A stretch of 64,000 nucleotides of DNA, from contig NZ_JBGBPY010000001.1 in NCBI RefSeq assembly GCF_041107455.1, positions 3,968,001-4,032,000 of the forward strand, in the 5' to 3' direction. The notes beneath the pieces are model-generated. The model worked only from the letters and a program-made list of their open reading frames with translations. It was not told the origin of the DNA and did not search any database. Made by a program: the position numbers and the translations under genes. Source of the DNA: Rhodanobacter humi. Lineage in GTDB: Bacteria; Pseudomonadota; Gammaproteobacteria; Xanthomonadales; Rhodanobacteraceae. This document shows positions 1 to 64,000 of the stretch, piece by piece (position 1 is the first letter of the stretch; each line of letters opens with the position of its first letter).

Positions 1-281
1 ACCAGCAGCCGCGGCACGCGAGCCTGCTTCACCGCGGCGAGCAGCGCCGCCGCATCGGACGTGGCAAATTTCATGGCGCTGATGGCCGCGTCGTGGCCAG
101 CCAGCAGCGGCGCGAGTTGCGCCGGCTGGTTGGCGTCGGCGTTCTTCAGCTGCAATTGCGGTCGTGCGGCCACCCCGTGGGTGTCGCGCGCGATGCCTGT
201 GACGATGTGGCCACGGCTGAGCAGCTCGGTCAGCAGGCGCGAGCCGACACGGCCGCTGATGCCGATCAATGCGACCTTCAT
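1..281 (-). CDS. NAD(P)-binding oxidoreductase (NmrA/YwnB-like), partial
   Basis: The gene runs off the left edge; only the first 93 codons are visible. The start ATG (complement of 279-281) follows a GGAG about 8 nt upstream. The protein opens MKVALIGISGRVGSRLL, a Rossmann nucleotide-binding strand-loop-helix with a GxxGxxG-type loop, followed by a second strand at about residue 28. This is the pattern of the atypical short-chain NAD(P)H-binding proteins annotated as NmrA-like or YwnB-like. These act as NAD(P)H-dependent reductases or redox-sensing proteins; the substrate cannot be told from this fragment. It is transcribed divergently from ygiD across about 200 bp. Confidence 0.75.
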   Translation of the reverse strand, partial: MKVALIGISGRVGSRLLTELLSRGHIVTGIARDTHGVAARPQLQLKNADANQPAQLAPLLAGHDAAISAMKFATSDAAALLAAVKQARVPRLL

Positions 282-481
282 GTTCGTCTCCGGACGGGTT
301 GGGTGTGTTCCCACATGGCGGTGCACTTGCTGCCGATCGCTCGCATCACGGTGCCCGCGAGTCGGCATGCCGACTGCAGCGGATCGTTCCGATTCGGCAT
401 GGCCGGCGATCACGCCAAGCTAACGCGTCGCGTGTCATCACCGTGTGGATGCAGGTGCCCATGGAGGCGCCCGGCGATGTC

Positions 482-1261
482 ATGAACGCACGTATGCCGA
501 CGGTTTTTCTCGGGCACGGCAACCCGATGAATGCGCTGCACGACAATGCCTGGACCCGCGGCTGGGCGGCGCTGGGCCAGCGCCTGTCGCGGCCGCGCGC
601 GGTGTTGTCGGTGTCGGCGCATTGGTACCTGCCGGGCACCGCGGTCACCGCGATGGCGGCGCCACGCACCATCCATGATTTCGGCGGCTTCCCGCGCGAG
701 TTGTTCGAGGTGCGATATCCCGCGCCCGGCGACCTCGGCCTGGTGGGCCGGGTGCGCGAATTGCTGCGGCCGCTGGAGGTGCGTTCGGATCTTTCGTGGG
801 GGCTGGACCACGGCACCTGGTCGGTGCTGCGCCACGTGTTTCCCGCCGCCGACGTGCCGGTGGTGCAGTTGTCCATCGACGAGACGCAGCCGCCGGCGTT
901 CCACTACGGGCTGGGCCGGCTGCTGAAGCCGCTGCGCGACGAGGGCATCCTGCTGGTCGGCAGCGGCGACGTCGTGCACAACCTGCATGCCTATGCCTGG
1001 GGCCGGCATCCGCAGGAGCCATTCGACTGGGCATCGCGCTTCGAGACACAGGTGCGCGAGCTGATGCTGCGTAGCGATCACGAGTCGCTGGTGAACTACG
1101 AGTCGCTGGGTGCGGACGCGGAGCTGTCGGCGCCCACGCCCGACCATTACCTGCCGCTGCTGTACGTGCTCGGCGCCAGCGGCGAAGGCGATGCGGTGAC
1201 GTTTCCGGTCGAGGGCATGGATGGTGGCTCGATCTCGATGCTGTCGGTGCAGATCGGCTGA
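482..1261 (+). CDS. ygiD: 4,5-DOPA dioxygenase extradiol (LigB/DODA family)
   Basis: The 259-residue product matches E. coli YgiD along its whole length: N-terminal FLGHGNPMNAL, VSAHWY, TIHDFGGFP, a GLDHGTWSVL block, VQLSID, GSGDVVHNL and a C-terminal MLSVQIG. The histidines in LGHG, SAHW, DHGTW and VVHN are where the family places its metal ligands and catalytic His. The family is a single-domain class III extradiol ring-cleavage dioxygenase that opens L-DOPA and related catechols. I chose the ATG at 482, which has GGAGG about 14 nt upstream; MPTVFLGHG at 494 is a possible later start. An in-frame extension back to 269 is unlikely because it has no family counterpart. The gene converges on the oprB-type porin gene. 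Confidence 0.93.
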   Translation: MNARMPTVFLGHGNPMNALHDNAWTRGWAALGQRLSRPRAVLSVSAHWYLPGTAVTAMAAPRTIHDFGGFPRELFEVRYPAPGDLGLVGRVRELLRPLEVRSDLSWGLDHGTWSVLRHVFPAADVPVVQLSIDETQPPAFHYGLGRLLKPLRDEGILLVGSGDVVHNLHAYAWGRHPQEPFDWASRFETQVRELMLRSDHESLVNYESLGADAELSAPTPDHYLPLLYVLGASGEGDAVTFPVEGMDGGSISMLSVQIG

Positions 1262-1300
1262 ACGCGCGATGTGCCCGCTGCACGCACGCCGGCTCGTCGC

Positions 1301-2617
1301 TCAGAACGTCACCTGCGTGTACAGGCCGATCACGAAGGCATCGGGGATCTTGCCGGTGCCGCCGGGACGGATGACGTACTGCAGGTTGGGGCGCAGGGTG
1401 AGCCAGGGCGCGATCTTCGCGCCGTAGTCGATTTCGGCGACGCTTTCGTAAGTCTGGATGCCCACGCTGCCGGGCAGCACGCGGTCGCGGTCGCGCTGGT
1501 AGCGGGTCAGGCGCGGATTGGTGCGGCCGCTGGCGACCATGAACGAGACCACGTCGTTGTCGCGGCCGGGAAAAGTGCCTTGGTAGTGGCCGCCGATCAC
1601 CCAGAAGTAGCGGAAGCGCGAGGTGGTCGAGTCACCCACGCCGGCCATCGCGCCGAGGGTGAGTCCGCGATTGGAGTCGGGGCCTTCGCGGTAGACCATG
1701 TGGTCGGCGATGACATAGCCGCCGCTGCGGCCGTTGTGCTGCAGGAAGCCGGCGCCGGTGAGGCCGGCGGGCTGGCCGTTGATGTCGGTGTAGACGTCCG
1801 GCGTGCCGACGGTGTTGTAGTACGCGCCGAGCTTGAGATCGGCGGGCAGTTGCCCGCTGCCGTAGCCGCTGGACCAGCCCACTTCGACCGGCACGAACAC
1901 GCCGCTGTGCTTGAGGCTGAGGTTCCAACCCTGGTCCTTGTTGCCGGCGTTGGGATTGTTGAGGTAGGCGCCGACGGTGGCGTAGAAGTTCGGCGTGACG
2001 TGCCACTTCACGTGGCCGCCCCATTGGGCGATGGGAAAGTTGTGCGCGCCGCTGTTGGTGGTCATCGCGTTGGCGTGGCCGCAGATGATGCCGTTCTGGA
2101 AGTTGCAGAACGCCGGCAGTCGCGCGAAGTCGTCGCCCACCGGCGACCAGCCCAATTCCATGAAGATTCGGTGGTCGAGGAAATCCTGCTGCCAATTCAG
2201 TTCGGCGAGGCGGAAGTTCTGCCCCGCGCCATACAGTTCCTGCACCGAGAACTGGTTGCCCAACGCATCGCTGCTGAGGCTGCGGCCGTCGCGCTCGGTG
2301 ACGGTGAACTGGATCTTTGCGTTCGGCACGCCCCACAGCTTGTCGAGGTCGACATCCGCGCCGGCGTCGAGCTGCTGGGTGTAGCGCGCGGTCTGGTAGT
2401 GGCCGCCGGAGACGTTGCCCGCGCTTTCGGTGGTCCAGTGCGCGCGCAGGCCGATGCCGTCGTCCGCGAGCGTGCTGCGCGTGCCGCCCCAGTCGCCGGT
2501 CAGGGTCGGCTGGCTGAGCCAGCCGTCGCCGGCTTGCTGCGCCAAGGCCGGCAGCGTACACAAGCACAGCATGCCGCCGAGGATCAGCAGTCGGGTCGCA
2601 CGGGATGGGGGGCGCAT
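1301..2617 (-). CDS. oprB: OprB-family carbohydrate-selective porin
   Basis: A 438-residue outer-membrane protein with a signal peptide (hydrophobic LLILGGMLCLCTLPALA, cleavage near residue 26). The mature start reads TLTGDWGGTRSTLADDGI, the hallmark of OprB porins, and the protein ends in the aromatic-terminated beta-strand YTQVTF. OprB porins form beta-barrels that admit glucose and other sugars to the periplasm. The start is 5 bp downstream of the cytochrome c gene stop, so this is the last gene of the dehydrogenase operon. That context suggests it feeds a sugar or polyol to the periplasmic dehydrogenase encoded upstream. Confidence 0.92.
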   Translation of the reverse strand: MRPPSRATRLLILGGMLCLCTLPALAQQAGDGWLSQPTLTGDWGGTRSTLADDGIGLRAHWTTESAGNVSGGHYQTARYTQQLDAGADVDLDKLWGVPNAKIQFTVTERDGRSLSSDALGNQFSVQELYGAGQNFRLAELNWQQDFLDHRIFMELGWSPVGDDFARLPAFCNFQNGIICGHANAMTTNSGAHNFPIAQWGGHVKWHVTPNFYATVGAYLNNPNAGNKDQGWNLSLKHSGVFVPVEVGWSSGYGSGQLPADLKLGAYYNTVGTPDVYTDINGQPAGLTGAGFLQHNGRSGGYVIADHMVYREGPDSNRGLTLGAMAGVGDSTTSRFRYFWVIGGHYQGTFPGRDNDVVSFMVASGRTNPRLTRYQRDRDRVLPGSVGIQTYESVAEIDYGAKIAPWLTLRPNLQYVIRPGGTGKIPDAFVIGLYTQVTF

Positions 2618-2621
2618 GAGC

Positions 2622-4019
2622 TCAGGCCTTTCCGGCGGAACCCGCGCGCCGCCGGCGACGAACCAGCAGCACGATGACGAGGACGATCAACAGTGCGACG
2701 ACGGCCAGCGCCAGTCGCGCCAGCCCCACCAGATGCGACGCCGCGCCACCCGCACGCAGCATTCCTACCTGTGCAGCATCGACCGTCGCGGTCGGGTTGC
2801 CGTAATGCCGGGTGAGGTAGTTGGCCAGGGTGGCGATCTGCTGGTCGCTCAGGTCATTGGCGAAGGCCGGCATGTGCACGCCGCTGGCGTCGGTCCAGCG
2901 GATGCCTTCGAGTATCACCAACACCAGGTTGTCCGCACGGGCACGGCCGGTGGCGGTGTTGTGGAACAGCGGCGGCAGGCCGCCGTCGAAACTGCCTTCG
3001 CCGCTGGCCTGGTGGCAGCTGGCGCAGTTCGCATCGTAGAGCTGCGCGCCGCTCCACTGCTGCGCGTCATCGGGCAGGGCGGTACCGCGTTGGTCGGCCA
3101 TTCCATCAAACGTGGCGCCCCGGCTGTCGACTGGTTGCGTATCGGCGGCGTCATGCTGCGCCGGCACGGTTTTCAGATACGTGGCGATCGCCTGCAGATC
3201 GGCGGGTTCGAGATACTGCAGGCTGTGGTCGACCGCTTCGGCCATCGGTCCGGCCGCTTGCGCCTTGTCGCGGGCGTGGCCGGATTTCAGGTAGTCGACC
3301 AGGTCCTGTTCGCTCCAGTTGCCGATGCCGCTGTTCGCGTCCGAAGTGATGTTCGGCGCCAACCAGGTGCCGACGGCACCGCCGGCCAGCTCGCGCGACG
3401 ACCGTTCGGCCATCAGCAGGTTGCGCGGCGTGTGGCAGGTGCTGCAGTGGGCCAGTCCGCGCGCCAGGTAGGCGCCGCGGTTCCACTCGGCACTCCTGGC
3501 CGGGTCGGGCGTGTACGGCTTGTTGTCGAGGAACAGCAGGTTCCAGGCCGCCATCGACAGGCGGATGTTGAATGGGAACGGCAGCCGGGTCGGCGCCGGC
3601 TTGCTGTCCACCGGCGCCACGCCGTGCATGAAGTACGCGTAGAGCGCGTGCACGTCGTCGTCGGTGAGCTGCGCGTACGCGGTGTACGGCATCGCCGGAT
3701 ACAGATGCTTGCCGTCCGCGCGGATGCCCTTGCGCAAGGCATCGCTGAACTGCTGCTCGGTGTAGCGGCCAATGCCGGCGCTGGTCGAGGGCGTGATGTT
3801 GGTGCTGATGATGTCGCCGATCGGCGTGGGCATGGGCAGGCCGCCGGCGTAGGGCTTGCCGCCGGGCGCGGTATGGCAGGCCACGCAGTCGCCCGCCGTG
3901 GCGAGGTAGTGGCCGCGTTGCAGCAGGGCGGCATCGGTGGTGTCGGCGGCATGGGCCGATGCGGCGACGAGCAGGCCGAGCAGGGCGAGCGGCGCAAGGC
4001 AGCGGATCGGCGCGTTCAT
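2622..4019 (-). CDS. Triheme cytochrome c subunit of membrane-bound sugar/alcohol dehydrogenase
   Basis: A 465-residue protein with a cleavable signal peptide (ends SAHA-AD near residue 24) and three c-type heme motifs: CVACH (45-49), CSTCH (192-196) and CASCH (332-336). A C-terminal transmembrane helix follows, ending in a basic RRRRR tail. This is the layout of the cytochrome subunit of FAD-dependent gluconate, sorbitol and fructose dehydrogenases and of quinoprotein ADH, which passes electrons from the flavoprotein to ubiquinone. The gene overlaps the flavoprotein gene stop by 4 bp (ATGA), so the two are translationally coupled. It acts in the periplasm, anchored to the inner membrane. Confidence 0.93.
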   Translation of the reverse strand: MNAPIRCLAPLALLGLLVAASAHAADTTDAALLQRGHYLATAGDCVACHTAPGGKPYAGGLPMPTPIGDIISTNITPSTSAGIGRYTEQQFSDALRKGIRADGKHLYPAMPYTAYAQLTDDDVHALYAYFMHGVAPVDSKPAPTRLPFPFNIRLSMAAWNLLFLDNKPYTPDPARSAEWNRGAYLARGLAHCSTCHTPRNLLMAERSSRELAGGAVGTWLAPNITSDANSGIGNWSEQDLVDYLKSGHARDKAQAAGPMAEAVDHSLQYLEPADLQAIATYLKTVPAQHDAADTQPVDSRGATFDGMADQRGTALPDDAQQWSGAQLYDANCASCHQASGEGSFDGGLPPLFHNTATGRARADNLVLVILEGIRWTDASGVHMPAFANDLSDQQIATLANYLTRHYGNPTATVDAAQVGMLRAGGAASHLVGLARLALAVVALLIVLVIVLLVRRRRRAGSAGKA

Positions 4020-5659
4020 GCGAGGCTCGCCTTGTGGTCGCTGGACGCGTTGACCGCAGCCGCTTTTTTCGCCGGCAGGATGTGCTCGGCGGTGCGCAGC
4101 GCCAGCGCCACTGCGGTGAGCGTGGAATTCATCGTGGCCGCAGTGGGCATCACGCCGGTGCTGCAGACGAACAGGTTCTCGTGGTCGTGCGTACGGCCGA
4201 ACGCATCGACCACCGAGCTCGCCGGATCGTTGCCCATGCTCATCGTGCCGGTGATGTGCTGGTTGTTGGCGAAGTTGCCCTCCGCGCTGTAGCGCAGGCC
4301 GGTGCCGCCCATCAACTCGGCGATCTTCGCGAAGTCGGCCTTGGACACTTCCGCGGCGCGGCGCGTGTAGTCGCCGATCGAGTAATGCGCCTCTGGTTTC
4401 GGAATGCCCATGGCGTCTTTTTCCGAACTGAGCGTGATGCGGTTGTCGGGATTGGGCAGCACCTCCAGCACGTTTTTCACGTTGATCTGACGGGCGGCGC
4501 GCCAGCGCAGTTGCTTCGCAAACTCCGTCCCGTAGACGCCCTCCTTGATCAGATCGTTGGTGACGTTGAGCACCTGCGAGATGTTGGTGAAATCCAGCCG
4601 GTACGGCGCGTGCTGGCTTCGGAATGCGCCATCGCGCAGCGTGTTGATGGAACTCGGACTCTGCGGGCCGCGGCCGAGCCAGATCTCCTCGTCGGCATAG
4701 AACGTGAGCGAGGTGCTGGGGTGGTCCATCAGGTGGCGGCCGACCGCGCCGGAGCTGTTGGCCAGCCCGTTGGGATATTTGTCGCTGGCCGAGAGCAGCA
4801 GCAGCTTCGGGCTCTCGATGCCGTTCGCGGCGAGGATGAAGGTGGTGCCGGTGACGCGATGCTCGCTCTTGTCCGGCGCGTAGTAGTGCACCGCCGCGAT
4901 GCGCCCCTTGGCGTCGTGCTCGATGCGGAAGACCACCGCGTTCGGCACCACCTTCGCACCGGCGGCCTCGGCCGCTTCCACCGCATTGATGCCGAGGTAT
5001 TGCGCGTTGACCGGGCAGATCGGCTGACAACTGTTGTTGCCCACGCAGGCGGGCCGGCCGTCGTAGCCGCGGCTGTTTCGCGCCACGGTGTTGGCGACCA
5101 CGGCGTAGGTGGGCGCGAGCCGTTCGCGAACGCGGCGCATGGCCCACGGCTCGGCCACCGGTTCCATCGGGAACGGATGCTGGCGTGGCGAGCCGGTGTC
5201 GTCGGCACCGGCCACGCCGAGCAGCTCCTCCGCCTCCTGGTACCAGGGATCGAGTTCCTCGTAGCTCAGCGGCCAATCCACGCCGACGCCGTACAGGCTC
5301 TTGATGCGCACGTCGTTCGGCACCAGCCGCCACGCCTGCGCGGCCCAGTGCCAAGTGGTGCCGCCCACCGCGCGGATGTACTCGGCCGGGTAGGGGTACG
5401 GGCCAGCCTGCTTCAGGTAGCCGTTGTCCTCGGGCACGTAGATCGGGTGCGGCGCCCACGGTGAGGGCGGGTAGGGCGCCATCCAGTTGCCCTTGATCGG
5501 CGAGTTGCGGAACGCGGCGACGATACGGGCGCGCTCCAGCCGCGGCCCCGCCTCCAGGATCAGCACCGAGGCGCCTTGCCTGGCGAGCCGTCGCGCGGCC
5601 AGCGCACCGACGATGCCCGCGCCGATCACCACGATGTCAGCCGACAACTGTGCGGGCAT
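4016..5659 (-). CDS. GMC-family FAD dehydrogenase, large subunit (gluconate/sorbitol/fructose dehydrogenase type)
   Basis: A 547-residue glucose-methanol-choline oxidoreductase. The N-terminal VIGAGIVGALAARRLA (GAGIVG at 13-18) is the FAD-binding Rossmann motif. The cysteine-containing CVGNNSCQPICPVNAQ segment in the middle is typical of the gluconate 2-dehydrogenase branch, and the C-terminal QHITGTMSMG with a later STLTAVALALRTA block carries the conserved catalytic His/Asn region. It oxidises a sugar, polyol or sugar acid and passes electrons to the cytochrome subunit. No signal peptide is visible; in this family the catalytic subunit is exported with the Tat-signal small subunit, whose gene lies just upstream. 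The exact substrate cannot be read from the sequence. Confidence 0.92.
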   Translation of the reverse strand: MPAQLSADIVVIGAGIVGALAARRLARQGASVLILEAGPRLERARIVAAFRNSPIKGNWMAPYPPSPWAPHPIYVPEDNGYLKQAGPYPYPAEYIRAVGGTTWHWAAQAWRLVPNDVRIKSLYGVGVDWPLSYEELDPWYQEAEELLGVAGADDTGSPRQHPFPMEPVAEPWAMRRVRERLAPTYAVVANTVARNSRGYDGRPACVGNNSCQPICPVNAQYLGINAVEAAEAAGAKVVPNAVVFRIEHDAKGRIAAVHYYAPDKSEHRVTGTTFILAANGIESPKLLLLSASDKYPNGLANSSGAVGRHLMDHPSTSLTFYADEEIWLGRGPQSPSSINTLRDGAFRSQHAPYRLDFTNISQVLNVTNDLIKEGVYGTEFAKQLRWRAARQINVKNVLEVLPNPDNRITLSSEKDAMGIPKPEAHYSIGDYTRRAAEVSKADFAKIAELMGGTGLRYSAEGNFANNQHITGTMSMGNDPASSVVDAFGRTHDHENLFVCSTGVMPTAATMNSTLTAVALALRTAEHILPAKKAAAVNASSDHKASLA

Positions 5660-5665
5660 CGGACT

Positions 5666-6202
5666 TCACTCCTCGGGGTTGGGCTTGGCGGACCAGCTGC
5701 CGTATACGCCGTAGGCGAAAGTCGGCGGCTTCAGCACGTCGGCCACGATCACTGCATCGAGCGCGGTCTCGTAGGCGACGCAGCGCGCGTCTTTGCCGCT
5801 GCCGACGACGCCGAGCGCCCAGGCGCCGAGGATCTGCCGCGGCAACGGCGCCAGCGGCGAATGCTCGCCGTCCAGCACGCCCTGCAGTTGCTGTGGATCG
5901 ATGTGGCGCTCGTTGATCAGCGTCAGCAGCGCCTGCACGTCGGTCGGAAAGTGCGGATTAGCAGCGACGAGGGCGTCGTAGATGCGATCGGCCAGCGCGG
6001 TATCCAGCACTTGCCGGCCGACCAGGATCGCCGAGAGCGCGGTGAACGCGCCGCGATCGGCGTGCGGCGCCGGTTGCGCCAGTGCCCAGGGAATCAGCGA
6101 GGCGGTGTACGCGGTGAGCAGGCCTGCCAGCAGGCGACGACGCGAGGGATCAACCAGGGTATTGCGGCTCGCAGCGACACGGTCGAGGTCTTCCGATGCC
6201 AT
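5666..6202 (-). CDS. Dehydrogenase small subunit (gluconate 2-dehydrogenase subunit 3 / fructose dehydrogenase small-subunit type)
   Basis: A 178-residue protein with a twin-arginine-like leader (SRRRLLAGLLTAYTASLIPWALA). The mature part is alanine-rich and helical, as in small subunits of membrane-bound FAD dehydrogenases. This subunit matures the flavoprotein and carries it through the Tat pathway. The ATG at 6202 is preceded by GGGGA. Six bp separate it from the large-subunit gene, and the order small-large-cytochrome-porin is operon-like. Its start lies only 23 bp from the proposed end of a transposon at 6225, so the native promoter may have been displaced. Confidence 0.85.
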   Translation of the reverse strand: MASEDLDRVAASRNTLVDPSRRRLLAGLLTAYTASLIPWALAQPAPHADRGAFTALSAILVGRQVLDTALADRIYDALVAANPHFPTDVQALLTLINERHIDPQQLQGVLDGEHSPLAPLPRQILGAWALGVVGSGKDARCVAYETALDAVIVADVLKPPTFAYGVYGSWSAKPNPEE

Positions 6203-6224
6203 GAGTTTCCCCTTGTGGATGCAC

Positions 6225-6254
6225 TGTTGAATGCGGCCAAGAAACTTAGGCCAC
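6225..6254 (+). mobile_element. Putative transposon left end with first transposase-binding site
   Basis: A TGT trinucleotide at 6225 is followed about 10 bp inward by the outermost copy (6233-6254) of a repeat with core CCAAGAAACTTAGGCCAC. Tn7- and Tn5053-type elements begin 5'-TGT and carry inner transposase sites. If this is the end, the 5 bp before it (TGCAC) would be the target-site duplication. I did not find a matching inverted end on the right, so the boundary is inferred. Confidence 0.45.
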
Positions 6255-6315
6255 AGTAACTACTTGAAAAACTTAGAAACGCGTGTCGGACTATCGCCGT
6301 GCTTGCCACCGGACC

Positions 6316-6427
6316 GTGCCAAGAAAGCTATGCCAGCGCGCGCTCGTGCCAAGAGACTTATACAACGCGCGCCGGCATGCCAAGAAAGTTATGCAATGGA
6401 ACTCAATCGACCAAGAAACTTTGGCCA
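6316..6427 (+). repeat. Four direct repeats at 30-31 bp spacing (probable TnsB/TniA binding sites)
   Basis: Copies start at 6316, 6346, 6377 and 6408, each about 20 bp with consensus GTGCCAAGAAACTTATGCCA. A fifth copy is at 6233-6254. The period of 30-31 bp equals about three helical turns, so all sites face the same side of the DNA. All are in the same orientation and lie just beyond the recombinase-like gene, the expected place for the sub-terminal transposase sites of a Tn7-like element. The stretch 6203-6445 contains no gene. The repeats are too short and too divergent, with spacers of only about 10 bp, to be a CRISPR array. Confidence 0.65.
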
Positions 6428-6445
6428 CTGAGTTGACCAAGGCGG

Positions 6446-7366
6446 CTAGCTTTCGCGAAACAGCTTGAGTGACTTCATCGCGGGTGTCGCTCCGCGAAGG
6501 TCCGACGTGTTCCGGTCGATGACAAATGCGCATCGCCACCCGCCAGCAGTCCGGATTTGGTCCACGGTAGCTCCGGCACGCGCCAAATCCATGGCACCCC
6601 CAACGCGGGGAGAGTAGGCAGTGAAGTACCCAATGAGGCCAGCCGCCTGGGCCCGTCGACGAAAGATACGGCTGAGCTCTCGCGATCTCAGAGCAAGCGA
6701 CGAGGCGTCTTCCGGTCGCTTAGGCCGCCCACCGATTGACCTAACAAGCGGGCCGTGCTGAATACCCATCGCTTCGCACCAACGAAGGACTCGCCTCAGG
6801 GTGTCCGGCGAGATCCATCGCGTATCGGAGTATGCAAATGCCGAACCGTTTTCAGGTATGAAGCGAACTTGGCCACTCCCGTCGGCGGATTCGATGATGT
6901 GCTCCCGCCAAAGCCCGACAAGTTCCGATGGCTTGAAGAGCGTGTCGAGAGCCAGAGCCAGCAAAGCACCGTCGCGAAGTTCGTGCAGAGAGTCGCCGAG
7001 GGTAGCCAAGACCTTAGCGACGTTGGCCGCATTCAATTCGTCGGCTTGCGAACGTTCACTCTGTCCACTGAGCTCAAGCTTCGCCATCAGTTGGCCCCAA
7101 CGAGGCTTCCACGATCGCTGCTTTGACGGAGGGATGAATCCTCGGGCTTCGTGAGCTTGACCTACGCTGTAGAGGAGGCGCCTGATCGTAGAGCCTTTAA
7201 GGCCTTCGTCGATCGCATCCTCCAACCAAGCCGCGACTTGGTCCTCGGAAGCAGGGATCGGCGTCACCTCCATCCGCTGGCACCACGAAAAGTACCTCGC
7301 TAGATCTGACTCAATAGCGATGCGTGTCCGTTCACTGTGGCTATCCAGATGTTCATAGAGAGTCAT
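6446..7366 (-). CDS. Tyrosine recombinase-like protein of the transposition module (catalytic residues substituted)
   Basis: A 306-residue protein with a SAM-like N-terminal core-binding domain (about 1-100) and a phage-integrase-type catalytic fold (about 110-300). The landmarks are recognisable but altered. The first-Arg motif reads FKPSELVGL, with Lys145 for the usual Arg. The HxxR box reads YSPR, with Tyr251 for His and Arg254 kept. GGW with Trp277 is present. The expected catalytic tyrosine position in DRNTSDL is Asn286. The gene overlaps tniQ by 14 bp and is the last gene of the operon, where Tn5053-like elements carry their resolvase. It may be an inactive or DNA-binding-only recombinase. 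Confidence 0.8.
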   Translation of the reverse strand: MTLYEHLDSHSERTRIAIESDLARYFSWCQRMEVTPIPASEDQVAAWLEDAIDEGLKGSTIRRLLYSVGQAHEARGFIPPSKQRSWKPRWGQLMAKLELSGQSERSQADELNAANVAKVLATLGDSLHELRDGALLALALDTLFKPSELVGLWREHIIESADGSGQVRFIPENGSAFAYSDTRWISPDTLRRVLRWCEAMGIQHGPLVRSIGGRPKRPEDASSLALRSRELSRIFRRRAQAAGLIGYFTAYSPRVGGAMDLARAGATVDQIRTAGGWRCAFVIDRNTSDLRGATPAMKSLKLFRES

Positions 7367-8717
7367 GGGCGGTTCCTTGCTCGGTGGTCACGGGAAGCTG
7401 GTAGCCGATACGGACATGCAGCGCAGGTTCGAAAGAAACCAGAGCGATCGGCCGGCCAAGAAGCAGCGCGAAGTGGGACTGCTCACGCTCGGATCGGATG
7501 CACTCGACTGTGGCGCGAATGTTGTCGATGGCATAAAGCGAAGTCAGATGCGAAAGGGCATGCGCGAGCACCTTCGCGGACCGCGACTGCATCGCCCACA
7601 AGGTGAGTTCGTCCATCGGTGTTAGCCGATCCGCGCCCATGGTTGCTTCCGGCGGTGTATAGGCAGCAAGTAGCAACTGCCGTCCGACACTTTTTCCGCT
7701 CGCGACAGATGCATTCGCGGCCGATGCCGGAACCCTATCAGGATTGATGGTCACGATTGGAACGCCAAACACAGAGATGCTGGTCGAACTCACCTCAACC
7801 GTGGTCGCCGAGAGGTTCAACGCCTCGAGCTGGCGTCTGGCATTTAATGCATACGCTACGACTCGATCGCAGTGTTCCTTGAGGACAGGAAAGGGAGGGC
7901 CGTGCCGCAAGAATGTTGGCTGCTGCCACGCTCGCAGGATCGCTCCGACTTCCTCGTTGCTTGTCGCATGCCCGATAGAGTGTTCGTCGAACCTAGACTG
8001 GGCGAATGGAGAGGAGGCGCAATGCTCGTCGTTGCTCGGAGGAAAGGTATTTTGAGAGACGAAACTGTAACCCTCCCGCATATAGAGGCGACCCGCGGGA
8101 AGAAGGCGAGTCGTCTTTCTTGTTCGACCCGCAGAGTCAAGATACTGGTGAATCGCTCGAGTCACCTTCTCGCTGGGCCACTGATGCATGCCGAGTAGCG
8201 CTTTGTTGCGTTGGTAGTGATCAACCCCACAGGGACAGTGAAGAAGTCGGAAGTTGGCACTGCGCCCCTTGTGCGGCAGTAATGAGCGTCCACACGTACA
8301 ATTTTTAACAAGGCTGTCTCCGTGCCACGGACAGGTCGTGATCCACGGCAACTGGTGGAGCATGGTGTGAAATCCATACGCGAGACATTGGCGGCAGCCA
8401 CGCAGAAAGGTTGGGTGAACCTCAGATTTGTCGCTATAGGGATGCCAGTCCTCCCAATGGTGCGGAAGTAGGTCATGCTCCCGCCCCCAAAGCGATGCCT
8501 CCCAGTCGTCCATCTCTTTCCATGGAACGATTCCGCCGCGGAGCCCCGCCTGAATCGCGGGAGTTGTCTTGAGCACTTCGGGCAACTGCGTCAGCCAAAG
8601 GCCATTGAGCCGAGAAAGTCTGTAGGCGCGTCCAAAAGAGGAGATGTAGGGAACCTGTGCAAGGTCGCCACCGATAAGCCCTTGGATCTCGGTATGTGCT
8701 GCATTGTGTGTATTCAT
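7353..8717 (-). CDS. tniQ: TniQ-family transposition target-site protein
   Basis: A 454-residue protein with the TniQ/TnsD zinc-finger signature: Cys108-x2-Cys111, His117/His121, then TTCPWHG with Cys129 and His132. It is followed by two further Cys-x-Cys pairs (140/142 and 161/163). TniQ proteins bridge the AAA+ ATPase to the target DNA and are needed for transposition of Tn5053, Tn7 and CRISPR-associated transposons. The gene overlaps the ATPase gene by 4 bp upstream and the recombinase-like gene by 14 bp downstream. The product is longer than minimal TniQ and may combine target binding in its C-terminal half, as TnsD does. Confidence 0.9.
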   Translation of the reverse strand: MNTHNAAHTEIQGLIGGDLAQVPYISSFGRAYRLSRLNGLWLTQLPEVLKTTPAIQAGLRGGIVPWKEMDDWEASLWGREHDLLPHHWEDWHPYSDKSEVHPTFLRGCRQCLAYGFHTMLHQLPWITTCPWHGDSLVKNCTCGRSLLPHKGRSANFRLLHCPCGVDHYQRNKALLGMHQWPSEKVTRAIHQYLDSAGRTRKTTRLLPAGRLYMREGYSFVSQNTFPPSNDEHCASSPFAQSRFDEHSIGHATSNEEVGAILRAWQQPTFLRHGPPFPVLKEHCDRVVAYALNARRQLEALNLSATTVEVSSTSISVFGVPIVTINPDRVPASAANASVASGKSVGRQLLLAAYTPPEATMGADRLTPMDELTLWAMQSRSAKVLAHALSHLTSLYAIDNIRATVECIRSEREQSHFALLLGRPIALVSFEPALHVRIGYQLPVTTEQGTAHDSL

Positions 8718-9667
8718 CCGCGCAGCTGCCTCGCGCGCGAAAATTCCAGCTTCAAGTAGCCGGCACGCGTGATGGCCTCCTTGATGCTCTCGTAGGAGAA
8801 CTCTCGAAAGACTTCCTGGCCGCCTGCGATATGAACCAGCAAGCGCTTGACGGCCAGCTCAAAAATCATCATGGGGAAGTCGCTCTGGCCGTTAAGATTT
8901 GCCTCCTTTCGGATCTCGTCGACGGCCTTCACGAATTTCTGCGCATCACTGGCGAAGCGCCATCCCTTTTCGTACGCCTGAGGCGCGAAGTACGCGCTAA
9001 ACGGGACACCATCGTGTTCCATGGCGTCGTAGCGACCCAGCGCTTCCGCAATTTCAGCAACGCCGACCAGGCCGCGAAAGGTGTGATCCGCCATAAAGAA
9101 GCGGCGGACAACGTGCGGCGGCATGTCATCGATCCGGCAGCGCCGGTTATCCTTTTCAGCCGAAGAGTCGTCCGACTGATTGACGAACACGCAGAAGAGC
9201 CGATACCCGTCCAGGTTTACGCCATCGTCGATATTGGCGAGGTACTCATAGTCATCCTTGCTCAACCGCTGGGCTTCATCGATGAACAAGATGAATCGGC
9301 GCGCCCCCATCTGCTCGGATTCGGCTGAGATCCGGTCGACGATGTGTGAGAGGCGATCAATCGCTGCGGCACGCGGATGGGACGTAAGGTTGAGCGCTCC
9401 TTGGATCACCTTGTAAAAGACATTGTCCGATCCGTTACTCCGCCGCGGCATGCTCACCCACGCGGTCGGCGTGGGCTGGTTGAGCCAGCTGGGGTGCGAG
9501 CGAAGGTAGCGGGACGCGGTGGATTTTCCGTCTCCGGACCGCCCGGCCACTTGAATGCCTCGGTAGCCATCCTCCAGCGCGATCAAAATTGCCTCGGCCA
9601 GGAGAATCGTCGGCCGGGTGGCGACTTCGGGACGCCCTTCATCTTTGAACATGGGGTGCGTGCTCAT
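8714..9667 (-). CDS. TnsC/TniB-type AAA+ transposition ATPase
   Basis: A 317-residue AAA+ protein with Walker A GRSGDGKST (42-50) and Walker B FILFIDEAQ (125-133), followed by a sensor-1-like strand LFCVFVNQ. ATPases of this type polymerise on target DNA and link target selection by TniQ to the transposase. The gene lies 3 bp after the transposase gene and overlaps tniQ by 4 bp (ATGA). Gene order and length fit TniB of Tn5053 or TnsC of compact Tn7-like elements. Confidence 0.93.
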   Translation of the reverse strand: MSTHPMFKDEGRPEVATRPTILLAEAILIALEDGYRGIQVAGRSGDGKSTASRYLRSHPSWLNQPTPTAWVSMPRRSNGSDNVFYKVIQGALNLTSHPRAAAIDRLSHIVDRISAESEQMGARRFILFIDEAQRLSKDDYEYLANIDDGVNLDGYRLFCVFVNQSDDSSAEKDNRRCRIDDMPPHVVRRFFMADHTFRGLVGVAEIAEALGRYDAMEHDGVPFSAYFAPQAYEKGWRFASDAQKFVKAVDEIRKEANLNGQSDFPMMIFELAVKRLLVHIAGGQEVFREFSYESIKEAITRAGYLKLEFSRARQLRG

Positions 9668-9670
9668 GGA

Positions 9671-11545
9671 TCAGTCCTTCACGTGGTCAAAAGAAACGCG
9701 GCCAGTGAGCGGCGTCTCCATGGAGGGTTTCGCGCCTTGAGGAACGGCGGGGTCGGAAAACGACACGGTGATCGCCCCGCTGGTGGTGAGTTGCATCAGG
9801 CGAGCGATCTGATCAGCTGCGTTCGCGCGGCCTTCTTGGCAGCTCTTGAGCGTGAAGGCTGCGTAGGCGGAAATCGCGCTGTGCGCGCCGCGGATTTCCA
9901 GTTCACCACTCCGGCTCAGCTTGAGAATGCGACGACGCATGGTGATGTCGTGGCGATGGATGTTCCAGGGCGACGACGCGGTCAACGTGCACACGTGGTT
10001 GAGCGATTCGTCAATGAGCACCAGCGTGCGCAAATCTTCCAGATCGATCTGGGCTTTGTAGTGACTACCCAACAGGTCCCAGTTCTTGTCGAGAGTAGGG
10101 TGGCGATAAACGACACCCATAAAGCGCACGTGGACGGGTTTATTGTGGCGCTTGGAGCCGCGAAGCCTGACCGTACGAATTTCAGAGGTCAGTGCCTTGG
10201 CATCCAGTTCGTTGTGCGGTGGTGACGGCCAGAAATGCGGGGTATTGGGGTAGTTGAGAAGGATGTCGATCGGGCTGCGATTTTGCCGAGCGGGCAACGG
10301 CGTGATGTTGTAGCTGGTCATGATCACGTCCATGACGTCTTCCAGTGCCTGGAAAGAGATGGGGTGATCTGTGCTTCGCCATTCGGAGACGGGCGTGGCC
10401 TTTTCCCCGAGGTGACGTGTCGGGATGTAGCCCCCGGGCAAATCGCGGAGTGCACCGATTTCCAGGTGGTTGAAGAAGTGCTCGACCGCGGGCCTCCCCT
10501 CCGGCGTGTGCGGTTTGCCCAAGTGCAAGATGCCATCGTAATTGCCCACCCACGCTTCGAGGGGCAGACTCGCCTTATGCGCCAAGGCGTTGTCCATCGC
10601 CGTGACCCGGCCACTCATGGCCCCGAACTCTAGGTTCTGCGGCATGGTCGCACCCGGCTCGTAGTTCATATCGGGGACACAAAGCGCCCGTGGAGTCCAC
10701 GGGCGCAGGGAGGACGCATAACATTGAGCGACATCGAGGGCGGTGTATCCGCGCCCGAAAACGATCTTCCATGCCAACACAGCGGAGGAGTCGACCTCAA
10801 CGACAACCAGAACCCAGACTTTTGAAATCTTGAGCTTGACGGGTTCCCCGCGTGCGTTGGGCACTTCCAGAGTGAAGTGCACATCTTTGCAGTGGGCATC
10901 AAATTCACAGCGGTCGTACGGTTGGCGATGGAACAGCTGGCTGAACGACTGGATCTTGGGCTCAGGCAAAGTCGTTGCGTCGGGGTTGCCGGCAACGAGT
11001 GCGTCTTTGCGCATGTCCCTGATGTAGCGAGCAAACGCTCGCCTTCCCTTGTCTTTCTGGCCCAGCGGCCAACAGTTGTTGCCGAAGCGTTTCGAGACGA
11101 TTCCGCGAATCTCTCGCATCAACCGGTTGAACGAGGGCGGAAGTGTTCCGGGCGGCAGGGGCGCACTGAAAGCGCCGAGCAGGTCCCGGATTTCGGGGAG
11201 CACGTTCAACAGGGACTTGAGCGCATAGGGCGTACCCCGGGTTGGAACGGAAGCAACCATTTCCGAGGTTTGGCGCGCACCCCAGGGCAGGCATGCCCGA
11301 TAGCCGTACAGTCCTCCGTCCGGGGCAATCGAGAAGGCCTTCGCAATGACGCTGGTGAGCGTCACTCGGTTGACCCCGTGGTCTATCGCCGCGTGACGCA
11401 CCGAGGCACCGAGTATGTAGGCTTGCAAGGCATCGCAGCGCGACTGGAATTGCGCCCGATGGCAATCGAGAACGAGCCTTTGATCTAGACGCTTCCAGCC
11501 GAGCGCGTCGGCCATTTGTGCAGCAGAGACTTCAGTAGCCATCAT
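9671..11545 (-). CDS. TnsB/TniA-type DDE transposase (Mu transposase C-terminal type)
   Basis: A 624-residue transposase. The rve-type catalytic core carries a DDE triad that I place at Asp216 (CEFDAH), Asp318 (TAMDNALAH) and Glu355 (PAVEHFF). It is followed by a beta-barrel Mu-C-type region and an N-terminal HTH-rich part (1-150). The start at 11545 overlaps the stop of the upstream gene as ATGA. An in-frame extension to 11629 exists but would overlap that gene by 88 bp. The enzyme would bind the repeats at 6233-6427 and join 3' ends to target DNA. All catalytic residues appear intact. Confidence 0.93.
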   Translation of the reverse strand: MMATEVSAAQMADALGWKRLDQRLVLDCHRAQFQSRCDALQAYILGASVRHAAIDHGVNRVTLTSVIAKAFSIAPDGGLYGYRACLPWGARQTSEMVASVPTRGTPYALKSLLNVLPEIRDLLGAFSAPLPPGTLPPSFNRLMREIRGIVSKRFGNNCWPLGQKDKGRRAFARYIRDMRKDALVAGNPDATTLPEPKIQSFSQLFHRQPYDRCEFDAHCKDVHFTLEVPNARGEPVKLKISKVWVLVVVEVDSSAVLAWKIVFGRGYTALDVAQCYASSLRPWTPRALCVPDMNYEPGATMPQNLEFGAMSGRVTAMDNALAHKASLPLEAWVGNYDGILHLGKPHTPEGRPAVEHFFNHLEIGALRDLPGGYIPTRHLGEKATPVSEWRSTDHPISFQALEDVMDVIMTSYNITPLPARQNRSPIDILLNYPNTPHFWPSPPHNELDAKALTSEIRTVRLRGSKRHNKPVHVRFMGVVYRHPTLDKNWDLLGSHYKAQIDLEDLRTLVLIDESLNHVCTLTASSPWNIHRHDITMRRRILKLSRSGELEIRGAHSAISAYAAFTLKSCQEGRANAADQIARLMQLTTSGAITVSFSDPAVPQGAKPSMETPLTGRVSFDHVKD

Positions 11546-12216
11546 TCGGCCCCCCGCGTCAGGCGACTGTGGCTGCTGAGGGGCAATTCCTTTTGAAACC
11601 CCAGCCAACCCTCGTGCAGCAAGGTACACGTAGCCATGCGCACTACATCTGCCGGGATTTGGCTCAACGACCCTTCAATTTGCTGGAAGGAGAGTGAGGT
11701 CACGACCGGAGAGAACAGCTCCTTCACCCTCCCGGCAATGGAGGGGACTTCGGCACGGCGCCGCGCTGCCTGGATATGAGGCAAAAGTCGCAGGTAGTTG
11801 GCAATGGAATGCGCGCGATGTTGCAACTCATGCTCAAAGACGAACTTCAGCGAAAGGCCCGCGCGGTGCGCGGCTTGGTCCCAAAGCGTGGCTTCCTTGG
11901 GTTGCAGGCCGTCATTCACACGGTCGCACTCCTCAATTCCTTGCACTGCCCAAAACGTTTCGGCTCCGTCGGTTCCGCGTGTCCAAAAGTCGAGTTCGAT
12001 GGTGCGGCCCGAATACAGTTCCAGATCGCGCGGTCGCTCGACGACGGCTTGAGTTGTCGGGTCAAACTCGTTCTCAAGCCAAAAAGCTAGGCGGGCGACG
12101 CCGACCAATGCGACAGCACGCCCCGCCTTCGGGGAGTAGGTGATGTAGACATCCTCGTTGCTGAGCTCCCGTGAGGTCAGACTTCGCGGATCGAATGGAA
12201 GGGCTTCAGATGACAT
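11542..12216 (-). CDS. TnsA-like nuclease-fold protein (key residues apparently missing)
   Basis: A 224-residue protein, first gene of the transposition operon. GGAG 8 nt upstream supports the ATG at 12216 over a 109-codon in-frame extension. It shows the TnsA N-terminal pattern: a helix ending ENEFDPTTQAVVERP (about 48-62), then a strand RTIELDFW with Asp76. In active TnsA a Glu lies about 11 residues before the FDP and a Lys follows a Val one strand after the Asp. Here those positions read Arg42 and AVQG (90-93). If correct, 5'-strand cleavage is lost and the element would transpose by cointegrate formation. The assignment rests on position and this partial motif match. Confidence 0.65.
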   Translation of the reverse strand: MSSEALPFDPRSLTSRELSNEDVYITYSPKAGRAVALVGVARLAFWLENEFDPTTQAVVERPRDLELYSGRTIELDFWTRGTDGAETFWAVQGIEECDRVNDGLQPKEATLWDQAAHRAGLSLKFVFEHELQHRAHSIANYLRLLPHIQAARRRAEVPSIAGRVKELFSPVVTSLSFQQIEGSLSQIPADVVRMATCTLLHEGWLGFQKELPLSSHSRLTRGAE

Positions 12217-12785
12217 GAATTTTCTCCAAGTGGATACGTCGACCCTGCTGGTGGTGGCAGATCGATCAGGAGCAAATTGAGCTTGGGGGCGCGTGCCCGA
12301 CACGAGCAGCCGCCGGGCAAATGGCCCGGTTACGGATACCGTCGGTTTTGGGGTGCGCGATCGAGCGCAGCGACGTCTAGCCGCTACGACTTCGTATCGG
12401 TGGGCGCCACTGAGCGCGTCGCGGAAGTTTGGTTCTGCGACGATGTGCGGGTGCGGAGAGATCTTGAGGCACGAGTTTTCCCGATGCTTGCAGTCAACTG
12501 CTTGGCTCGAAACCAGGCAGCAGGAGCCGCGGCCGCCCGACAAGGGACGCCCGATGCTTGACTGGGATGGGGTATCGCGCAGAAAATGCGGGCGCTAGTG
12601 AGTACCTGCAAAATCAAAGCCCGTAGCGTTGGCGCGCTGCGGACTTTTTTTATGCGCACGAGAAAGGTGGCTAGCTAGTTTAGGCGTTCGAAGGGTTGGA
12701 TCCTCCTGCTTCGACGGGGTGATGGGTTGGTGGGTAGAAGCCCGACCACGGCTCGTTGAGCAAGTACTTCGGGGCGAGGTTGCGG
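12217..12785. other. 569-bp gap upstream of the transposition operon
   Basis: No gene with a credible start and codon pattern is visible. The operon promoter should lie here, close to 12216, but no clear -35/-10 pair stands out. The stretch has an 11-bp direct repeat CCCGATGCTTG (near 12480 and 12550) and the hairpin at 12621-12651. I see no inverted copy of the left-end repeats. Confidence 0.5.
12621..12651 (+). terminator. Intrinsic terminator-like hairpin
   Basis: CCGTAGCG pairs with CGCTGCGG (one T-G wobble) around a 6-nt loop and is followed by a run of seven T after AC. This reads as a Rho-independent terminator on the plus strand, yet no plus-strand gene precedes it. It may end an untranslated RNA or protect the region from read-through. 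Confidence 0.5.
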
Positions 12786-13037
12786 CTAGTCGGACTTGTT
12801 TGTCTGCTTCCGCGCATCTTCTAGCGCACACAAATATTCCGCGACCGCCTCGGAGGTCGCGAACCATCCGCGTCGACCCTGCATCTTGATGAGTTGCACA
12901 GGCAACTGACCGCGGCTCCTCGCCTTGCGGATGGCACCGACGCTGACATACCTCAACACGGAGGCAAGGTCTGTCAGCGTCAGTACATCACCGAATCTTG
13001 TTCGGAGATCAGATTCGCGTTCAGCTTGAGTTGCCAT
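12786..13037 (-). CDS. Small helix-turn-helix DNA-binding protein (excisionase/AlpA-like)
   Basis: An 83-residue protein. LTLTDLASVLRYVSVGAIRK forms a winged-HTH (MerR/HTH_17-like) core, followed by a wing containing RRGWFATSEAVAEYL. That is the arrangement in excisionases and AlpA-type activators, which bend DNA at attachment sites or activate mobile-element promoters. It lies between the transposition module and a perfect 20-bp inverted repeat 83 bp upstream of its start. It may therefore regulate itself or the module from that site. Confidence 0.65.
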   Translation of the reverse strand: MATQAERESDLRTRFGDVLTLTDLASVLRYVSVGAIRKARSRGQLPVQLIKMQGRRGWFATSEAVAEYLCALEDARKQTNKSD

Positions 13038-13119
13038 CTGTTAAATGTCTTCTGAAGTCTTGGTCTGCCGCGCTGGGTCACGCGCCAGCCAAACCTAAGG
13101 CCTCCCAGTGACTTGATCC

Positions 13120-13164
13120 AGAGCAATGTTTTGACCTGCAGCGCGCAGGTCAAAACATTGCTCT
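13120..13164. repeat. Perfect 20-bp inverted repeat with 5-bp centre
   Basis: The left arm AGAGCAATGTTTTGACCTGC (13120-13139) is exactly mirrored by 13145-13164 around AGCGC. It lies in the 165-bp gap between the divergent HTH gene (start 13037) and the unknown gene starting at 13203. There is no T-run, so it is not a typical terminator. It could be an operator, a recombination site or a DNA hairpin recognised by a mobile element. Confidence 0.85.
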
Positions 13165-13202
13165 AGACTTCACGCCCCTTCGGTGATAGACGCGAAGAAT
13201 TG

Positions 13203-14099
13203 ATGAGAACCCCCTTACGCATCCTGGCAACCCGACTTTGGGTGTGGCACGCGTGGCACGCTTCTGGGGCCGCCAAGGTGGGCGACTTCATCGACCGGTT
13301 CGACGCGTATGCGTCGCCGAGGAGTGGCTATGGCTTGGATTCCAGGCTTTTGAGAGGGTGGAAGCGTGGAAAGCTGTCTGTCAGCAAGGCCTGGGTCAAC
13401 CGAGTCGAGAAGGAGATCCCGGGGACGAAATACGTCCATGCGATTGAGACATTGTTAATACCTGAGCCTCTGGGCGTCAGCGCTGCTCGAAGTGCGGTCT
13501 CGCAATCCCTCATGACTGAGCTCAGCGAAGGCCCACGGAGGGTGGTCCTCGACGGTAGCGCACATACGTATTCGCCGTGGACAGTTCCTGCTGAGACCGC
13601 GCCGCGCGGTGACTTTGTCAAGTTCGTGGTGATTTTGGTGCTGGTTCGTGAAGCGTTCGCCTGCGCTGACTTCGATCTTCTTGATCTACATGTGCGGGAT
13701 CTGTACACGCTATTGCCGTGTATCGCCCAGCTTGACTGGGTGCGCCCGGATGTTGACCTGCTACTGCAGTGCATCGAGGACATGATGGCTCGTTCCCGAT
13801 GGGGGCCTTCGCGCGTGGAGATCGATTGGAAGGTATTTCGCAGTCAAGTTGAGAATCCCCAGCCCTGGGATGGCCATCCGCCGTGGATTGTTTCAACCCG
13901 CGGCGAGAGGGCCGAGAGCAGGTCGAATCAATTGTTACGGCGTCCGGTGCCCTTGTTCGAAGGGATAGAGCCTTTGGCGGAATACGTCCGCCCACAGGAG
14001 GATGAGGTACCGCAGATCCAGACTAGGCGGGGCGACTCCTTTTGGGACAGGTTGATCAATCGCATGGAGAGCCTGCCAAGCAAGAGAGAATCACCCTAG
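13203..14099 (+). CDS. Hypothetical protein, island gene
   Basis: A 298-residue protein of unknown function. The N-terminal 90 residues are basic and Trp-rich (LWVWHAWHASGAAKVGDFI) and could be a small helical DNA-binding domain, because LLRGWKRGKLSVSKAWVNRV resembles an XRE-like helix pair. The middle contains a hydrophobic alpha-helical stretch FVKFVVILVLVREAFACADF, and the C-terminus is acidic and Pro-rich. The TTG just before the ATG could extend it by one codon. Its lower GC content compared with flanking core genes supports acquisition with the island. It is followed at once by a decayed SseB-like fragment. Confidence 0.6.
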   Translation: MRTPLRILATRLWVWHAWHASGAAKVGDFIDRFDAYASPRSGYGLDSRLLRGWKRGKLSVSKAWVNRVEKEIPGTKYVHAIETLLIPEPLGVSAARSAVSQSLMTELSEGPRRVVLDGSAHTYSPWTVPAETAPRGDFVKFVVILVLVREAFACADFDLLDLHVRDLYTLLPCIAQLDWVRPDVDLLLQCIEDMMARSRWGPSRVEIDWKVFRSQVENPQPWDGHPPWIVSTRGERAESRSNQLLRRPVPLFEGIEPLAEYVRPQEDEVPQIQTRRGDSFWDRLINRMESLPSKRESP

Positions 14100-14138
14100 A
14101 CGGTTGCTTTGACGTGGCGTGTTGTGTTTGCCCCCATG

Positions 14139-14434
14139 CCACGCCGAAGAGCGTTGCATTCCTTCTCGAAGGCCGTGCGCTTACTGTTGTTGCTAACGGG
14201 TCACTTGCGGCAGACGAGCAAATCGGCGTGTGCCTGCCAGGCGCGCCGCCCGGTATCCCAATCAGTGCGGAGTTGTGCGCTGGTGCGACATTGGCGACTC
14301 CGCTGACCACTCATTTGCGAGCGTGCCATGAGGTCAGGGCGCCTCAGCGATGGTTGGTGCTAAAGGATGGCGCCCTTACGGACGTTCGATGGCTCTTAGA
14401 AGCCGATCTTGCTCTACGGCATCCAGTGCGCTGA
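14139..14434 (+). pseudogene. Remnant of an SseB-family gene
   Basis: The plus-strand translation contains FLLEGRAL, then AADEQIGVCLPGAPP and LVLKDGAL. This parallels ALLEGRPL...GANEQVGVCLPSVP in the intact SseB-family protein encoded at 15647-16393. The N-terminal half of the family is missing, no ribosome-binding site precedes it, and the reading frame overlaps the XRE gene on the other strand. I read it as the decayed C-terminal half of a second copy. Confidence 0.6.
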
Positions 14435-14693
14435 AGGCACGAATCATCCGGGCCAGGCGTTCATCCTCGGCGAAGAGGTAGGCGGTTGGTACCTTCAAGG
14501 TCGCGGCGAGGCGAGCGATGGTCGCCATGTCTGGCTCATGGATGCCCTTCTCGTAGCGATTGATGCGTGTGCTAGCCACGAAAAGATCCAGACCGGCAAG
14601 GATGCCCAGTTCTTTCTGGGATAGACCGGCATCCTGACGCGCCTGCTTCAAGCGTTTGCTGAAGATGGATGACGGTTCGCGAGGGCGAAGCAT
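14376..14693 (-). CDS. XRE-family transcriptional regulator
   Basis: A 105-residue protein with a classical HTH_3 domain: FSKRLKQARQDAGLSQKELG, then STRINRYEKGIHEPDMATIARLAATLKVPTAYLF. A short C-terminal helix (LDAVEQDRLLRAIE) probably mediates dimerisation. It resembles phage-type repressors and stand-alone antitoxins. It is divergent from the 121-residue protein gene, and a perfect palindrome (14751-14767) lies 58 bp upstream of its start. That suggests autoregulation and control of the divergent gene. Confidence 0.88.
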   Translation of the reverse strand: MLRPREPSSIFSKRLKQARQDAGLSQKELGILAGLDLFVASTRINRYEKGIHEPDMATIARLAATLKVPTAYLFAEDERLARMIRAFSALDAVEQDRLLRAIERP

Positions 14694-14750
14694 GGAATTC
14701 TCGTGGAGGAGGATCTCCTACGAGATTCATTGCTTTGCCGTGCCGTCGAT

Positions 14751-14767
14751 ACTACGATATTCGTAGT
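14751..14767. promoter_or_regulatory. Palindromic operator for the XRE regulator
   Basis: ACTACGA-TAT-TCGTAGT is a perfect 17-bp palindrome in the divergent intergenic region. A second imperfect copy sharing TACGAG/CTCGT half-sites lies at about 14699-14723, over the regulator's own leader. Paired operators of this type are usual for XRE autorepressors. Confidence 0.6.
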
Positions 14768-14821
14768 TTCGCCGATAGCCTCGCACTTGGTCACCGTACC
14801 GACCGATGGGAAGCCAGACCC

Positions 14822-15187
14822 ATGCCCCTGCAACTGGTATTCGAAGATCAGTGGTCCATCCGCGTGCCGATGGACGATCGGCTCGAGGAAGCGCTTGGGG
14901 TACAGCGTGAGCGGGCCTGCCGCGACGAGTTCGACCTCGCATTCGTTGAGCGCCTATCAGAATGCTTTGCGAACTCGCTTGCAGCATGCCTCGATATCGA
15001 CCTGCAGCTACCGACCGACAGCCAAGTGAAGTACGCCATGGACATCGCTCGCGAACTGGGTGTGTCGTTGCCAGCCGATGCGCTACGTTTCCGCGGTGCA
15101 GCGCACGATTTCATTGACCGCTTCGAGAGTGCATTCCGCGCCAGCCGCGAACGACGCCGGCGCATGACGGGCCTCGCCGATGGATAG
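14822..15187 (+). CDS. Hypothetical protein with FRG...DFI motif (paralogue remnant at 38243)
   Basis: A 121-residue protein with no family I can name. The C-terminal half LPTDSQVKYAMDIARELGVSLPADALRFRG(x)3DFIDRFE aligns with a truncated protein encoded at 38243-38458 (LPPTERQ...IPMEAHAFRG(x)3DFI), so it belongs to a small accessory family repeated in this genome. No signal peptide or membrane helix is present. The ATG at 14822 is chosen from length and position; an in-frame extension to 14669 would cross the operator region. It probably forms a unit with the downstream BPSL0761-family and SseB-family genes. Confidence 0.65.
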   Translation: MPLQLVFEDQWSIRVPMDDRLEEALGVQRERACRDEFDLAFVERLSECFANSLAACLDIDLQLPTDSQVKYAMDIARELGVSLPADALRFRGAAHDFIDRFESAFRASRERRRRMTGLADG

Positions 15188-15267
15188 CTCCGCCCGGGTG
15201 ACCTGCAAACGGCGTCAAAACAAATCGTAGGGTGTCGACCACACGCATCACCACGGATCAGTTGATC

Positions 15268-15537
15268 ATGACCCTACCTTACGAGCGTACTTGGGCAGTC
15301 GTCGAAACACGGCATTTCCTGACAGAGGTGCTGACCAATCGACGTGTTCCTGGCGCCGTTCGCGAGAAGGCGCGCACCCTGTTGCGCCACTATCCAAGCC
15401 CGAGCGATGTCTTCCATGCGGGGTGGCAAGCGCTTGCCGATCCCCACCTAATCCTGGAGCCAGTCTTTGACATGAGCATAGACGGATCGCCGTCACCCAA
15501 CTGGTCAACGCCACGAGTACCTCGCACCGTGAAATGA
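15268..15537 (+). CDS. BPSL0761-family protein
   Basis: An 89-residue product beginning MTLPYERTWAVVETRHFL and containing a VREKARTLLRHYPS block. These are the two conserved segments of the small BPSL0761 family found in accessory regions of beta- and gammaproteobacteria. The function is unknown. A GTG start at 15232 would add 12 residues, but the family starts at the MT-x-PYERT motif. It sits between two accessory genes on the same strand, 80 bp and 109 bp away. Confidence 0.7.
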   Translation: MTLPYERTWAVVETRHFLTEVLTNRRVPGAVREKARTLLRHYPSPSDVFHAGWQALADPHLILEPVFDMSIDGSPSPNWSTPRVPRTVK

Positions 15538-15646
15538 CCGTATGAACAAATGTGTGACAGCCCGCGTGTAGCGGCACGTTTTCTCAGCCGTATTTCCCGC
15601 TGCCCATGGAATCGATCTAGCAAATGACCAAGATGACGACCGCCCC

Positions 15647-16393
15647 ATGCCCAAGGTAGCCGGATCACCACTTGACGCTTTGTTTGAAGCAGCGAGGGTT
15701 GCCTCGACCCCCGCAGATATCATGGATGCCGAGCAGGCCTTCTATAAGGCACTGATGGAGGCCACGGTGTACGCGCACGTCCCTACCGAACCCGCGCCAC
15801 CCGATCGCATCCGGTTCGTTCAGTTCATCAGGCCCGACAACGGACAGACGGTGTTACCGTTTTTCAGTGATCGGGAACAGGCGGAGGTGGTGGCAGCCGC
15901 GGGCAAGGTGATGATCGTGGCCATGGCCGGGCGGCGGCTCTTTGAGCTGACCCGCGGTGCTACCTTGATGCTCAACCCTAACCGTGATCAGCTGACGTTC
16001 TATCCGCCCGAGATCGGCGCTCTGTTGGAAGGCCGCCCGCTTGGCGTCTTTTCTAAAGAAACGCTGGGGGCGAATGAGCAGGTCGGAGTGTGCTTACCGT
16101 CCGTACCGACGGATGCCTTGGTGCTGGCGCTCCGCGCTCTCTATGAGCGTGAACCCTCCGTGCGAGCCGGCTATCTGGTGGAGGCCCACCGTGGGCCGGA
16201 CGATTCGGACGTTTTCTTGCTGCTGACCTTGGTAGTGACGAAAGGGAATACCGAGCGGATAGTGCAGCTCACCACGCTGGAGCTGAGCTCCGTGTCACCG
16301 CCGTTGGCGCTTCCCGTCACGATGATGTGCGTTCTTCCCGATGAGCCGCTGCCCGAGCTATGCCATCACGGTATCCAGTTCTACGGAACCTGA
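15647..16393 (+). CDS. SseB-family protein
   Basis: A 248-residue protein with the SseB N-terminal domain: an early PLDALFEAARV helix, AFYKALMEATVYAHVP, TVLPFFSDREQAEV, LFELTRGATLMLNP and PPEIGALLEG. A C-terminal SseB_C-like domain follows (about 150-248). E. coli SseB was named for altered serine sensitivity; the biochemical role is unclear. The gene ends inside a repeat that recurs at 38456 with the same last nine codons. A decayed relative lies 1.3 kb upstream (14139-14434). Confidence 0.82.
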   Translation: MPKVAGSPLDALFEAARVASTPADIMDAEQAFYKALMEATVYAHVPTEPAPPDRIRFVQFIRPDNGQTVLPFFSDREQAEVVAAAGKVMIVAMAGRRLFELTRGATLMLNPNRDQLTFYPPEIGALLEGRPLGVFSKETLGANEQVGVCLPSVPTDALVLALRALYEREPSVRAGYLVEAHRGPDDSDVFLLLTLVVTKGNTERIVQLTTLELSSVSPPLALPVTMMCVLPDEPLPELCHHGIQFYGT

Positions 16394-16507
16394 AGCGCCA
16401 GGGTCGTTGCTCACCGCCGACACCCCAAGACGTCCGCGGCGTCTCGAAGCTGGCATTGAGTACGCGATCCCATGACTTGTTGGTGATTAGCGATCGTTAT
16501 CGGGGGT
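16367..16507 (+). repeat. Dispersed repeat, copy 1 (about 140 bp)
   Basis: It starts within the last nine codons of the SseB-family gene and ends with TTATCGGGGGT. Blocks shared with copies at 38456-38595 and about 53235-53347 are GCTCACCGCCGAC, AGCTGGC(A/G)TTGAG, CGCGATCC, GGTGATTAG and GTTATCG. An inner AGACG/CGTCT pair could form a short hairpin. All three copies are plus-oriented and lie at or just after the 3' end of an accessory gene. Confidence 0.8.
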
Positions 16508-16589
16508 GAACCACGCAGCCGCGAATCGCCCAGTCAGATCCCTGGCTCGCCCCCGGGGGATCCTGCTTCACCGACCCTTCCGCACGCCT

Positions 16590-17114
16590 TCAGAAATTGA
16601 AAGCTATGCCGATCAGCAGCATCGTTTCGCCACGGTTGGGCTCATGGAGGGAACCGTTGGAGATGTGGCGGATCTGGAAATTCCAATGGTGGCCCTGCCA
16701 ACCGAGCGTACTCACGAACTCGTAGGCGCTGCTCAGCGCCTGGGTCCGACCGCTGTGCATCGCGGGCTGGAAACTGAAGTACAGCGACCGGAACCAGCCG
16801 ATGGCACCGCCGTAGCGGATTCGTGCGCCGCCGGCGATCAGCCATATCGGATCCGTCGCGCGGTATGGGCTGTATCGGTATCGGTCCACGTTGCGGCCGC
16901 CAATCCAGCCCATGGATACGTCCGGTGACCATGTGAAACGACTGGTGCCGATATGTCGTTCGTCAAACACGGCTTCGATGAATACGGCAGAAGTGCTCGC
17001 GCAGTCCATGTAACTGCGTCCAGACTCGATGCCCAGCTGCTTTTCCGCCAAGGTGCGAGTGGGGACCAGGGCAAGACCGAGCCCAACGGCAAGCGCAACG
17101 GATTGGCCGGTCAT
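16590..17114 (-). CDS. pagL: Lipid A 3-O-deacylase (PagL family)
   Basis: From the ATG at 17114 the product is 174 residues with a hydrophobic leader (SVALAVGLGLALVPTRTLA). The C-terminal IRHISNGSLHEPNRGETMLLIGIAFNF carries the PagL His-x-Ser active-site pair, a downstream Glu and the final aromatic-ended beta-strand. PagL is an outer-membrane beta-barrel that removes the 3-linked acyl chain of lipid A. The start is uncertain: in-frame ATGs at 17204 and 17381 exist, but the longer forms add a basic segment unlike any PagL. Confidence 0.82.
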   Translation of the reverse strand: MTGQSVALAVGLGLALVPTRTLAEKQLGIESGRSYMDCASTSAVFIEAVFDERHIGTSRFTWSPDVSMGWIGGRNVDRYRYSPYRATDPIWLIAGGARIRYGGAIGWFRSLYFSFQPAMHSGRTQALSSAYEFVSTLGWQGHHWNFQIRHISNGSLHEPNRGETMLLIGIAFNF

Positions 17115-17414
17115 CCGGTATGCCGCGTCCTTGACGATGCGATGTGCTGCTGCTCGAACAGCAACGTGGCTCCGGCGACATGCCTGCTTTCCGCCTGAAT
17201 TCATGGACTTTGTCCGCGTATTTCGTAAGGCGAATGCTCTTTTGGCCGCTGTCCCCCTGTCTTTCACGAATTGACCCGTCGTTGCACGAACCTCGTGACG
17301 AGCCACTTTTCCGACCGCGCCGGGATTGGTCCGGACACACTCAAGCCGCGGCCCGTTTTCGCGTAGCATCGTGCGCCGCATGGGTTGCGGTTCGATCCGC
17401 CAGGAGGAGTGGCC

Positions 17415-18659
17415 ATGCTTCAGTCTGTGCGTGGGTCGTTGGCGTGCATGCTCGTCGGCCTGCTGGCGGGTTGTGTGACAGCGCCGCGATTGCCGCCGCC
17501 GCCGGCGCTGATCTCCCGTGCGGCGCCTGCCGGCTTTCCACCTGACATCCGGTTGCTGACCATTGATCGCGAAGACTTCCTCCGACGTTCACCGAATGTG
17601 TTCGGGCGCCTGGCTCAGAACGCGACCGGGGGCAGCATCAATTACCTGGTGCTTTCCGGTGGCGGCTCCGGAGGTGCCTTCGGTGCGGGCGCGCTGGTCG
17701 GCCTGAGCGAGGCACATGCCCGCCCGCAATACGACGTCGTCACCGGGGTGAGCGCCGGGGCGCTGCTGGCGCCATTCGCGTTCCTCGGCCCGGCCTGGGA
17801 CCCGCAATTGAAGGATGCCTTTGGTGGTGGCCATCGGCTGGAGTTGCTGCACAGCAAGGCTGGCAGCGTGCTGGCGCGCCTGCTGTTCCCCCGCGGGACC
17901 ATGGAGCACAACGCGCTTGCGCGGCTCGTGGATCGCTATGCCACCGAGGCAATGCTGCAGGCGATCGCCGCCGAGTGGCGCAAGGGGCGCCTGCTGTTTG
18001 TCGCCACTACCGACCTGGACAAGCGCGAGACGGTGCTGTGGAACATGGGCGCCATTGCCGCGCAGGGCGGGGCGCCGGCGTTGAAATTGTTCCGCGAGGT
18101 GCTCATGGCCTCGGCGAGCGTGCCTGGCATCTTTCCGCCGGTGCTGATCCGGGTGCGCGAGGGCGATCACGAGTATGACGAGATGCACGTGGACGGCAGC
18201 GTCACGACTTCGCTGTTCGCCGCCCCCCACGCTGCGCAGTTGTTGCCGGTCGGAGAGGTAGGCAAGCTTCCGGTGAACCTCTACGTCATCGTGAACGGCA
18301 AGCTGGCCGGGGAGCCGCAGAAGACGCCGCTCAACACCATCGACATCCTCTCGCGCAGCTTTGATGCCGACCTCACCTACAAGATGCGCGAGGGCGTGCT
18401 GCTGGCCCTGGACTATGCACGCCAGCAGCACATGCATTTCCGGCTCACCGAGATCCCGCCGACCTACCCGAGTCCAAGCTTCATCGACTTCAGCCCCCAG
18501 TCCATGCGCACACTTTTCGATTACGCCGAAGGCTGCGCCGCCGGCGGCCAACTCTGGGAGACTCCGGAGTACTCGATCCGGCGCAACCTCGCGCGCATCG
18601 CCCGGAACGGAGGGCCGGCGCAGGATTGCCCGGGCTCGCCTTCTGCGGACACCCCCTGA
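17415..18659 (+). CDS. Patatin-like phospholipase, lipoprotein
   Basis: A 414-residue protein. AGGAGG 7 nt before the ATG fixes the start. The leader ends in the lipobox LLAGC, so it is a predicted lipoprotein. The patatin fold is clear: oxyanion loop LSGGGSGGAFGAG, nucleophile elbow GVSAG and the DG of the Ser-Asp dyad in HVDGSV. Patatins hydrolyse acyl ester bonds of phospholipids. The gene stands alone, 180 bp before the efflux operon on the same strand. Confidence 0.92.
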   Translation: MLQSVRGSLACMLVGLLAGCVTAPRLPPPPALISRAAPAGFPPDIRLLTIDREDFLRRSPNVFGRLAQNATGGSINYLVLSGGGSGGAFGAGALVGLSEAHARPQYDVVTGVSAGALLAPFAFLGPAWDPQLKDAFGGGHRLELLHSKAGSVLARLLFPRGTMEHNALARLVDRYATEAMLQAIAAEWRKGRLLFVATTDLDKRETVLWNMGAIAAQGGAPALKLFREVLMASASVPGIFPPVLIRVREGDHEYDEMHVDGSVTTSLFAAPHAAQLLPVGEVGKLPVNLYVIVNGKLAGEPQKTPLNTIDILSRSFDADLTYKMREGVLLALDYARQQHMHFRLTEIPPTYPSPSFIDFSPQSMRTLFDYAEGCAAGGQLWETPEYSIRRNLARIARNGGPAQDCPGSPSADTP

Positions 18660-18838
18660 TACCCGTCACGTCCCCGGCGGGATCGTGCAGTGGTGAGCCA
18701 GATGTGCCGATGGCTCGTGATGCACCTCGTGCGCATTTTGGGACAAGCCGGATGATTTTGGACAAGCTGGGCCCTGGCCTTTGCCGGACCATGCGGCTGC
18801 CGAGGCTGATGTGCGCCCGACAAGCGTAAGGCTCCACC

Positions 18839-20326
18839 ATGTTCCCGTTCGGCCGCATCCCCATTCCAGATCGCCGCTGCTTCCGTACGACGTCGGCCGT
18901 GCTGGCCGTCGCGCTGCTCGCCGCGTGCGCCAGCCCTCGTGGCCTGCGTACGCAAGCCGTGCCGGTCGAGGTGAATGCGCTACACGTTTCGCGCAGTCTT
19001 GCCGTCGTGCGGCTTTCACCGGCTGCGTGGCCAAGCGGCAAATGGTGGCGCGACTACGGCGACCCGCAGCTCGATGCGCTGATCGGCGCCGCGCTGCGCG
19101 ATCAGCCCGGCCTGCGCGTGGCCGAGGCGCGGGTGCGTGCGGCCGGAAGCCTGGCGGCGATTGCCGGTGCGGTGGGGCACCCGAAGGTGGGCGCGGGCGC
19201 GCACAGCACGCGCGAGCGCTTCAGCGACCACGGCACGGTGCCGCCACCGGTCGCCGGCAGCTGGCAGACCGTCAACGATGTCACGGTCGGCGCCGCATGG
19301 GAGCTGGATTTCTGGGGCAGGAACCGTGCCGCCGTGGATGCCACGCTCGACCGCGAGCACGCCGCCGAGGTGGATGTGCAGGCGGCGCGCCTCATGCTCA
19401 CCACGGCCATCGCGCGCACCTACCTGCGCCTGGATGCCGCCTATGCGCAGCGTGACCTGACTGGGAGAACGCTCGTGCAGCGCGAACAAATCCTTGCGCT
19501 CACGCGCAAGCGCGTCGCTGCCGGACTGGATTCGCAGCTCGAACTCACCCAGGCCGAGGCCGCGCTGCCGGCGACACGCGAGCAGGTCGCCGCGATCGAC
19601 GAATCCATTGCACTGCTGGACAACCAGCTGGCCGCGCTGGCGGGGCACGGCCCCGACGACGGCAAGGCGATCCAGCGCCCGCAGCTGGCCGCGATCGGCC
19701 CGATCAATTTGCCCGGCAACCTGCCGGTCGAACTGATCGGCCGGCGTCCGGACGTGATCGCCGAACGTTGGCGCGTGGAAGCGGCGGGCAGGGATATCGA
19801 CGTGGCACGCGCGCAGTTCTATCCCAACGTCAGCCTGGGCGCCTTCGTCGGCCTGCAGCGCCTAGGCTTCGATGATTTCCTGGATACCGGCAGCCGCATC
19901 ATGGGTGTCGGCCCGGCGATCTCGCTGCCGATCTTCGACGGCGGCCGCCTGCGCGGGAACCTTGGCCTTCACCAAGCCGCCTACGATGCCGCCGTGGAGG
20001 CCTACAACGCCACGGTCATCGGCGCCGTGCACGATGTGGTCGACCAACTGGTATCGCTGGACGCCGTGGCCCGGCAGCGCGACGAACAGGCACAGGCGCT
20101 GTCGCTCAGCGAACACGCCTACGAGCTTGCGCAGCACCGCTACCGTGCCGGCCTGGCCAGCTATCTGCAGGTGCTGTCGGCCGAGACCCAGGTGCTCGCA
20201 CAGCGCCAGCAGACGCTGGTGCTGCAGACGCGCGGACGCGAACTGCGTCTTGCGCTGATCCGTGCGCTGGGCGGTGGCTACGTCCCCGATGCCACCGCTA
20301 CGCCCGGGCTCGCCCACCGGCGTTGA
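18839..20326 (+). CDS. NodT-family outer-membrane efflux lipoprotein
   Basis: A 495-residue TolC-like outer membrane factor. The leader ends in the lipobox LLAAC. The mature start contains WWRDYGDPQLDALIGAAL, characteristic of NodT/OprM proteins, and two long helical repeats follow (GAAWELDFWGRNRAAVDAT and later LPIFDGGRLRGNLGLHQAAYDAAV). It forms the trimeric outer-membrane channel of a drug efflux pump. Thirty-one bp separate it from the adaptor gene. Confidence 0.93.
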   Translation: MFPFGRIPIPDRRCFRTTSAVLAVALLAACASPRGLRTQAVPVEVNALHVSRSLAVVRLSPAAWPSGKWWRDYGDPQLDALIGAALRDQPGLRVAEARVRAAGSLAAIAGAVGHPKVGAGAHSTRERFSDHGTVPPPVAGSWQTVNDVTVGAAWELDFWGRNRAAVDATLDREHAAEVDVQAARLMLTTAIARTYLRLDAAYAQRDLTGRTLVQREQILALTRKRVAAGLDSQLELTQAEAALPATREQVAAIDESIALLDNQLAALAGHGPDDGKAIQRPQLAAIGPINLPGNLPVELIGRRPDVIAERWRVEAAGRDIDVARAQFYPNVSLGAFVGLQRLGFDDFLDTGSRIMGVGPAISLPIFDGGRLRGNLGLHQAAYDAAVEAYNATVIGAVHDVVDQLVSLDAVARQRDEQAQALSLSEHAYELAQHRYRAGLASYLQVLSAETQVLAQRQQTLVLQTRGRELRLALIRALGGGYVPDATATPGLAHRR

Positions 20327-20357
20327 TCGCGCCGCTTCCTCATGCCGGAACCTTGCC

Positions 20358-21539
20358 ATGAACACGCCCGCCACACCGCCACCCGGGGCAGCATCGGCCA
20401 CTGTCGACCGCGTCGAACGTCGCCGTCGCCGTCGTACCAGCCTGCTTGGCCTCGGCGTGCTCGCACTGGGTGGGCTGGCCGCAGGCATCTGGTGGGTAGC
20501 CGTCGGCCAGTACCGTGAAACCACTGAGGACGCCTACGTCGACGGCAACGTCGTCGCGGTCACGGCACAAGTGAGCGGAGTGGTCACGGCCATCACCGCC
20601 GACGACACCGACTACGTCTCCGCCGGTACGCCGCTCGTCGTGCTGGATGACGTGGATGCCCGCCTTGCGCTGGATCGGGCCAAGGCGCAGCTCGCGCGTG
20701 CCGTGCGCCAGGTGCGTGCGCAACTCGCCAATGTCGGCCAGGCCGAGGCCAGCGTGCAGCTGCGCGAAGTGGATCTGGCGAAGGCGAAGGCCGACCTTGC
20801 GCGACGCCGCGGCTTGTTGGCCAGCGGCGCGATTTCCGGGGAGGAAGTCAGGCATGCCGAGGACGCCGTGCGCGCCGCCAGTGCGGCCCTGCAGGCGGCG
20901 CGCCACCAAGTCGCCGCCAGCCAGGCGCCGGTTGATCGCACGCCGCTGGCCAGCAACCCCGACGTGCTCGCCGCCGCGACGCAGGTGCGCGATGCCTGGA
21001 TCGCCGCCTACCGCACCCGATTGCCGGCGCCGGTGAGCGGTCTGGTGACCAAGCGCAACGTGCAGATCGGCCAGAAGATCAATCCCGGCGTTGCACTGAT
21101 GTCGGTGGTGCCGCTGGACCGGCTGTGGGTGGATGCCAACTTCGAGGAAGGCCAGTTGCGCCACATCCGCATCGGCCAGCCGGTGCGCCTGACCGCGGAC
21201 GTCTACGGTGGCAAGGTGGTCTACACCGGCACCGTGGCCGGCCAGGATGCCGGCACCGGCAGTGCGTTCTCGCTGTTGCCTGCACAGAATGCCACTGGCA
21301 ACTGGATCAAGGTGGTGCAGCGCGTGCCGGTGCGCATCGCGCTCGATCCCGCACAGGTCGCCAGGTATCCGTTGCAGTTGGGCCTGTCGATGCGCGTCAG
21401 CGTGTCCACCGGCGAGCGCAAGGGCAGCCGCCTGGTCGCGCCCGGCGCGCCGGGCCACGGATATCGCACCGATGTGTTCGCCCACGAGTTGGCCAGTGCT
21501 GACGCCGTGGTCGAGCGCATCATCGCGGCCAATCGGTAG
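20358..21539 (+). CDS. HlyD/EmrA-family periplasmic efflux adaptor
   Basis: A 393-residue membrane-fusion protein: basic cytoplasmic N-terminus, one transmembrane helix (about 32-52), then TEDAYVDGNVVAVTAQVSGVV, the biotinyl-lipoyl half-motif of EmrA-type adaptors. A coiled-coil hairpin follows (about 100-195), then the second lipoyl half with LPAPVSGLVTKRNVQIGQ. It joins the inner-membrane MFS pump to the NodT-type channel. I start at 20358; a longer frame back to 20262 would overlap the channel gene. Confidence 0.93.
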   Translation: MNTPATPPPGAASATVDRVERRRRRRTSLLGLGVLALGGLAAGIWWVAVGQYRETTEDAYVDGNVVAVTAQVSGVVTAITADDTDYVSAGTPLVVLDDVDARLALDRAKAQLARAVRQVRAQLANVGQAEASVQLREVDLAKAKADLARRRGLLASGAISGEEVRHAEDAVRAASAALQAARHQVAASQAPVDRTPLASNPDVLAAATQVRDAWIAAYRTRLPAPVSGLVTKRNVQIGQKINPGVALMSVVPLDRLWVDANFEEGQLRHIRIGQPVRLTADVYGGKVVYTGTVAGQDAGTGSAFSLLPAQNATGNWIKVVQRVPVRIALDPAQVARYPLQLGLSMRVSVSTGERKGSRLVAPGAPGHGYRTDVFAHELASADAVVERIIAANR

Positions 21540-21563
21540 CCACGGCATGACGGGGACTACGCC

Positions 21564-23120
21564 ATGAACGCCGTCGCCTCGCCGCAACCTGCCGCGGTGG
21601 CGCCGGGCCGGCTGATCTACCTCACCATCTTCGTGCTCTCCTTCGTCGACTTCCTGCAGTCCGGCATGACCGCGTTCGCCGCCGGGCCGATCATGGGGGA
21701 GGTGGGTATCACGCCGGAGGACTTCAGCCTGGTCGCGGCGGCCTACGCGGCCGTGGCGATCCTGATGATCTCGATGCAGCGCTGGTTCGTGGAGCGCTTC
21801 GGCGGGCGTCCCTGCATCCAGGGCGCCCTGGTGGTGCTGATGGTGGGCGACGCGCTGTCGGCCGGCAGCAGTGACTTCGCCACCTTCCTTGCCGGCCGCC
21901 TGGTAATGGCGGTGGGCGGCGGCGCGCTGTTCACCTCGTCGCGCATGATCATCCACCACTGCCTGGCTGGCCCCCGGCGCTTCGCCGGAGTGAAGGCGCT
22001 GGCCAGCAGCGTGGCGCTGGGCATCGCCGCGGCGCCCTGGCTGGCGGCCGTCATGGTGTCGAACGCGACCTGGAACGCGATCTACTGGCTGCTGGCGGCG
22101 GTCGCCGCATTGGCCTTCGTGCTGGCCGGGCTCACGCTGCCGCGCGAGGCCTTGCTGCCGTCGGGACAGCAGCGCGCCGAGCCCGACCCATGGCAGCAGT
22201 TCCTGCTGGTCGGCGGCAGCTTCATGCTGCTCTACGCGCTGCAGCGCCTGTACTACGACTACTACGGCGACCGCGGCTGGACCCTGCTGTTGCTGGGCGC
22301 CGCGGTGGCCGCGCTGCTGATCTATGCGCGTCGCCAGCACACCACAGAACGCCCGCTGCTGGCGTTGCGCCACATGTTGCACGCCCGCTACGTCGCGGGT
22401 GTCCTGCTCTTTATGTTCGGTTACCTGATGCTTGGGGCGAACAACTACGTGATTCCCGTGATGCTGCAGCGGACGCTGGGCTACTCGTGGGAGACGGTCG
22501 GGCATTTCCAGGCGCTCGGCTTCCTGTTCGCCATGCTGACCTGGCTGGTGATGTCGCGCGCACTGCCGCGCTGGCCGGCGCCGCGGAAATTCCTGGTTGT
22601 CGGCTTTCTCTCCCTGGCCGGCTTCGGCTGGCTGATGGGGCGGCTCACGCTGTCGGCCAACCTGTGGCTGCACATCCTCCCGGCGCTGGCGCTGTACAGC
22701 GTGTTCCTGCTCACCGTGCTGCCCACCGCCGCCATGCAGACCTTCCGGCAACTCGAGTTCGACGAGGCGGTCTTCTCCAACGGCCAGCAACTGAAGAACA
22801 TGCTGGGGCAGGCCGGCATCGCGTTTGGCATCACCCTGGCCACACTGGGGCAGCAGTGGCGCACCGCGGTGCACTACGGCGTGCTCAATACCTGGATCAC
22901 GCCAGACGCCCCGCGCTACGTCGATGCCGTGCGGCATGTGCAGGCCGCCTTGGCCGGGACACTCGGTGCCGGCCCGGCGACGCAAGTCGCCACGGCTAGC
23001 GTGGCGCGCCAGCTGGCCCAACAGGCGGCGCTGCTGGCGAATATCGACCACTTCCATGCCCTGGAACTGTTGGGGTTGTCGGGCATCGTGGTGACGCTCG
23101 TCCAGCGGGTACTGCGGTGA
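21564..23120 (+). CDS. MFS drug efflux transporter (DHA2/EmrB-like)
   Basis: A 518-residue polytopic membrane protein with about 12-14 predicted helices. TM1 carries [18 protein letters not shown], and the family motif region [15 protein letters not shown] follows TM2. It is the third gene of the same operon, 24 bp after the adaptor, and completes an EmrAB-TolC-like tripartite system that expels hydrophobic toxicants by proton antiport. The motif C region is less canonical than in EmrB, so substrate class is not predictable. Confidence 0.9.
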
Positions 23121-23449
23121 ACATGCCCTCCCGACTGGACGCCAGGGATGGAGGCTCGCCGTCGCGACAGCGGTACGCGCCCATGGCGTCATCCGCCGTG
23201 CACGCCTGGAATCCGCCACGTCGGGCACGGCGGATGACGCATGGACGCGGGCAGGAAAGCCCGTCCACCCGCAACATTTTTGAACAACCCGTGCCCGCTC
23301 CGTGCAAGCCGCCCGCCATGAGGCGGCCTACGCTGATCCCGCGCTGTGCCGACGTGGCGGCATGGCCGCAAGGACCGGGCTACCCGCTCCCGGTGGCTTT
23401 CTCCCCAGCCAGGGATGGCCTTTCCCATCACTCGCGGATTGAGAACGAC
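23121..23449. other. Intergenic region with long inverted repeat
   Basis: The gap between the MFS gene and wrbA contains the hairpin annotated at 23181-23244. It is followed by a weaker hairpin (GGGC-AGGAAA-GCCC region near 23250-23270) and a short T-run near 23277, which may terminate the efflux operon. The wrbA promoter should lie in the remaining 170 bp; no clear hexamers are visible. Confidence 0.5.
23181..23244. repeat. Long inverted repeat (REP-like or terminator stem)
   Basis: GCGTCATCCGCCGTGC (23186-23201) is perfectly mirrored at 23225-23240. The pairing extends outward by CCATG with one bulged base, giving arms of about 20 bp around a 23-nt loop. This is long for a terminator and may be a palindromic intergenic element. 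Confidence 0.75.
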
Positions 23450-24049
23450 ATGGCCAAGGTACTGGTGTTGTACTACTCGACCTACGGGCACATCGAAGCG
23501 ATGGCGAATGCCATCGCCGAAGGCGCGCGCTCGACAGGCGCCACGGTGGATATCCGCCGCGTGCCGGAAACCGTGCCGCCGGAGGTCGCACGGAAGGCGC
23601 GCTTCAAGCTCGACCAGGCGGCGGCGCTGGCCGACATCGCCACGCTGCCGGACTACGACGCCATCATCGTCGGCACGGGCACGCGCTTCGGTCGCATCGC
23701 ATCGCAAATGGCGGCGTTTCTCGACCAGGCTGGCGGCCTCTGGGCGCGCGGCGCACTGCACGGCAAGGTCGGTGGAGCCTTCAGTTGCAGCTCCACCCAG
23801 CACGGCGGGCAGGAAACCACGTTGTTCTCGATCATCACCAACCTGCTGCATTTCGGCATGGTGATCGTCGGCCTGCCGTACAGCCACACGGGACAGATGA
23901 CGCTGGACGAAATCGTCGGTGGCGCGCCCTATGGCGCGACCACCGTGGCCGGCGGCGACGGCTCGCGCCAACCCACCGCGATTGAGCTGAGCGGAGCCCG
24001 CCACCAGGGCGAGCTGGTGGCGCGCACCGCCGCGAAGCTGGCCGGTTGA
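23450..24049 (+). CDS. wrbA: NAD(P)H:quinone oxidoreductase, type IV (WrbA)
   Basis: A 199-residue flavodoxin-fold protein: [19 protein letters not shown] forms the FMN phosphate-binding loop, [10 protein letters not shown] and [15 protein letters not shown] are WrbA signatures, and [10 protein letters not shown] contributes to the isoalloxazine site. WrbA carries out two-electron reduction of quinones, avoiding semiquinone radicals. The start is chosen at the family N-terminus. It lies 3 bp before aceE, so the two genes are probably co-transcribed. Confidence 0.95.
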
Positions 24050-24052
24050 GGC

Positions 24053-26749
<2,697 letters not shown>

Positions 26750-26756
26750 TTCAGGG

Positions 26757-26790
26757 AAAAACCCCAGGCACCCTCGCGGGTGCCCTGGGG
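26757..26790 (-). terminator. Rho-independent terminator of the cupin gene
   Basis: CCCCAGGCACCC pairs with GGGTGCCCTGGGG (one bulge) around a TCGC loop. Read on the minus strand, the stem is followed by TTTTT (26761-26757). It lies 27 bp past the cupin gene stop and also separates it from the convergent aceE gene. Confidence 0.85.
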
Positions 26791-26816
26791 CGACGATGTA
26801 TGCACGGCCGGCTGGC

Positions 26817-27278
26817 TCAATGGCCGGCAATGCGCGGGAGCGCCATGGCCGTGGCTTTCGCGTCCGGCAGCGGCAGCTTGACCGGTTCGCCCTCGCCGGC
26901 GACCGCGAGCACCAGCAGGGTGGCCGGCTGCGTACCGCTGGCATTGCGCGACACCAGGTGATGGGTGCGCGGCGGTTCGTACCAGCTCTCGCCCTTGTGG
27001 TAGGTGCGGGCGGGCTGGCCCTCCAGCTGCGACACCACCGCGCCATCCAGCACGTAGGCGAACACCGAACCGGGGTGGAGGTGCGCGTCCGACGACGCCC
27101 CCGGCGCGTAGTTCACCGTGAGCATCACCACGTGCTTTCCGGGTGCATCGGGCAGCGCTTGCTGCATCAACAGCTGATGTGATTCCTTGCCCGCGGGCTC
27201 GTGCGCCAGCAGCGGACCGCTGGCGACTAGGGCGACGGGGGCGACGAAAGCGAACAGGCGGCGCAGCGATCGGGTCAT
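26817..27278 (-). CDS. Exported cupin-domain protein
   Basis: A 153-residue protein with a signal peptide (LFAFVAPVALVASGPLLA-HE). The single cupin barrel has motif 1 GASSDAHLHPGSVFAYVLDG and motif 2 YEPPRTHHLVSRNAS; the histidines are probable metal ligands. AAGGAG 7 nt upstream supports the start. It is the second gene after the AhpD-like gene on the minus strand, 30 bp away. Small periplasmic cupins of this type are linked to oxidative-stress or quercetinase-like activity, but the substrate is unknown. Confidence 0.85.
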   Translation of the reverse strand: MTRSLRRLFAFVAPVALVASGPLLAHEPAGKESHQLLMQQALPDAPGKHVVMLTVNYAPGASSDAHLHPGSVFAYVLDGAVVSQLEGQPARTYHKGESWYEPPRTHHLVSRNASGTQPATLLVLAVAGEGEPVKLPLPDAKATAMALPRIAGH

Positions 27279-27308
27279 GGCGGTGGCTCCTTGAACGGGT
27301 GGGTGCAA

Positions 27309-27746
27309 TCAGGCCGGCAACTTGCGGAACGCGATGGCGAAGCGGTTCCAGCCGTTGATGGCGGTCACCAGCAGGGTGAGGTCGGCGAGCTCGGCATCGG
27401 TGAAGTGCGGGCGCACCTGCTCCCACAGCTCGTCGGGTGCATGGGTCTGGCTGATCAGGGTGAGCGACTCGGCCCAGGCCAGCGCGGCACGCTCGCGGTC
27501 CGTGAAGAACGGGGTCTCGTGCCACACGCTCAATGTGGCCAGGCGGCGCTCGTCTTCGCCGGCCTTGCGGGCGTCGGCGGCATGGGTGTCCACGCAATAG
27601 GCGCAGCCGTTGATCTGGGAAGCGCGCAGGCGCACCAGTTCCACCAGCGGTTTTTCCAGGTTGCTCTTGGCGATGCGCTGCTCCAGGCCAACCATGGCCT
27701 TGATGGCCTCGGGACTGGCCTTGTAGAAGTCGAGACGCTGGTTCAT
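27309..27746 (-). CDS. Carboxymuconolactone decarboxylase-family (AhpD-like) protein
   Basis: A 145-residue all-helical protein with the peroxidase-type active site INGCAYCVDTHA (CxxC-x3-H) and the downstream ALAWAESLTLI helix. Members are alkylhydroperoxidases that use the CxxC pair to reduce peroxides or relay electrons. The GGAG 9 nt before the ATG at 27746 supports the start. It forms a two-gene unit with the exported cupin. A 25-bp inverted repeat lies 162 bp upstream. Confidence 0.92.
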   Translation of the reverse strand: MNQRLDFYKASPEAIKAMVGLEQRIAKSNLEKPLVELVRLRASQINGCAYCVDTHAADARKAGEDERRLATLSVWHETPFFTDRERAALAWAESLTLISQTHAPDELWEQVRPHFTDAELADLTLLVTAINGWNRFAIAFRKLPA

Positions 27747-28232
27747 GGGAATTCTCCGAAGTGAGACAGGACGGGGGCAACAACGGCACGGTGCTCCGGG
27801 TTCGGTGTTCCTGGATGAAATGCTCGGCCGGAACCGATGTGCCCGGGGAGGTACTGGCGAGCATCCTGCGCGTCCCTTGCGACGTTGTCGTACGGCGGAA
27901 TCGGCGTACACGTTCGGAATCATGGAACGTGTTGCCGGACAACGACCGGATCCGCTGACGGCCCCGGGTGCGGTCAAGCGAATGGCCACGCATTCAAGTT
28001 AAGGCAGGCCCAGGCGGCAGGCTTGTAGCTTCCTGTCCCTGATTGATCGTTGCTGCAGTACGTACAGGCGATCGGCTCGGCCGCCGTTTCCATCCGAGTG
28101 GCGCGATGAAGCCACATGGACGATCGGCCCGAAGTCGGCGCGCAGGAAACCGGCAATCCGGCGCAAGATTCAACAAGTCACGCTGCGCCGCGGGGATTAG
28201 TGTCTGGTCGTAGTCAGCCGGAGGCCACGATC
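27747..28232. other. 486-bp intergenic region
   Basis: Divergent region between the AhpD-like gene and the 28233 gene. The only structure I see is the inverted repeat at 27908-27932. No gene, FNR box or strong promoter hexamers are recognisable. Confidence 0.5.
27908..27932. promoter_or_regulatory. Inverted repeat, possible operator of the AhpD-like/cupin unit
   Basis: ACACGTTC and GAACGTGT are perfectly mirrored with a 9-bp spacer. Spacing and arm length suit a dimeric regulator such as LysR or TetR. Regulation of the minus-strand redox genes is inferred from position. Confidence 0.4.
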
Positions 28233-28565
28233 ATGGGGGTTCCTTCACAGATGCGTCCGGTGACCCGGCCAGAGCTGCTTGCCTTGCTGTTCGATACGCA
28301 TACCCGCGACGATCCTTGCGCCGAACCGATCGCCCCGCTTGGCGAGTCCGGCTATACCACGCTGACGCGCGTCATTCCCTCGGCCCAGGCCGTGCTTCAC
28401 GTGGCGGCGCAGATCGAACGGGAGCCGGAGCGGGTTATGGACTGGTATAGCCGTACGCGCATCGCGGAACTCGGTTTTTTCACTGCCGAGCAACTGGTGG
28501 AAATGGGCAGGGCGCCCATCGTCATCGCTTTCCTGCAGTCGATTCGGCACGGTGATCGTGGCTGA
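28233..28565 (+). CDS. Hypothetical protein, possibly related to MbcA/ParS-like antitoxins
   Basis: A 110-residue soluble protein. GGAGG about 9 nt before the ATG at 28233 supports this start over an in-frame extension to 28116. The C-terminal DWYSRTRIAELGFFTAEQLVEMGR resembles the arrangement of toxin-binding DUF2384-like domains, but the match is weak. The next gene on the same strand encodes a clearer DUF2384-like protein, which makes a paired function plausible. I do not recognise a family with certainty. Confidence 0.55.
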   Translation: MGVPSQMRPVTRPELLALLFDTHTRDDPCAEPIAPLGESGYTTLTRVIPSAQAVLHVAAQIEREPERVMDWYSRTRIAELGFFTAEQLVEMGRAPIVIAFLQSIRHGDRG

Positions 28566-28592
28566 GCATGTGCGACAGAGGATATCCATCCA

Positions 28593-28916
28593 ATGAATCC
28601 GATCCGGTATTTCCGCAACGTCGCTGTCGAACTGGTCCGACTCAACTCTGCGCGCGAGGCCGCCATCGTCGAGGCGTTCACAGCGCTCGAGGAACATATC
28701 CCCGCGCTGGCCTCGCTGGCGGTGCAAAACATCGGCGAGCGGGGCCGGGCCGCTCATTGGATGTCCATGCATCAACGTGCCTTCGGGGGGCGATCGGCGT
28801 ATGACCTGCTGGCCGACGGTGATGTGGATACCGTCTGGGACCGGTTGACGGGAGAGGATGGCGCGCCGGTACCGAGGTTGAGCCGGGCGCCATCGACTGA
28901 TGGGCCGGGCGGCTAG
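28593..28916 (+). CDS. Antitoxin Xre/MbcA/ParS toxin-binding (DUF2384) domain protein
   Basis: A 107-residue protein whose second half AAHWMSMHQRAFGGRSAYDLLADGDVDTVWDRL follows the DUF2384 pattern (W at the helix start, GG-x2-P/A-x-DLL, then a G-x-V-x3-L helix). In Xre-RES systems this domain neutralises an NAD+-consuming RES toxin, but no RES gene is next to it, only an AraC regulator. It may be an orphan antitoxin or a regulator. It follows the 28233 gene by 27 bp. Confidence 0.6.
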   Translation: MNPIRYFRNVAVELVRLNSAREAAIVEAFTALEEHIPALASLAVQNIGERGRAAHWMSMHQRAFGGRSAYDLLADGDVDTVWDRLTGEDGAPVPRLSRAPSTDGPGG

Positions 28917-28989
28917 CTGCGCATGAAGTTCTCCAATCCGTGGAGGTCGCGGTGGATCAGGACCTGGATCTGTACATCCGGAGCTGGCG

Positions 28990-29913
28990 ATGAAACGCGG
29001 CGCCTACGGTGACCGGCTGGGGGAGACCTTTCGGCTGCGACAGCCCCCGACGCTGGTGTCGTCCTCTGGCCAGCCATGGCGATTGGCCGTCACGGAGATG
29101 CGGTACGAAGTGCCGGGTTTCGGCTTCACCGATCCGGTGGTGGCTGAAGACGCGTTCCTGCTCAGCCTGGAACTGCACGGCTTGAGAAAACTGGAACTCT
29201 GGCTCGACGGGCGTTCCGTGGCGAACCAGCCCGTCCTCGCGGGCGGCACGAACTTCTTCGACCTGGCGAGGAACCCGGTCGCCCACATGCTCGATCCGTT
29301 CCATGCGCTGCTCTTCTACATCCCGCGTGCAGCGTTGACGGAGTTGTGCGACGAGCTTGGCACGACAAGTGGCAACTTGCGTCATCAGCCGGGCATGCAA
29401 GCCATGGATCCGGTGATCGAGCAGTTGGGACGGGCACTGCTGCCGCCGTTGCATGCCGAGCAGCAAACCAACGCTCTCTTTGTGGACCACGTGCTGCTTG
29501 CCATGCGCAGCCACCTGCTCATCCACTACGCGGACGGGTTGCGCCCCCGCACGCCAAGACGCTGCGGTCTTGCACCATGGCAGGAGCGGCGCGCGAAAGA
29601 GGTGATGCGCGCGAGCGTGGTCGAAGGTATTGCGCTTGCTGCACTGGCGCAGGCTTGCGGCCTGTCTCCGAGCGCCTTCGTGCACGCATTCAGGCAGAGC
29701 ACGGGATCAACGCCGCACCAATGGCTGATGCTGTTGCGTACCGAACTGGCCATGCAGTTGATGCGCGAGTCGGATCAGCCACTGGCGGCCATCGCCCGGC
29801 AAGCGGGCTTTGCCGACCAGAGCCATTTCACCAGGGTTTTCATGGCCAAAACGGGCACGACGCCCGGTGTCTGGCGAAAGAACATTCCGTGCAGGCGGTC
29901 ACCCATGCGGTGA
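28990..29913 (+). CDS. AraC-family transcriptional regulator
   Basis: A 307-residue protein with an N-terminal sensing domain (AraC-binding-like, about 1-190) and a C-terminal double HTH. The second helix set GFADQSHFTRVFMAKTGTTPGVWR is the AraC signature. GGAG 8 nt upstream supports the start. It is closely similar in length and layout to the AraC protein encoded at 31699-32631 (shared ELWLDGRSVA, FVDHVLLAMR/LR and GFADQSHFTR segments), so the two are paralogues. The gene lies upstream of an SDR gene on the same strand, its likely target. Confidence 0.93.
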   Translation: MKRGAYGDRLGETFRLRQPPTLVSSSGQPWRLAVTEMRYEVPGFGFTDPVVAEDAFLLSLELHGLRKLELWLDGRSVANQPVLAGGTNFFDLARNPVAHMLDPFHALLFYIPRAALTELCDELGTTSGNLRHQPGMQAMDPVIEQLGRALLPPLHAEQQTNALFVDHVLLAMRSHLLIHYADGLRPRTPRRCGLAPWQERRAKEVMRASVVEGIALAALAQACGLSPSAFVHAFRQSTGSTPHQWLMLLRTELAMQLMRESDQPLAAIARQAGFADQSHFTRVFMAKTGTTPGVWRKNIPCRRSPMR

Positions 29914-30243
29914 GAGCCGCCCGAACGTCCACGGTTCGCCGACCAGGGCTTCAAGGCAACGGCAACAGGGTGCCCCACGTGCGCGCACCGCACCACATGC
30001 TTGTGAGCTCTAATGGAAGCATGTTCGAGGTTTTCGAACGAATACGTCGAAACGATGGTACGGCAGGCGCAGGCCGCGGGAACAGGATGACGGCCCACGT
30101 TCCAAGAAAGCTGCCACCGCACCCACACCACGTTCGTCTGATTCGGGTTCATCGCCGTAGGCGGAACCGTTTCCCACGGCGACATGGGTTCCCTTGTCAT
30201 TTCGGCGCCAACGCCGCTTGGCGCTTCATCCGGAGTCACAGTC
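29914..30243. other. 330-bp region upstream of the first SDR gene
   Basis: No gene is visible. It contains GTTCGA-GGTTT-TCGAAC near 30024-30040 and the 33-bp motif at 30033-30065, which recurs upstream of the SDR gene at 33784. It is probably the SDR promoter region. Confidence 0.5.
30033..30065 (+). promoter_or_regulatory. Shared 33-bp promoter motif, copy 1
   Basis: About 27 of 33 bases match 33677-33709. The common parts are TTCGAA, CGTCGA and CGATGGTACGGCA at identical spacing. Both copies sit in the leader region of an SDR gene next to a regulator gene, which suggests one shared regulator. Confidence 0.55.
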
Positions 30244-30966
30244 ATGTCTTCCCGCACTTTCCTCGTTACCGGCGCCAGCAAGGGTATTGGCCGCGCGTTG
30301 TCGGAGCGGCTCGCCAAGGCGGGCCATCACGTCGTCGGCATTGCACGCAAAGGAGGGGACACCGGGTTCCCCGGCGAACTGGTCGCGCTCGACTTGGCCG
30401 ACCGCCATGCCACGGCCAGTACGCTGCACGAGCTGGCTTCCCGTTACGCGTTCGATGGCGTGGTGAACAACGTGGCGCTGGTTCGACCGCAGCGCATCGG
30501 CGAGGTGGATCTCGATGACCTGGACGCCACCCTGGCCCTGAATCTCCATCCGGCCGTGCAGGCCGTGCAGACCATGCTGCCGGGCATGCGCGAACGCGGC
30601 TGGGGGCGCATCGTTAACATTTCGAGCCTGACGATACTTGGCATGATCGAACGTACCGCTTATGCGGCGGCCAAGAGCGCGATGGTGAGCTTTACCCGTT
30701 CGTGGGGACTGGAACTGGCCCGTACCGGCATCACCGTGAATGCAGTGGCTCCGGGGCCGACCGAAACGGTGCTTTTCCGCGAAAACAATCCACCTGGAAG
30801 CGAAGGGGAGAGGCGGTATCTTTCCTCGGTTCCCATGAACCGGTTCGGCAAGCCCGAGGAGCTTGCGGCAGCGATCGCGTTCTTCCTGTCGGAAGAAGCG
30901 GGCTTCATCACCGGGCAGACGCTCTATGTCGATGGCGGCGCCTCGATCGGCAAGCTGCCGTTCTAG
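30244..30966 (+). CDS. SDR-family NAD(P)-dependent oxidoreductase
   Basis: A 240-residue classical short-chain dehydrogenase: cofactor motif TGASKGIG near residue 10, NNVA strand, catalytic Ser in NISSLT and the YxxxK pair in AYAAAKSAM. PGPTETVLF and a C-terminal FITGQTLYVDGGAS complete the fold. The family reduces or oxidises carbonyl/hydroxyl groups; substrate unknown. GGAG 9 nt upstream supports the start. The upstream AraC gene is on the same strand. Confidence 0.93.
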   Translation: MSSRTFLVTGASKGIGRALSERLAKAGHHVVGIARKGGDTGFPGELVALDLADRHATASTLHELASRYAFDGVVNNVALVRPQRIGEVDLDDLDATLALNLHPAVQAVQTMLPGMRERGWGRIVNISSLTILGMIERTAYAAAKSAMVSFTRSWGLELARTGITVNAVAPGPTETVLFRENNPPGSEGERRYLSSVPMNRFGKPEELAAAIAFFLSEEAGFITGQTLYVDGGASIGKLPF

Positions 30967-30986
30967 CGCCACATGCCATTGGCAAT

Positions 30987-31012
30987 GAGGGGCCGCTCCA
31001 GGCGGCCTCCTC
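30987..31012. terminator. Hairpin between convergent genes
   Basis: GAGGGGCCGC pairs with GCGGCCTCCTC (one bulge) around TCCAG, between the SDR stop and the OsmC gene stop. No T-run follows on either side, so termination is only suggested by position. Confidence 0.35.
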
Positions 31013-31029
31013 GCTCGCGCACAGCGGAG

Positions 31030-31464
31030 CTATGCGGACACCAGGGATGCGTCGAGATCGATCTGCGCCCGCAACAGTTTCGATACCGGGCACGTGGTCT
31101 TGGCCACGTTGGCCAGGTGCGCGAAAGTCGCCGCGTCAATCCCGTCGATGTCGGCACGCGCAACCAGGTGCACCATCGTGATGCTGAATTCGCCAGATTG
31201 CTGCTCCAGGGTGACCTCGGCCGATACGGCCAGTTGCTTCGGAACGAAGTGGCCTTCGCCCAGCACGAGCGCAAAGGCCATCGCGAAGCAGCTGGCATGC
31301 GCCGCTGCGATGAGCTCCTCGGGATTGCTCCCGCGTTGACCTTCGAATCGGCTGGCAACGCCGTAGGGGACGGCATGCAGCGCTCCACTTTCGGTGGAGA
31401 TATTGCCGCTGCCGCCCGGAAAGCCGCCTTGCCAGATCGCGGAACCGGTTCGCTTGATCTTCAT
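31030..31464 (-). CDS. OsmC-family peroxiredoxin
   Basis: A 144-residue protein starting MKIKRTGSAIWQGGFPGGSG, with the two redox cysteines in HASCFAMA and KTTCPVSK and the AAAHASC helix typical of OsmC. These enzymes reduce organic hydroperoxides. A further in-frame extension to 31614 lacks family similarity. The gene converges on the SDR gene and lies downstream of a second AraC gene. Confidence 0.94.
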   Translation of the reverse strand: MKIKRTGSAIWQGGFPGGSGNISTESGALHAVPYGVASRFEGQRGSNPEELIAAAHASCFAMAFALVLGEGHFVPKQLAVSAEVTLEQQSGEFSITMVHLVARADIDGIDAATFAHLANVAKTTCPVSKLLRAQIDLDASLVSA

Positions 31465-31698
31465 GTCATGGCCTTGTGTCGGTAGTGGGGAAGGGCAGGC
31501 ACGCGCCGGCCCTTGGCCATGCAAGCTAGGCCGAAGCCCACCTGTCGGATTGACCAAAACGATTGCCGCTTGGCATTTCTGGTGCACGGGCGTCACCGCC
31601 CGCTGCGCTTCCACGGCGGCCTGGGACAGACACGCGCTTGTGCAGTGATGACGACCCGGAATATCCGGAGGATGGGGCGCCTGTTTGCCGAGTGCCGA

Positions 31699-32631
31699 TC
31701 AGTGGCGTGTGGGTTTGCGCGGCGTCTGCAGCGAGCTGCGCCACATGCTTGGCGTCATGCCCATCTTGCGGCTGAAAGTGCGGGTGAAATGGCTCTGGTC
31801 GGCGAAGCCGGCGGCATACGCGATATCAGCCAGGGAGCGGGTCGGGTCATCGCGCATGAGCTCGATGGCCCGCTCGATCCGCTGCTGGATCATCCACTGG
31901 TGCGGCGACACCCCCGTACTGGCGTGGAACAGGCGGATGAAGGTGCTGGTGGAAAGCGCACAGGCCCGCGCCACTTCCTCAAGTGCGATACCTTCGGGCA
32001 AGTGTTCGCGCATCAGCTCTATCGCGTTTCGCTGTTGCCACGGCGCCAGGCCACCACACGGGACGGGCGGCTTGCGGGCGTTGCCTGTGCAACGCGAAAG
32101 CAGATGGGTACGCAAGGCAAGCAGCACGTGGTCTACAAACAATTGCTGGTTGCGTCGCTCGGCATGCAGGGCCGGCAGCAGGCATTGCCCAAGGTGGTTG
32201 ATCACGGGGTCGTCGACGAAATCGCCCGGTCGATGCTGCAGTTCGGCCGCGGCCGGCATGCCAAGGGACTCGGCCAGCTGCGTGAGCGCCTTGCACGGGA
32301 CATAGAAGAACAGCGGATGAAACGGTTCGGGCAGCCAGGCAACCGGGTTGCTGCGCAGGTCGTAGATATGCGTGGTGCCGGCGGCAATCGGCTTCACCGC
32401 AACGGAGCGGCCATCCAGCCACAGTTCGTGCCGCTCCACGTTCATCAACTGCAGGCCGATCAGGTAGGCCGATTCGCCGGCAATGGGCGTAGTAAAGCCG
32501 AAGTCGGGCTTCAGGTGCCACAACTCGGTAGCCGCCATGTGCACCTTGTCGGTCAGCCGGGTGACAAGCGTAGGCGGGTCTTTCAGATAGAAAGACGAAG
32601 CAAGACGGGGACCATAGGCAGCTCGGTACAT
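31699..32631 (-). CDS. AraC-family transcriptional regulator (paralogue of the one at 28990)
   Basis: A 310-residue protein. AAGGAGA 7 nt upstream fixes the ATG at 32631. N-terminal sensing domain, then GIALEEVARACALSTSTFIRLF and GFADQSHFTRTFSRKMGMTPSMWR as the two HTH units. It shares many segments with the regulator encoded at 28990-29913, pointing to gene duplication within this cluster. It is transcribed toward the OsmC gene, its possible target. Confidence 0.93.
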   Translation of the reverse strand: MYRAAYGPRLASSFYLKDPPTLVTRLTDKVHMAATELWHLKPDFGFTTPIAGESAYLIGLQLMNVERHELWLDGRSVAVKPIAAGTTHIYDLRSNPVAWLPEPFHPLFFYVPCKALTQLAESLGMPAAAELQHRPGDFVDDPVINHLGQCLLPALHAERRNQQLFVDHVLLALRTHLLSRCTGNARKPPVPCGGLAPWQQRNAIELMREHLPEGIALEEVARACALSTSTFIRLFHASTGVSPHQWMIQQRIERAIELMRDDPTRSLADIAYAAGFADQSHFTRTFSRKMGMTPSMWRSSLQTPRKPTRH

Positions 32632-32751
32632 GGCGCGTCTCCTTCCCTGCCCAGGATGGCGCTTGGCAGGGGTTGCCAACTATAGGAACGTTGCCTGGCA
32701 GCCTTCAACAGCCTTGAGGCCCTGTCATAACGAGCTACCGGTGGCGCCGCC

Positions 32752-33666
32752 TCAGGCTGGCAACGGCACACCGTCGATCAGCCGTTTGGCCAGGCGCGGC
32801 TGGCGGATCTGTTCCAGCCACCAGGCCAGTGCACGGCCGTCGTGGTCGCCGCGCCAGGCGGCGAACAACACGTTCGGCTCGCGGGGATCGGCCATGGCCT
32901 TTTCCACCAGCGCGCCGCTCTTGAGCAGGGCCGAAACCCGGTGGTGCGGCAACCAGCCGATGCCGAGGCCGTCGCACTGGGCGAGGATCTTCGCGCGCAT
33001 GGTCGGCACGGCGAGCGTGGCCTGGCCGCCCACCACCCCGTAGCCGCGCCCGGCGCCGCGCGAGGAGTCGGCCACCACCACCGAACGGTGCGTGCTCACG
33101 ACCTGCTGGCTCAGCGGCCCGCTCACCTTCCCGAGCGGATGCCGCGGTGATACGGCGAACACCCATTCCATGCGCCCCAGCTCGGCCCAGCGCAATTGCG
33201 GGATGGCCGGTGGTTCATTGGTCGCGCCGATCACCAGGTCGGCACGTCCTTCGCGCAGCGCCTCCCATGTGCCGCCAAGCACCTCATGGGTGATGCGCAG
33301 GCTCACCCCGGACTCCAGCTTGTCGAACGCGCGGATCACCGGCAGCAAGGTGTCGAACTCCAGTATCTCGTCGGTGACGATATGCAGCCGATCCTCCCAG
33401 CCGCCGGCGACCTGTTTCACCCGGCGGGTAAGGCGCGCGACGTCATTCATCAATCGCGCGGCCTCCTGTGCCAGCAGATGGCCGGCCGGGGTGAGTTGCA
33501 GGCGATAGCGCCGGCGGTCGAACAGCAGCGCGTCGAAGCGCGCCTCCAGCTGGCGGGCGGCGTGCGAAATGGTGGACGGCGCGCGCCCGAGCCGCACGGC
33601 TGCGCGGGACAGGCTGCCGGTCTCGCGGATGGCCTCCAGCAGGGCCAGTTCGTCCTCGGTCAACAT
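32752..33666 (-). CDS. LysR-family transcriptional regulator
   Basis: A 304-residue LysR protein: winged HTH at the N-terminus (ALLEAIRETGSLSRAAVRLGRAPSTISHAARQLE) and a type 2 periplasmic-binding-like effector domain from about residue 90. GAGG lies 7 nt before the ATG. It is divergent from the SDR gene at 33784, the usual arrangement in which a LysR protein controls its neighbour. The 118-bp gap holds the 33-bp shared motif. Confidence 0.93.
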   Translation of the reverse strand: MLTEDELALLEAIRETGSLSRAAVRLGRAPSTISHAARQLEARFDALLFDRRRYRLQLTPAGHLLAQEAARLMNDVARLTRRVKQVAGGWEDRLHIVTDEILEFDTLLPVIRAFDKLESGVSLRITHEVLGGTWEALREGRADLVIGATNEPPAIPQLRWAELGRMEWVFAVSPRHPLGKVSGPLSQQVVSTHRSVVVADSSRGAGRGYGVVGGQATLAVPTMRAKILAQCDGLGIGWLPHHRVSALLKSGALVEKAMADPREPNVLFAAWRGDHDGRALAWWLEQIRQPRLAKRLIDGVPLPA

Positions 33667-33676
33667 GTGCGGCCTC

Positions 33677-33709
33677 TTCGAATGGGTTCGTCGATCCGAT
33701 GGTACGGCA
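33677..33709 (+). promoter_or_regulatory. Shared 33-bp promoter motif, copy 2
   Basis: The same motif as at 30033-30065, here between the divergent LysR gene and the SDR gene. It begins 11 bp from the LysR start codon and overlaps its leader, which suits LysR autorepression coupled to activation of the SDR promoter. Confidence 0.55.
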
Positions 33710-33783
33710 TGCCGCGGACGGCGGCGCAGCATGTGCTCACGTTCAAAACCCCTTCCGAACGTCATTCCATCGAGGAGACTGCC

Positions 33784-34533
33784 ATGAACCGTTTCGCCAA
33801 CAAAACCATCCTTGTCACCGGCGGCAGCAGCGGCATCGGCCTGGCCGCGGCCAGGGCTTTCGCCGCCGAAGGCGCCCGCGTGGTGATCACCGGCCGCGAC
33901 TCCGCCGCCTTGTCGAGCGCGCTGTCCGAGCTGGGGCCGAGTGCCCTTGCCCTACGCAGTGATACCGGCTCGGTCGGTCAGGCCCGGCAACTGGCCAGCG
34001 ATCTGGCTGCGCAGTCGATCAAGCTCGACGCGGTGTTCATCAATGCCGGCAGCGCCAGGTTCGCCCCGTTTGCCGACGTCGACGAAGTGCTCTGGGATCA
34101 GAGCTTCGACACCAACGTGAAGGGCGCCTACTTCCAGTTGCAGGCGTTGCTGCCCCGGCTGAATGCCGGCGCCTCGATCGTCATCAACGGTTCGATCAAT
34201 GCGCACATCGGCATGCCGAACTCGTCGGTGTACGCCGCGAGCAAGGCCGCGCTGATCACCCTGGCCAAGACCCTCTCGGCCGAGCTGCTGCCGCGCGGTG
34301 TGCGCGTCAACGTGGTGAGCCCGGGGCCGGTGGCCACGCCGCTGTACGGCAAGCTGGGCATGGACAAGACGACGCTCGAGGCCACCGCCGCGCAGATCCA
34401 GGCGCAGGTGCCGCTGGGCCGCTTCGGCACGCCGGAGGAGATCGCCGCCACCGTGCTGCACCTGGCCTCGCCGGAGTCGGCGTTCATCGTCGGCAGCGAG
34501 ATCGTCATCGACGGCGGCATGAGCCAGCTCTGA
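33784..34533 (+). CDS. SDR-family oxidoreductase
   Basis: A 249-residue short-chain dehydrogenase with TGGSSGIG (13-20), NAGS, the catalytic Ser of INGSINAHIG and SVYAASKAAL (Tyr-x3-Lys), ending IVIDGGMSQL. GAGGAGA 7 nt upstream supports the start. It heads a same-strand series of SDR, alpha/beta hydrolase, SDR and SDR (33784-37218) and is divergent from its probable LysR regulator. Confidence 0.94.
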   Translation: MNRFANKTILVTGGSSGIGLAAARAFAAEGARVVITGRDSAALSSALSELGPSALALRSDTGSVGQARQLASDLAAQSIKLDAVFINAGSARFAPFADVDEVLWDQSFDTNVKGAYFQLQALLPRLNAGASIVINGSINAHIGMPNSSVYAASKAALITLAKTLSAELLPRGVRVNVVSPGPVATPLYGKLGMDKTTLEATAAQIQAQVPLGRFGTPEEIAATVLHLASPESAFIVGSEIVIDGGMSQL

Positions 34534-34590
34534 CACCCCGATGCCCGGCGGCGGACCAAGCCGCCGGGCGCTTACCCGCGGAGATCTTCC

Positions 34591-35589
34591 ATGAAGCCCT
34601 TTCAGCAAGTCGCGCGATCGCTCGCGCTGGCAGCCACGGCAAGCTTGGCGCTCAACGCACCGGCTGCTCCGGCGCCCGTCGTGCAGAGCCGCTACGCCGT
34701 CACCGAACGCGTCACGCTGCACTACCTCGAATCCGGTCACGGCGACGGCACGCCGGTGATCCTGCTGCACGGCTATACCGAGACCAGCCGCATGTGGCGT
34801 CCGTTGATGGCCGGGCTGGGCGATGGCCGCACGGTCATCGCGCCCGACCTGCCGGGCGAAGGCGACTCGGGCATTCCTGCCGACGGTTACGACAAAGCCA
34901 CGATGGCACGCGACATCCACGCGCTGGTGCACAAGCTCGGCTATCGCAAGGTGAACCTGGTCGGCCATGACATCGGCCTGATGGTCGCCTACGCCTACGC
35001 TGCCCAGTACCCGGACGAAGTGCAGAGCGTCACCCTGATGGACGCCTTCCTGCCGGGCGTGGGTGACTGGCAGAAAGTGTGGCTGCTGCGCGACAAATGG
35101 CATTTCAACTTCTACGGCGAGACGCCGCTCAAGCTGGTGCAGGGGCGCGAGCGGATCTATCTCGAACACTTCTGGAACGATTTTGCCGCCAACCCCGAGC
35201 ATTCGGTGTCCGAAGCTGACCGTCGCTACTACGCCGCCTCGTACGCACGCCCGGGGCGTATGCGCGCCGGCTTCGAGTATTTCCACGCCTTTCCGCAGGA
35301 TGCTGAGACCTTTGCCCGCTTCGCGCGCACTCCGCTGACCATGCCGATGCTGGTACTGGGCGGCGAGAAGGCTTCCGGCTCGTTCCTGATCACGCAGGCC
35401 ACTCTGATCGACACCCGGGTGCAGGGCGTCATCGTCAAGGGCGCCGGCCACTGGCTGATGGAAGAGGCCCCCGAGCAGACCATTCCGGCGATCACCCGGT
35501 TCATCGACCAGGTATCGCCGGTGCAGCGGTCCCTTCGAATCGCGCCCGCCCACCCGGAGCGGACGCCACTTTCCCGGAAACAGGCATGA
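34591..35589 (+). CDS. Exported alpha/beta hydrolase (epoxide hydrolase/dehalogenase-like)
   Basis: A 332-residue protein with a signal peptide (SLALAATASLALNAPAAPA). The oxyanion loop is LLHGYTETSRMW, the nucleophile elbow is VGHDIG with Asp127, and the catalytic His is in GAGHWLMEEAPE. An Asp nucleophile is typical of epoxide hydrolases and haloalkane dehalogenases, as opposed to Ser esterases. It sits 57 bp after an SDR gene and overlaps the next SDR start by 4 bp, so the three form one transcript. The C-terminal 25 residues past the His helix are unusual. Confidence 0.9.
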   Translation: MKPFQQVARSLALAATASLALNAPAAPAPVVQSRYAVTERVTLHYLESGHGDGTPVILLHGYTETSRMWRPLMAGLGDGRTVIAPDLPGEGDSGIPADGYDKATMARDIHALVHKLGYRKVNLVGHDIGLMVAYAYAAQYPDEVQSVTLMDAFLPGVGDWQKVWLLRDKWHFNFYGETPLKLVQGRERIYLEHFWNDFAANPEHSVSEADRRYYAASYARPGRMRAGFEYFHAFPQDAETFARFARTPLTMPMLVLGGEKASGSFLITQATLIDTRVQGVIVKGAGHWLMEEAPEQTIPAITRFIDQVSPVQRSLRIAPAHPERTPLSRKQA

Positions 35590-36338
35590 ACACGCGACTC
35601 CAGAACAAGGTGGCCCTGGTCACCGGCGGCAGCGCCGGCATCGGGCTGGCCACCGCGCGCGCCTTTGTCGACGCAGGCGCCATCGTCTACATCACCGGGC
35701 GCCGCCAGGCCGAGCTCGATGCTTCCGTGGCCTCGCTGGGACCACAGGCGACCGGCCTGTGCGCCGATGCTGGCCGGCTCGACGACATCCGCGCCGTCTA
35801 TGAACGCATCGGCCGCGACCATGGCCGCCTCGACGTGCTCTACGCCAATGCCGGTTTTTACGAATTCGGCGCGCTGGGTGGGTTGAGCGAGGCGCATGTT
35901 GACACCACCTTCGATATCAACGTGAAGGGAGTGGTGTTCGCCGTGCAGCAGGCCCTGCCACTGATGGGTCGCGGTAGTTCCATCGTCCTGACCGGATCCA
36001 TCGTCGCCAACCAGGGCGCTGAATCCTTCAGCATCTACGCTGCCAGCAAGGCCGCCGTGCGCTCGCTGGCGCGCAGTTGGACCGCCGAGCTGAAGGATCG
36101 TGGCATCCGCGTCAACGTGATCAGTCCGGGCCCGATCGACACGCCCGGGTTGAGCGGCTTGGCAGGCGGCGCGGACAACCTCGACGGACTGAGGCGCCAA
36201 CTGGTGGCCACCGTGCCGATGGGACGCATGGGCCTGCCGGAAGAGATCGCCAAGGCAGTGCTGTTCCTTGCCTCGGGGGAGGCGTCCTTCGTCACTGGGA
36301 TCGAGCTGGCCGTGGACGGTGGAGCGGGGCAGGTATGA
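35586..36338 (+). CDS. SDR-family oxidoreductase
   Basis: A 250-residue short-chain dehydrogenase with TGGSAGIG, ANAGFYE, catalytic Ser in LTGSIVAN and SIYAASKAAV. It overlaps the hydrolase gene stop by 4 bp (ATGA), so translation is coupled. Its sequence is close to the product of 33784, suggesting tandem duplication around the hydrolase gene. Confidence 0.94.
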   Translation: MNTRLQNKVALVTGGSAGIGLATARAFVDAGAIVYITGRRQAELDASVASLGPQATGLCADAGRLDDIRAVYERIGRDHGRLDVLYANAGFYEFGALGGLSEAHVDTTFDINVKGVVFAVQQALPLMGRGSSIVLTGSIVANQGAESFSIYAASKAAVRSLARSWTAELKDRGIRVNVISPGPIDTPGLSGLAGGADNLDGLRRQLVATVPMGRMGLPEEIAKAVLFLASGEASFVTGIELAVDGGAGQV

Positions 36339-36423
36339 CGCATGTGGGTCACAGCCATGCGTGAACCGCCATGTTCCACGAATATCACTCAGTGAATCAG
36401 CAACACGCACACGAGGATTCCCC

Positions 36424-37218
36424 ATGCACATTGATCTCTCCGCCCACACTGCCATCGTCAGCGGTTCCACCGCCGGCATCGGCCTGGCCATCGCCAAGGG
36501 CCTAGCCGGTACCGGTGCACGCGTCGTCGTCACCGGCCGCACGCCAGCGCGCGTCGATGCGGCGATCGCTGCGATCAGGAAGGCACTGCCGCAGTCGAAA
36601 CTGGACGGCGTCGCCGCCGACCTCGGCACGGCCGCAGGCACGGACGCGCTGATCCAGTCAGTGCCGGACGCGGACATCCTAGTCAACAACCTCGGCATCT
36701 TCGAGCCCAAGGTGTTCTTCGACATCCCGGACGCCGACTGGCAGCACTTCTTCGAGGTCAACGTGATGAGCGGCGTGCGCCTGTCGCGGCACTACGCGCA
36801 AGGCATGGTCCGGCGCGGCTGGGGACGCATCCAGTTCGTGTCGAGCGAATCGGGCGTGCAGATACCCGCCGAGATGGTGCACTACGGCGTGACCAAGACC
36901 GCCCAGCTCGCGGTGTCGCGCGGTCTGGCCGAGACCCTGGCCGGCACCGGCGTCACGGTCAACGCGATCCTGCCCGGCCCGACCCTGTCCGAAGGCGTGG
37001 GCGAATTCTTCGGCAAGATCGCCGCCGAGCGTGGCGTGCCGCAGGCGCAGGTGGAGAAGGAATTCATTGCCACCCATCGTCCCACCTCGCTGATCCAGCG
37101 CCTGGCCAGCGTGGACGAAGTGGCCAATCTTTCGGTGTATCTGGCCTCGGAGCAGGCCTCGGCTACCACGGGAGCCGCCATGCGCGTGGATGGCGGTGTG
37201 GTGCGATCGGTTGTCTGA
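36424..37218 (+). CDS. SDR-family oxidoreductase
   Basis: A 264-residue SDR with SGSTAGIG, VNNLGIFE, catalytic Ser in FVSSESG and VHYGVTKTAQ (Tyr-x3-Lys). The LPGPTLSEGV loop and the longer C-terminal substrate region (about 190-220) set it apart from the two SDRs before it. The NNLG motif in place of NNAG is a mild variant. It is the last intact gene before the IS remnants. Confidence 0.93.
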   Translation: MHIDLSAHTAIVSGSTAGIGLAIAKGLAGTGARVVVTGRTPARVDAAIAAIRKALPQSKLDGVAADLGTAAGTDALIQSVPDADILVNNLGIFEPKVFFDIPDADWQHFFEVNVMSGVRLSRHYAQGMVRRGWGRIQFVSSESGVQIPAEMVHYGVTKTAQLAVSRGLAETLAGTGVTVNAILPGPTLSEGVGEFFGKIAAERGVPQAQVEKEFIATHRPTSLIQRLASVDEVANLSVYLASEQASATTGAAMRVDGGVVRSVV

Positions 37219-37364
37219 GTTTGCCGGCAGAGCATCAGCTCCCAGCAATCGAATCGACCCGCTCTGGGGATATGGGTTGTGCGGGTTCTTCTCCCAACTG
37301 AGGGAGAGGCGCACGGCCGACCGGTCAGACTTGCTGTTCTCTAGGCAACAAACTGGGGCCGGCC

Positions 37365-38107
37365 GTGGCCGATGGAAATTGTATTGCCCAGTTGGGAGGC
37401 TGGGGCGGATATGGTGTTGAGCATTGGCGGCATGAGGATCGCGGGGGTCGGCGCTGGCTGGTGATCGCGCTGGAGCCACTGCCCGGTATCGCGCGTCGAT
37501 GTTCGGGCTGCGGCGCCACCACCACGGCCATACACGACCACAGCCCGCGCCGCATCCGCGACCTGCCGGTGTTCGAGTCTGCGGTGGAGCTGGTGGTACC
37601 GCGTTTGCGGCTGGCGTGCCCGACCTGTGGGCCGCGTCTGGAGCACTTGGACTGGCTCGACCCGCATGCCCGGATCACGCGACGCCTGGCCGAAAGCGTG
37701 GCTCGGCTGTGTGCTGTCACGTCGCTGCTGCATGCCGCCCGCTGGTTCGGTCTGAACTGGAAGACCGTCAAGCAGATCGATTTTCGCCACCTGGAACGAG
37801 CCCTGGGACCGGTCGACCTGAGCGGGGTGACCGTGATCGCGATGGACGAGTTTGCGATCCAGAAGGGCCATCGCTACGCCACCGTCGTAGTGGAACCGGA
37901 GCGCAAGCGCGTGCTGTGGGTGGGTCGTGGGCGCGCACGGGCCGATGTGCGCCCCTTCTTCGAGCTGTTGGGTCCGGAAGGCTGCCAGCGTCTGCGGGCG
38001 GTGGCGATGGACATGAACACGGCCTACGACCTGGAAGTGAAACAGCACTGCCCCACCGCGGCGGTGGTCTACGACCTGTTCCACGTCGTGGCGAAGTACG
38101 GTCGTGA
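37365..38107 (+). pseudogene. ISL3-family transposase, 3'-truncated
   Basis: It opens with a GTG codon (start uncertain). The product has the ISL3 N-terminal zinc ribbon (CSGCG...CPTCG), an HTH region LLHAARWFGLNWKTVKQID and the start of the DDE core (VIAMDEFAIQKGHRY, then VAMDMNTAY). The homology stops at VYDLFHVVAKYGRE, about the middle of a normal ISL3 transposase; 36 unrelated codons follow before a stop. The catalytic Glu region is lost, so the element is dead. I could not define its inverted repeats. Confidence 0.88.
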
Positions 38108-38242
38108 GACAGAGGCGATCGCGCCGCAAAGAACGAAAGGGCGCCCGCTTTTGTCCTGTGACGCGTCGCAGCGACGCGCAACCTTCCAGCGAGGAATGTC
38201 GGCAGGAGCTTCCTGACTAGCACCTGGTTTTGAGGACCGAAG

Positions 38243-38458
38243 TTACCGTTGTCCATCGTGGCGTGCCATGTTGCCACGGCAAGCATCAAACGCTGGAAGG
38301 TAATGTCGAATGAAATCGCCCATTGAGCCGCGGAACGCATGGGCTTCCATCGGAATATCGATGTCCAAGGCATCGCTGATTCTTCCCGCAAGCGCACGTT
38401 GGCGCTCCGTGGGGGGAAGCAGGTCGCGATCCACCAGTTGATACAGGGCGACCGCCAC
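38243..38458 (-). pseudogene. Truncated paralogue of the 14822-15187 protein
   Basis: The 71-residue translation has LPPTERQRALAGRISDALDI, then IPMEAHAFRGSMGDFI and a terminal helix. This aligns with the last 60 residues of the 121-residue island protein. The N-terminal half is missing and is replaced at 38456 by dispersed repeat copy 2. It is probably a recombination product and not expressed as a full protein. Confidence 0.6.
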
Positions 38459-38595
38459 GGTATCCAGTTCTATGGAACCTGAGGCGCCAGGTCGTCGCTC
38501 ACCGCCGACGCACCAAGACGTCGGCGGCGTCTCTAAGCTGGCGTTGAGACCGCGATCCCAAGGCCCGCCGGTGATTAGGTCAAGTTATCGGGGGT
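38456..38595 (+). repeat. Dispersed repeat, copy 2
   Basis: It begins with the last nine codons of an SseB-family gene (HGIQFYGT and stop), although the rest of that gene is absent. It then follows copy 1 at 16367-16507 with about 80 percent identity and ends TTATCGGGGGT. The palindromic inner part CGCCGACG-x7-CGTCGGCG is better preserved here than in copy 1. Confidence 0.8.
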
Positions 38596-38640
38596 AGGCA
38601 TCGGTCGTCCCGCTGGGCTCCACTTGCGGCGCTCTTGGTG

Positions 38641-39033
38641 CATACCGTGGTAAGCACGGCCGCCAACGTCGCAGACGTGGTCGAGATGCCAAACCTGTTG
38701 CACGGCTGAGAGCGGTACGTTTTTGGCGACGCCAGCTACACCGGCGCGCAGAAGCGGACACCGAAACGCGGGTGGAGGTTCTGGATCGCGGCCAAACGCA
38801 GTGTGGTGAAGGCGATCAAGGATGCGAAGCTGCGCGCGATCACCGAGCAGCTGGAACACGCCAAGGCCTCGATTCGTGCGGCGGTGGAGCACCCGTTCCG
38901 GGTACTCAAGCGGCAGTTCGTTTTCATGAAGGTGCGCTACAAGGGCTTGGCGAAGAACGGCGCACAGGTGACGACGTTGTTCGTGCTGGTCAATCTGTGG
39001 ATGGTGCGCCGGACCTTGCTGCAAGCAACATAG
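38641..39033 (+). pseudogene. IS5-family transposase, C-terminal remnant
   Basis: The frame reads HTVVSTAANVADV, then NLLHG with an in-frame TGA, YVFGDASYTGAQKR, and VEHPFRVLKRQFVFMKVRYKGLAKNG. The GDA-Y-G block and the C-terminal E-HPFRV...KVRYKGL block are IS5 hallmarks. The first two thirds are missing, so this is dead. The same 14 bp (TTATCGGGGGTAGG) occurs before it at 38585 and after it at 39175. Confidence 0.88.
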
Positions 39034-39044
39034 GATAACTGCGT

Positions 39045-39073
39045 CCGCAGTGGCCCCACGGGGCCAACTGCGG
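39045..39073. terminator. GC-rich hairpin after the IS5 remnant
   Basis: CCGCAGTGGCCCC pairs with GGGGCCAACTGCGG (one bulge) around a 2-nt loop, 12 bp past the IS5 transposase stop. It is probably part of the old IS end. No T-run follows. Confidence 0.4.
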
Positions 39074-39218
39074 CATGAGGAGCACGGTGTTTGGCTGGCA
39101 ATCCACACATCTTTGGCTTGTGCCGAGCTCAATCGCACGTCGAGATGAACGGGCGGCGATTGATCAGACCATCCTTATCGGGGGTAGGGCAGGGAAGATC
39201 ACCTACACGTAAAACGGT

Positions 39219-39360
39219 TCACCGTGCTGTACCGTTGCCATTCTGTATCTGCTGCAGCACCCGCGGCAGCTGTTGTGCCACGAACTCGATGAAACTGCGC
39301 ACCACTGAGATGCCCTGGCGCGGGCCGCCGCCCTCTGCAAGCTCTTGCCCCGATCCGATC
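39219..39360 (-). pseudogene. LysR-family regulator, C-terminal remnant
   Basis: The minus strand encodes GGGPRQGISVVRSFIEFVAQQLPRVL and a stop, which is the typical C-terminal end of LysR regulators (R-x-FI-x-FVA-x-L). No start or HTH part remains upstream. It is one of several gene fragments around the nitric oxide reductase gene. Confidence 0.55.
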
Positions 39361-39606
39361 CTGTGCGCCGCGAGCAATTATCTCGACTGAGGATCGACGC
39401 TAATCAGGTGGGGATTTGTCGACTCACACAGGTAGAAAATGATGTATACCAGACGCTGGCTTTGTTCGACTGCAGAGGTCGGCCCGGACCATCGGGCTCT
39501 CGTACCCGCCTTATTGGGCGAGCTGAAATGAGACGCCTCGTGGTTGATGGTTTTGTTTTCGGCATGTCGCGGCTTTCGGTGTTTCGGTTTGCCTTGGAGA
39601 TGCGCG

Positions 39607-41913
39607 ATGAATGAAGCAGCACAACCCTTGACCGACGACGATTCCGAACTTTCACCATGGTGGTTGCGAACGGTGGCGATCGTGATGGTGATCGGCTTTG
39701 CCGGATTGCTGGCCATCACCTCGCTAGCCTACCGCAATGCGCCGCCGATCCCCGCGCAGGTAGTGGACGCCCAGGGCAGACTGCTGTTCAGCGGCGACGA
39801 TATCCGTGCCGGTCAGGCGGTCTTTCTCAAATACGGCCTGATGGACAACGGCAGCATCTGGGGACATGGCGCGTATCTCGGACCGGACTATTCCGCCGAA
39901 GCGCTGCATCGTCTCGGTGAGGACACCGCCGCGGCCATTGCCGGCAAGCAGTATGGCAAACCCGTGGGCGCATTGGATGCGCAGCAACGGGCAGCGGTGC
40001 ATGCGGAAACGGCGGTGACCCTGAAAACCAACCGTTACGATGCGCAGAGCGGCGTGTTGCGCCTGATCGAGCCCGAGGCGGTCGCCTACCGGCAGCAGAT
40101 CGGTTACTGGACGAACTACTTCAAGGATCCGACCAGGAATGGCGGGCTCAAGCCGGATCTGATCAGCGATTCCACCGAGCTGCATCAGTTCACCGCTTTC
40201 GTGACCTGGGCTGCGTGGGCTTCGGTGGCGACGCGGCCGGGTACGGATGCGTCGTACACCAACAATTTTCCCTACGACCCCAGCGTGGGCAATGTCGCCA
40301 CCGGCAGTGCGCTGCTGTGGAGCGCGCTGAGCCTGCTGGTGCTGCTGGCCGGCATCGCGACCGTGCTGCTGGCGTTCGGCAAGTTCGATTACCTGGGATG
40401 GATCAGCCGCGGTCACCATGTGCACCCGCAGTTGCTGCCGGGACAATCGAGTCCGGGTCAGCGTGCGCTAGTGAAGTTCTTTGTCGTGGTGGCCTTGCTA
40501 TTCCTGATGCAGACGCTGGTCGGCGGTGGCGTGGCGCATTTCCGCGCGGATCCGGGCAGTTTCTATGGCTTCCAGCTGGAAAGCATTTTTCCCAGCAACC
40601 TTCTGCGCACCTGGCATCTACAGACTGCGATCTTCTGGATTGCCACCGCGTACGTCGCTGCCGCCTTGTTCCTTGGCCGCTCATTGCGCGCGCCGGATGA
40701 CGAGCCGCGCTGGCTGGCCGGTTGGGTGCACGTGCTGTTTGCGGCCTTCGTGGTGGTGATCGGCGGCAGCCTGCTCGGCGTCTGGGCCGGCATCGAACAG
40801 AAGCTGGGCAACTGGTGGTTCTGGCTCGGTGACCAGGGCTGGGAGTACCTCGAGCTTGGCCGGATCTGGCAGTACCTGCTGGTGGTCGGCCTGCTGGTCT
40901 GGTTTGCCATCCTCTGGGTGCTCGCGCGTCCGCGCGCGGTGGCCAATCCGGCGGCACGACCGCTGGCGAAAATGTTCATGTTCGCGGCCGTCGCCATCCC
41001 GGTGTTCTACGTGCCGGCGTTGTTCTTCGGCGCCAAGACGAATTACACGGTGGTCGATACTTGGCGCTTCTGGATCATCCATCTGTGGGTCGAGGGCTTC
41101 TTCGAATTCTTCGCCACCACGGTGGTGGCGCTGACCTTTTATCAACTGGGCCTGACCCAGCGCAACGTAGCGTTGCGGGTGATCTACCTGGACGCGATCC
41201 TGTATTTCCTCGGCGGCCTGATTGGCACCGGGCACCATTGGTATTTCACCGGGCACACCAATTTCAACATGGCGCTGTCGGCCCTGTTCTCGGTTCTTGA
41301 GGTCGTTCCGCTGACCTTGCTGACGTTGGATGCCTGGGATTTCGTACGGACCACCCGCGGCGATTGCGAGATTTGCGGCAAAGCAGTCGCGGTGCCGCAC
41401 AAGTGGACGTTCTACTTCCTGATGGCGGTAGGCTTCTGGAACTTCGTCGGTGCCGGCATGTTCGGCTTCTTCATCAACCTGCCGATCGTCAGCTATTACG
41501 AGGTGGGCACCCAAGTCACGCCGACCCATGGCCATGCCGCGCTGATGGGGGTGTTCGGCATGCTGGCCATTGCCCTGATGGTGTTCTGCCTGCGCCAGGC
41601 CAGCAGCGATGCGCGTTGGCCTGGAATCGAGAAGTATGTCAGGGTGGCGTTCTGGGGTAGCAATGTTGGGCTCGCGATGATGTTGCTGCTGAGCCTGTTT
41701 CCTAGCGGTGTGCTTCAGCTCTGGGACGTGGTGCAGCATGGCTACTGGCATGCACGCAGCATCGAGTACATGAGCATGCCGCGCTCGCACGTGATCGAAT
41801 GGATGCGGTTGCCTGGCGATCTGGTCTTCATTATCTTCGGCGCGGTTCCGCTGGTAATCGCGTCGACCAAGGGCTATCTGGGTATGCGTGCGGAAACCGC
41901 AGCGGGCCGCTGA
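39607..41913 (+). CDS. norZ: Quinol-dependent nitric oxide reductase (qNOR)
   Basis: A 768-residue membrane protein with a NorC-like periplasmic N-terminal extension fused to the NorB heme-copper core, about 14 helices. Heme and FeB ligand regions are visible: RTWHLQTAIFW, HLWVEGFFEFFATTVVALTFY and GTGHHWYFTGH. Conserved glutamates needed in NORs (in WVEGFFEFF) are kept. It reduces two NO to N2O with electrons straight from quinol. GGAGA 6 nt upstream fixes the start. The gene stands alone between remnants, yet lies next to the nos operon that removes its product N2O. No NsrR, NorR or FNR site is evident upstream. Confidence 0.95.
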   Translation: MNEAAQPLTDDDSELSPWWLRTVAIVMVIGFAGLLAITSLAYRNAPPIPAQVVDAQGRLLFSGDDIRAGQAVFLKYGLMDNGSIWGHGAYLGPDYSAEALHRLGEDTAAAIAGKQYGKPVGALDAQQRAAVHAETAVTLKTNRYDAQSGVLRLIEPEAVAYRQQIGYWTNYFKDPTRNGGLKPDLISDSTELHQFTAFVTWAAWASVATRPGTDASYTNNFPYDPSVGNVATGSALLWSALSLLVLLAGIATVLLAFGKFDYLGWISRGHHVHPQLLPGQSSPGQRALVKFFVVVALLFLMQTLVGGGVAHFRADPGSFYGFQLESIFPSNLLRTWHLQTAIFWIATAYVAAALFLGRSLRAPDDEPRWLAGWVHVLFAAFVVVIGGSLLGVWAGIEQKLGNWWFWLGDQGWEYLELGRIWQYLLVVGLLVWFAILWVLARPRAVANPAARPLAKMFMFAAVAIPVFYVPALFFGAKTNYTVVDTWRFWIIHLWVEGFFEFFATTVVALTFYQLGLTQRNVALRVIYLDAILYFLGGLIGTGHHWYFTGHTNFNMALSALFSVLEVVPLTLLTLDAWDFVRTTRGDCEICGKAVAVPHKWTFYFLMAVGFWNFVGAGMFGFFINLPIVSYYEVGTQVTPTHGHAALMGVFGMLAIALMVFCLRQASSDARWPGIEKYVRVAFWGSNVGLAMMLLLSLFPSGVLQLWDVVQHGYWHARSIEYMSMPRSHVIEWMRLPGDLVFIIFGAVPLVIASTKGYLGMRAETAAGR

Positions 41914-41940
41914 AACGCGCCGCATCCGCTGAATCAGGTC

Positions 41941-42272
41941 GACTCGCCCGCGGGCAAGTACCTCATCGACCATGGCATCGAGTGCAAGGACTTCAACTCC
42001 TACGGCTCACGTCGCGGCAACCACGAGGTGATGATTCGCGGCACCTTCGCCAACATCCGTCTGCGCAACCAGTTGGCGCTTGGCACCGAGGGTGGCTTTA
42101 CTCGTGACTTCACGCAAGACGATGCATAGGTAAGTAGCATCTACGACGCGTCGGTCAACTACATCAAGGCGGGTACGCCGCTAGCCATCCTGACCGGTAA
42201 GGAATACGGCTCCGGTTCGTCGCGCGACTGGGCCGCCAAAGGTTCTGCACTGCTGGATGACGCCCAGGTGCG
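41941..42272 (+). pseudogene. Aconitate hydratase (AcnA-type) C-terminal fragment
   Basis: The plus frame reads [20 protein letters not shown], then [20 protein letters not shown], an in-frame TAG at 42127, [13 protein letters not shown] and [16 protein letters not shown]. These are the swivel-domain segments of aconitase A, including the [16 protein letters not shown] substrate-binding signature. The [4Fe-4S] cysteine domains are missing and there is a stop codon, so it is non-functional. Confidence 0.9.
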
Positions 42273-42401
42273 GGGCCTGGTGCCTCCAAATAGCCGTTCG
42301 CAGACAACCCCTGACGAGCCCGAGTGCTAGCTCAGTACCAGCACGAATAGTACGACCCGATGTGAAGCACCGTTCAGTTGGAACATGCCGAGAATTTCCG
42401 G

Positions 42402-43061
42402 TCATGGAAGTGGATGGACTGGCTGGCCCTGCGGTGTAGGCGACGCCAGTGGTTGTGGAGCGGCCGTTAGCGCCGTGGATGCCGTGGGCCTAGCCAAGCA
42501 CTGCTGCGGCCTGTGGGCGTCGGTGGCTGCCTTGGCGGGGCAGCGATAATCCAGCGCAGCCACCAGTGCAGGCGTGACCTCGTCGAAACCGAGTACGCTG
42601 CCGCCATGCTCGCGCATGAAAGCCGCCGCTGCCGCGCGGGTGGCGAACGGCGCCAGGGTTGGGCCCATCGAACCGGGCAGCGGCTGCCAGACCACATAGA
42701 AAGAACGGCGCGCGTCGATGAAGCTGGCCGCGGCGTGGCTGGGCTGCTGCCAGTCGATATGCGCGCTGTCCTGCACGAACAGCGCCTGCAGCGAGGCCTG
42801 ATTTTCAGGCTGCAGCACGTAGGCGAAGAAGTCGCGGGTGGAGTCGAACATCAGCGGCTTGGTGCGGCCGGCCACCCAGGCTTCCGCCCGCGGCCCCGGC
42901 GAACTGTCCAGGTACATGCCGCATACGGCGCAGGTGTCGTCCGGATGGGTGTCGACCGCTTGCCGGGCGGGGGTGCGGTCGACACCGCAACCAGTGAGCA
43001 GGGCCAGCGCGAGGGCCGGTGTCGCCAGCCAGCCGGAGCGGAGTGGGGAACGGGTGCACAT
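42402..43061 (-). CDS. nosL: NosL copper chaperone lipoprotein
   Basis: A 219-residue lipoprotein (lipobox LLTGC) with the NosL metal motif DDTCAVCGMYL near residue 50 and the conserved FDSTRDFFAYVLQPE. NosL delivers Cu(I) to the NosZ active site in the periplasm. GAGGAGA 6 nt upstream supports the start. The Ala/Thr/Pro-rich C-terminal 40 residues are longer than in most NosL. It is the last gene of the nos operon, 10 bp after nosY. Confidence 0.92.
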   Translation of the reverse strand: MCTRSPLRSGWLATPALALALLTGCGVDRTPARQAVDTHPDDTCAVCGMYLDSSPGPRAEAWVAGRTKPLMFDSTRDFFAYVLQPENQASLQALFVQDSAHIDWQQPSHAAASFIDARRSFYVVWQPLPGSMGPTLAPFATRAAAAAFMREHGGSVLGFDEVTPALVAALDYRCPAKAATDAHRPQQCLARPTASTALTAAPQPLASPTPQGQPVHPLP

Positions 43062-43071
43062 GCGTTTCTCC

Positions 43072-43905
43072 TCAGATTTCCTTGCGCCGGAATGCAAGCA
43101 TCGCCCCGGCGAACGGCAGCACCGCCCAGGCCAGCAGCACCAGGCACAGCAGCAGCGGCGAGTAGCCGTGGTGGGCGGTCATGCCGGTCAGCAGGTCGTT
43201 GCCGGCACCGTCGCCCAGAGCGGTGAGGTTGACCAGCCGGAACACATCGACCGGGTTGAGCAGCAACAGGTACGGATACATCGCCCGTTCGATCGGGTTG
43301 CCGCCGCTGACCACCAGCAACGCCAGCAGCGCCAGGTCGAACAGCACCACGCTGAGCAGCCAGCCGATCAGCGCCAGGCCGGCGGCGCGCGACTTGTCGA
43401 CGGTCAGCACGCTGATCAGGCAGGCCAGCCCGACGAAGCAGGCGCCCAGCAGCGAGGCGCTGAGGATGAAGCGGCCGATGTGCAGCCACGCCTGCAGCGT
43501 CTGCGCGGGCGGCTGCATCAGTTGCATGATCGCCACCGCCAGGCCGAAGCCGAGCAGGGTGGCTACGGCCAGTGCGCCGCAGTGGCCGAGGAACTTGCCG
43601 GCGACCAGCTGGCTGCGCGCCAGCGGATAGCTGAGCATCAGCAGCAGGGTGCCGTCGTCGCGCTCGCCGACGATGGCGTCGTAGGCGATCAGCAGGCCGA
43701 TCAGCGGGATCACGAAGGCGCCCAGCGTGGTCAGGCTGGCCAGCGTGGCGTCGAACGAGGTGAAGCCGACCCGGCCGGCGGCGGCGCTGCCGAACCAGGC
43801 GATGCCCAGTGCCAGCAGCGCGAACAGTATCGTGAGCGCCACCGTCCAGCGGTTGCGGAAGTCGTCGCGGAACTCCTTCCGGGCGACGATGAGGATGGTG
43901 TTCAT
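43072..43905 (-). CDS. nosY: NosY ABC transporter permease
   Basis: A 277-residue ABC-2-type permease with six predicted helices. The N-terminal ILIVARKEFRDDFRNRW and the SAAAGRVGFTSFDATLASLTTLGAF loop are NosY signatures. With NosF it forms the transporter needed for CuZ assembly. The start overlaps the nosF stop by 4 bp. Confidence 0.94.
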   Translation of the reverse strand: MNTILIVARKEFRDDFRNRWTVALTILFALLALGIAWFGSAAAGRVGFTSFDATLASLTTLGAFVIPLIGLLIAYDAIVGERDDGTLLLMLSYPLARSQLVAGKFLGHCGALAVATLLGFGLAVAIMQLMQPPAQTLQAWLHIGRFILSASLLGACFVGLACLISVLTVDKSRAAGLALIGWLLSVVLFDLALLALLVVSGGNPIERAMYPYLLLLNPVDVFRLVNLTALGDGAGNDLLTGMTAHHGYSPLLLCLVLLAWAVLPFAGAMLAFRRKEI

Positions 43906-44831
43906 GCGCAGGCCTCCGCGGCGGACCGCTGACCGGCGCCGAGCCAGTCGTAGAGCTGCGCCAGCGTGGGCTCGCGCACGTCGAGGTCGGCCACCGCGGG
44001 ATCGGCGAGCAGTTCGCGCAGCACGGGCAGCTTGCCGGCCCGCGGCACCTGCAGCTCCAGCCGACCATCGGGCCGCCGCTGCGCGGGTAGGCCGCGCGCG
44101 TCCAGCCGGGCCAGCAGTTCGCCGGCGGCGTCACCGCGCGGGTGCAGCAGCACGCGGGCGGGCAGTGCGGCCTGCTCGCCCAGCGCGTCGAGGCTGCCGG
44201 CGGCGAGCAGCCGGCCCTGGCGCAGGATCAACGCGCCGTCGATGTGCGGCTCCAGCTCGGCGAGCAGGTGCGAGGAAATCAGCACGCAGCGGCCGTCCGC
44301 GCGCAGCTCGCCGACGATGCGGTACAGCTCGCGGGTGGCCTGCGGGTCGAGGCCGGTGGTCGGTTCGTCCAGCAGCACCAGTTCCGGCGAGCCGAGCAGG
44401 GCCTGCGCCAGGCCGAGGCGTTGCCGCATGCCCTTGGAGTACGTGCCGATGCGCCGGTCGGCGGCGTGGGCCAGGCCGACGCGCTCCAGCAGCGCCTGCG
44501 CCTGGCCGCGCGGCGCCTGCTTCAGCCGGGCCAGGTAGTCGAGCAGCTCGCGCCCGCTCAGGCTGGCGTAGAAGGTGGCGCTCTCGGGCAGGTAGCCGAT
44601 GCGCCGGCGCAGCGCGTGCGCGCGCCACGGCGACTGGCCGAGCACGTCTAGGCGGCCGCCGCTGGGGGCGATCAGGCCCAGGATCAGCTTGATCAGGGTC
44701 GACTTGCCGGCGCCGTTGTGGCCGAGCAGGCCGATCACCCGGCCGCGCGGCACGCAGGCGCTGACGCCGTCGAGCGCGGCGAGCGTGCCGTAGCGCTTGG
44801 CCAGCGCCTCGCATGCAATCGCGTGGTTCAT
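43902..44831 (-). CDS. nosF: NosF ABC transporter ATP-binding protein
   Basis: A 309-residue ATPase: Walker A GHNGAGKST, signature YSKGMRQRLGLA, Walker B LVLLDEP and the switch His in SSHLLAELE. A C-terminal NosF extension follows (about 220-309). It powers NosY. The start overlaps the nosD stop by 4 bp. Confidence 0.95.
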   Translation of the reverse strand: MNHAIACEALAKRYGTLAALDGVSACVPRGRVIGLLGHNGAGKSTLIKLILGLIAPSGGRLDVLGQSPWRAHALRRRIGYLPESATFYASLSGRELLDYLARLKQAPRGQAQALLERVGLAHAADRRIGTYSKGMRQRLGLAQALLGSPELVLLDEPTTGLDPQATRELYRIVGELRADGRCVLISSHLLAELEPHIDGALILRQGRLLAAGSLDALGEQAALPARVLLHPRGDAAGELLARLDARGLPAQRRPDGRLELQVPRAGKLPVLRELLADPAVADLDVREPTLAQLYDWLGAGQRSAAEACA

Positions 44832-46102
44832 GGATCGACTCCGTAGGGGGCCGGGGCGCGCATCAGCGGGTGGCTGTCCTGCACCGCGGCCGGGGTGAAT
44901 ACCGGGAAGGCGCGCTGCACGTAGCGCAGCAGCAGGATCGACGGACTGGACATCAGGCTTCGCGCGGCCGGGTATTTCCACAGCAGCACGTCGACGCTGT
45001 CGTTGGGCCGGAACGGCACGTCGCCGATGCCGTCGCCGTCCAGGTCCCACCCGAGGTAATCGCTCCAGAAGTTGCCGCGCCCGCGCTCGGACCATTCCTG
45101 GGCGAGGTTCTGCGCGTACTTGACCTGCACGCGGTTGTCGATGAAGCGGTTGTTCCAGACCCGGTTGTGCTCCGAGCCCGCGGTCACGTGGATGCCGATC
45201 TGCGAGTCGGCGACCAGATTGTCGTGGATCGCATTGAACTGCGACAGGTAGACGAACAGGCCCTTGCCCTCGCCGCCGTCGATGGACTGGCCGTCGCCGC
45301 CGCGCTGGCCGGCGACTCCGCGCACCAAGTTGCCGGCGATCTCGCTGTAGGAAATGTAGTTGAACAGGAACCCGTAGGCCTGGTCGCCGTCACTGGTGTT
45401 GCCGATCACGTGCAAGTGGTCGGAAGCCATCAGCGCGTAGCCGGCGAGGTTGTTGCGGCTCGCGTTGCCGGTCAGCCGATTGCGGTGCGAGTACATGTAG
45501 TGGACGCCGTAGCGCACGTCGTGCACCGTGTTGCGGGCAATCGTGTTCTGCGTGCTGACATAGACGTAGATGCCGTCGCGCGACCAGCCGACGTCGTTGT
45601 CTTCGATGGTGCAGCCGGTGTCGTTCCACAGGTGGATGCCGTCGCCGCGGTCGGCCACGCGCAGGCGGCGGATGCCGCGCACGGTGTTGTGCCGCACCTG
45701 CACGTCGGAGGCTCCGTCGAGGTAGATGCCGAAGAGGCTGTCCTCGACCGTGCTGCCCGCGATGAGTACGTCGTGCGCGCTGCGCTCGACGTAGATGCCG
45801 GCATTCATCGCGGTGAGGTCGGTGCCGCTGGCGCGCACGTCGAGATTGCGCACCGTGACATGGTCGGCGCCGATGCGCAGCACGTCGCCGCGGCCGTCGC
45901 CATCGAGGATCGCGCCGGGTCGCCCTTCCAGGACCAGGGGCTTGTCCACGCGCAGGTGGACATGATGCACGCCGGCGGGCACCTCGATCACCGCGCCGGG
46001 CGCGGCCGCCGCCACGCGCGCGGTCAGGTCGTCGGCGGCGCGCGTGCAAGGAGCCACCAGTACGGCGGCCAGGGTCAGGATGGACAGGCGGGCGGCGGAC
46101 AT
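44828..46102 (-). CDS. nosD: NosD periplasmic copper-maturation protein
   Basis: A 424-residue exported protein (signal peptide LTLAAVLVAPCTRA) built of right-handed beta-helix repeats (parallel beta-helix/CASH domain, about 50-330) such as DGIYVYVSTQNTIARNTVHD. A C-terminal FWSDYLGWDLDGDGIGDVPF block follows, as in NosD. It works with NosF and NosY in building the CuZ centre of NosZ. The gap to nosZ is 47 bp. Confidence 0.94.
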   Translation of the reverse strand: MSAARLSILTLAAVLVAPCTRAADDLTARVAAAAPGAVIEVPAGVHHVHLRVDKPLVLEGRPGAILDGDGRGDVLRIGADHVTVRNLDVRASGTDLTAMNAGIYVERSAHDVLIAGSTVEDSLFGIYLDGASDVQVRHNTVRGIRRLRVADRGDGIHLWNDTGCTIEDNDVGWSRDGIYVYVSTQNTIARNTVHDVRYGVHYMYSHRNRLTGNASRNNLAGYALMASDHLHVIGNTSDGDQAYGFLFNYISYSEIAGNLVRGVAGQRGGDGQSIDGGEGKGLFVYLSQFNAIHDNLVADSQIGIHVTAGSEHNRVWNNRFIDNRVQVKYAQNLAQEWSERGRGNFWSDYLGWDLDGDGIGDVPFRPNDSVDVLLWKYPAARSLMSSPSILLLRYVQRAFPVFTPAAVQDSHPLMRAPAPYGVDP

Positions 46103-46149
46103 GGCTGCGCGTGCCGCGCCGTCGCGGGAGGCGACGGCGCGGCCTGGCC

Positions 46150-48093
46150 TCAGGCTTCCACCAGCATGCGTCCCTGCATCTCCATGTGCATGGCATGGCA
46201 GAAGAACGTGCAGTAGTACCAGTACACGCCGGCCTTGTCGGCGGTGAAGGTCACCGAGGAGGTGGCACCCGGGCTGATCTCCATGTTGATGCCGTAGTTG
46301 GCGATGCAGAAGCCATGAGTCACGTCCTCCACGGCATCGATGTTGGTCACCGTCACGGTGACCTCGTCGCCCTTCTTCACCTTGAAGTTGTTGATGCCGT
46401 AGATCGGCGCAGCCGAGGTCATGTAGACGTACACCTTGCGCCCTTCGCGGATCACCTTGCTGTCGGCCAGCACGTTGATGCCGTGGCGCTTGGCCATGGC
46501 TATGGCGTCGGCGAAGTAGGGATCGTCGCGGTCCCAGACGTGCTTGACCTTGTCGATCAGCAGCCGGCGGTGCAACAGCACCACGTCGTGTGGCTCGGAG
46601 TAGACCGGGCCGTCGGCGACCAGCCTCATGGTGTCGCCGGAGATGTCGATCAGCTGGTCGTTGTCCGGGTGCAGCGGGCCGACGGGCAGGAAGCGATCCT
46701 TGGAGAACTTGTTCAGCGAGAGCAGCCATTTGCCGTCGGCGTCGCGGGTTTCGCCCATCGATGTGTGGCAGTGCCCGGGCTGGTAGGCCACGTCGATCTT
46801 CTGGCGCAGGTAGTTGACCTTCTTGCCGTTGTACGCGGCGATCGCGTCGGCGATGTTCCACTTGGCGATCTGGCTGTCGATGAACAGGGTGGTGTAGGCG
46901 TTGCCGCGGCCGTCGTAGGCGGTGTGCAGCGGGCCCAGGCCGATCTCCGGTTCGGCGACCACGGCATCGCGCGGGTCCTTCAGCTTGCCGGCGAAGCAGT
47001 CGTCGATGCGGCTCCACTCCATCACCGACACCGTGGGCGACAGCTTGCCGTTGGCCACCACGTACTTGCCGTCCGGGCTGGCGTTGATGCCGTGCGGGTT
47101 CTTCGGGATCGGGATGTAGAGCGTCAGCGGCGAGCCGTGCCGGCCATCGACCACGGGCACCTTGGAATCGCCGACGGTCTTGAACTGGCCCGCCTTCACC
47201 GCGGCCTCGATGCGCGGAATGTTGAAGACCACCACCCAGTCGCGCTCGGCCTGCATGGTGGCCGACAGGTCCATCCCTTTTTCGCTGTTGTAGCAGGTGG
47301 AGATCGCGTACTTGCCGGCGTAGTCGGCCTCGGTGTTGTCGAGGTTGCCGTCCACCAGCACCTGCCAGGCCACTTCCATGGTGTCGCCGTCGATCGCGCT
47401 GAACATGGTCTGGTACTTGTCGACATCCTCCAGCGCGTGACCGTCGTTGGGGGCCGGGGCGAGGAACTCGCCGTTGGCGAACACGTAGCCGGTGCGCGGC
47501 GCGCGCTGCACGCGCAGGCCATGGATCGCCTGCACGTTGGGCACGTCGATGATGCGGTCGGTGCGCATCACGTCGCAGCGTATGCGCGCCACGCGCGTAT
47601 GCGCCTTGTCGTTGATGAACACGTAGCGGCCGTCGTAGTGGCCGTCGGTCTGGCTCATGTGCGGGTGGTGGCAATCGCCGCCAGGCGGGAAGTTCGGCCC
47701 GAGCACGCGTTTGCTCTCGTTGGTGATGCCCCAGCCGATGGTGAAGTCAGGGTTGAACACCGGAATGCGTATCAGCTCACGCATCGACGGTATGCCGTAC
47801 AGGCGGACTTCGCCGGATTGGCCGCCGCTCCAGAAACCGTAGTACTCGTCGAGCTGGCCGGGCGGTACCTGGTCGCTGGCGAGTTCCTTCGCGTCGGCAG
47901 CCGTGCCTGCCGCGGCGGAGGCCGCCCCCTTGCCGGCGGTGGCGCCCTGTTTGCCGCAGGCCGACAGGGTGAGCCCGGCCGCGCCGGCCAGGCCGGCGAG
48001 CGCGCTGTTCTTCATGAATTGCCGCCGCGCCGGCTGGCCGGGCGCTTCGGCCGGGTCAGGCTGGCGGGATGCGTGGTCGGTTTCGTCGTGCAT
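46150..48093 (-). CDS. nosZ: Nitrous-oxide reductase, Tat-dependent (clade I)
   Basis: A 647-residue enzyme with a Tat leader ([19 protein letters not shown]). The seven-bladed propeller carries CuZ histidines in [32 protein letters not shown] and SEPHD. The C-terminal cupredoxin domain has the CuA motif [12 protein letters not shown]. It reduces N2O to N2 in the periplasm. The Tat signal and the presence of nosR place it in the clade I (typical denitrifier) group. The start is 6 bp after the nosR stop. Confidence 0.97.
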
Positions 48094-48099
48094 GGCTGA

Positions 48100-50313
48100 T
48101 CATCCGTTGGTGGGGATTGTTGGAGTGGTGCCCGGGCGGTCCCCCGCAGGGGGCATACCGGAGAGCACCACCGGCGTGGGCAACGGGCGCGCCGCGCGCT
48201 CGCGCTTCTTGCGGCGTTCGACCAGTGGCGGGCACTTGTGGTCGTTGGCGTAGGTCACCTGGCAGTCCAGGCAGTAATGGCATTCGTTGAAGTTGATCTG
48301 GCCGATCTGATTGATCGCGCGCACCTCGCACTCGTTGGCGCAGATCTGGCAGGGGCGGCCGCATTCCTTGCGCCGGCGCAGCCATTCGAACAGGTGGAAA
48401 CGGCCGGACACCGCCAGCCCCGCACCCAGCGGGCACACGTAGCGGCAATAGAACTTGTTGTTGAACGCCGACACCGCGACCAGTGCGACGGCATAGAGCA
48501 CGAAGCCCCACGAGCGTGCGAAGTGCAGGGTGATGGCGGTCTTGAACGGCTCCACCTCGGCGTAGTGCTCGGCGGTGGCCACCGATTGCAGCGAGATGCC
48601 GAACAGCACCAGCAGGATGATGTACTTGATCGCCCACAGGCGTTCGTGCACGTACGGCGGGAACTCGAACTGCGGCACCTTGAACCGGCGGGCGAGCTTG
48701 TTCACCAGCACCTGCAACGCACCGAACGGGCACAGCCAGCCGCAGTAGACGCCGCGCCCGAGCAGCAGCAGCGTGGCGGCCACGAACACCCACAGGATGA
48801 ACACCAGGGGATCCATCAGGAACGTAGACCACTGGAAGCTGTTCAGCACCGAGTGGATGAAGGTGAAGATGTTCACCACCGAGAGCTGCGCGAGGCTGTA
48901 CCAGCCGATGTACACCAGGGTGTAGACGAGGAAGCCCACGCGGATGCGCTCGAGCAGGTGCGGGTACCGCACCAGCCAGTCCTGGAAGGCGAGGATCAAG
49001 GTGAGCGTGCCGAGTCCGGCGAGCAGCAGGGCGATGTCGAGCTTGCGGCCCAGCCAGACCTGCTCCCACAGCGCCTTGGGCGCGGCCGACCGGTCGCCGC
49101 CGCCGGCGGACGCCGGGGCCGTGGTGTACCCCGGCGGCATGTGGTAGTCGGTGGTGAAGGTGTGGTAGATGCTCTGCAGCGGGCCGATCTGGCGGTTCAC
49201 CATCAGTTGCAGCGTCCAGGGCCGCACGGCGTCGAAGCCGCTGGCTGCCACGGCGTGGCGCACGATGAAGATCGCCTGCTCGGCGAAGTCCGGCTTGCCG
49301 GCGAGCGGGCTGCCGCCCATCTGCACCAGGTCGGTGTCGTGGAACAGCACCAGCCGCCCGTCCTGGATCAGGTGCACGCGGTCGAAGATGCCGCCGCGCA
49401 CGTAACCCAGGCCCTTGAAGGAATAGATGCCGTTGGCCATCACCGCCACTGCGGTGTCGCCCTGGCCGAGGCGCTTCATCAGGTCCGCGTAGGCGGCCTC
49501 GCCGAGCAGGTTGCGGCCCACCGTGGGCGGCGTGACGTCGGCGAACCACAGGTCGATGAAATTGTCCGCGCCATGCCCGGCGGGCGGCGGCGCGGTGGGG
49601 TCGTCCACCAGGCCGCTTTCCGGCTGCCCCTGGAAGGCGTCGGCCACCTGCTGGCGGGTGAGGTGGAGGTGGCCGATGGCGCCGTTCGCCACGAGCGCGG
49701 GCCAGTCCGCGCGCTGGTAACGGTCGCGGCGCACGGTGACCTCGCTGCCGGCCTCGTCGCCGCCGGCGCCGGCGATGATGTGGCGCGAGGCGGCCACCTT
49801 CAGCGCGGCGTTCATGATCGTCTCGTTGGCGACCATCGAGGTCACCGTGGCGCTGGAGATGGCGTCGATGTGGGTGCCGCCACCGCCGCCGTTGCCGACC
49901 ACGATCTGGTCGTCCACGTGGTGGCCGATGTAGCGATCCACGAAGTCGTAGAGCTTCTGCACCGGAATGCCGACCAGGAGGATCGGTTCCTCCTGGTGCA
50001 GCACGCGCGCGGAGCGGATCGCGCCGTCGGCGCCGATGGCGACGAGGATGTTGATCGGCTTGCCGGAATACGCCGGCACCGGCGCCACCATCACCGTCTC
50101 GAAGGCGTAGCCGACGACCTTGTCACCCTGGTACACCGCCGCGGCGGGCGGATTGCCCTCGACGTCGCCGAAACGGGTCGCTTCGGGGAAGGCCTTGCGC
50201 AGTTCGGGATACTGGCCGTCGATGCCGGCGAACGCGGGCAGCGACGCCACGGCCAGCAGGCCGGCGAGGGCGCCCAGGCGCAGCCAGGAGCGCAGCCAGC
50301 GCGGCGCGTTCAT
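48100..50313 (-). CDS. nosR: NosR, membrane iron-sulfur flavoprotein for N2O reduction
   Basis: A 737-residue protein: signal sequence, periplasmic FMN-binding domain (ISSATVTSMV near residue 155, where Thr is the covalent FMN site), six helices with CGWLCPFGALQ and CRYVCPLGAG motifs, and a C-terminal ferredoxin domain with CQICANECEV and CHYCLDCQ. NosR feeds electrons to NosZ and is needed for nosZ expression. The FMN is attached by the ApbE-like protein encoded just upstream, whose stop overlaps the nosR start by 4 bp. Confidence 0.96.
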   Translation of the reverse strand: MNAPRWLRSWLRLGALAGLLAVASLPAFAGIDGQYPELRKAFPEATRFGDVEGNPPAAAVYQGDKVVGYAFETVMVAPVPAYSGKPINILVAIGADGAIRSARVLHQEEPILLVGIPVQKLYDFVDRYIGHHVDDQIVVGNGGGGGTHIDAISSATVTSMVANETIMNAALKVAASRHIIAGAGGDEAGSEVTVRRDRYQRADWPALVANGAIGHLHLTRQQVADAFQGQPESGLVDDPTAPPPAGHGADNFIDLWFADVTPPTVGRNLLGEAAYADLMKRLGQGDTAVAVMANGIYSFKGLGYVRGGIFDRVHLIQDGRLVLFHDTDLVQMGGSPLAGKPDFAEQAIFIVRHAVAASGFDAVRPWTLQLMVNRQIGPLQSIYHTFTTDYHMPPGYTTAPASAGGGDRSAAPKALWEQVWLGRKLDIALLLAGLGTLTLILAFQDWLVRYPHLLERIRVGFLVYTLVYIGWYSLAQLSVVNIFTFIHSVLNSFQWSTFLMDPLVFILWVFVAATLLLLGRGVYCGWLCPFGALQVLVNKLARRFKVPQFEFPPYVHERLWAIKYIILLVLFGISLQSVATAEHYAEVEPFKTAITLHFARSWGFVLYAVALVAVSAFNNKFYCRYVCPLGAGLAVSGRFHLFEWLRRRKECGRPCQICANECEVRAINQIGQINFNECHYCLDCQVTYANDHKCPPLVERRKKRERAARPLPTPVVLSGMPPAGDRPGTTPTIPTNG

Positions 50314-51377
50314 GCGACCTGCGCCTCCCCGGCGATCAGCGGCAACGCCCGCGAGCGCCAGCGCCGCGCGCCGTCGCGCGAGATCGCCAGCCACTGCAGA
50401 TCCTGCGCGGCCGCCTGTTCGGCCACCTGCGGCAGCGCCAGCGAGAAGGCCGCCGTGCTCATGCCGTCGGCGAGCACGGAGCGCACGGCCATCATCGTGA
50501 CGCTGGCGTAGGCCTGCGGCGAGAAGCCGGAGCGCGGATCGACGATGTGGAACAGGCGGCGATCGGCGGAGAAGAAGATGCGGTAGTTGCCCGAGGTGGA
50601 GAGCGCGGCGTTGCGCACCTGCACCACCGCGGCCACGCGGCCGGTGTCCCGCGGATCGACGATGCCGACGTTCCAGTGCCGGTTCGGGTCGCTGCCGCTG
50701 AAGGCGTGCACGTCGCCGCCGGCATCCACGAGGCCGTACTCGATGCCGTGCGCCTTGAGCGCGGCCACGCCCTGATCCACCACGTAGCCCTTGGCGATGC
50801 CGTCCAGGGTGACCGCCATGCCGGGCTTGCCGAGGCGGACGCCGAGCGCGTCCATCTGGATCGCGCGGTAATCGACCAGTCGCTCGCGTTGCCCGATACG
50901 CGCGTCTACTCGGCCGTCCAGACGGCTGATGCCGCGCAGCGTCTCGAAGTAGCGCAGCACCGGCAGCACACTTGCGTCGAACGCGCCCTGCGTCCGCTGC
51001 GACAGCGCCATGGCCTCGCGCAGCACCGCGTGCAGGTGATGGGGCACTACGTGCAGCTGGCCGTCGCGGTTGAGGCGCGCGAGCGGGCTGGCCGGATCGA
51101 AGCGGGTCAGCTCGGCGACGGCCATGGCCATGCGCGCAAACGCCGCCTCGATGGCGAGGCCGGCGGCTTCCCGGTCGTCGGCAAGGCAGGCGACGGAGAC
51201 CGAGGTGCCCATCAGCGTGCGCTCGCGCCGCACCTGCCAGAGGTTCGCCTTGAGCCGGGCCAGCGTCCAGCCGCCGCCGGCCAGTAGCCCGCCGGCCAAG
51301 GCGAGCCGGCCGGTCCGTTGCAGCCAGCGCCGGCGCTCGGGTGAGCGCAGGTCGCCGGGATCGAAGGAGCGTTGCAT
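50310..51377 (-). CDS. nosX: NosX/ApbE FAD:protein FMN transferase
   Basis: A 355-residue ApbE-family protein with a Tat-like leader (ERRRWLQRTGRLALAGGLLAGG) and the family segments MGTSVSV, LTRFDPASPLARLN, VTLDGIAKGYVVD, GLVDAGGDVHA and HIVDPRSGFSP. It transfers FMN to Thr of NosR in the periplasm. GGGAG 8 nt upstream supports the start at 51377. Confidence 0.95.
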   Translation of the reverse strand: MQRSFDPGDLRSPERRRWLQRTGRLALAGGLLAGGGWTLARLKANLWQVRRERTLMGTSVSVACLADDREAAGLAIEAAFARMAMAVAELTRFDPASPLARLNRDGQLHVVPHHLHAVLREAMALSQRTQGAFDASVLPVLRYFETLRGISRLDGRVDARIGQRERLVDYRAIQMDALGVRLGKPGMAVTLDGIAKGYVVDQGVAALKAHGIEYGLVDAGGDVHAFSGSDPNRHWNVGIVDPRDTGRVAAVVQVRNAALSTSGNYRIFFSADRRLFHIVDPRSGFSPQAYASVTMMAVRSVLADGMSTAAFSLALPQVAEQAAAQDLQWLAISRDGARRWRSRALPLIAGEAQVA

Positions 51378-51423
51378 GGAATGACTCCCGTGGCGGTAGG
51401 CGTGACGAAGGCGGTGCGCGTTT

Positions 51424-52488
51424 TCAGGCCAAGGCAACGGCCTCCCGTGGCGGCGGATGCCCGACGGCGTCGCGCACGCCCAGGCGCCGTTGCAACGCCG
51501 GGCTGGTGGTCGTGTACTGCAGGTTCGCCTTGTCGCCAGGATGCAGATGCGCGTGCACGGCGAACGCGCACAGCGCTGTCTCGTGGAAACCAGAGAGGAT
51601 CAGCTTCTTCTTGCCCGGGTACGTGTTGATGTCGCCCACGGCGAAGACGCCGGGCACGGAGGTCTGGAACGTCGACGGGTCCACCGCCAGCTGCTGGCGT
51701 TCCAGAGCCAGCCCCCAGTCGGCGATCGGCCCCAGCGCGGGATGCAGGCCCCAGAACACCAGCAGGTGCGAGGACTCGATGCGCTGGACCATGCCGCTGC
51801 GCGTGCGCACGCGCACCTGCGCAAGCGCCCCGTCGGCCGTCTCCAGGCCCACGATGTCGCCTTCGCACAGCTGCATGCGGCCGTCGTCGCACAGCGCCTG
51901 CATGCGCGCCACGCTGGCCGGCGCCGCGCGGAAGCTGGACGAGCGGTGCACCAGCACCAGGCTGCGCGCGTGGTCGACCAGGGTCAGTGCCCAGTCCAGC
52001 GCCGCATCGCCGCCGCCGGCGATCACGATGTCCCGGCCGTCGAACACCGCCGGCTGCGTCACCTTGTAGTGCAGCGTGCGGCCTACCAGCGGTGCAGCTT
52101 CCGGCAGGTCGAGCGTGCGCGGCGCGAACGCGCCCAGGCCGCCGGCGACGATCACCGCGCCGGCGTCGAACGCCAGTCCGTCGCTGGTGCGCAGTCCGAA
52201 CCGGCCGTTCGCCATGCGCTCCAGCGCGCTCACGGTGTGACCCAGGTGGAACTGCGGCGCGAAAGGGTGGATCTGCCGCTGCAGGCGATCGATCAACTCG
52301 CGCCCGCTGCACACTGGCACCGCCGGAATGTCGTAGATGGGCTTGTCCGGGTACAGCTCCACGCATTGCCCGCCGGCGTGTGGAACGGCATCGACCACGT
52401 GTGCATCCAGCCCCAGCAGTCCCAACTCGAAAACCTGGAACAGGCCAACTGGGCCAGCCCCGATGATGACGGTGTCGCAGCTGATCAT
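51424..52488 (-). CDS. Ferredoxin-NADP+ reductase, thioredoxin-reductase-like
   Basis: A 354-residue two-domain flavoprotein: FAD motif VIIGAGPVGLFQVFELGLLG (from residue 7), HAGGQCVELYPDKPIYDIP, the NADPH motif IAGGGDAALDWAL and the C-terminal FAVGDINTYPGKKKLILSGFHE. The redox CxxC of true thioredoxin reductase is absent, which defines the TrxR-like ferredoxin-NADP reductases. As first gene of the nos operon it may supply low-potential electrons to a ferredoxin that feeds NosR. This link is inferred from position; such a gene is not a standard nos component. Confidence 0.9.
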   Translation of the reverse strand: MISCDTVIIGAGPVGLFQVFELGLLGLDAHVVDAVPHAGGQCVELYPDKPIYDIPAVPVCSGRELIDRLQRQIHPFAPQFHLGHTVSALERMANGRFGLRTSDGLAFDAGAVIVAGGLGAFAPRTLDLPEAAPLVGRTLHYKVTQPAVFDGRDIVIAGGGDAALDWALTLVDHARSLVLVHRSSSFRAAPASVARMQALCDDGRMQLCEGDIVGLETADGALAQVRVRTRSGMVQRIESSHLLVFWGLHPALGPIADWGLALERQQLAVDPSTFQTSVPGVFAVGDINTYPGKKKLILSGFHETALCAFAVHAHLHPGDKANLQYTTTSPALQRRLGVRDAVGHPPPREAVALA

Positions 52489-52700
52489 GGATACATCCGC
52501 CGTGTGGACGGCGCGGATCATGTGCGCACACAAGAGCAGTGTTCTTGACTTCGGTCAGTCTTGTCCGTGGGGGATGTGTGGTCGAACGCCACAGGCGTGG
52601 CTGGGACCATTGCAGCATGGACATCCCGCGAGGGGCTCAGAGATCGCACGCGGGCGGCGCGTCAGCATGTGTCGCACGCTACCCCTTGTGTACCCACAAA

Positions 52701-52714
52701 TCGATTCAGATCAG
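52701..52714. promoter_or_regulatory. FNR-like box (imperfect)
   Basis: TCGAT-TCAG-ATCAG deviates from TTGAT-N4-ATCAA by one base in each half. It is about 213 bp from the first nos-operon start codon. No well-spaced -10 hexamer stands out, so function is uncertain. Confidence 0.4.
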
Positions 52715-52764
52715 CGTGCTGTCATCCCTCGTACCGCGATTTCTCTCTGGTCAGTTTGCTGCTG

Positions 52765-52778
52765 CTGATCTGGATCAG
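52765..52778. promoter_or_regulatory. FNR-like box (symmetrical variant)
   Basis: CTGAT-CTGG-ATCAG is a perfect dyad differing from the FNR/DNR consensus only at the outermost base of each half. It lies 50 bp before the zinc-finger gene start; TGTAAG at 52796-52801 is a possible -10. Confidence 0.5.
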
Positions 52779-52828
52779 AGCATTCGAGCTCGACGTGTAA
52801 GACGCTTCGTGCGTCAAAGAAACTCATC

Positions 52829-53185
52829 ATGGGGTCCGTTATGACTTTGTCGCCAACGAACATTGCAACTACCGCAAACACGACTGCTGGCGACATTACC
52901 TTGGTGCCAGACTCCTTGAGCAATTCATCAACCGCACCAGTTGAAGTGGAGTGGTCTGAATTGCCGCTGTGCTGCCCCACGCCGGATTCGCCGCTGTGGA
53001 ATAGTCATCCTCGCATCTACCTGCCCATCCAGGATTGCGGGCGCGTGCGCTGCCCCTATTGCAACACTGTCTACGTGCTACGACCTGCCGAGTCGGATGT
53101 CCCTCCACCGCATGGCACTAGCTGGCTTGTCGAGGAGCGTTACTACGAAGCGTTGGCAATATCGAATGCGAGGAAACAGGGGTAA
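52829..53185 (+). CDS. Zinc-finger (zf-CHCC type) protein
   Basis: A 118-residue protein whose centre reads LPLCCPTPDSPLWNSHPRIYLPIQ, then GRVRCPYCNTVYVL. This is the zf-CHCC module (Cys-x(n)-His-x(n)-Cys-x2-Cys) known from the NDUFS6-like family. Bacterial members are small stand-alone proteins of unknown role. The N-terminal 40 residues are Thr/Ser-rich and unconserved; an ATG at 52841 with GGGG upstream is an alternative start. It shares its promoter region with the nos operon. Confidence 0.75.
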   Translation: MGSVMTLSPTNIATTANTTAGDITLVPDSLSNSSTAPVEVEWSELPLCCPTPDSPLWNSHPRIYLPIQDCGRVRCPYCNTVYVLRPAESDVPPPHGTSWLVEERYYEALAISNARKQG

Positions 53186-53539
53186 CCGTGTGGCGGATTC
53201 AACTTTGAAGTGCAGCACTCCAACCGATGGAGTGGCGCAGTTGCTCACCGCCGACGCAGCAAAATAACTGAAGCTTCTCGCAGCTGGCGTTGAGTACGCG
53301 ATCCAAGTACCCGCATGGCAGCCGGTGACTAAGCCGCGTTATCGAGGACAGGGCGGACCTGCGCTCGCTGGTTTAAACGATGGGGCCCATCGCAAACCAA
53401 GGCTCAGCCAAAGATTTCCATCCTGGTTGAGAGGTCAAATCACCGTCTCAAAGAGCGAGCCGATACGGTTTTCGCCAGAATCAGGACGGACCACTCGCAA
53501 AGAAAGCATCTGGGAAGCTGTGTCGCCGGCCTCCCGTCC
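53186..53539. other. 354-bp region with repeat copy 3
   Basis: The first half holds dispersed repeat copy 3 (about 53235-53347). The second half shows no recognisable gene or regulatory motif. The minus strand has a short open tail ending ENRIGSLFETVI that may be a gene fragment, but I do not recognise it. Confidence 0.45.
53235..53347 (+). repeat. Dispersed repeat, copy 3
   Basis: It shares GCTCACCGCCGACGCA, AGCTGGCGTTGAGTACGCG, GCCGGTGA and GTTATCG with copies 1 and 2 at similar spacing, while the central hairpin part differs. It begins about 50 bp after the zinc-finger gene stop, in the same orientation as that gene. Confidence 0.7.
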
Positions 53540-54709
53540 TCAGCAAAGCAGGACTCGGCGTACTGCACGCGCGATCACGATCTCCTCGTTCGTCGGAATC
53601 ACGTACACCCGGACGGAGGCGTCTTCCCGATCGATGCGTCGCGCATGCCGCAAGTTGGCATCCTCGTCGAGCGTGAGACCGAGCCAGGCCAGTCGATCAC
53701 AGATGCGCCGTCGCATGCCCGAGGCGTGTTCGCCGATGCCGCCGGTGAAGACCAGCGCTTGCAGGCCGTCGAGCAGCGGCGCCTGTGCAGCGATGGTGCA
53801 GGCAGCACGCTCGGCAAACATGTCCAGGGCTTCGCGTGCGCGTGGGTCGTCACTGGCTTCCAACACCTGCACGTCATCGCTGATCCCGGACACGCCCAGC
53901 AGGCCGGAGCGGTTGCCCAGCAGGTCCGCCAGCTCCTGCACGCCCATCCGTTGTTCCTGCAAAAGATGCAGCAGCACGCCCGGATCGATTGCGCCGCAGC
54001 GCGTCCCCATCATCAGGCCATCGAGCGGTGTAAGGCCCATGCTGGTCGCGACGCTGCGCAGGTCGCGCATGGCGCACACGCTGGCGCCATGGCCGAGATG
54101 CGCCACCACCACCTTGTCGTGCGCTGCGCTACCGGCAATGACCGACAGCACGCTCGCGACATATTCATAGGAGAGTCCGTGGAAGCCGATGCGCACGATG
54201 CCGGCCTCGCTCATGGCACGCGGCAGGGCGTACCACTGTGAAAGCTTCGGCTGGGTGCGATGGAAGGCTGTGTCGAAACAGGCAATTTGCGGTGTACCTG
54301 GCAGCCGCATGCTCATGCTGCGGATCACGGCGATCGCGGCCGGCTGGTGTGCAGGCGCCAATGGCATCAGCGCCTCCAGTCCGGCCAGCACGGCTGCATC
54401 GATGCGCACGGGCCGATCGAATCGCGTGCCGCCGTGCACCACGCGATGGCCAGCCGCGACGATGTGCAGGTCCGGGCAATGCCGTTGCAGGATATCGAGC
54501 AGCCAGTGCGCGGCTTCCTCGATATTTGCGATTGCCGGTGTCACAGGCGTATCCGGGCGCATGCCCACGGGCATCTCGAACGTCGCGCGGGCATCGCACC
54601 CGATGCCGGTGACGCCGGCACGCAGGACGGGATCGAGCGTGGTGGCGTCGAAAGCAGCCAGCTTGAGGCTGGACGATCCGACGTTCAGGGCGAGGATGGC
54701 TTCCTTCAT
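53540..54709 (-). CDS. ackA: Acetate kinase
   Basis: A 389-residue ASKHA-fold kinase: LALNVGSSSLKLA at the N-terminus, HRVVHGG, FDTAFHRT, the HLGHGASVCAMRDLRS loop, MMGTRCGAIDPG and VFTGGIGEHASGMR. It converts acetyl phosphate plus ADP to acetate plus ATP. It is divergent from the phosphoketolase gene, which supplies acetyl phosphate, across 216 bp containing a perfect FNR box. Together they give ATP from xylulose-5-P or fructose-6-P without oxygen. Confidence 0.95.
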   Translation of the reverse strand: MKEAILALNVGSSSLKLAAFDATTLDPVLRAGVTGIGCDARATFEMPVGMRPDTPVTPAIANIEEAAHWLLDILQRHCPDLHIVAAGHRVVHGGTRFDRPVRIDAAVLAGLEALMPLAPAHQPAAIAVIRSMSMRLPGTPQIACFDTAFHRTQPKLSQWYALPRAMSEAGIVRIGFHGLSYEYVASVLSVIAGSAAHDKVVVAHLGHGASVCAMRDLRSVATSMGLTPLDGLMMGTRCGAIDPGVLLHLLQEQRMGVQELADLLGNRSGLLGVSGISDDVQVLEASDDPRAREALDMFAERAACTIAAQAPLLDGLQALVFTGGIGEHASGMRRRICDRLAWLGLTLDEDANLRHARRIDREDASVRVYVIPTNEEIVIARAVRRVLLC

Positions 54710-54843
54710 GGTCGAACCTTCCGGGTCGTGGGCACCGTCGCCGCGCGCGGCAACGCATCGGGTGACGAATCGTGCCGCTGGTAGCAGCCAGCCGAGCGAT
54801 GGTGGAATTTTCGGCCAGCCTGCGTCATTCGCCTGCAACGGCG

Positions 54844-54857
54844 TTGATCGAGATCAA
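54844..54857. promoter_or_regulatory. FNR/Anr box, perfect consensus
   Basis: TTGAT-CGAG-ATCAA matches the consensus in all ten positions. Its centre is 33 bp from the centre of GATATC (54881-54886), the spacing of a class II FNR promoter (-41.5 to -10) for the phosphoketolase gene, which starts at 54926. The acetate kinase gene could be served in the other direction. Confidence 0.85.
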
Positions 54858-54925
54858 CTGGGAGGGGATGGCCGCATGCTGATATCCGTTCGCCGTCGCT
54901 GGGGCGGAACGGGACACGGCGAGCC

Positions 54926-57328
54926 ATGAACTTGAAAACCGGAGTCCGTCGCGACGTGGTCGATCCACAGGTCCTGCGGGGCATCGACGCTTGGTGGCGT
55001 GCGGCCAATTACCTGTCGGTCGGCCAGATCTACCTGCGCGCCAACCCGTTGTTGCGCGAGCCGCTGAAGCTGGAGCACGTCAAGCACACGCTGGTCGGCC
55101 ACTGGGGGACGACGCCCGGGCAGAATTTCATCTACGCGCACCTCAACCGGGCGATCCGGCAGCACAAGCTCGACATGATCTATCTCTCCGGTCCCGGACA
55201 CGGCGGACCGGCGGTGGTTGCCAATGCCTACCTGGACGGTACGTACAGCGAGCTCTATCCGGAGATCAGTGAAGACGAGGCGGGCCTGCAGCGCCTGTTC
55301 AAGCAGTTCTCCTTCCCTGGCGGAATCGCCAGCCACGCTTCGCCTGAGTGCCCTGGCTCGATCCACGAAGGCGGCGAGCTCGGCTATTCGTTGAGCCATG
55401 CCTTCGGTGCGGTGTTCGACAACCCGGGCCTGATCGCCGCTTGCGTGATCGGCGACGGCGAGGCCGAGACCGGCGCGCTGGCCACGTCCTGGCACGGCAA
55501 CAAGTTCCTGAACCCCGTCAGCGACGGGACGGTGCTGCCGATCCTGCACCTGAACGGCTACAAGATCGCCAATCCCACCGTGTTGGCGCGGATTCCTCGC
55601 CGCGAGCTGTCGCAATTCCTGCGCGGCTGCGGCTGGAAGCCGTACTTCGTGCGCGGTCGCCACCCCGCGTCCATGCATCGGATGATGGCGGCGGCGCTCG
55701 ATGCGGTTTGCGCCGACATCCGGCGGATCCGGCACGTGGCGCGCGACGGGAGGAGCCATGCTCGACCGGCATGGCCCATGATCGTGCTCGAGTCGCCGAA
55801 GGGCTGGACCGGTCCACGGATCGTCGACGGCAAGCCGGTCGAGGGCACGTTCCGCGCGCACCAGGTGCCGTTGCCGGTGTCCGCCGCCACGCCGCAGCAC
55901 CTCGCGGCGCTGGAGGCATGGCTGCGCAGCTATCGACCCGACGAACTGTTCGACGCCCGCGGCCGGCTGCGCGCCGAGCTGCGCAGGCTCGCGCCGCGCG
56001 GGGAACGGCGCATGAGCGCCAGCCCGCATGCCAACGGCGGTCTGCTGTTGCACGACCTACGCATGCCCGATTTCCGCAAGCATGCCGCGGTGGTGGCCGA
56101 GCCGGGCGTGGCTGGCATTGGCGATACCCACGTGCTCGGCGGCTTTCTGCGCGAGGTGATCCGCGCCAACCGGGACCAGGGCAATTTCCGCATCTTCGGG
56201 CCCGACGAAACGATCTCGAACGGTCTGGAGGCCGCGTTCGAGGTGACGAATCGCCAATGGGAGGCCGAGACCCGGCCGACCGACGAATTCCTGGCCCGCG
56301 ATGGCCGCGTGCTGGAGGTGCTGAGCGAACACCAGTGCCAGGGTTGGCTGGAGGGTTACCTGCTGACCGGACGCCATGGCGTGTTCAACTGCTACGAGGC
56401 ATTCATTCACATCGTGGATTCGATGTTCAACCAGCATGCCAAGTGGCTGAAGATGACTTCGCGCATCCCTTGGCGGCGGCCGATCGCCTCGCTCAACTAC
56501 CTGCTCGCCTCACACGTGTGGCGGCAGGACCACAACGGCTTCACCCACCAGGACCCCGGCTTCATCGACCACGTGGTCAACAAGAAGGCGGAGATCGTGC
56601 GGGTCTACCTGCCGCCGGACGCCAATTGCCTGCTCTCGGTGATGGATCACTGCCTGCGCAGCCGCCACTACGTGAACGTGGTGGTCGCCGGCAAGCATCC
56701 CGCGCCGCAGTGGCTGGGCATCGAGGCTGCCGTCGAGCATTGCAGTCGCGGCATCGGCATCTGGCCATGGGCCAGCAACGACCAGGACGGCGAGTCTGAC
56801 GTGGTGATGGCCTGTGCAGGCGACGTGCCGACCCTGGAGACGCTGGCTGCCGTATCCATCCTTCGCTACCACCTCCCGGAGCTGAAGATCCGGGTCGTCA
56901 ACGTCGTGGACCTGATGAAACTGGAGTCACCTAGCCTGCACCCGCATGGTCTCGGCGACGGCGATTTCGATCGGCTGTTCACCGCTGACCGGCCGGTGAT
57001 CTTCGCCTACCACGGCTACCCCGCGCTGATCCATCGCCTGACTTACCGGCGGCGCAACCACGACAACCTGCACGTGCATGGGTACAAGGAAGAGGGGGCG
57101 ATCACCACCCCGTTCGACATGACGGTACTGAACGGGCTGGATCGCTTCCACCTGGTGATGGATGCGATCGAGCGCTTGCCCGGGCTCGCCTCGCGGACCG
57201 TCTACCTCAAACAGAAACTGCTGGACAAGCTGACCGAGCACCGCCGCTACATCTGCGAGCACGGCATGGACCTGCCGGAAGTGCGCGAATGGGCATGGGC
57301 GTCTCCCGAGGCGGGCATATTGCGCTGA
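54926..57328 (+). CDS. xfp: Xylulose-5-phosphate/fructose-6-phosphate phosphoketolase
   Basis: An 800-residue thiamine diphosphate enzyme of usual length. Signatures: [20 protein letters not shown], the ThDP motif GDGEAET (176-182), [20 protein letters not shown] and, later, [15 protein letters not shown]. It splits xylulose-5-P (or fructose-6-P) with phosphate into acetyl phosphate and glyceraldehyde-3-P (or erythrose-4-P). The divergent acetate kinase completes the bypass. The stop is 8 bp from that of the convergent RNR-like gene. Confidence 0.96.
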
Positions 57329-57336
57329 GCGCAGCG

Positions 57337-58419
57337 CTACTGGATCGCCTGCAACTCCGCCGAGCTGCGCCAGGTTGGTTCGCCGAGGCCATGCTGAGCT
57401 GTCAGTTTCCTGGCCTCCAGCCGTTGCGATTCGTCGGGTTGACGCACCGTCAGCAGCGGGTAGGCGATGGGGATGTCCATCCAAGGTTGCAGCGCGGCGC
57501 GCATCGCGAGCTGCGCGAACCACGACTGGTGTTCCAGCGTGTCCGGCCGCTCGCCAGGGCGGCCGATGTGGCCGCGCAGCAGGTTCAGCGCGTAGCCGGA
57601 GGAGCGTATCGTGCGTCGCCCGTCGGCCGCCTCGATCGCATGCGCATGGTTCTCGCCGAGCAGCGGGTCGACGGCGTCGGCCACGTCGTTGGCCAGCAGT
57701 GCAAGCCGGGGCTGCGAGGTGATCGCAGTCAGCTGCATGTGGCGCAGGCCGTGCCGGGCGGCATCCTTCAGCAGGTCCCGCGGTGCGTCGCGCAGCATCG
57801 CGCGCGCGATGAGCCCGCGTGCGTCGCGCTTGCAGGCTCCCCGCGACGCGGCGAGCGCGATGCTGCCGCCCAGGCAGCCCTCCGCAAGCGCTCGTGCCAG
57901 CGCCGCTGCCTGTGCGCGCCCCGCATCGCTGTCGTACTCCAGCCCGAGCAGGGCGAGTGCGTCGGCGACGCCGACGATGCCGATCCGGAACCGTGCCGCC
58001 ACATGGCCAGCCAGCAGTGCGGCGTTGTCGAGGGCCCGCACAGCGAGGGCCGCGCAATCGGCCAGCGCAGCGAAGTCGATGGTCGCGCGCGGCGCGCCTT
58101 CCGGCGATACGAAGCACGCCGCGTTCAGCACGGCGTGCAGCACATCGCCGTGCCAGCCGGACCGGCCGGTGCCGATCTTCGCCAGCACGCGCTCGTCAGG
58201 CAGCAATCGCCAGCTGGCCAAGGCGTCCATGAAGCGCACCTGCCATGTCGCTTCTTCATGGCTGGGCTCCGCCGACGCCAGCGTGCTGACTACCCGCCAC
58301 CAGGTGTCCTCGATGGAAACATCGCGCAGCACGCTGCGCTCGCGCCAACGGAACCAGGCATCCCAGGCTTCGACGGCGGCGAGGTCGATGAACGGGGACA
58401 ACCGGCGTGGCTCGATCAT
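57337..58419 (-). CDS. Class II ribonucleotide-reductase-like protein lacking the catalytic core
   Basis: A 360-residue protein. The N-terminus (AVEAWDAWFRWRER, then IEDTWWRVVSTLAS) matches the start of adenosylcobalamin-dependent ribonucleotide reductases. The second half matches their later part: TIDFAALADCAALAVRALDNA, FRIGIVGVADALALLGLEYD, and LTAITSQPRLALLANDVADAVDPLLG in place of the IAPTGTISLLA...SSGIEPVF segment. The central barrel with the substrate loops and active-site cysteines is missing, so reductase activity is unlikely. An FNR box 55 bp upstream, with GATAGT at 58447-58452 on this strand, suggests anaerobic expression. Confidence 0.65.
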   Translation of the reverse strand: MIEPRRLSPFIDLAAVEAWDAWFRWRERSVLRDVSIEDTWWRVVSTLASAEPSHEEATWQVRFMDALASWRLLPDERVLAKIGTGRSGWHGDVLHAVLNAACFVSPEGAPRATIDFAALADCAALAVRALDNAALLAGHVAARFRIGIVGVADALALLGLEYDSDAGRAQAAALARALAEGCLGGSIALAASRGACKRDARGLIARAMLRDAPRDLLKDAARHGLRHMQLTAITSQPRLALLANDVADAVDPLLGENHAHAIEAADGRRTIRSSGYALNLLRGHIGRPGERPDTLEHQSWFAQLAMRAALQPWMDIPIAYPLLTVRQPDESQRLEARKLTAQHGLGEPTWRSSAELQAIQ

Positions 58420-58473
58420 GGGCGGGAAGGCAGCTGAGCTGTGTCGACTATCCCGGACCGCCGCCCGGGCGAA

Positions 58474-58487
58474 TTGACGCGCATCAA
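58474..58487. promoter_or_regulatory. FNR/Anr box
   Basis: TTGAC-GCGC-ATCAA, one mismatch to consensus, in the divergent gap between the RNR-like gene and the Crp/Fnr gene. Its centre is 31 bp from the minus-strand -10 candidate GATAGT, fitting class II activation of the RNR-like gene. It might also govern the regulator gene, 124 bp downstream. Confidence 0.75.
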
Positions 58488-58610
58488 GCCGGCGTGCCGC
58501 GATGGCGCCGCTGTTACGCACTGTTACCAAGCGTTGCCCGGCCGACATCCTGTGGTTGCGGTCGCGCCCTAGCTTTGGCGTCGAACGCAACCACACAACG
58601 GGAGTACGGC

Positions 58611-59333
58611 ATGGACACCTCGTTCGCACCGCTCGCGCCTGAAGCCACGAATCCGCAATCGTTCCGGCCCGAAGCGCCGCTCGAGCTGGATATCGCCGAG
58701 TTGCAGCGGCACATGGTCGTGACACGCCGGAAGGTGAGGGCGGGCCAATACCTGTACCGCAACGGCCAGCCATTCCGCGCGTTGCATTTCGTGCATGCGG
58801 GGTTCCTGAAGACCTGCGAGTTGTCCGAGGATGGCCGCGAGCAGGTGACCGGATTCAGGATGCGCGGCGACCTGCTCGGCGTCGAGTCCATCGGCCTGAG
58901 CGTGCACACCTGCGATGCCGTCGCGCTGGACGATGCCGAGATCTGGGAACTGCCGTATCCGCCGGTACTGGATGCGTTGCGTCACATCCCCGAGCTGCAG
59001 GTTCGCCTGGCGGCGGCGCTGGCCGAGGAAATCCGCCGCGACCGCGTCTGGATGTTGACGATCGGAACCCTGCCGGCCGAGCAGCGCGTGGCGGCGTTCC
59101 TGCTGGACATTGCCGCCCGCCTCGCCCGCCTCGGCTTCAGTGCCCGCCACTTCATCCTGCGGATGGGGCGGGCGGACATCGCGAGTTTCCTCGCGCTGAA
59201 GCACGAAACCGTGACCCGGGCGCTGTCGCACCTGGAGCGGCTCCAGTACATCTCAGTGCTTCGCCGCGAAGTGAAGTTGCTGGATGTGCCCAAGTTGCGC
59301 GCCTGCGTCGGCACGCCCTGCACGATCCAGTGA
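58611..59333 (+). CDS. Crp/Fnr-family transcriptional regulator
   Basis: A 240-residue regulator: cyclic-nucleotide-binding-like beta-roll (about 30-125), dimer helix (130-160) and winged HTH with MGRADIASFLALKHETVTRAL. Glu199-x3-Arg203 corresponds to the FNR residues that read TTGAT half-sites. The N-terminal four-cysteine cluster region of FNR is absent (cysteines only at 69, 101, 232 and 237), so oxygen sensing by an N-terminal [4Fe-4S] cluster is not expected. DNR- or FixK-type control is possible. GGGAG 7 nt upstream supports the start. It is the likely regulator of the FNR boxes in this window. Confidence 0.92.
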   Translation: MDTSFAPLAPEATNPQSFRPEAPLELDIAELQRHMVVTRRKVRAGQYLYRNGQPFRALHFVHAGFLKTCELSEDGREQVTGFRMRGDLLGVESIGLSVHTCDAVALDDAEIWELPYPPVLDALRHIPELQVRLAAALAEEIRRDRVWMLTIGTLPAEQRVAAFLLDIAARLARLGFSARHFILRMGRADIASFLALKHETVTRALSHLERLQYISVLRREVKLLDVPKLRACVGTPCTIQ

Positions 59334-59339
59334 GCGGCT

Positions 59340-61385
59340 TCACGCGTCATCCAGCACCCGGCGCACGGCCTCGACCAGTTGCTCCCGCCGGTAGGGCTTG
59401 CGCAACAGCTCGAATGGCGTGGTCGGGCCCTCCGCTCCACCCTGTCGCCCCCGGTAACCGGACGTGAGCAGCACCGCGAGCCCGGGCCGGAGGCGGCGCG
59501 CCTCGTGTGCGAGTTCCACGCCATTCATGCCGCTGCCCAGCATCACGTCGGAGAACAGCAGGTCCACGCCGGGATCCCCGGTGAGCAGATCCAGCGCCTC
59601 GCGGGCGCTGCCCGCCGGGATGACCTGGTAGCCGAACGCACCCAGAAGCCGGACCGCGACGGTGCGCACGTCCGTTTCGTCCTCGACGACCAGGATGGTG
59701 GCGCGCTTTTCGGGCAGTTCGTCACGCGGCGGCTTCGCTCCCACCGCCGTGGCGCCCGGCACGCTTGCGACGGGCAGCAACAGTTCGATGTGAGTGCCGT
59801 AGCCGAGCCGGCTGTCGATCGACAAGCTGCCGCCGGACTGGGTCACGAAGCCGTACACCATGCTGAGGCCGAGGCCGCTGCCCTTGCCGGCGTCCTTGGT
59901 GGTGAAGAACGGCTCCAGCGCATGCGCCAGCACCTCCGGCGCCATGCCCGTGCCGGTGTCGCTGATGTCGAATGCCACATAGCGGCCCGGCGGGAGTTTC
60001 CATCCGTTGGACGCGTCCTCGACCACGGTTTCGCGCACGGCGATGTGCAGGCGTCCTCCGCGCGGCATTGCATCACGAGCATTCAGCGCGAGATTGACCA
60101 GGGCCGTATCCAGCTCGTTCGCGTCCGCGTACACGTCCGGCACGTCCGCATCGCACGCGATTTCGATTGCGATGGCCTCGCCGAGCGTGCGCCTGAGCAT
60201 GTGCCCGAGTTCCTCCAGCAGCGGCTTGGGCACGACCGCGCGGGGCTGCAGCGACTGCCGGCGCGCGAACGCGAGCAGCCGGCGGGTCAGGTCGGAACCG
60301 CGGTCCACCGCGCGCAGTGCGCCATCGCTGATTTCCAGCAGTTCCGGGCGATCGGCCAGACCGGCTTCGAGCAGCTGGAGATTGCCCGAAATCACCGTCA
60401 GCAGGTTGTTGAAGTCGTGCGCGACACCGCCGGTAAGCTGGCCGATCGCGTCGAGCCGTTGGGCATGCGCCAGTTGCTCCTCGCTGCGACTGCGTTGCAC
60501 GGCCGCCGCCAGCAGATTGGCGACCGACTGCAGGAAGCTGAGCCGATCGTGGTCGAAACCAGCCGCTTTCGAGTCGAGCGCGACCAGCACACCCAGCGGC
60601 TCGTAGCGGCCAAACAGCGGCACCATCGCAACGTCATGAAAGCCGACCCCGGCCAACTTGGCGAGAATGCCGCCCAGTTCCCCGTCACGCAGCGTGTCGG
60701 CCGTGACCGCATGACGGCTCCCGGTCCCGAAGGCGCCACGAATGAGGTCGGTCTGGCCGAAGATGGACACGATCGCCTGCGTGGCCTGTCCATGCAATCC
60801 GGTAGCGGCGCGGACGCGCAGCGCGTTGCCGTGCCAGTCGGTGGAGAAGATGGCCACGGCCTGCACCTCCAGGGCGGCCGCGACGAGTTCCGGTATCCGG
60901 CGGATCGCAAGTTCGTAGTCCGGTGATTCCAGCGCGAGCCGGCCGATCTGCGCGAGGAAGTTGTCGCGCCGCGCGCGCGCGAGGGCCTGCCGCACCCGCC
61001 GCGTCTCGGAGATGTCGCGCACCGAGGCGATCGCGACAGCACCGATTTCGGTGGCAATCGGGCTCAGGCCGATCTCGACCGGAAACGACTCGCCACCGCG
61101 CCGCACGCCCATCAGCTCGTAGCCGATGCCCATTGGACGCACACGGGGGTTGGCCATGAAATCGTGGCGATGCATGCGGTGGGCGTGCCGCAGGGGTTCC
61201 GGCAGCAGTGCCTCCAGGGTCAACCCGAGCAGCATCGCATCCTCGTAGCCGAACATGCGTCCCGCCTGCGCGTTGGCGAGCACGATGGCGCCTTCCTGGT
61301 TCACGGCGATCATCGCGTCGGGGGAGATCCCGAACCAGGTATGCAGCATCGCCAGGCTGATGATGGCGGGAGGCGGGGCGTCCAT
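59340..61385 (-). CDS. Hybrid sensor histidine kinase (PAS-GAF-HisKA-HATPase-REC)
   Basis: A 681-residue soluble kinase with no transmembrane helix: PAS domain (about 10-130), GAF domain (about 145-295), HisKA with phospho-His323 in GGVAHDFNNLL, the HATPase with the N box NLALNARDAM and G boxes DTGTGM and GKGSGLGLSM, and a C-terminal receiver with Asp613 in LFSDVMLG. The cytosolic PAS/GAF sensors suit redox or gas sensing. Its start directly follows the stop of the response-regulator gene, so the pair is one operon. Confidence 0.94.
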   Translation of the reverse strand: MDAPPPAIISLAMLHTWFGISPDAMIAVNQEGAIVLANAQAGRMFGYEDAMLLGLTLEALLPEPLRHAHRMHRHDFMANPRVRPMGIGYELMGVRRGGESFPVEIGLSPIATEIGAVAIASVRDISETRRVRQALARARRDNFLAQIGRLALESPDYELAIRRIPELVAAALEVQAVAIFSTDWHGNALRVRAATGLHGQATQAIVSIFGQTDLIRGAFGTGSRHAVTADTLRDGELGGILAKLAGVGFHDVAMVPLFGRYEPLGVLVALDSKAAGFDHDRLSFLQSVANLLAAAVQRSRSEEQLAHAQRLDAIGQLTGGVAHDFNNLLTVISGNLQLLEAGLADRPELLEISDGALRAVDRGSDLTRRLLAFARRQSLQPRAVVPKPLLEELGHMLRRTLGEAIAIEIACDADVPDVYADANELDTALVNLALNARDAMPRGGRLHIAVRETVVEDASNGWKLPPGRYVAFDISDTGTGMAPEVLAHALEPFFTTKDAGKGSGLGLSMVYGFVTQSGGSLSIDSRLGYGTHIELLLPVASVPGATAVGAKPPRDELPEKRATILVVEDETDVRTVAVRLLGAFGYQVIPAGSAREALDLLTGDPGVDLLFSDVMLGSGMNGVELAHEARRLRPGLAVLLTSGYRGRQGGAEGPTTPFELLRKPYRREQLVEAVRRVLDDA

Positions 61386-62105
61386 TCATCGCCCCCTTTG
61401 AACGCGGGCTGCGAAAAGGTAGCCGGCGCCGCGCACCGACTTGATCAGTTCGGGAGCCGTCGCATCCGGCTCGATCTTGCGGCGCAGGCGCGCGATCTGC
61501 ACGTCGATGGCGCGGTCGAACGGACCGGCGTTGCGGCCGTGGATGCGCTCCATCAGGTCGTCGCGCGACAGCACCCGATTGGGGTGTTCGACGAACACGC
61601 GCAGCAGCTCGTACTCGCCGGTGGTCAGCGCGATCGCGTCGCCGCGGCCATTGCGCAGCGTGCGCTCCAGCGGGTGCAGACAGTAGCCGGCGAACTGGAA
61701 CGTCGCCTCGGCGGTTTCCGCGGTGGCCATCGCCGGGACGCTTCGCCGCAGCACGCTGCGCACGCGCGCGAGCAGCTCCCGCAGATCGAACGGCTTGGTG
61801 ACGTAGTCGTCGGCCCCCAGTTCCAGGCCAACCACGCGGTCCACCGATTCGCCACGGCCGGTGATGATGATGAGCGCGCCGTTCCAGTTCCGGCGCAACT
61901 GGCGGGTCAACTCGAGACCGTCCTCGCCGGGCAGGCCGAGGTCCAGCAGCACCAGGTCGGCAGGCTTGCGCGCCAGCGCGGCATGCATCCCCGCACCATC
62001 GGCCGCCGTGCTGACCTCGAAGCCCTGGCCCGCGAAATAGCGGCGCAGCAGGTCCAGCACGCCGGCATCGTCGTCAACGACCAGCAGATGCAAGGGCTCT
62101 GGCAT
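61386..62105 (-). CDS. OmpR-family response regulator
   Basis: A 239-residue protein: receiver domain with acidic DDD (11-13), phospho-acceptor Asp55 in LVLLDLGLPG and Lys in YVTKPFD, then a winged-helix DNA-binding domain (about 135-235) with LTTGEYELLRVFVEHPNRVLSRDDL and SVRGAGYLF. It pairs with the hybrid kinase encoded downstream. It is divergent from the universal stress protein gene across a 384-bp gap with an FNR box. Confidence 0.94.
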   Translation of the reverse strand: MPEPLHLLVVDDDAGVLDLLRRYFAGQGFEVSTAADGAGMHAALARKPADLVLLDLGLPGEDGLELTRQLRRNWNGALIIITGRGESVDRVVGLELGADDYVTKPFDLRELLARVRSVLRRSVPAMATAETAEATFQFAGYCLHPLERTLRNGRGDAIALTTGEYELLRVFVEHPNRVLSRDDLMERIHGRNAGPFDRAIDVQIARLRRKIEPDATAPELIKSVRGAGYLFAARVQRGR

Positions 62106-62199
62106 GGCGTTCGTGGTGCGCAGGGATAGGGTCCCGAAAGCTTATCGCAACGTAACAGCCTGCGCGCGCACCGGCTACGCAGGCCTTTCCGGATCGGAG

Positions 62200-62213
62200 T
62201 TGACATGCATCAA
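62200..62213. promoter_or_regulatory. FNR/Anr box
   Basis: TTGAC-ATGC-ATCAA, one mismatch to consensus. The centre is 31 bp from GATAGT (62235-62240), the class II FNR promoter spacing for plus-strand transcription into the stress protein and cydA genes. Confidence 0.75.
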
Positions 62214-62460
62214 GAGGCTACATCGGCCGCGCGGGATAGTGACGCTCGCCGGCCAGGCCGGAATCCATGCACGGGCAAGCGCTTCGAGGCAGTTGCGTGG
62301 CAGGTGGGAGGACGCGCCGAGGGCGCGGCCTCGCAGCCTGGATCGGACTTGCGGAGGTCGACAGGTGTGACGGCGAGGAAATCGCCAAGGCCGCATCAGA
62401 TGCCCCGAGGCGGTGGACCGGACGACGTTGCGGGATGCATGCGTCCCCTTACCGAGCAGG

Positions 62461-62488
62461 GACCGCGATCCAGGGAAGGATCGCGGTC
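62461..62488 (+). promoter_or_regulatory. Hairpin enclosing the ribosome-binding site
   Basis: GACCGCGATCC and GGATCGCGGTC form a perfect 11-bp stem around AGGGAA. The Shine-Dalgarno AGGGAAGGA is split between loop and stem, and the ATG follows one base after the stem. It could control translation or be a protein-binding palindrome. Confidence 0.6.
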
Positions 62489-62489
62489 C

Positions 62490-62942
62490 ATGGATCCGAT
62501 CGACATGTTCAAGCACATCCTGGTTCCTGTCGACAACGACGCGGGTACGCACCGGGCCATCGAGCAGGCCATCGCACTGGCGCAAGGCGCCGGAGCGCGC
62601 GTCACCGGCCTGCACGTGATGATGGAATTCAACCCCATCGGCATCGCCGAGGAACTGATCGAGCCGCCTCCGGATCAATTGCGGCAGTTGGCCAGGGCAT
62701 ATGCCGACAAGCTGTTCTCGCCGCTTGTGCACGAGGCCGAGTGTGCCGGGGTGGCATGCGAAACGATCGCAGTGCAGGGCGATCAGCCCTGGAAGACGAT
62801 CGTCGCGAAGGCCGCGGAGTCAGGCTGCGACCTGATCGTGATGGCATCGCACGGCAGGCACGGCCTCGCGAAATTCATGCTCGGCAGCGAGACGCAGCAA
62901 GTGCTGACGCATACCGGAATTCCTGTACTGGTAGTGCATTGA
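62490..62942 (+). CDS. Universal stress protein (UspA family)
   Basis: A 150-residue USP: MFKHILVPVDNDAGTHRAIEQAIALA at the start and the ATP-binding G-x2-G-x9-GS motif near the end (ASHGRHGLAKFMLGSETQQVL). Family proteins bind ATP or AMP and support survival under anaerobic and energy stress. The ATG at 62490 has GGAAGGA upstream; an ATG at 62505, where the family usually starts, is an alternative. It is 43 bp before the cytochrome bd gene and probably co-transcribed with it. Confidence 0.93.
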   Translation: MDPIDMFKHILVPVDNDAGTHRAIEQAIALAQGAGARVTGLHVMMEFNPIGIAEELIEPPPDQLRQLARAYADKLFSPLVHEAECAGVACETIAVQGDQPWKTIVAKAAESGCDLIVMASHGRHGLAKFMLGSETQQVLTHTGIPVLVVH

Positions 62943-62985
62943 GCGACCAGTGATGCGGTCGTGGCCAAGATGCGGAGCAAGCCAA

Positions 62986-64000
62986 CATGATCGAACTTTC
63001 CTCGTTCCATGCTTCGGCGCTGTGGTCCCACATCGTCGCCTGCTATGCCGCCACCTTGCTGCCGCTGGTCGTCGGCCTGCCGCCCATCATCGCGATCATG
63101 GAAAGCGTGTACGTGATGACCGAACGGGAGATCTGGCGACAGATCGCCCGCTACTGGGGCAGGCTGTTCGGCATCGCGCTGCTGATGTGGGCGATCGGGT
63201 CGATCGTGTTGATCATCCTGTACGCCGCGGATCCCGGCCGGTTCACCCGACACCTGCACGGGATCCCGGGGTTGGCGTTGACCCTGCTCATGACGCCGCT
63301 GGTGTTTGGTGGTGGCGTGTTCCTCTGGCGCCTTTACACCGACTGGCTGGGCCTGGGGCGACTGCAGCATCTGCTCATCACCTGGCTGTGGATGCTGCTT
63401 TCGACCTTGTCGGCGCTCAAGATCGCGATCGGCTACGGCTTGATGGACAACCCCTCCGGTGCGTACCTCGATCCCGGCACCCTGCAAGTCTGGATCCATG
63501 ACGTGCCGTTGGCGCTGCTCAACCCCGCCGCGCAGACTCGATTCGTGCATCTCGTCGGCTCCAGTTACCTCGTGGCGGCGACGCTGGTGCTGTCGGCCTC
63601 GGCGTGGTACTTGCTGCGTGGCCGCAACGTGCAGATCGCCCGCCGCTCGATGACCGTCGCGGCCAGCTTCGGTCTGGCCGCGGCGCTCTCACTGGCCGTG
63701 CTCGGCGACCGGGACGGCTATGCCGGTTCGCCAGGTCAGCAGATGCGCATTGCCGCGATCGCGGGCGAATGGCATGTGCAGCCGGCTCCAGCCCCGTTTG
63801 TGCTTTTCGGGATACCCGACCCGGACAGCCGCACGACTCGCGTCGCATGGCGCATGCCTTGGCTGCTGGGACTGGGCGCGACGCATTCGTGGCGCAAGCC
63901 GGTGGCGGGGCTGGACGAGCTTGAGGCAGCGAACGTGGAGCGCATCCGCCGCGGCCTCGCGGAATTCATGGCGCTGGACAACAAGGAAGCTTCCTCGCGC
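62986..64000 (+). CDS. cydA: Cytochrome bd-type ubiquinol oxidase subunit I, partial
   Basis: The first 338 codons; the gene runs off the right edge. Helical membrane protein. TRFVHLVGSSYLVAA contains His188, matching the heme b558 ligand His186 of E. coli CydA, and H15 or H8 is near the expected b595/d ligand. SAWYLLRGRNVQIARRSM, ASFGLAAALSLAVLGDRDGY and WHVQPAPAPFVLFGIPDPDS are CydA signatures. It seems a divergent CydA: the N-terminus and the Q-loop region are unlike E. coli. High-affinity quinol oxidation under low oxygen fits the FNR-box promoter upstream. Confidence 0.9.

Follow-up and report, generated by a model that had tools for sequence, protein, structure and literature searches.

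The Tn5053 family of transposons follows a plan without TnsA and with a resolvase of its own. Its members are Tn7-related and have been described as res site hunters, aiming at the resolution sites of plasmids (PMC11406308, in excerpt). IS1202-family elements such as ISAjo2 have been termed dif site hunters. According to excerpts of Harmer et al. 2023 (PMC10132070) they use a TnsB-like transposase, produce 5-bp duplications and insert on the XerC side of dif or dif-like sites, and they are 1.5-kb one-gene elements lying 5 bp from the XerC site, with no TnsC, TniQ or counterpart of the F protein discussed below. In Tn6022, Tn7-like TnsA, TnsB, TnsC and TniQ, and additionally TnsE, are accompanied by an inactivated tyrosine recombinase gene placed after tniQ. 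Its product TnsF is a proven target selector that has a dead tyrosine recombinase domain and works with a short TniQ; excerpts of Faure et al. 2023 (PMC10293859) describe a protein of 498 aa in which zinc fingers and tandem core-binding domains are combined with a partial catalytic domain, and give comM as the target.

The locus studied here lies in a stretch of 64,000 nucleotides of Rhodanobacter humi DNA, which we call the window, and it shares something with each of these systems. As in Tn6022, an inactivated tyrosine recombinase gene, whose product we call F, follows tniQ. However, F has 306 aa, has no zinc-finger N-terminal region and can be aligned with Cre along nearly its whole length, the target of its group is dif, where chromosome dimers are resolved, and neither known copy is inserted in comM. 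Compared with the IS1202 family the element is far from a single transposase gene, as it spans 95,764 bp and has five transposition genes. Compared with the Tn5053 family it also aims at a recombination site, but this site is dif, a gene in the TnsA position is present and the fifth gene encodes a dead Cre-like protein in place of a resolvase. Cre-type recombinases match the profile of F over most of its length, but three of the five catalytic residues are replaced in F. The literature searched, which included excerpts of PMC8649781 and PMC12907356, yielded no Tn7-like element at dif. Our main reading, to which we give a probability of about 0.5, is that this is a 95.8-kb Tn7-like transposon of a dif-homing group in which TniQ and the dead Cre-like F mark the target.

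Transposition operon and element ends

The tns module occupies 6446-12216 on the - strand as close-packed ORFs, and the five-gene content that an earlier note had read from the sequence is confirmed:

11542..12216, - strand: TnsA-position protein, 224 aa, nuclease triad unrecognisable
9671..11629, - strand: TnsB, DDE transposase, 652 aa, with D244, D346 and E383
8714..9667, - strand: TnsC, AAA+ ATPase, 317 aa, AAA_22 match in Pfam
7353..8717, - strand: TniQ, 454 aa; the core is conserved, and the C-terminal half differs from the one seen in 13 of 15 F-less relatives
6446..7366, - strand: F, tyrosine recombinase like Cre, 306 aa; three catalytic residues are lost, their places being taken by K145, Y251 and N286; candidate target-selection partner of TniQ

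Neighbouring genes overlap by 4 nt (tnsC/tniQ) and 14 nt (tniQ/F), with a gap of 3 nt between tnsB and tnsC. A second copy of the module is present in Rhodanobacter lindaniclasticus DSM 17932 (G467). The true start of tnsB is probably near 11542, because tnsB of this second copy begins 28 codons later. The five ORFs are judged to be real genes, since the second genome has all of them at 84-97% protein identity (88-97% for the TnsA-position protein, TnsB, TnsC and F, 84% for TniQ) and dN/dS between the copies is 0.08-0.39 (TnsA-position gene 0.11, tnsB 0.19, tnsC 0.08, tniQ 0.39, F 0.32). Synonymous divergence of the TnsA-position gene (11542-12216 against L092:3231-4031) is 0.44 and that of its neighbours 0.11-0.18, as if this gene had been exchanged between elements.

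Profile searches, which the earlier note had proposed as a check on its five assignments, bear them out in part. In Pfam, TnsC matched AAA_22 (E 3.8e-7), TniQ reached 20.4 bits (cut-off 27) and F reached 21.3 bits for Phage_integrase (cut-off 27.1), the latter two thus being below threshold, and neither a transposase model for the TnsB ORF nor a TnsA model for any of 18 TnsA-position proteins was matched. NCBIfam gave weak XerC/XerD matches for F, PADLOC nothing beyond TniQ, and searches of the PDB with profiles of the TnsA-position proteins and of TnsB nothing useful. The TnsB ORF can be assigned by its 17 relatives. All 18 aligned members have its D244, D346 and E383, and TnsC G42, G47 and K48 are likewise kept in 18 of 18, in agreement with the earlier reading of an intact transposase triad and intact ATPase motifs.

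The first protein is TnsA by gene position only, and we name it accordingly because both a TnsA match in Pfam and a conserved triad are missing. The catalytic triad of Tn7 TnsA is an acidic/lysine nuclease triad, and no conserved counterpart exists in any of the 18 aligned members. The earlier description of a TnsA-like nuclease without catalytic residues thus stands for the residues, and for the identity by position. The protein looks degenerate throughout, and since this is common to all 18 it is not a special feature of the window element. Some accepted Tn7-like elements have no TnsA (excerpts of PMC11406308), so the missing triad does not exclude the element from this family. TnsB, TnsC and TniQ are encoded together as in Tn7-like elements, and we regard the operon, which lies at one end of a larger element, as a Tn7-like transposition module that looks intact.

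A whole-genome search for inverted end repeats placed this element at G000:C1:3974228-4069991 (95,764 bp), with its left 58 kb inside the window and the remaining 37,991 bp beyond the window end. The following features belong to it:

6223..6227, no strand: left copy ACTGT of the target duplication; right copy at L067:14992-14996, outside the window
6228..6430, no strand: transposon left end, terminus TGAATGCGGCCAAGAAACTTAGGCCA and five TnsB-like sites at 6235, 6317, 6347, 6378 and 6409
12217..64000, no strand: element interior (cargo), continuing to G000:C1:4069991, on the basis of both ends and the target duplication

The left-end repeats, of the type GCCAAGAAACTTA, span 6235-6430 in five copies and have their inverted partners at G000:C1:4069896-4069983. 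Both termini read TGAATGCG[G/A]CCAAGAAACTTAGGCCA, the right one at G000:C1:4069991 outside the window, and ACTGT flanks both as a perfect 5-bp duplication. Several transposase sites at both ends together with a 5-bp duplication are what Tn7-like elements have. A right end inside the window was ruled out, as the left-end sites have no inverted partner there. The related genome G032 is uninserted at this place; its match to the window stops at 6220, and its sequence at the joint is similar to the window flanks once these are rejoined. The five tns genes are the transposition engine of this ~96-kb element, which is inserted upstream of an FAD-SLDH-type gene, with a half-dif and an inovirus on the other flank.

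The earlier note had proposed copy-in transposition without an evident resolvase. We do not regard this as shown, given the plain 5-bp duplication and a degenerate TnsA-position protein that all 18 members have. Additionally, F need not be a failed resolvase, because an inactivated tyrosine recombinase, TnsF, selects the target in Tn6022 (excerpts of PMC10293859). The plan was also called non-standard for Tn7 or Tn5053. A degenerate TnsA-position protein and a dead recombinase are indeed present in this Tn7-like module, but a dead recombinase in a Tn7-like operon had already been published as TnsF (same source, in excerpt). That account is extended here by the full length of the element, its target duplication and its target.

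The interior holds a number of other features. Between the tns operon and the cargo lies a near-perfect inverted repeat (13117-13167; two 23-bp arms, 96% complementary, 5-bp loop), and small HTH proteins with HTH_17 and HTH_3 matches, possible regulators, are encoded just within the element (12786-13037 and 14376-14693). Cargo at 17385-26749 includes a patatin-like lipase, an outer-membrane efflux protein, an MFS transporter and a pyruvate dehydrogenase E1-like protein. Near the right end, still inside the element, a tyrosine recombinase gene is in two pieces (L067:11397-13682 and 13787-14680) with an IS3-type transposase-like ORF (labelled by eye) between them and a KfrA_N gene adjoining.

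F and its Cre-like relatives

A profile of F and its relatives matched Cre in the PDB nearly end to end with an E-value of about 1e-31 (XerD 7e-8). The tree places both F proteins among Cre-like rows, on a long branch with modest support. At the five catalytic places, which are Arg, His, Arg, Trp and Tyr in an active Cre-type recombinase, the window F has K, Y, R, W and N and the F of the second copy K, Y, R, W and S. The first Arg, the His and the Tyr are thus lost, three of five residues and the same three in both copies, and R, H, R, W and Y are intact in all 16 other rows of the alignment (15 different genes). F therefore lacks catalytic residues in both genomes, as the earlier note had it for the window, and we take it to be catalytically dead; its reading frame is open in both copies. 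A structural model built from the two sequences was unusable (mean pLDDT 40.5) and was set aside. A search of viral collections found no relatives.

The eight nearest relatives of F off plasmid-like contigs (41-44% identity) all lie 1.3-9.3 kb from dif. The next two, on plasmid-like contigs, are not near dif, and among six further stretches with weaker relatives one is. Repeat arrays, located by script, adjoin dif in 6 of the 8 nearest loci. Because these arrays are transposon-like, they suggest that the active Cre-like genes near dif ride in transposons and not in islands. The idea that these genes are integrases of dif-bounded islands was dropped, as no second dif-like site was present in the 20-50 kb fetched beyond. 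A second, inverted array was seen at one of the Cre-like loci, G325, and an exact-pattern search for it in G281, G348 and G337 found none. In G325 (L156, L123, L158) the array by dif has its inverted partner 77 kb off, near a tnsB-tnsC-tniQ set with a 608-aa TniQ. This is a second, distant Tn7-like lineage, an element of ~77 kb that reaches dif with the end opposite to its operon. Given G325 and the arrays at the Cre-like loci, Tn7-like elements at dif extend beyond the window group, and some carry active Cre-like genes.

The presence of F can be compared with the state of TniQ. A C-terminal half is common to TniQ of 13 of 15 F-less relatives (46-253 bits, leave-one-out), one further F-less relative with a short TniQ (L096) having been left out of the alignment. 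The two F-bearing TniQ proteins score -0.3 and -1.0 there, with cores at 146-147 bits. L093 (G035, -1.9) and L102 (G302, 8.2) also have no common C-terminal half, and no F follows their tniQ. In G035 an end-like array adjoins dif despite both absences. The overall pattern fits F having taken over target reading, without proving it.

dif beside the element and its relatives

A TnsB search over 233 genomes of Rhodanobacter's family gave a match in 25. Besides the window, the neighbourhoods of 16 of these and of one Xanthomonas plasmid were fetched. The earlier note had raised scattering of the genes in relatives as a problem for the module. This is not the case for the first four genes, which stand in the order A-B-C-TniQ in all 17 relatives that were fetched; it is the case for F, which follows tniQ in one of the 17. 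The plasmid set (L056:14136-19216) is a tnsABC-tniQ set of the window group on a conjugative plasmid of Xanthomonas campestris, with no F after tniQ.

dif was found in 18 of the 25 TnsB-bearing genomes, on the same contig as tnsB in 11 and on another contig in 7, and a dif search of the other 7 found none. The distance between tnsB and dif is 17-100 kb in 10 of the 11 same-contig genomes; the window genome is the exception, with 3.9 Mb along the contig as deposited, or 140 kb should the contig be circular. An initial reading that F-less loci have no dif, based on 12-32 kb around the tns genes of 16 such loci, was overturned by this wider search; none had been seen because the elements extend beyond these stretches, with dif at the end away from the tns genes. 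dif lies on the tnsA side in G035, G466, G023, G308, G470 and G348, like in the window element, and on the tniQ side in the more distant G325, G449, G486 and G434. Three F-less relatives share a terminus at their dif-side and tniQ-side ends with a perfect 5-bp duplication (G346 GCCGT, G466 ACGAC, G470 CTAAG), and the other 7 of the ten genomes in this test, the second F copy among them, were unmatched. The gap from dif to the terminus is 28-77 bp in 16 genomes, most termini having been picked by eye from repeat arrays. Homing to dif is thus a property of the group and not created by F, because F-less relatives also end near dif, three of them with perfect duplications. A preferred attachment site, typical of Tn7-like elements, is therefore present: dif for the group and a half-dif for the window copy.

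Two F-bearing copies are known. The second is the sole locus returned by a close-relative scan of the genome collection, from which records very near the window genome may have been left out. Its module is on contig C88 and its right end on C62. A search of that genome found a single dif, and the right end lies 67 bp from it, on the XerC side of this intact site. No target duplication was seen (2 of 5 bases match). The left flank is a DUF3653 phage gene; genes of this type are linked to Xer activation.

Outside the right end of the window copy, at 87 bp, lies ATTTGACATAATATACA, a stretch of 17 bp identical to the dif of the same genome at C1:30279. Beyond it come diverged sequence and then an inovirus-like prophage with Rep_trans and Zot (L067:15079 to L070:1258), and the half-dif appears to be a phage att that derives from one half of a dif. 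The XerC and XerD halves were assigned by comparison with the E. coli dif. This agrees with the assignment in excerpts of PMC10132070. The window insertion is on the XerD side of its half-dif, and of 16 other termini 15 lie on the XerC side. A scan of 429,855 bases, made up of the window, the neighbourhood to its right, G032 and the 16 tns neighbourhoods, gave two dif-like stretches with at most 9 mismatches in 28, each beside an F-bearing copy. In the same right-hand region, at L070:1991-4305, a KfrA-like coiled-coil ORF (by eye) adjoins an intact-looking gene of the phage-integrase family, followed by metal-resistance-like ORFs (by eye).

Proposed target reading by F and its alternatives

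In the proposed mechanism TnsB would cut and join the ends, which carry several TnsB-like sites, and TnsC would link TnsB to TniQ. TniQ would mark the target together with F, as a Cre-like recombinase that was domesticated after losing catalysis or along with it, with F binding dif or half-dif without cutting. Insertion would then follow ~60-90 bp from this site with the tnsA-side end facing dif. We infer the binding of F to dif, its contact with TniQ and its replacement of the TniQ C-terminal half as target reader. That the dead F helps to choose the landing place is probable. Several observations point this way: F is dead in both copies, whereas all 16 relatives compared have their catalytic residues; its frame is open, with a dN/dS of 0.32 and the 14-nt overlap with tniQ; dif or half-dif lies 67 and 87 bp from the right ends in both copies; 8 of 8 nearest non-plasmid relatives are 1.3-9.3 kb from dif; and the common TniQ C-terminal half is missing from both F-bearing copies.

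Other observations speak against this role. G346, G466 and G470 are at dif without F, so F is not needed for dif-homing in the group, and G035 has an end-like array by dif with neither F nor the common TniQ C-terminal half. The two copies also differ, one being 67 bp from the XerC side of an intact dif and the other 87 bp from the XerD side of a half-dif. The homing of F-less relatives fits a reading in which dif is read by TniQ alone, or by TniQ sensing XerC/XerD on dif. F would then go back to a gene for cargo or a resolvase that has decayed or found another use. IS1202-family elements reach dif by their transposase alone, perhaps touching XerC (excerpts of PMC10132070), and the active Cre-like genes near dif, several of them within transposon-like ends, are a cargo from which F could derive. 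However, F is open and under selection in both copies and overlaps tniQ, and the TniQ C-terminal half is missing wherever F is present, though it is also missing in 2 of 15 F-less members. We consider this explanation a serious one that is nonetheless at clearly less than even odds.

It is also conceivable, but improbable, that F shields the inserted element by covering dif or att and blocking Xer or Cre-type recombination. Both copies do adjoin sites used by Xer and Xer-using phages, but F sits in the transposition operon after tniQ. Common descent of F and TnsF, making this a Tn6022-type element, is very improbable: the place after tniQ and the inactivated recombinase are the same (excerpts of PMC10293859), but F has 306 aa against the 498 aa, zinc fingers and two core-binding domains by which TnsF is described there, is closest to Cre and to local Cre-like genes at 41-44%, and belongs to an insertion upstream of an FAD-SLDH-type gene and not in comM.

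Returning to F as a partner of TniQ, an evolutionary step may be added. Target recognition could have been handed from the TniQ C-terminal half to a dead Cre-like recombinase drawn from the active dif-side Cre-like genes. The TnsF principle would then have been invented a second time, independently, with dif as its target. We hold this tentatively, somewhat short of an even chance.

Most circular bacterial chromosomes have dif once. With its relatives in Xer-using phages and plasmids, it offers a large transposon an address that is both safe and portable, and its use by Tn7-like elements of roughly 50-100 kb would add a further attachment site to the known ones. If it is true that F reads dif, a recombinase would have become a target selector in an independent instance. 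The origin of new selectors would then be open to testing, since a single bacterial family holds the dead version together with active and F-less relatives.
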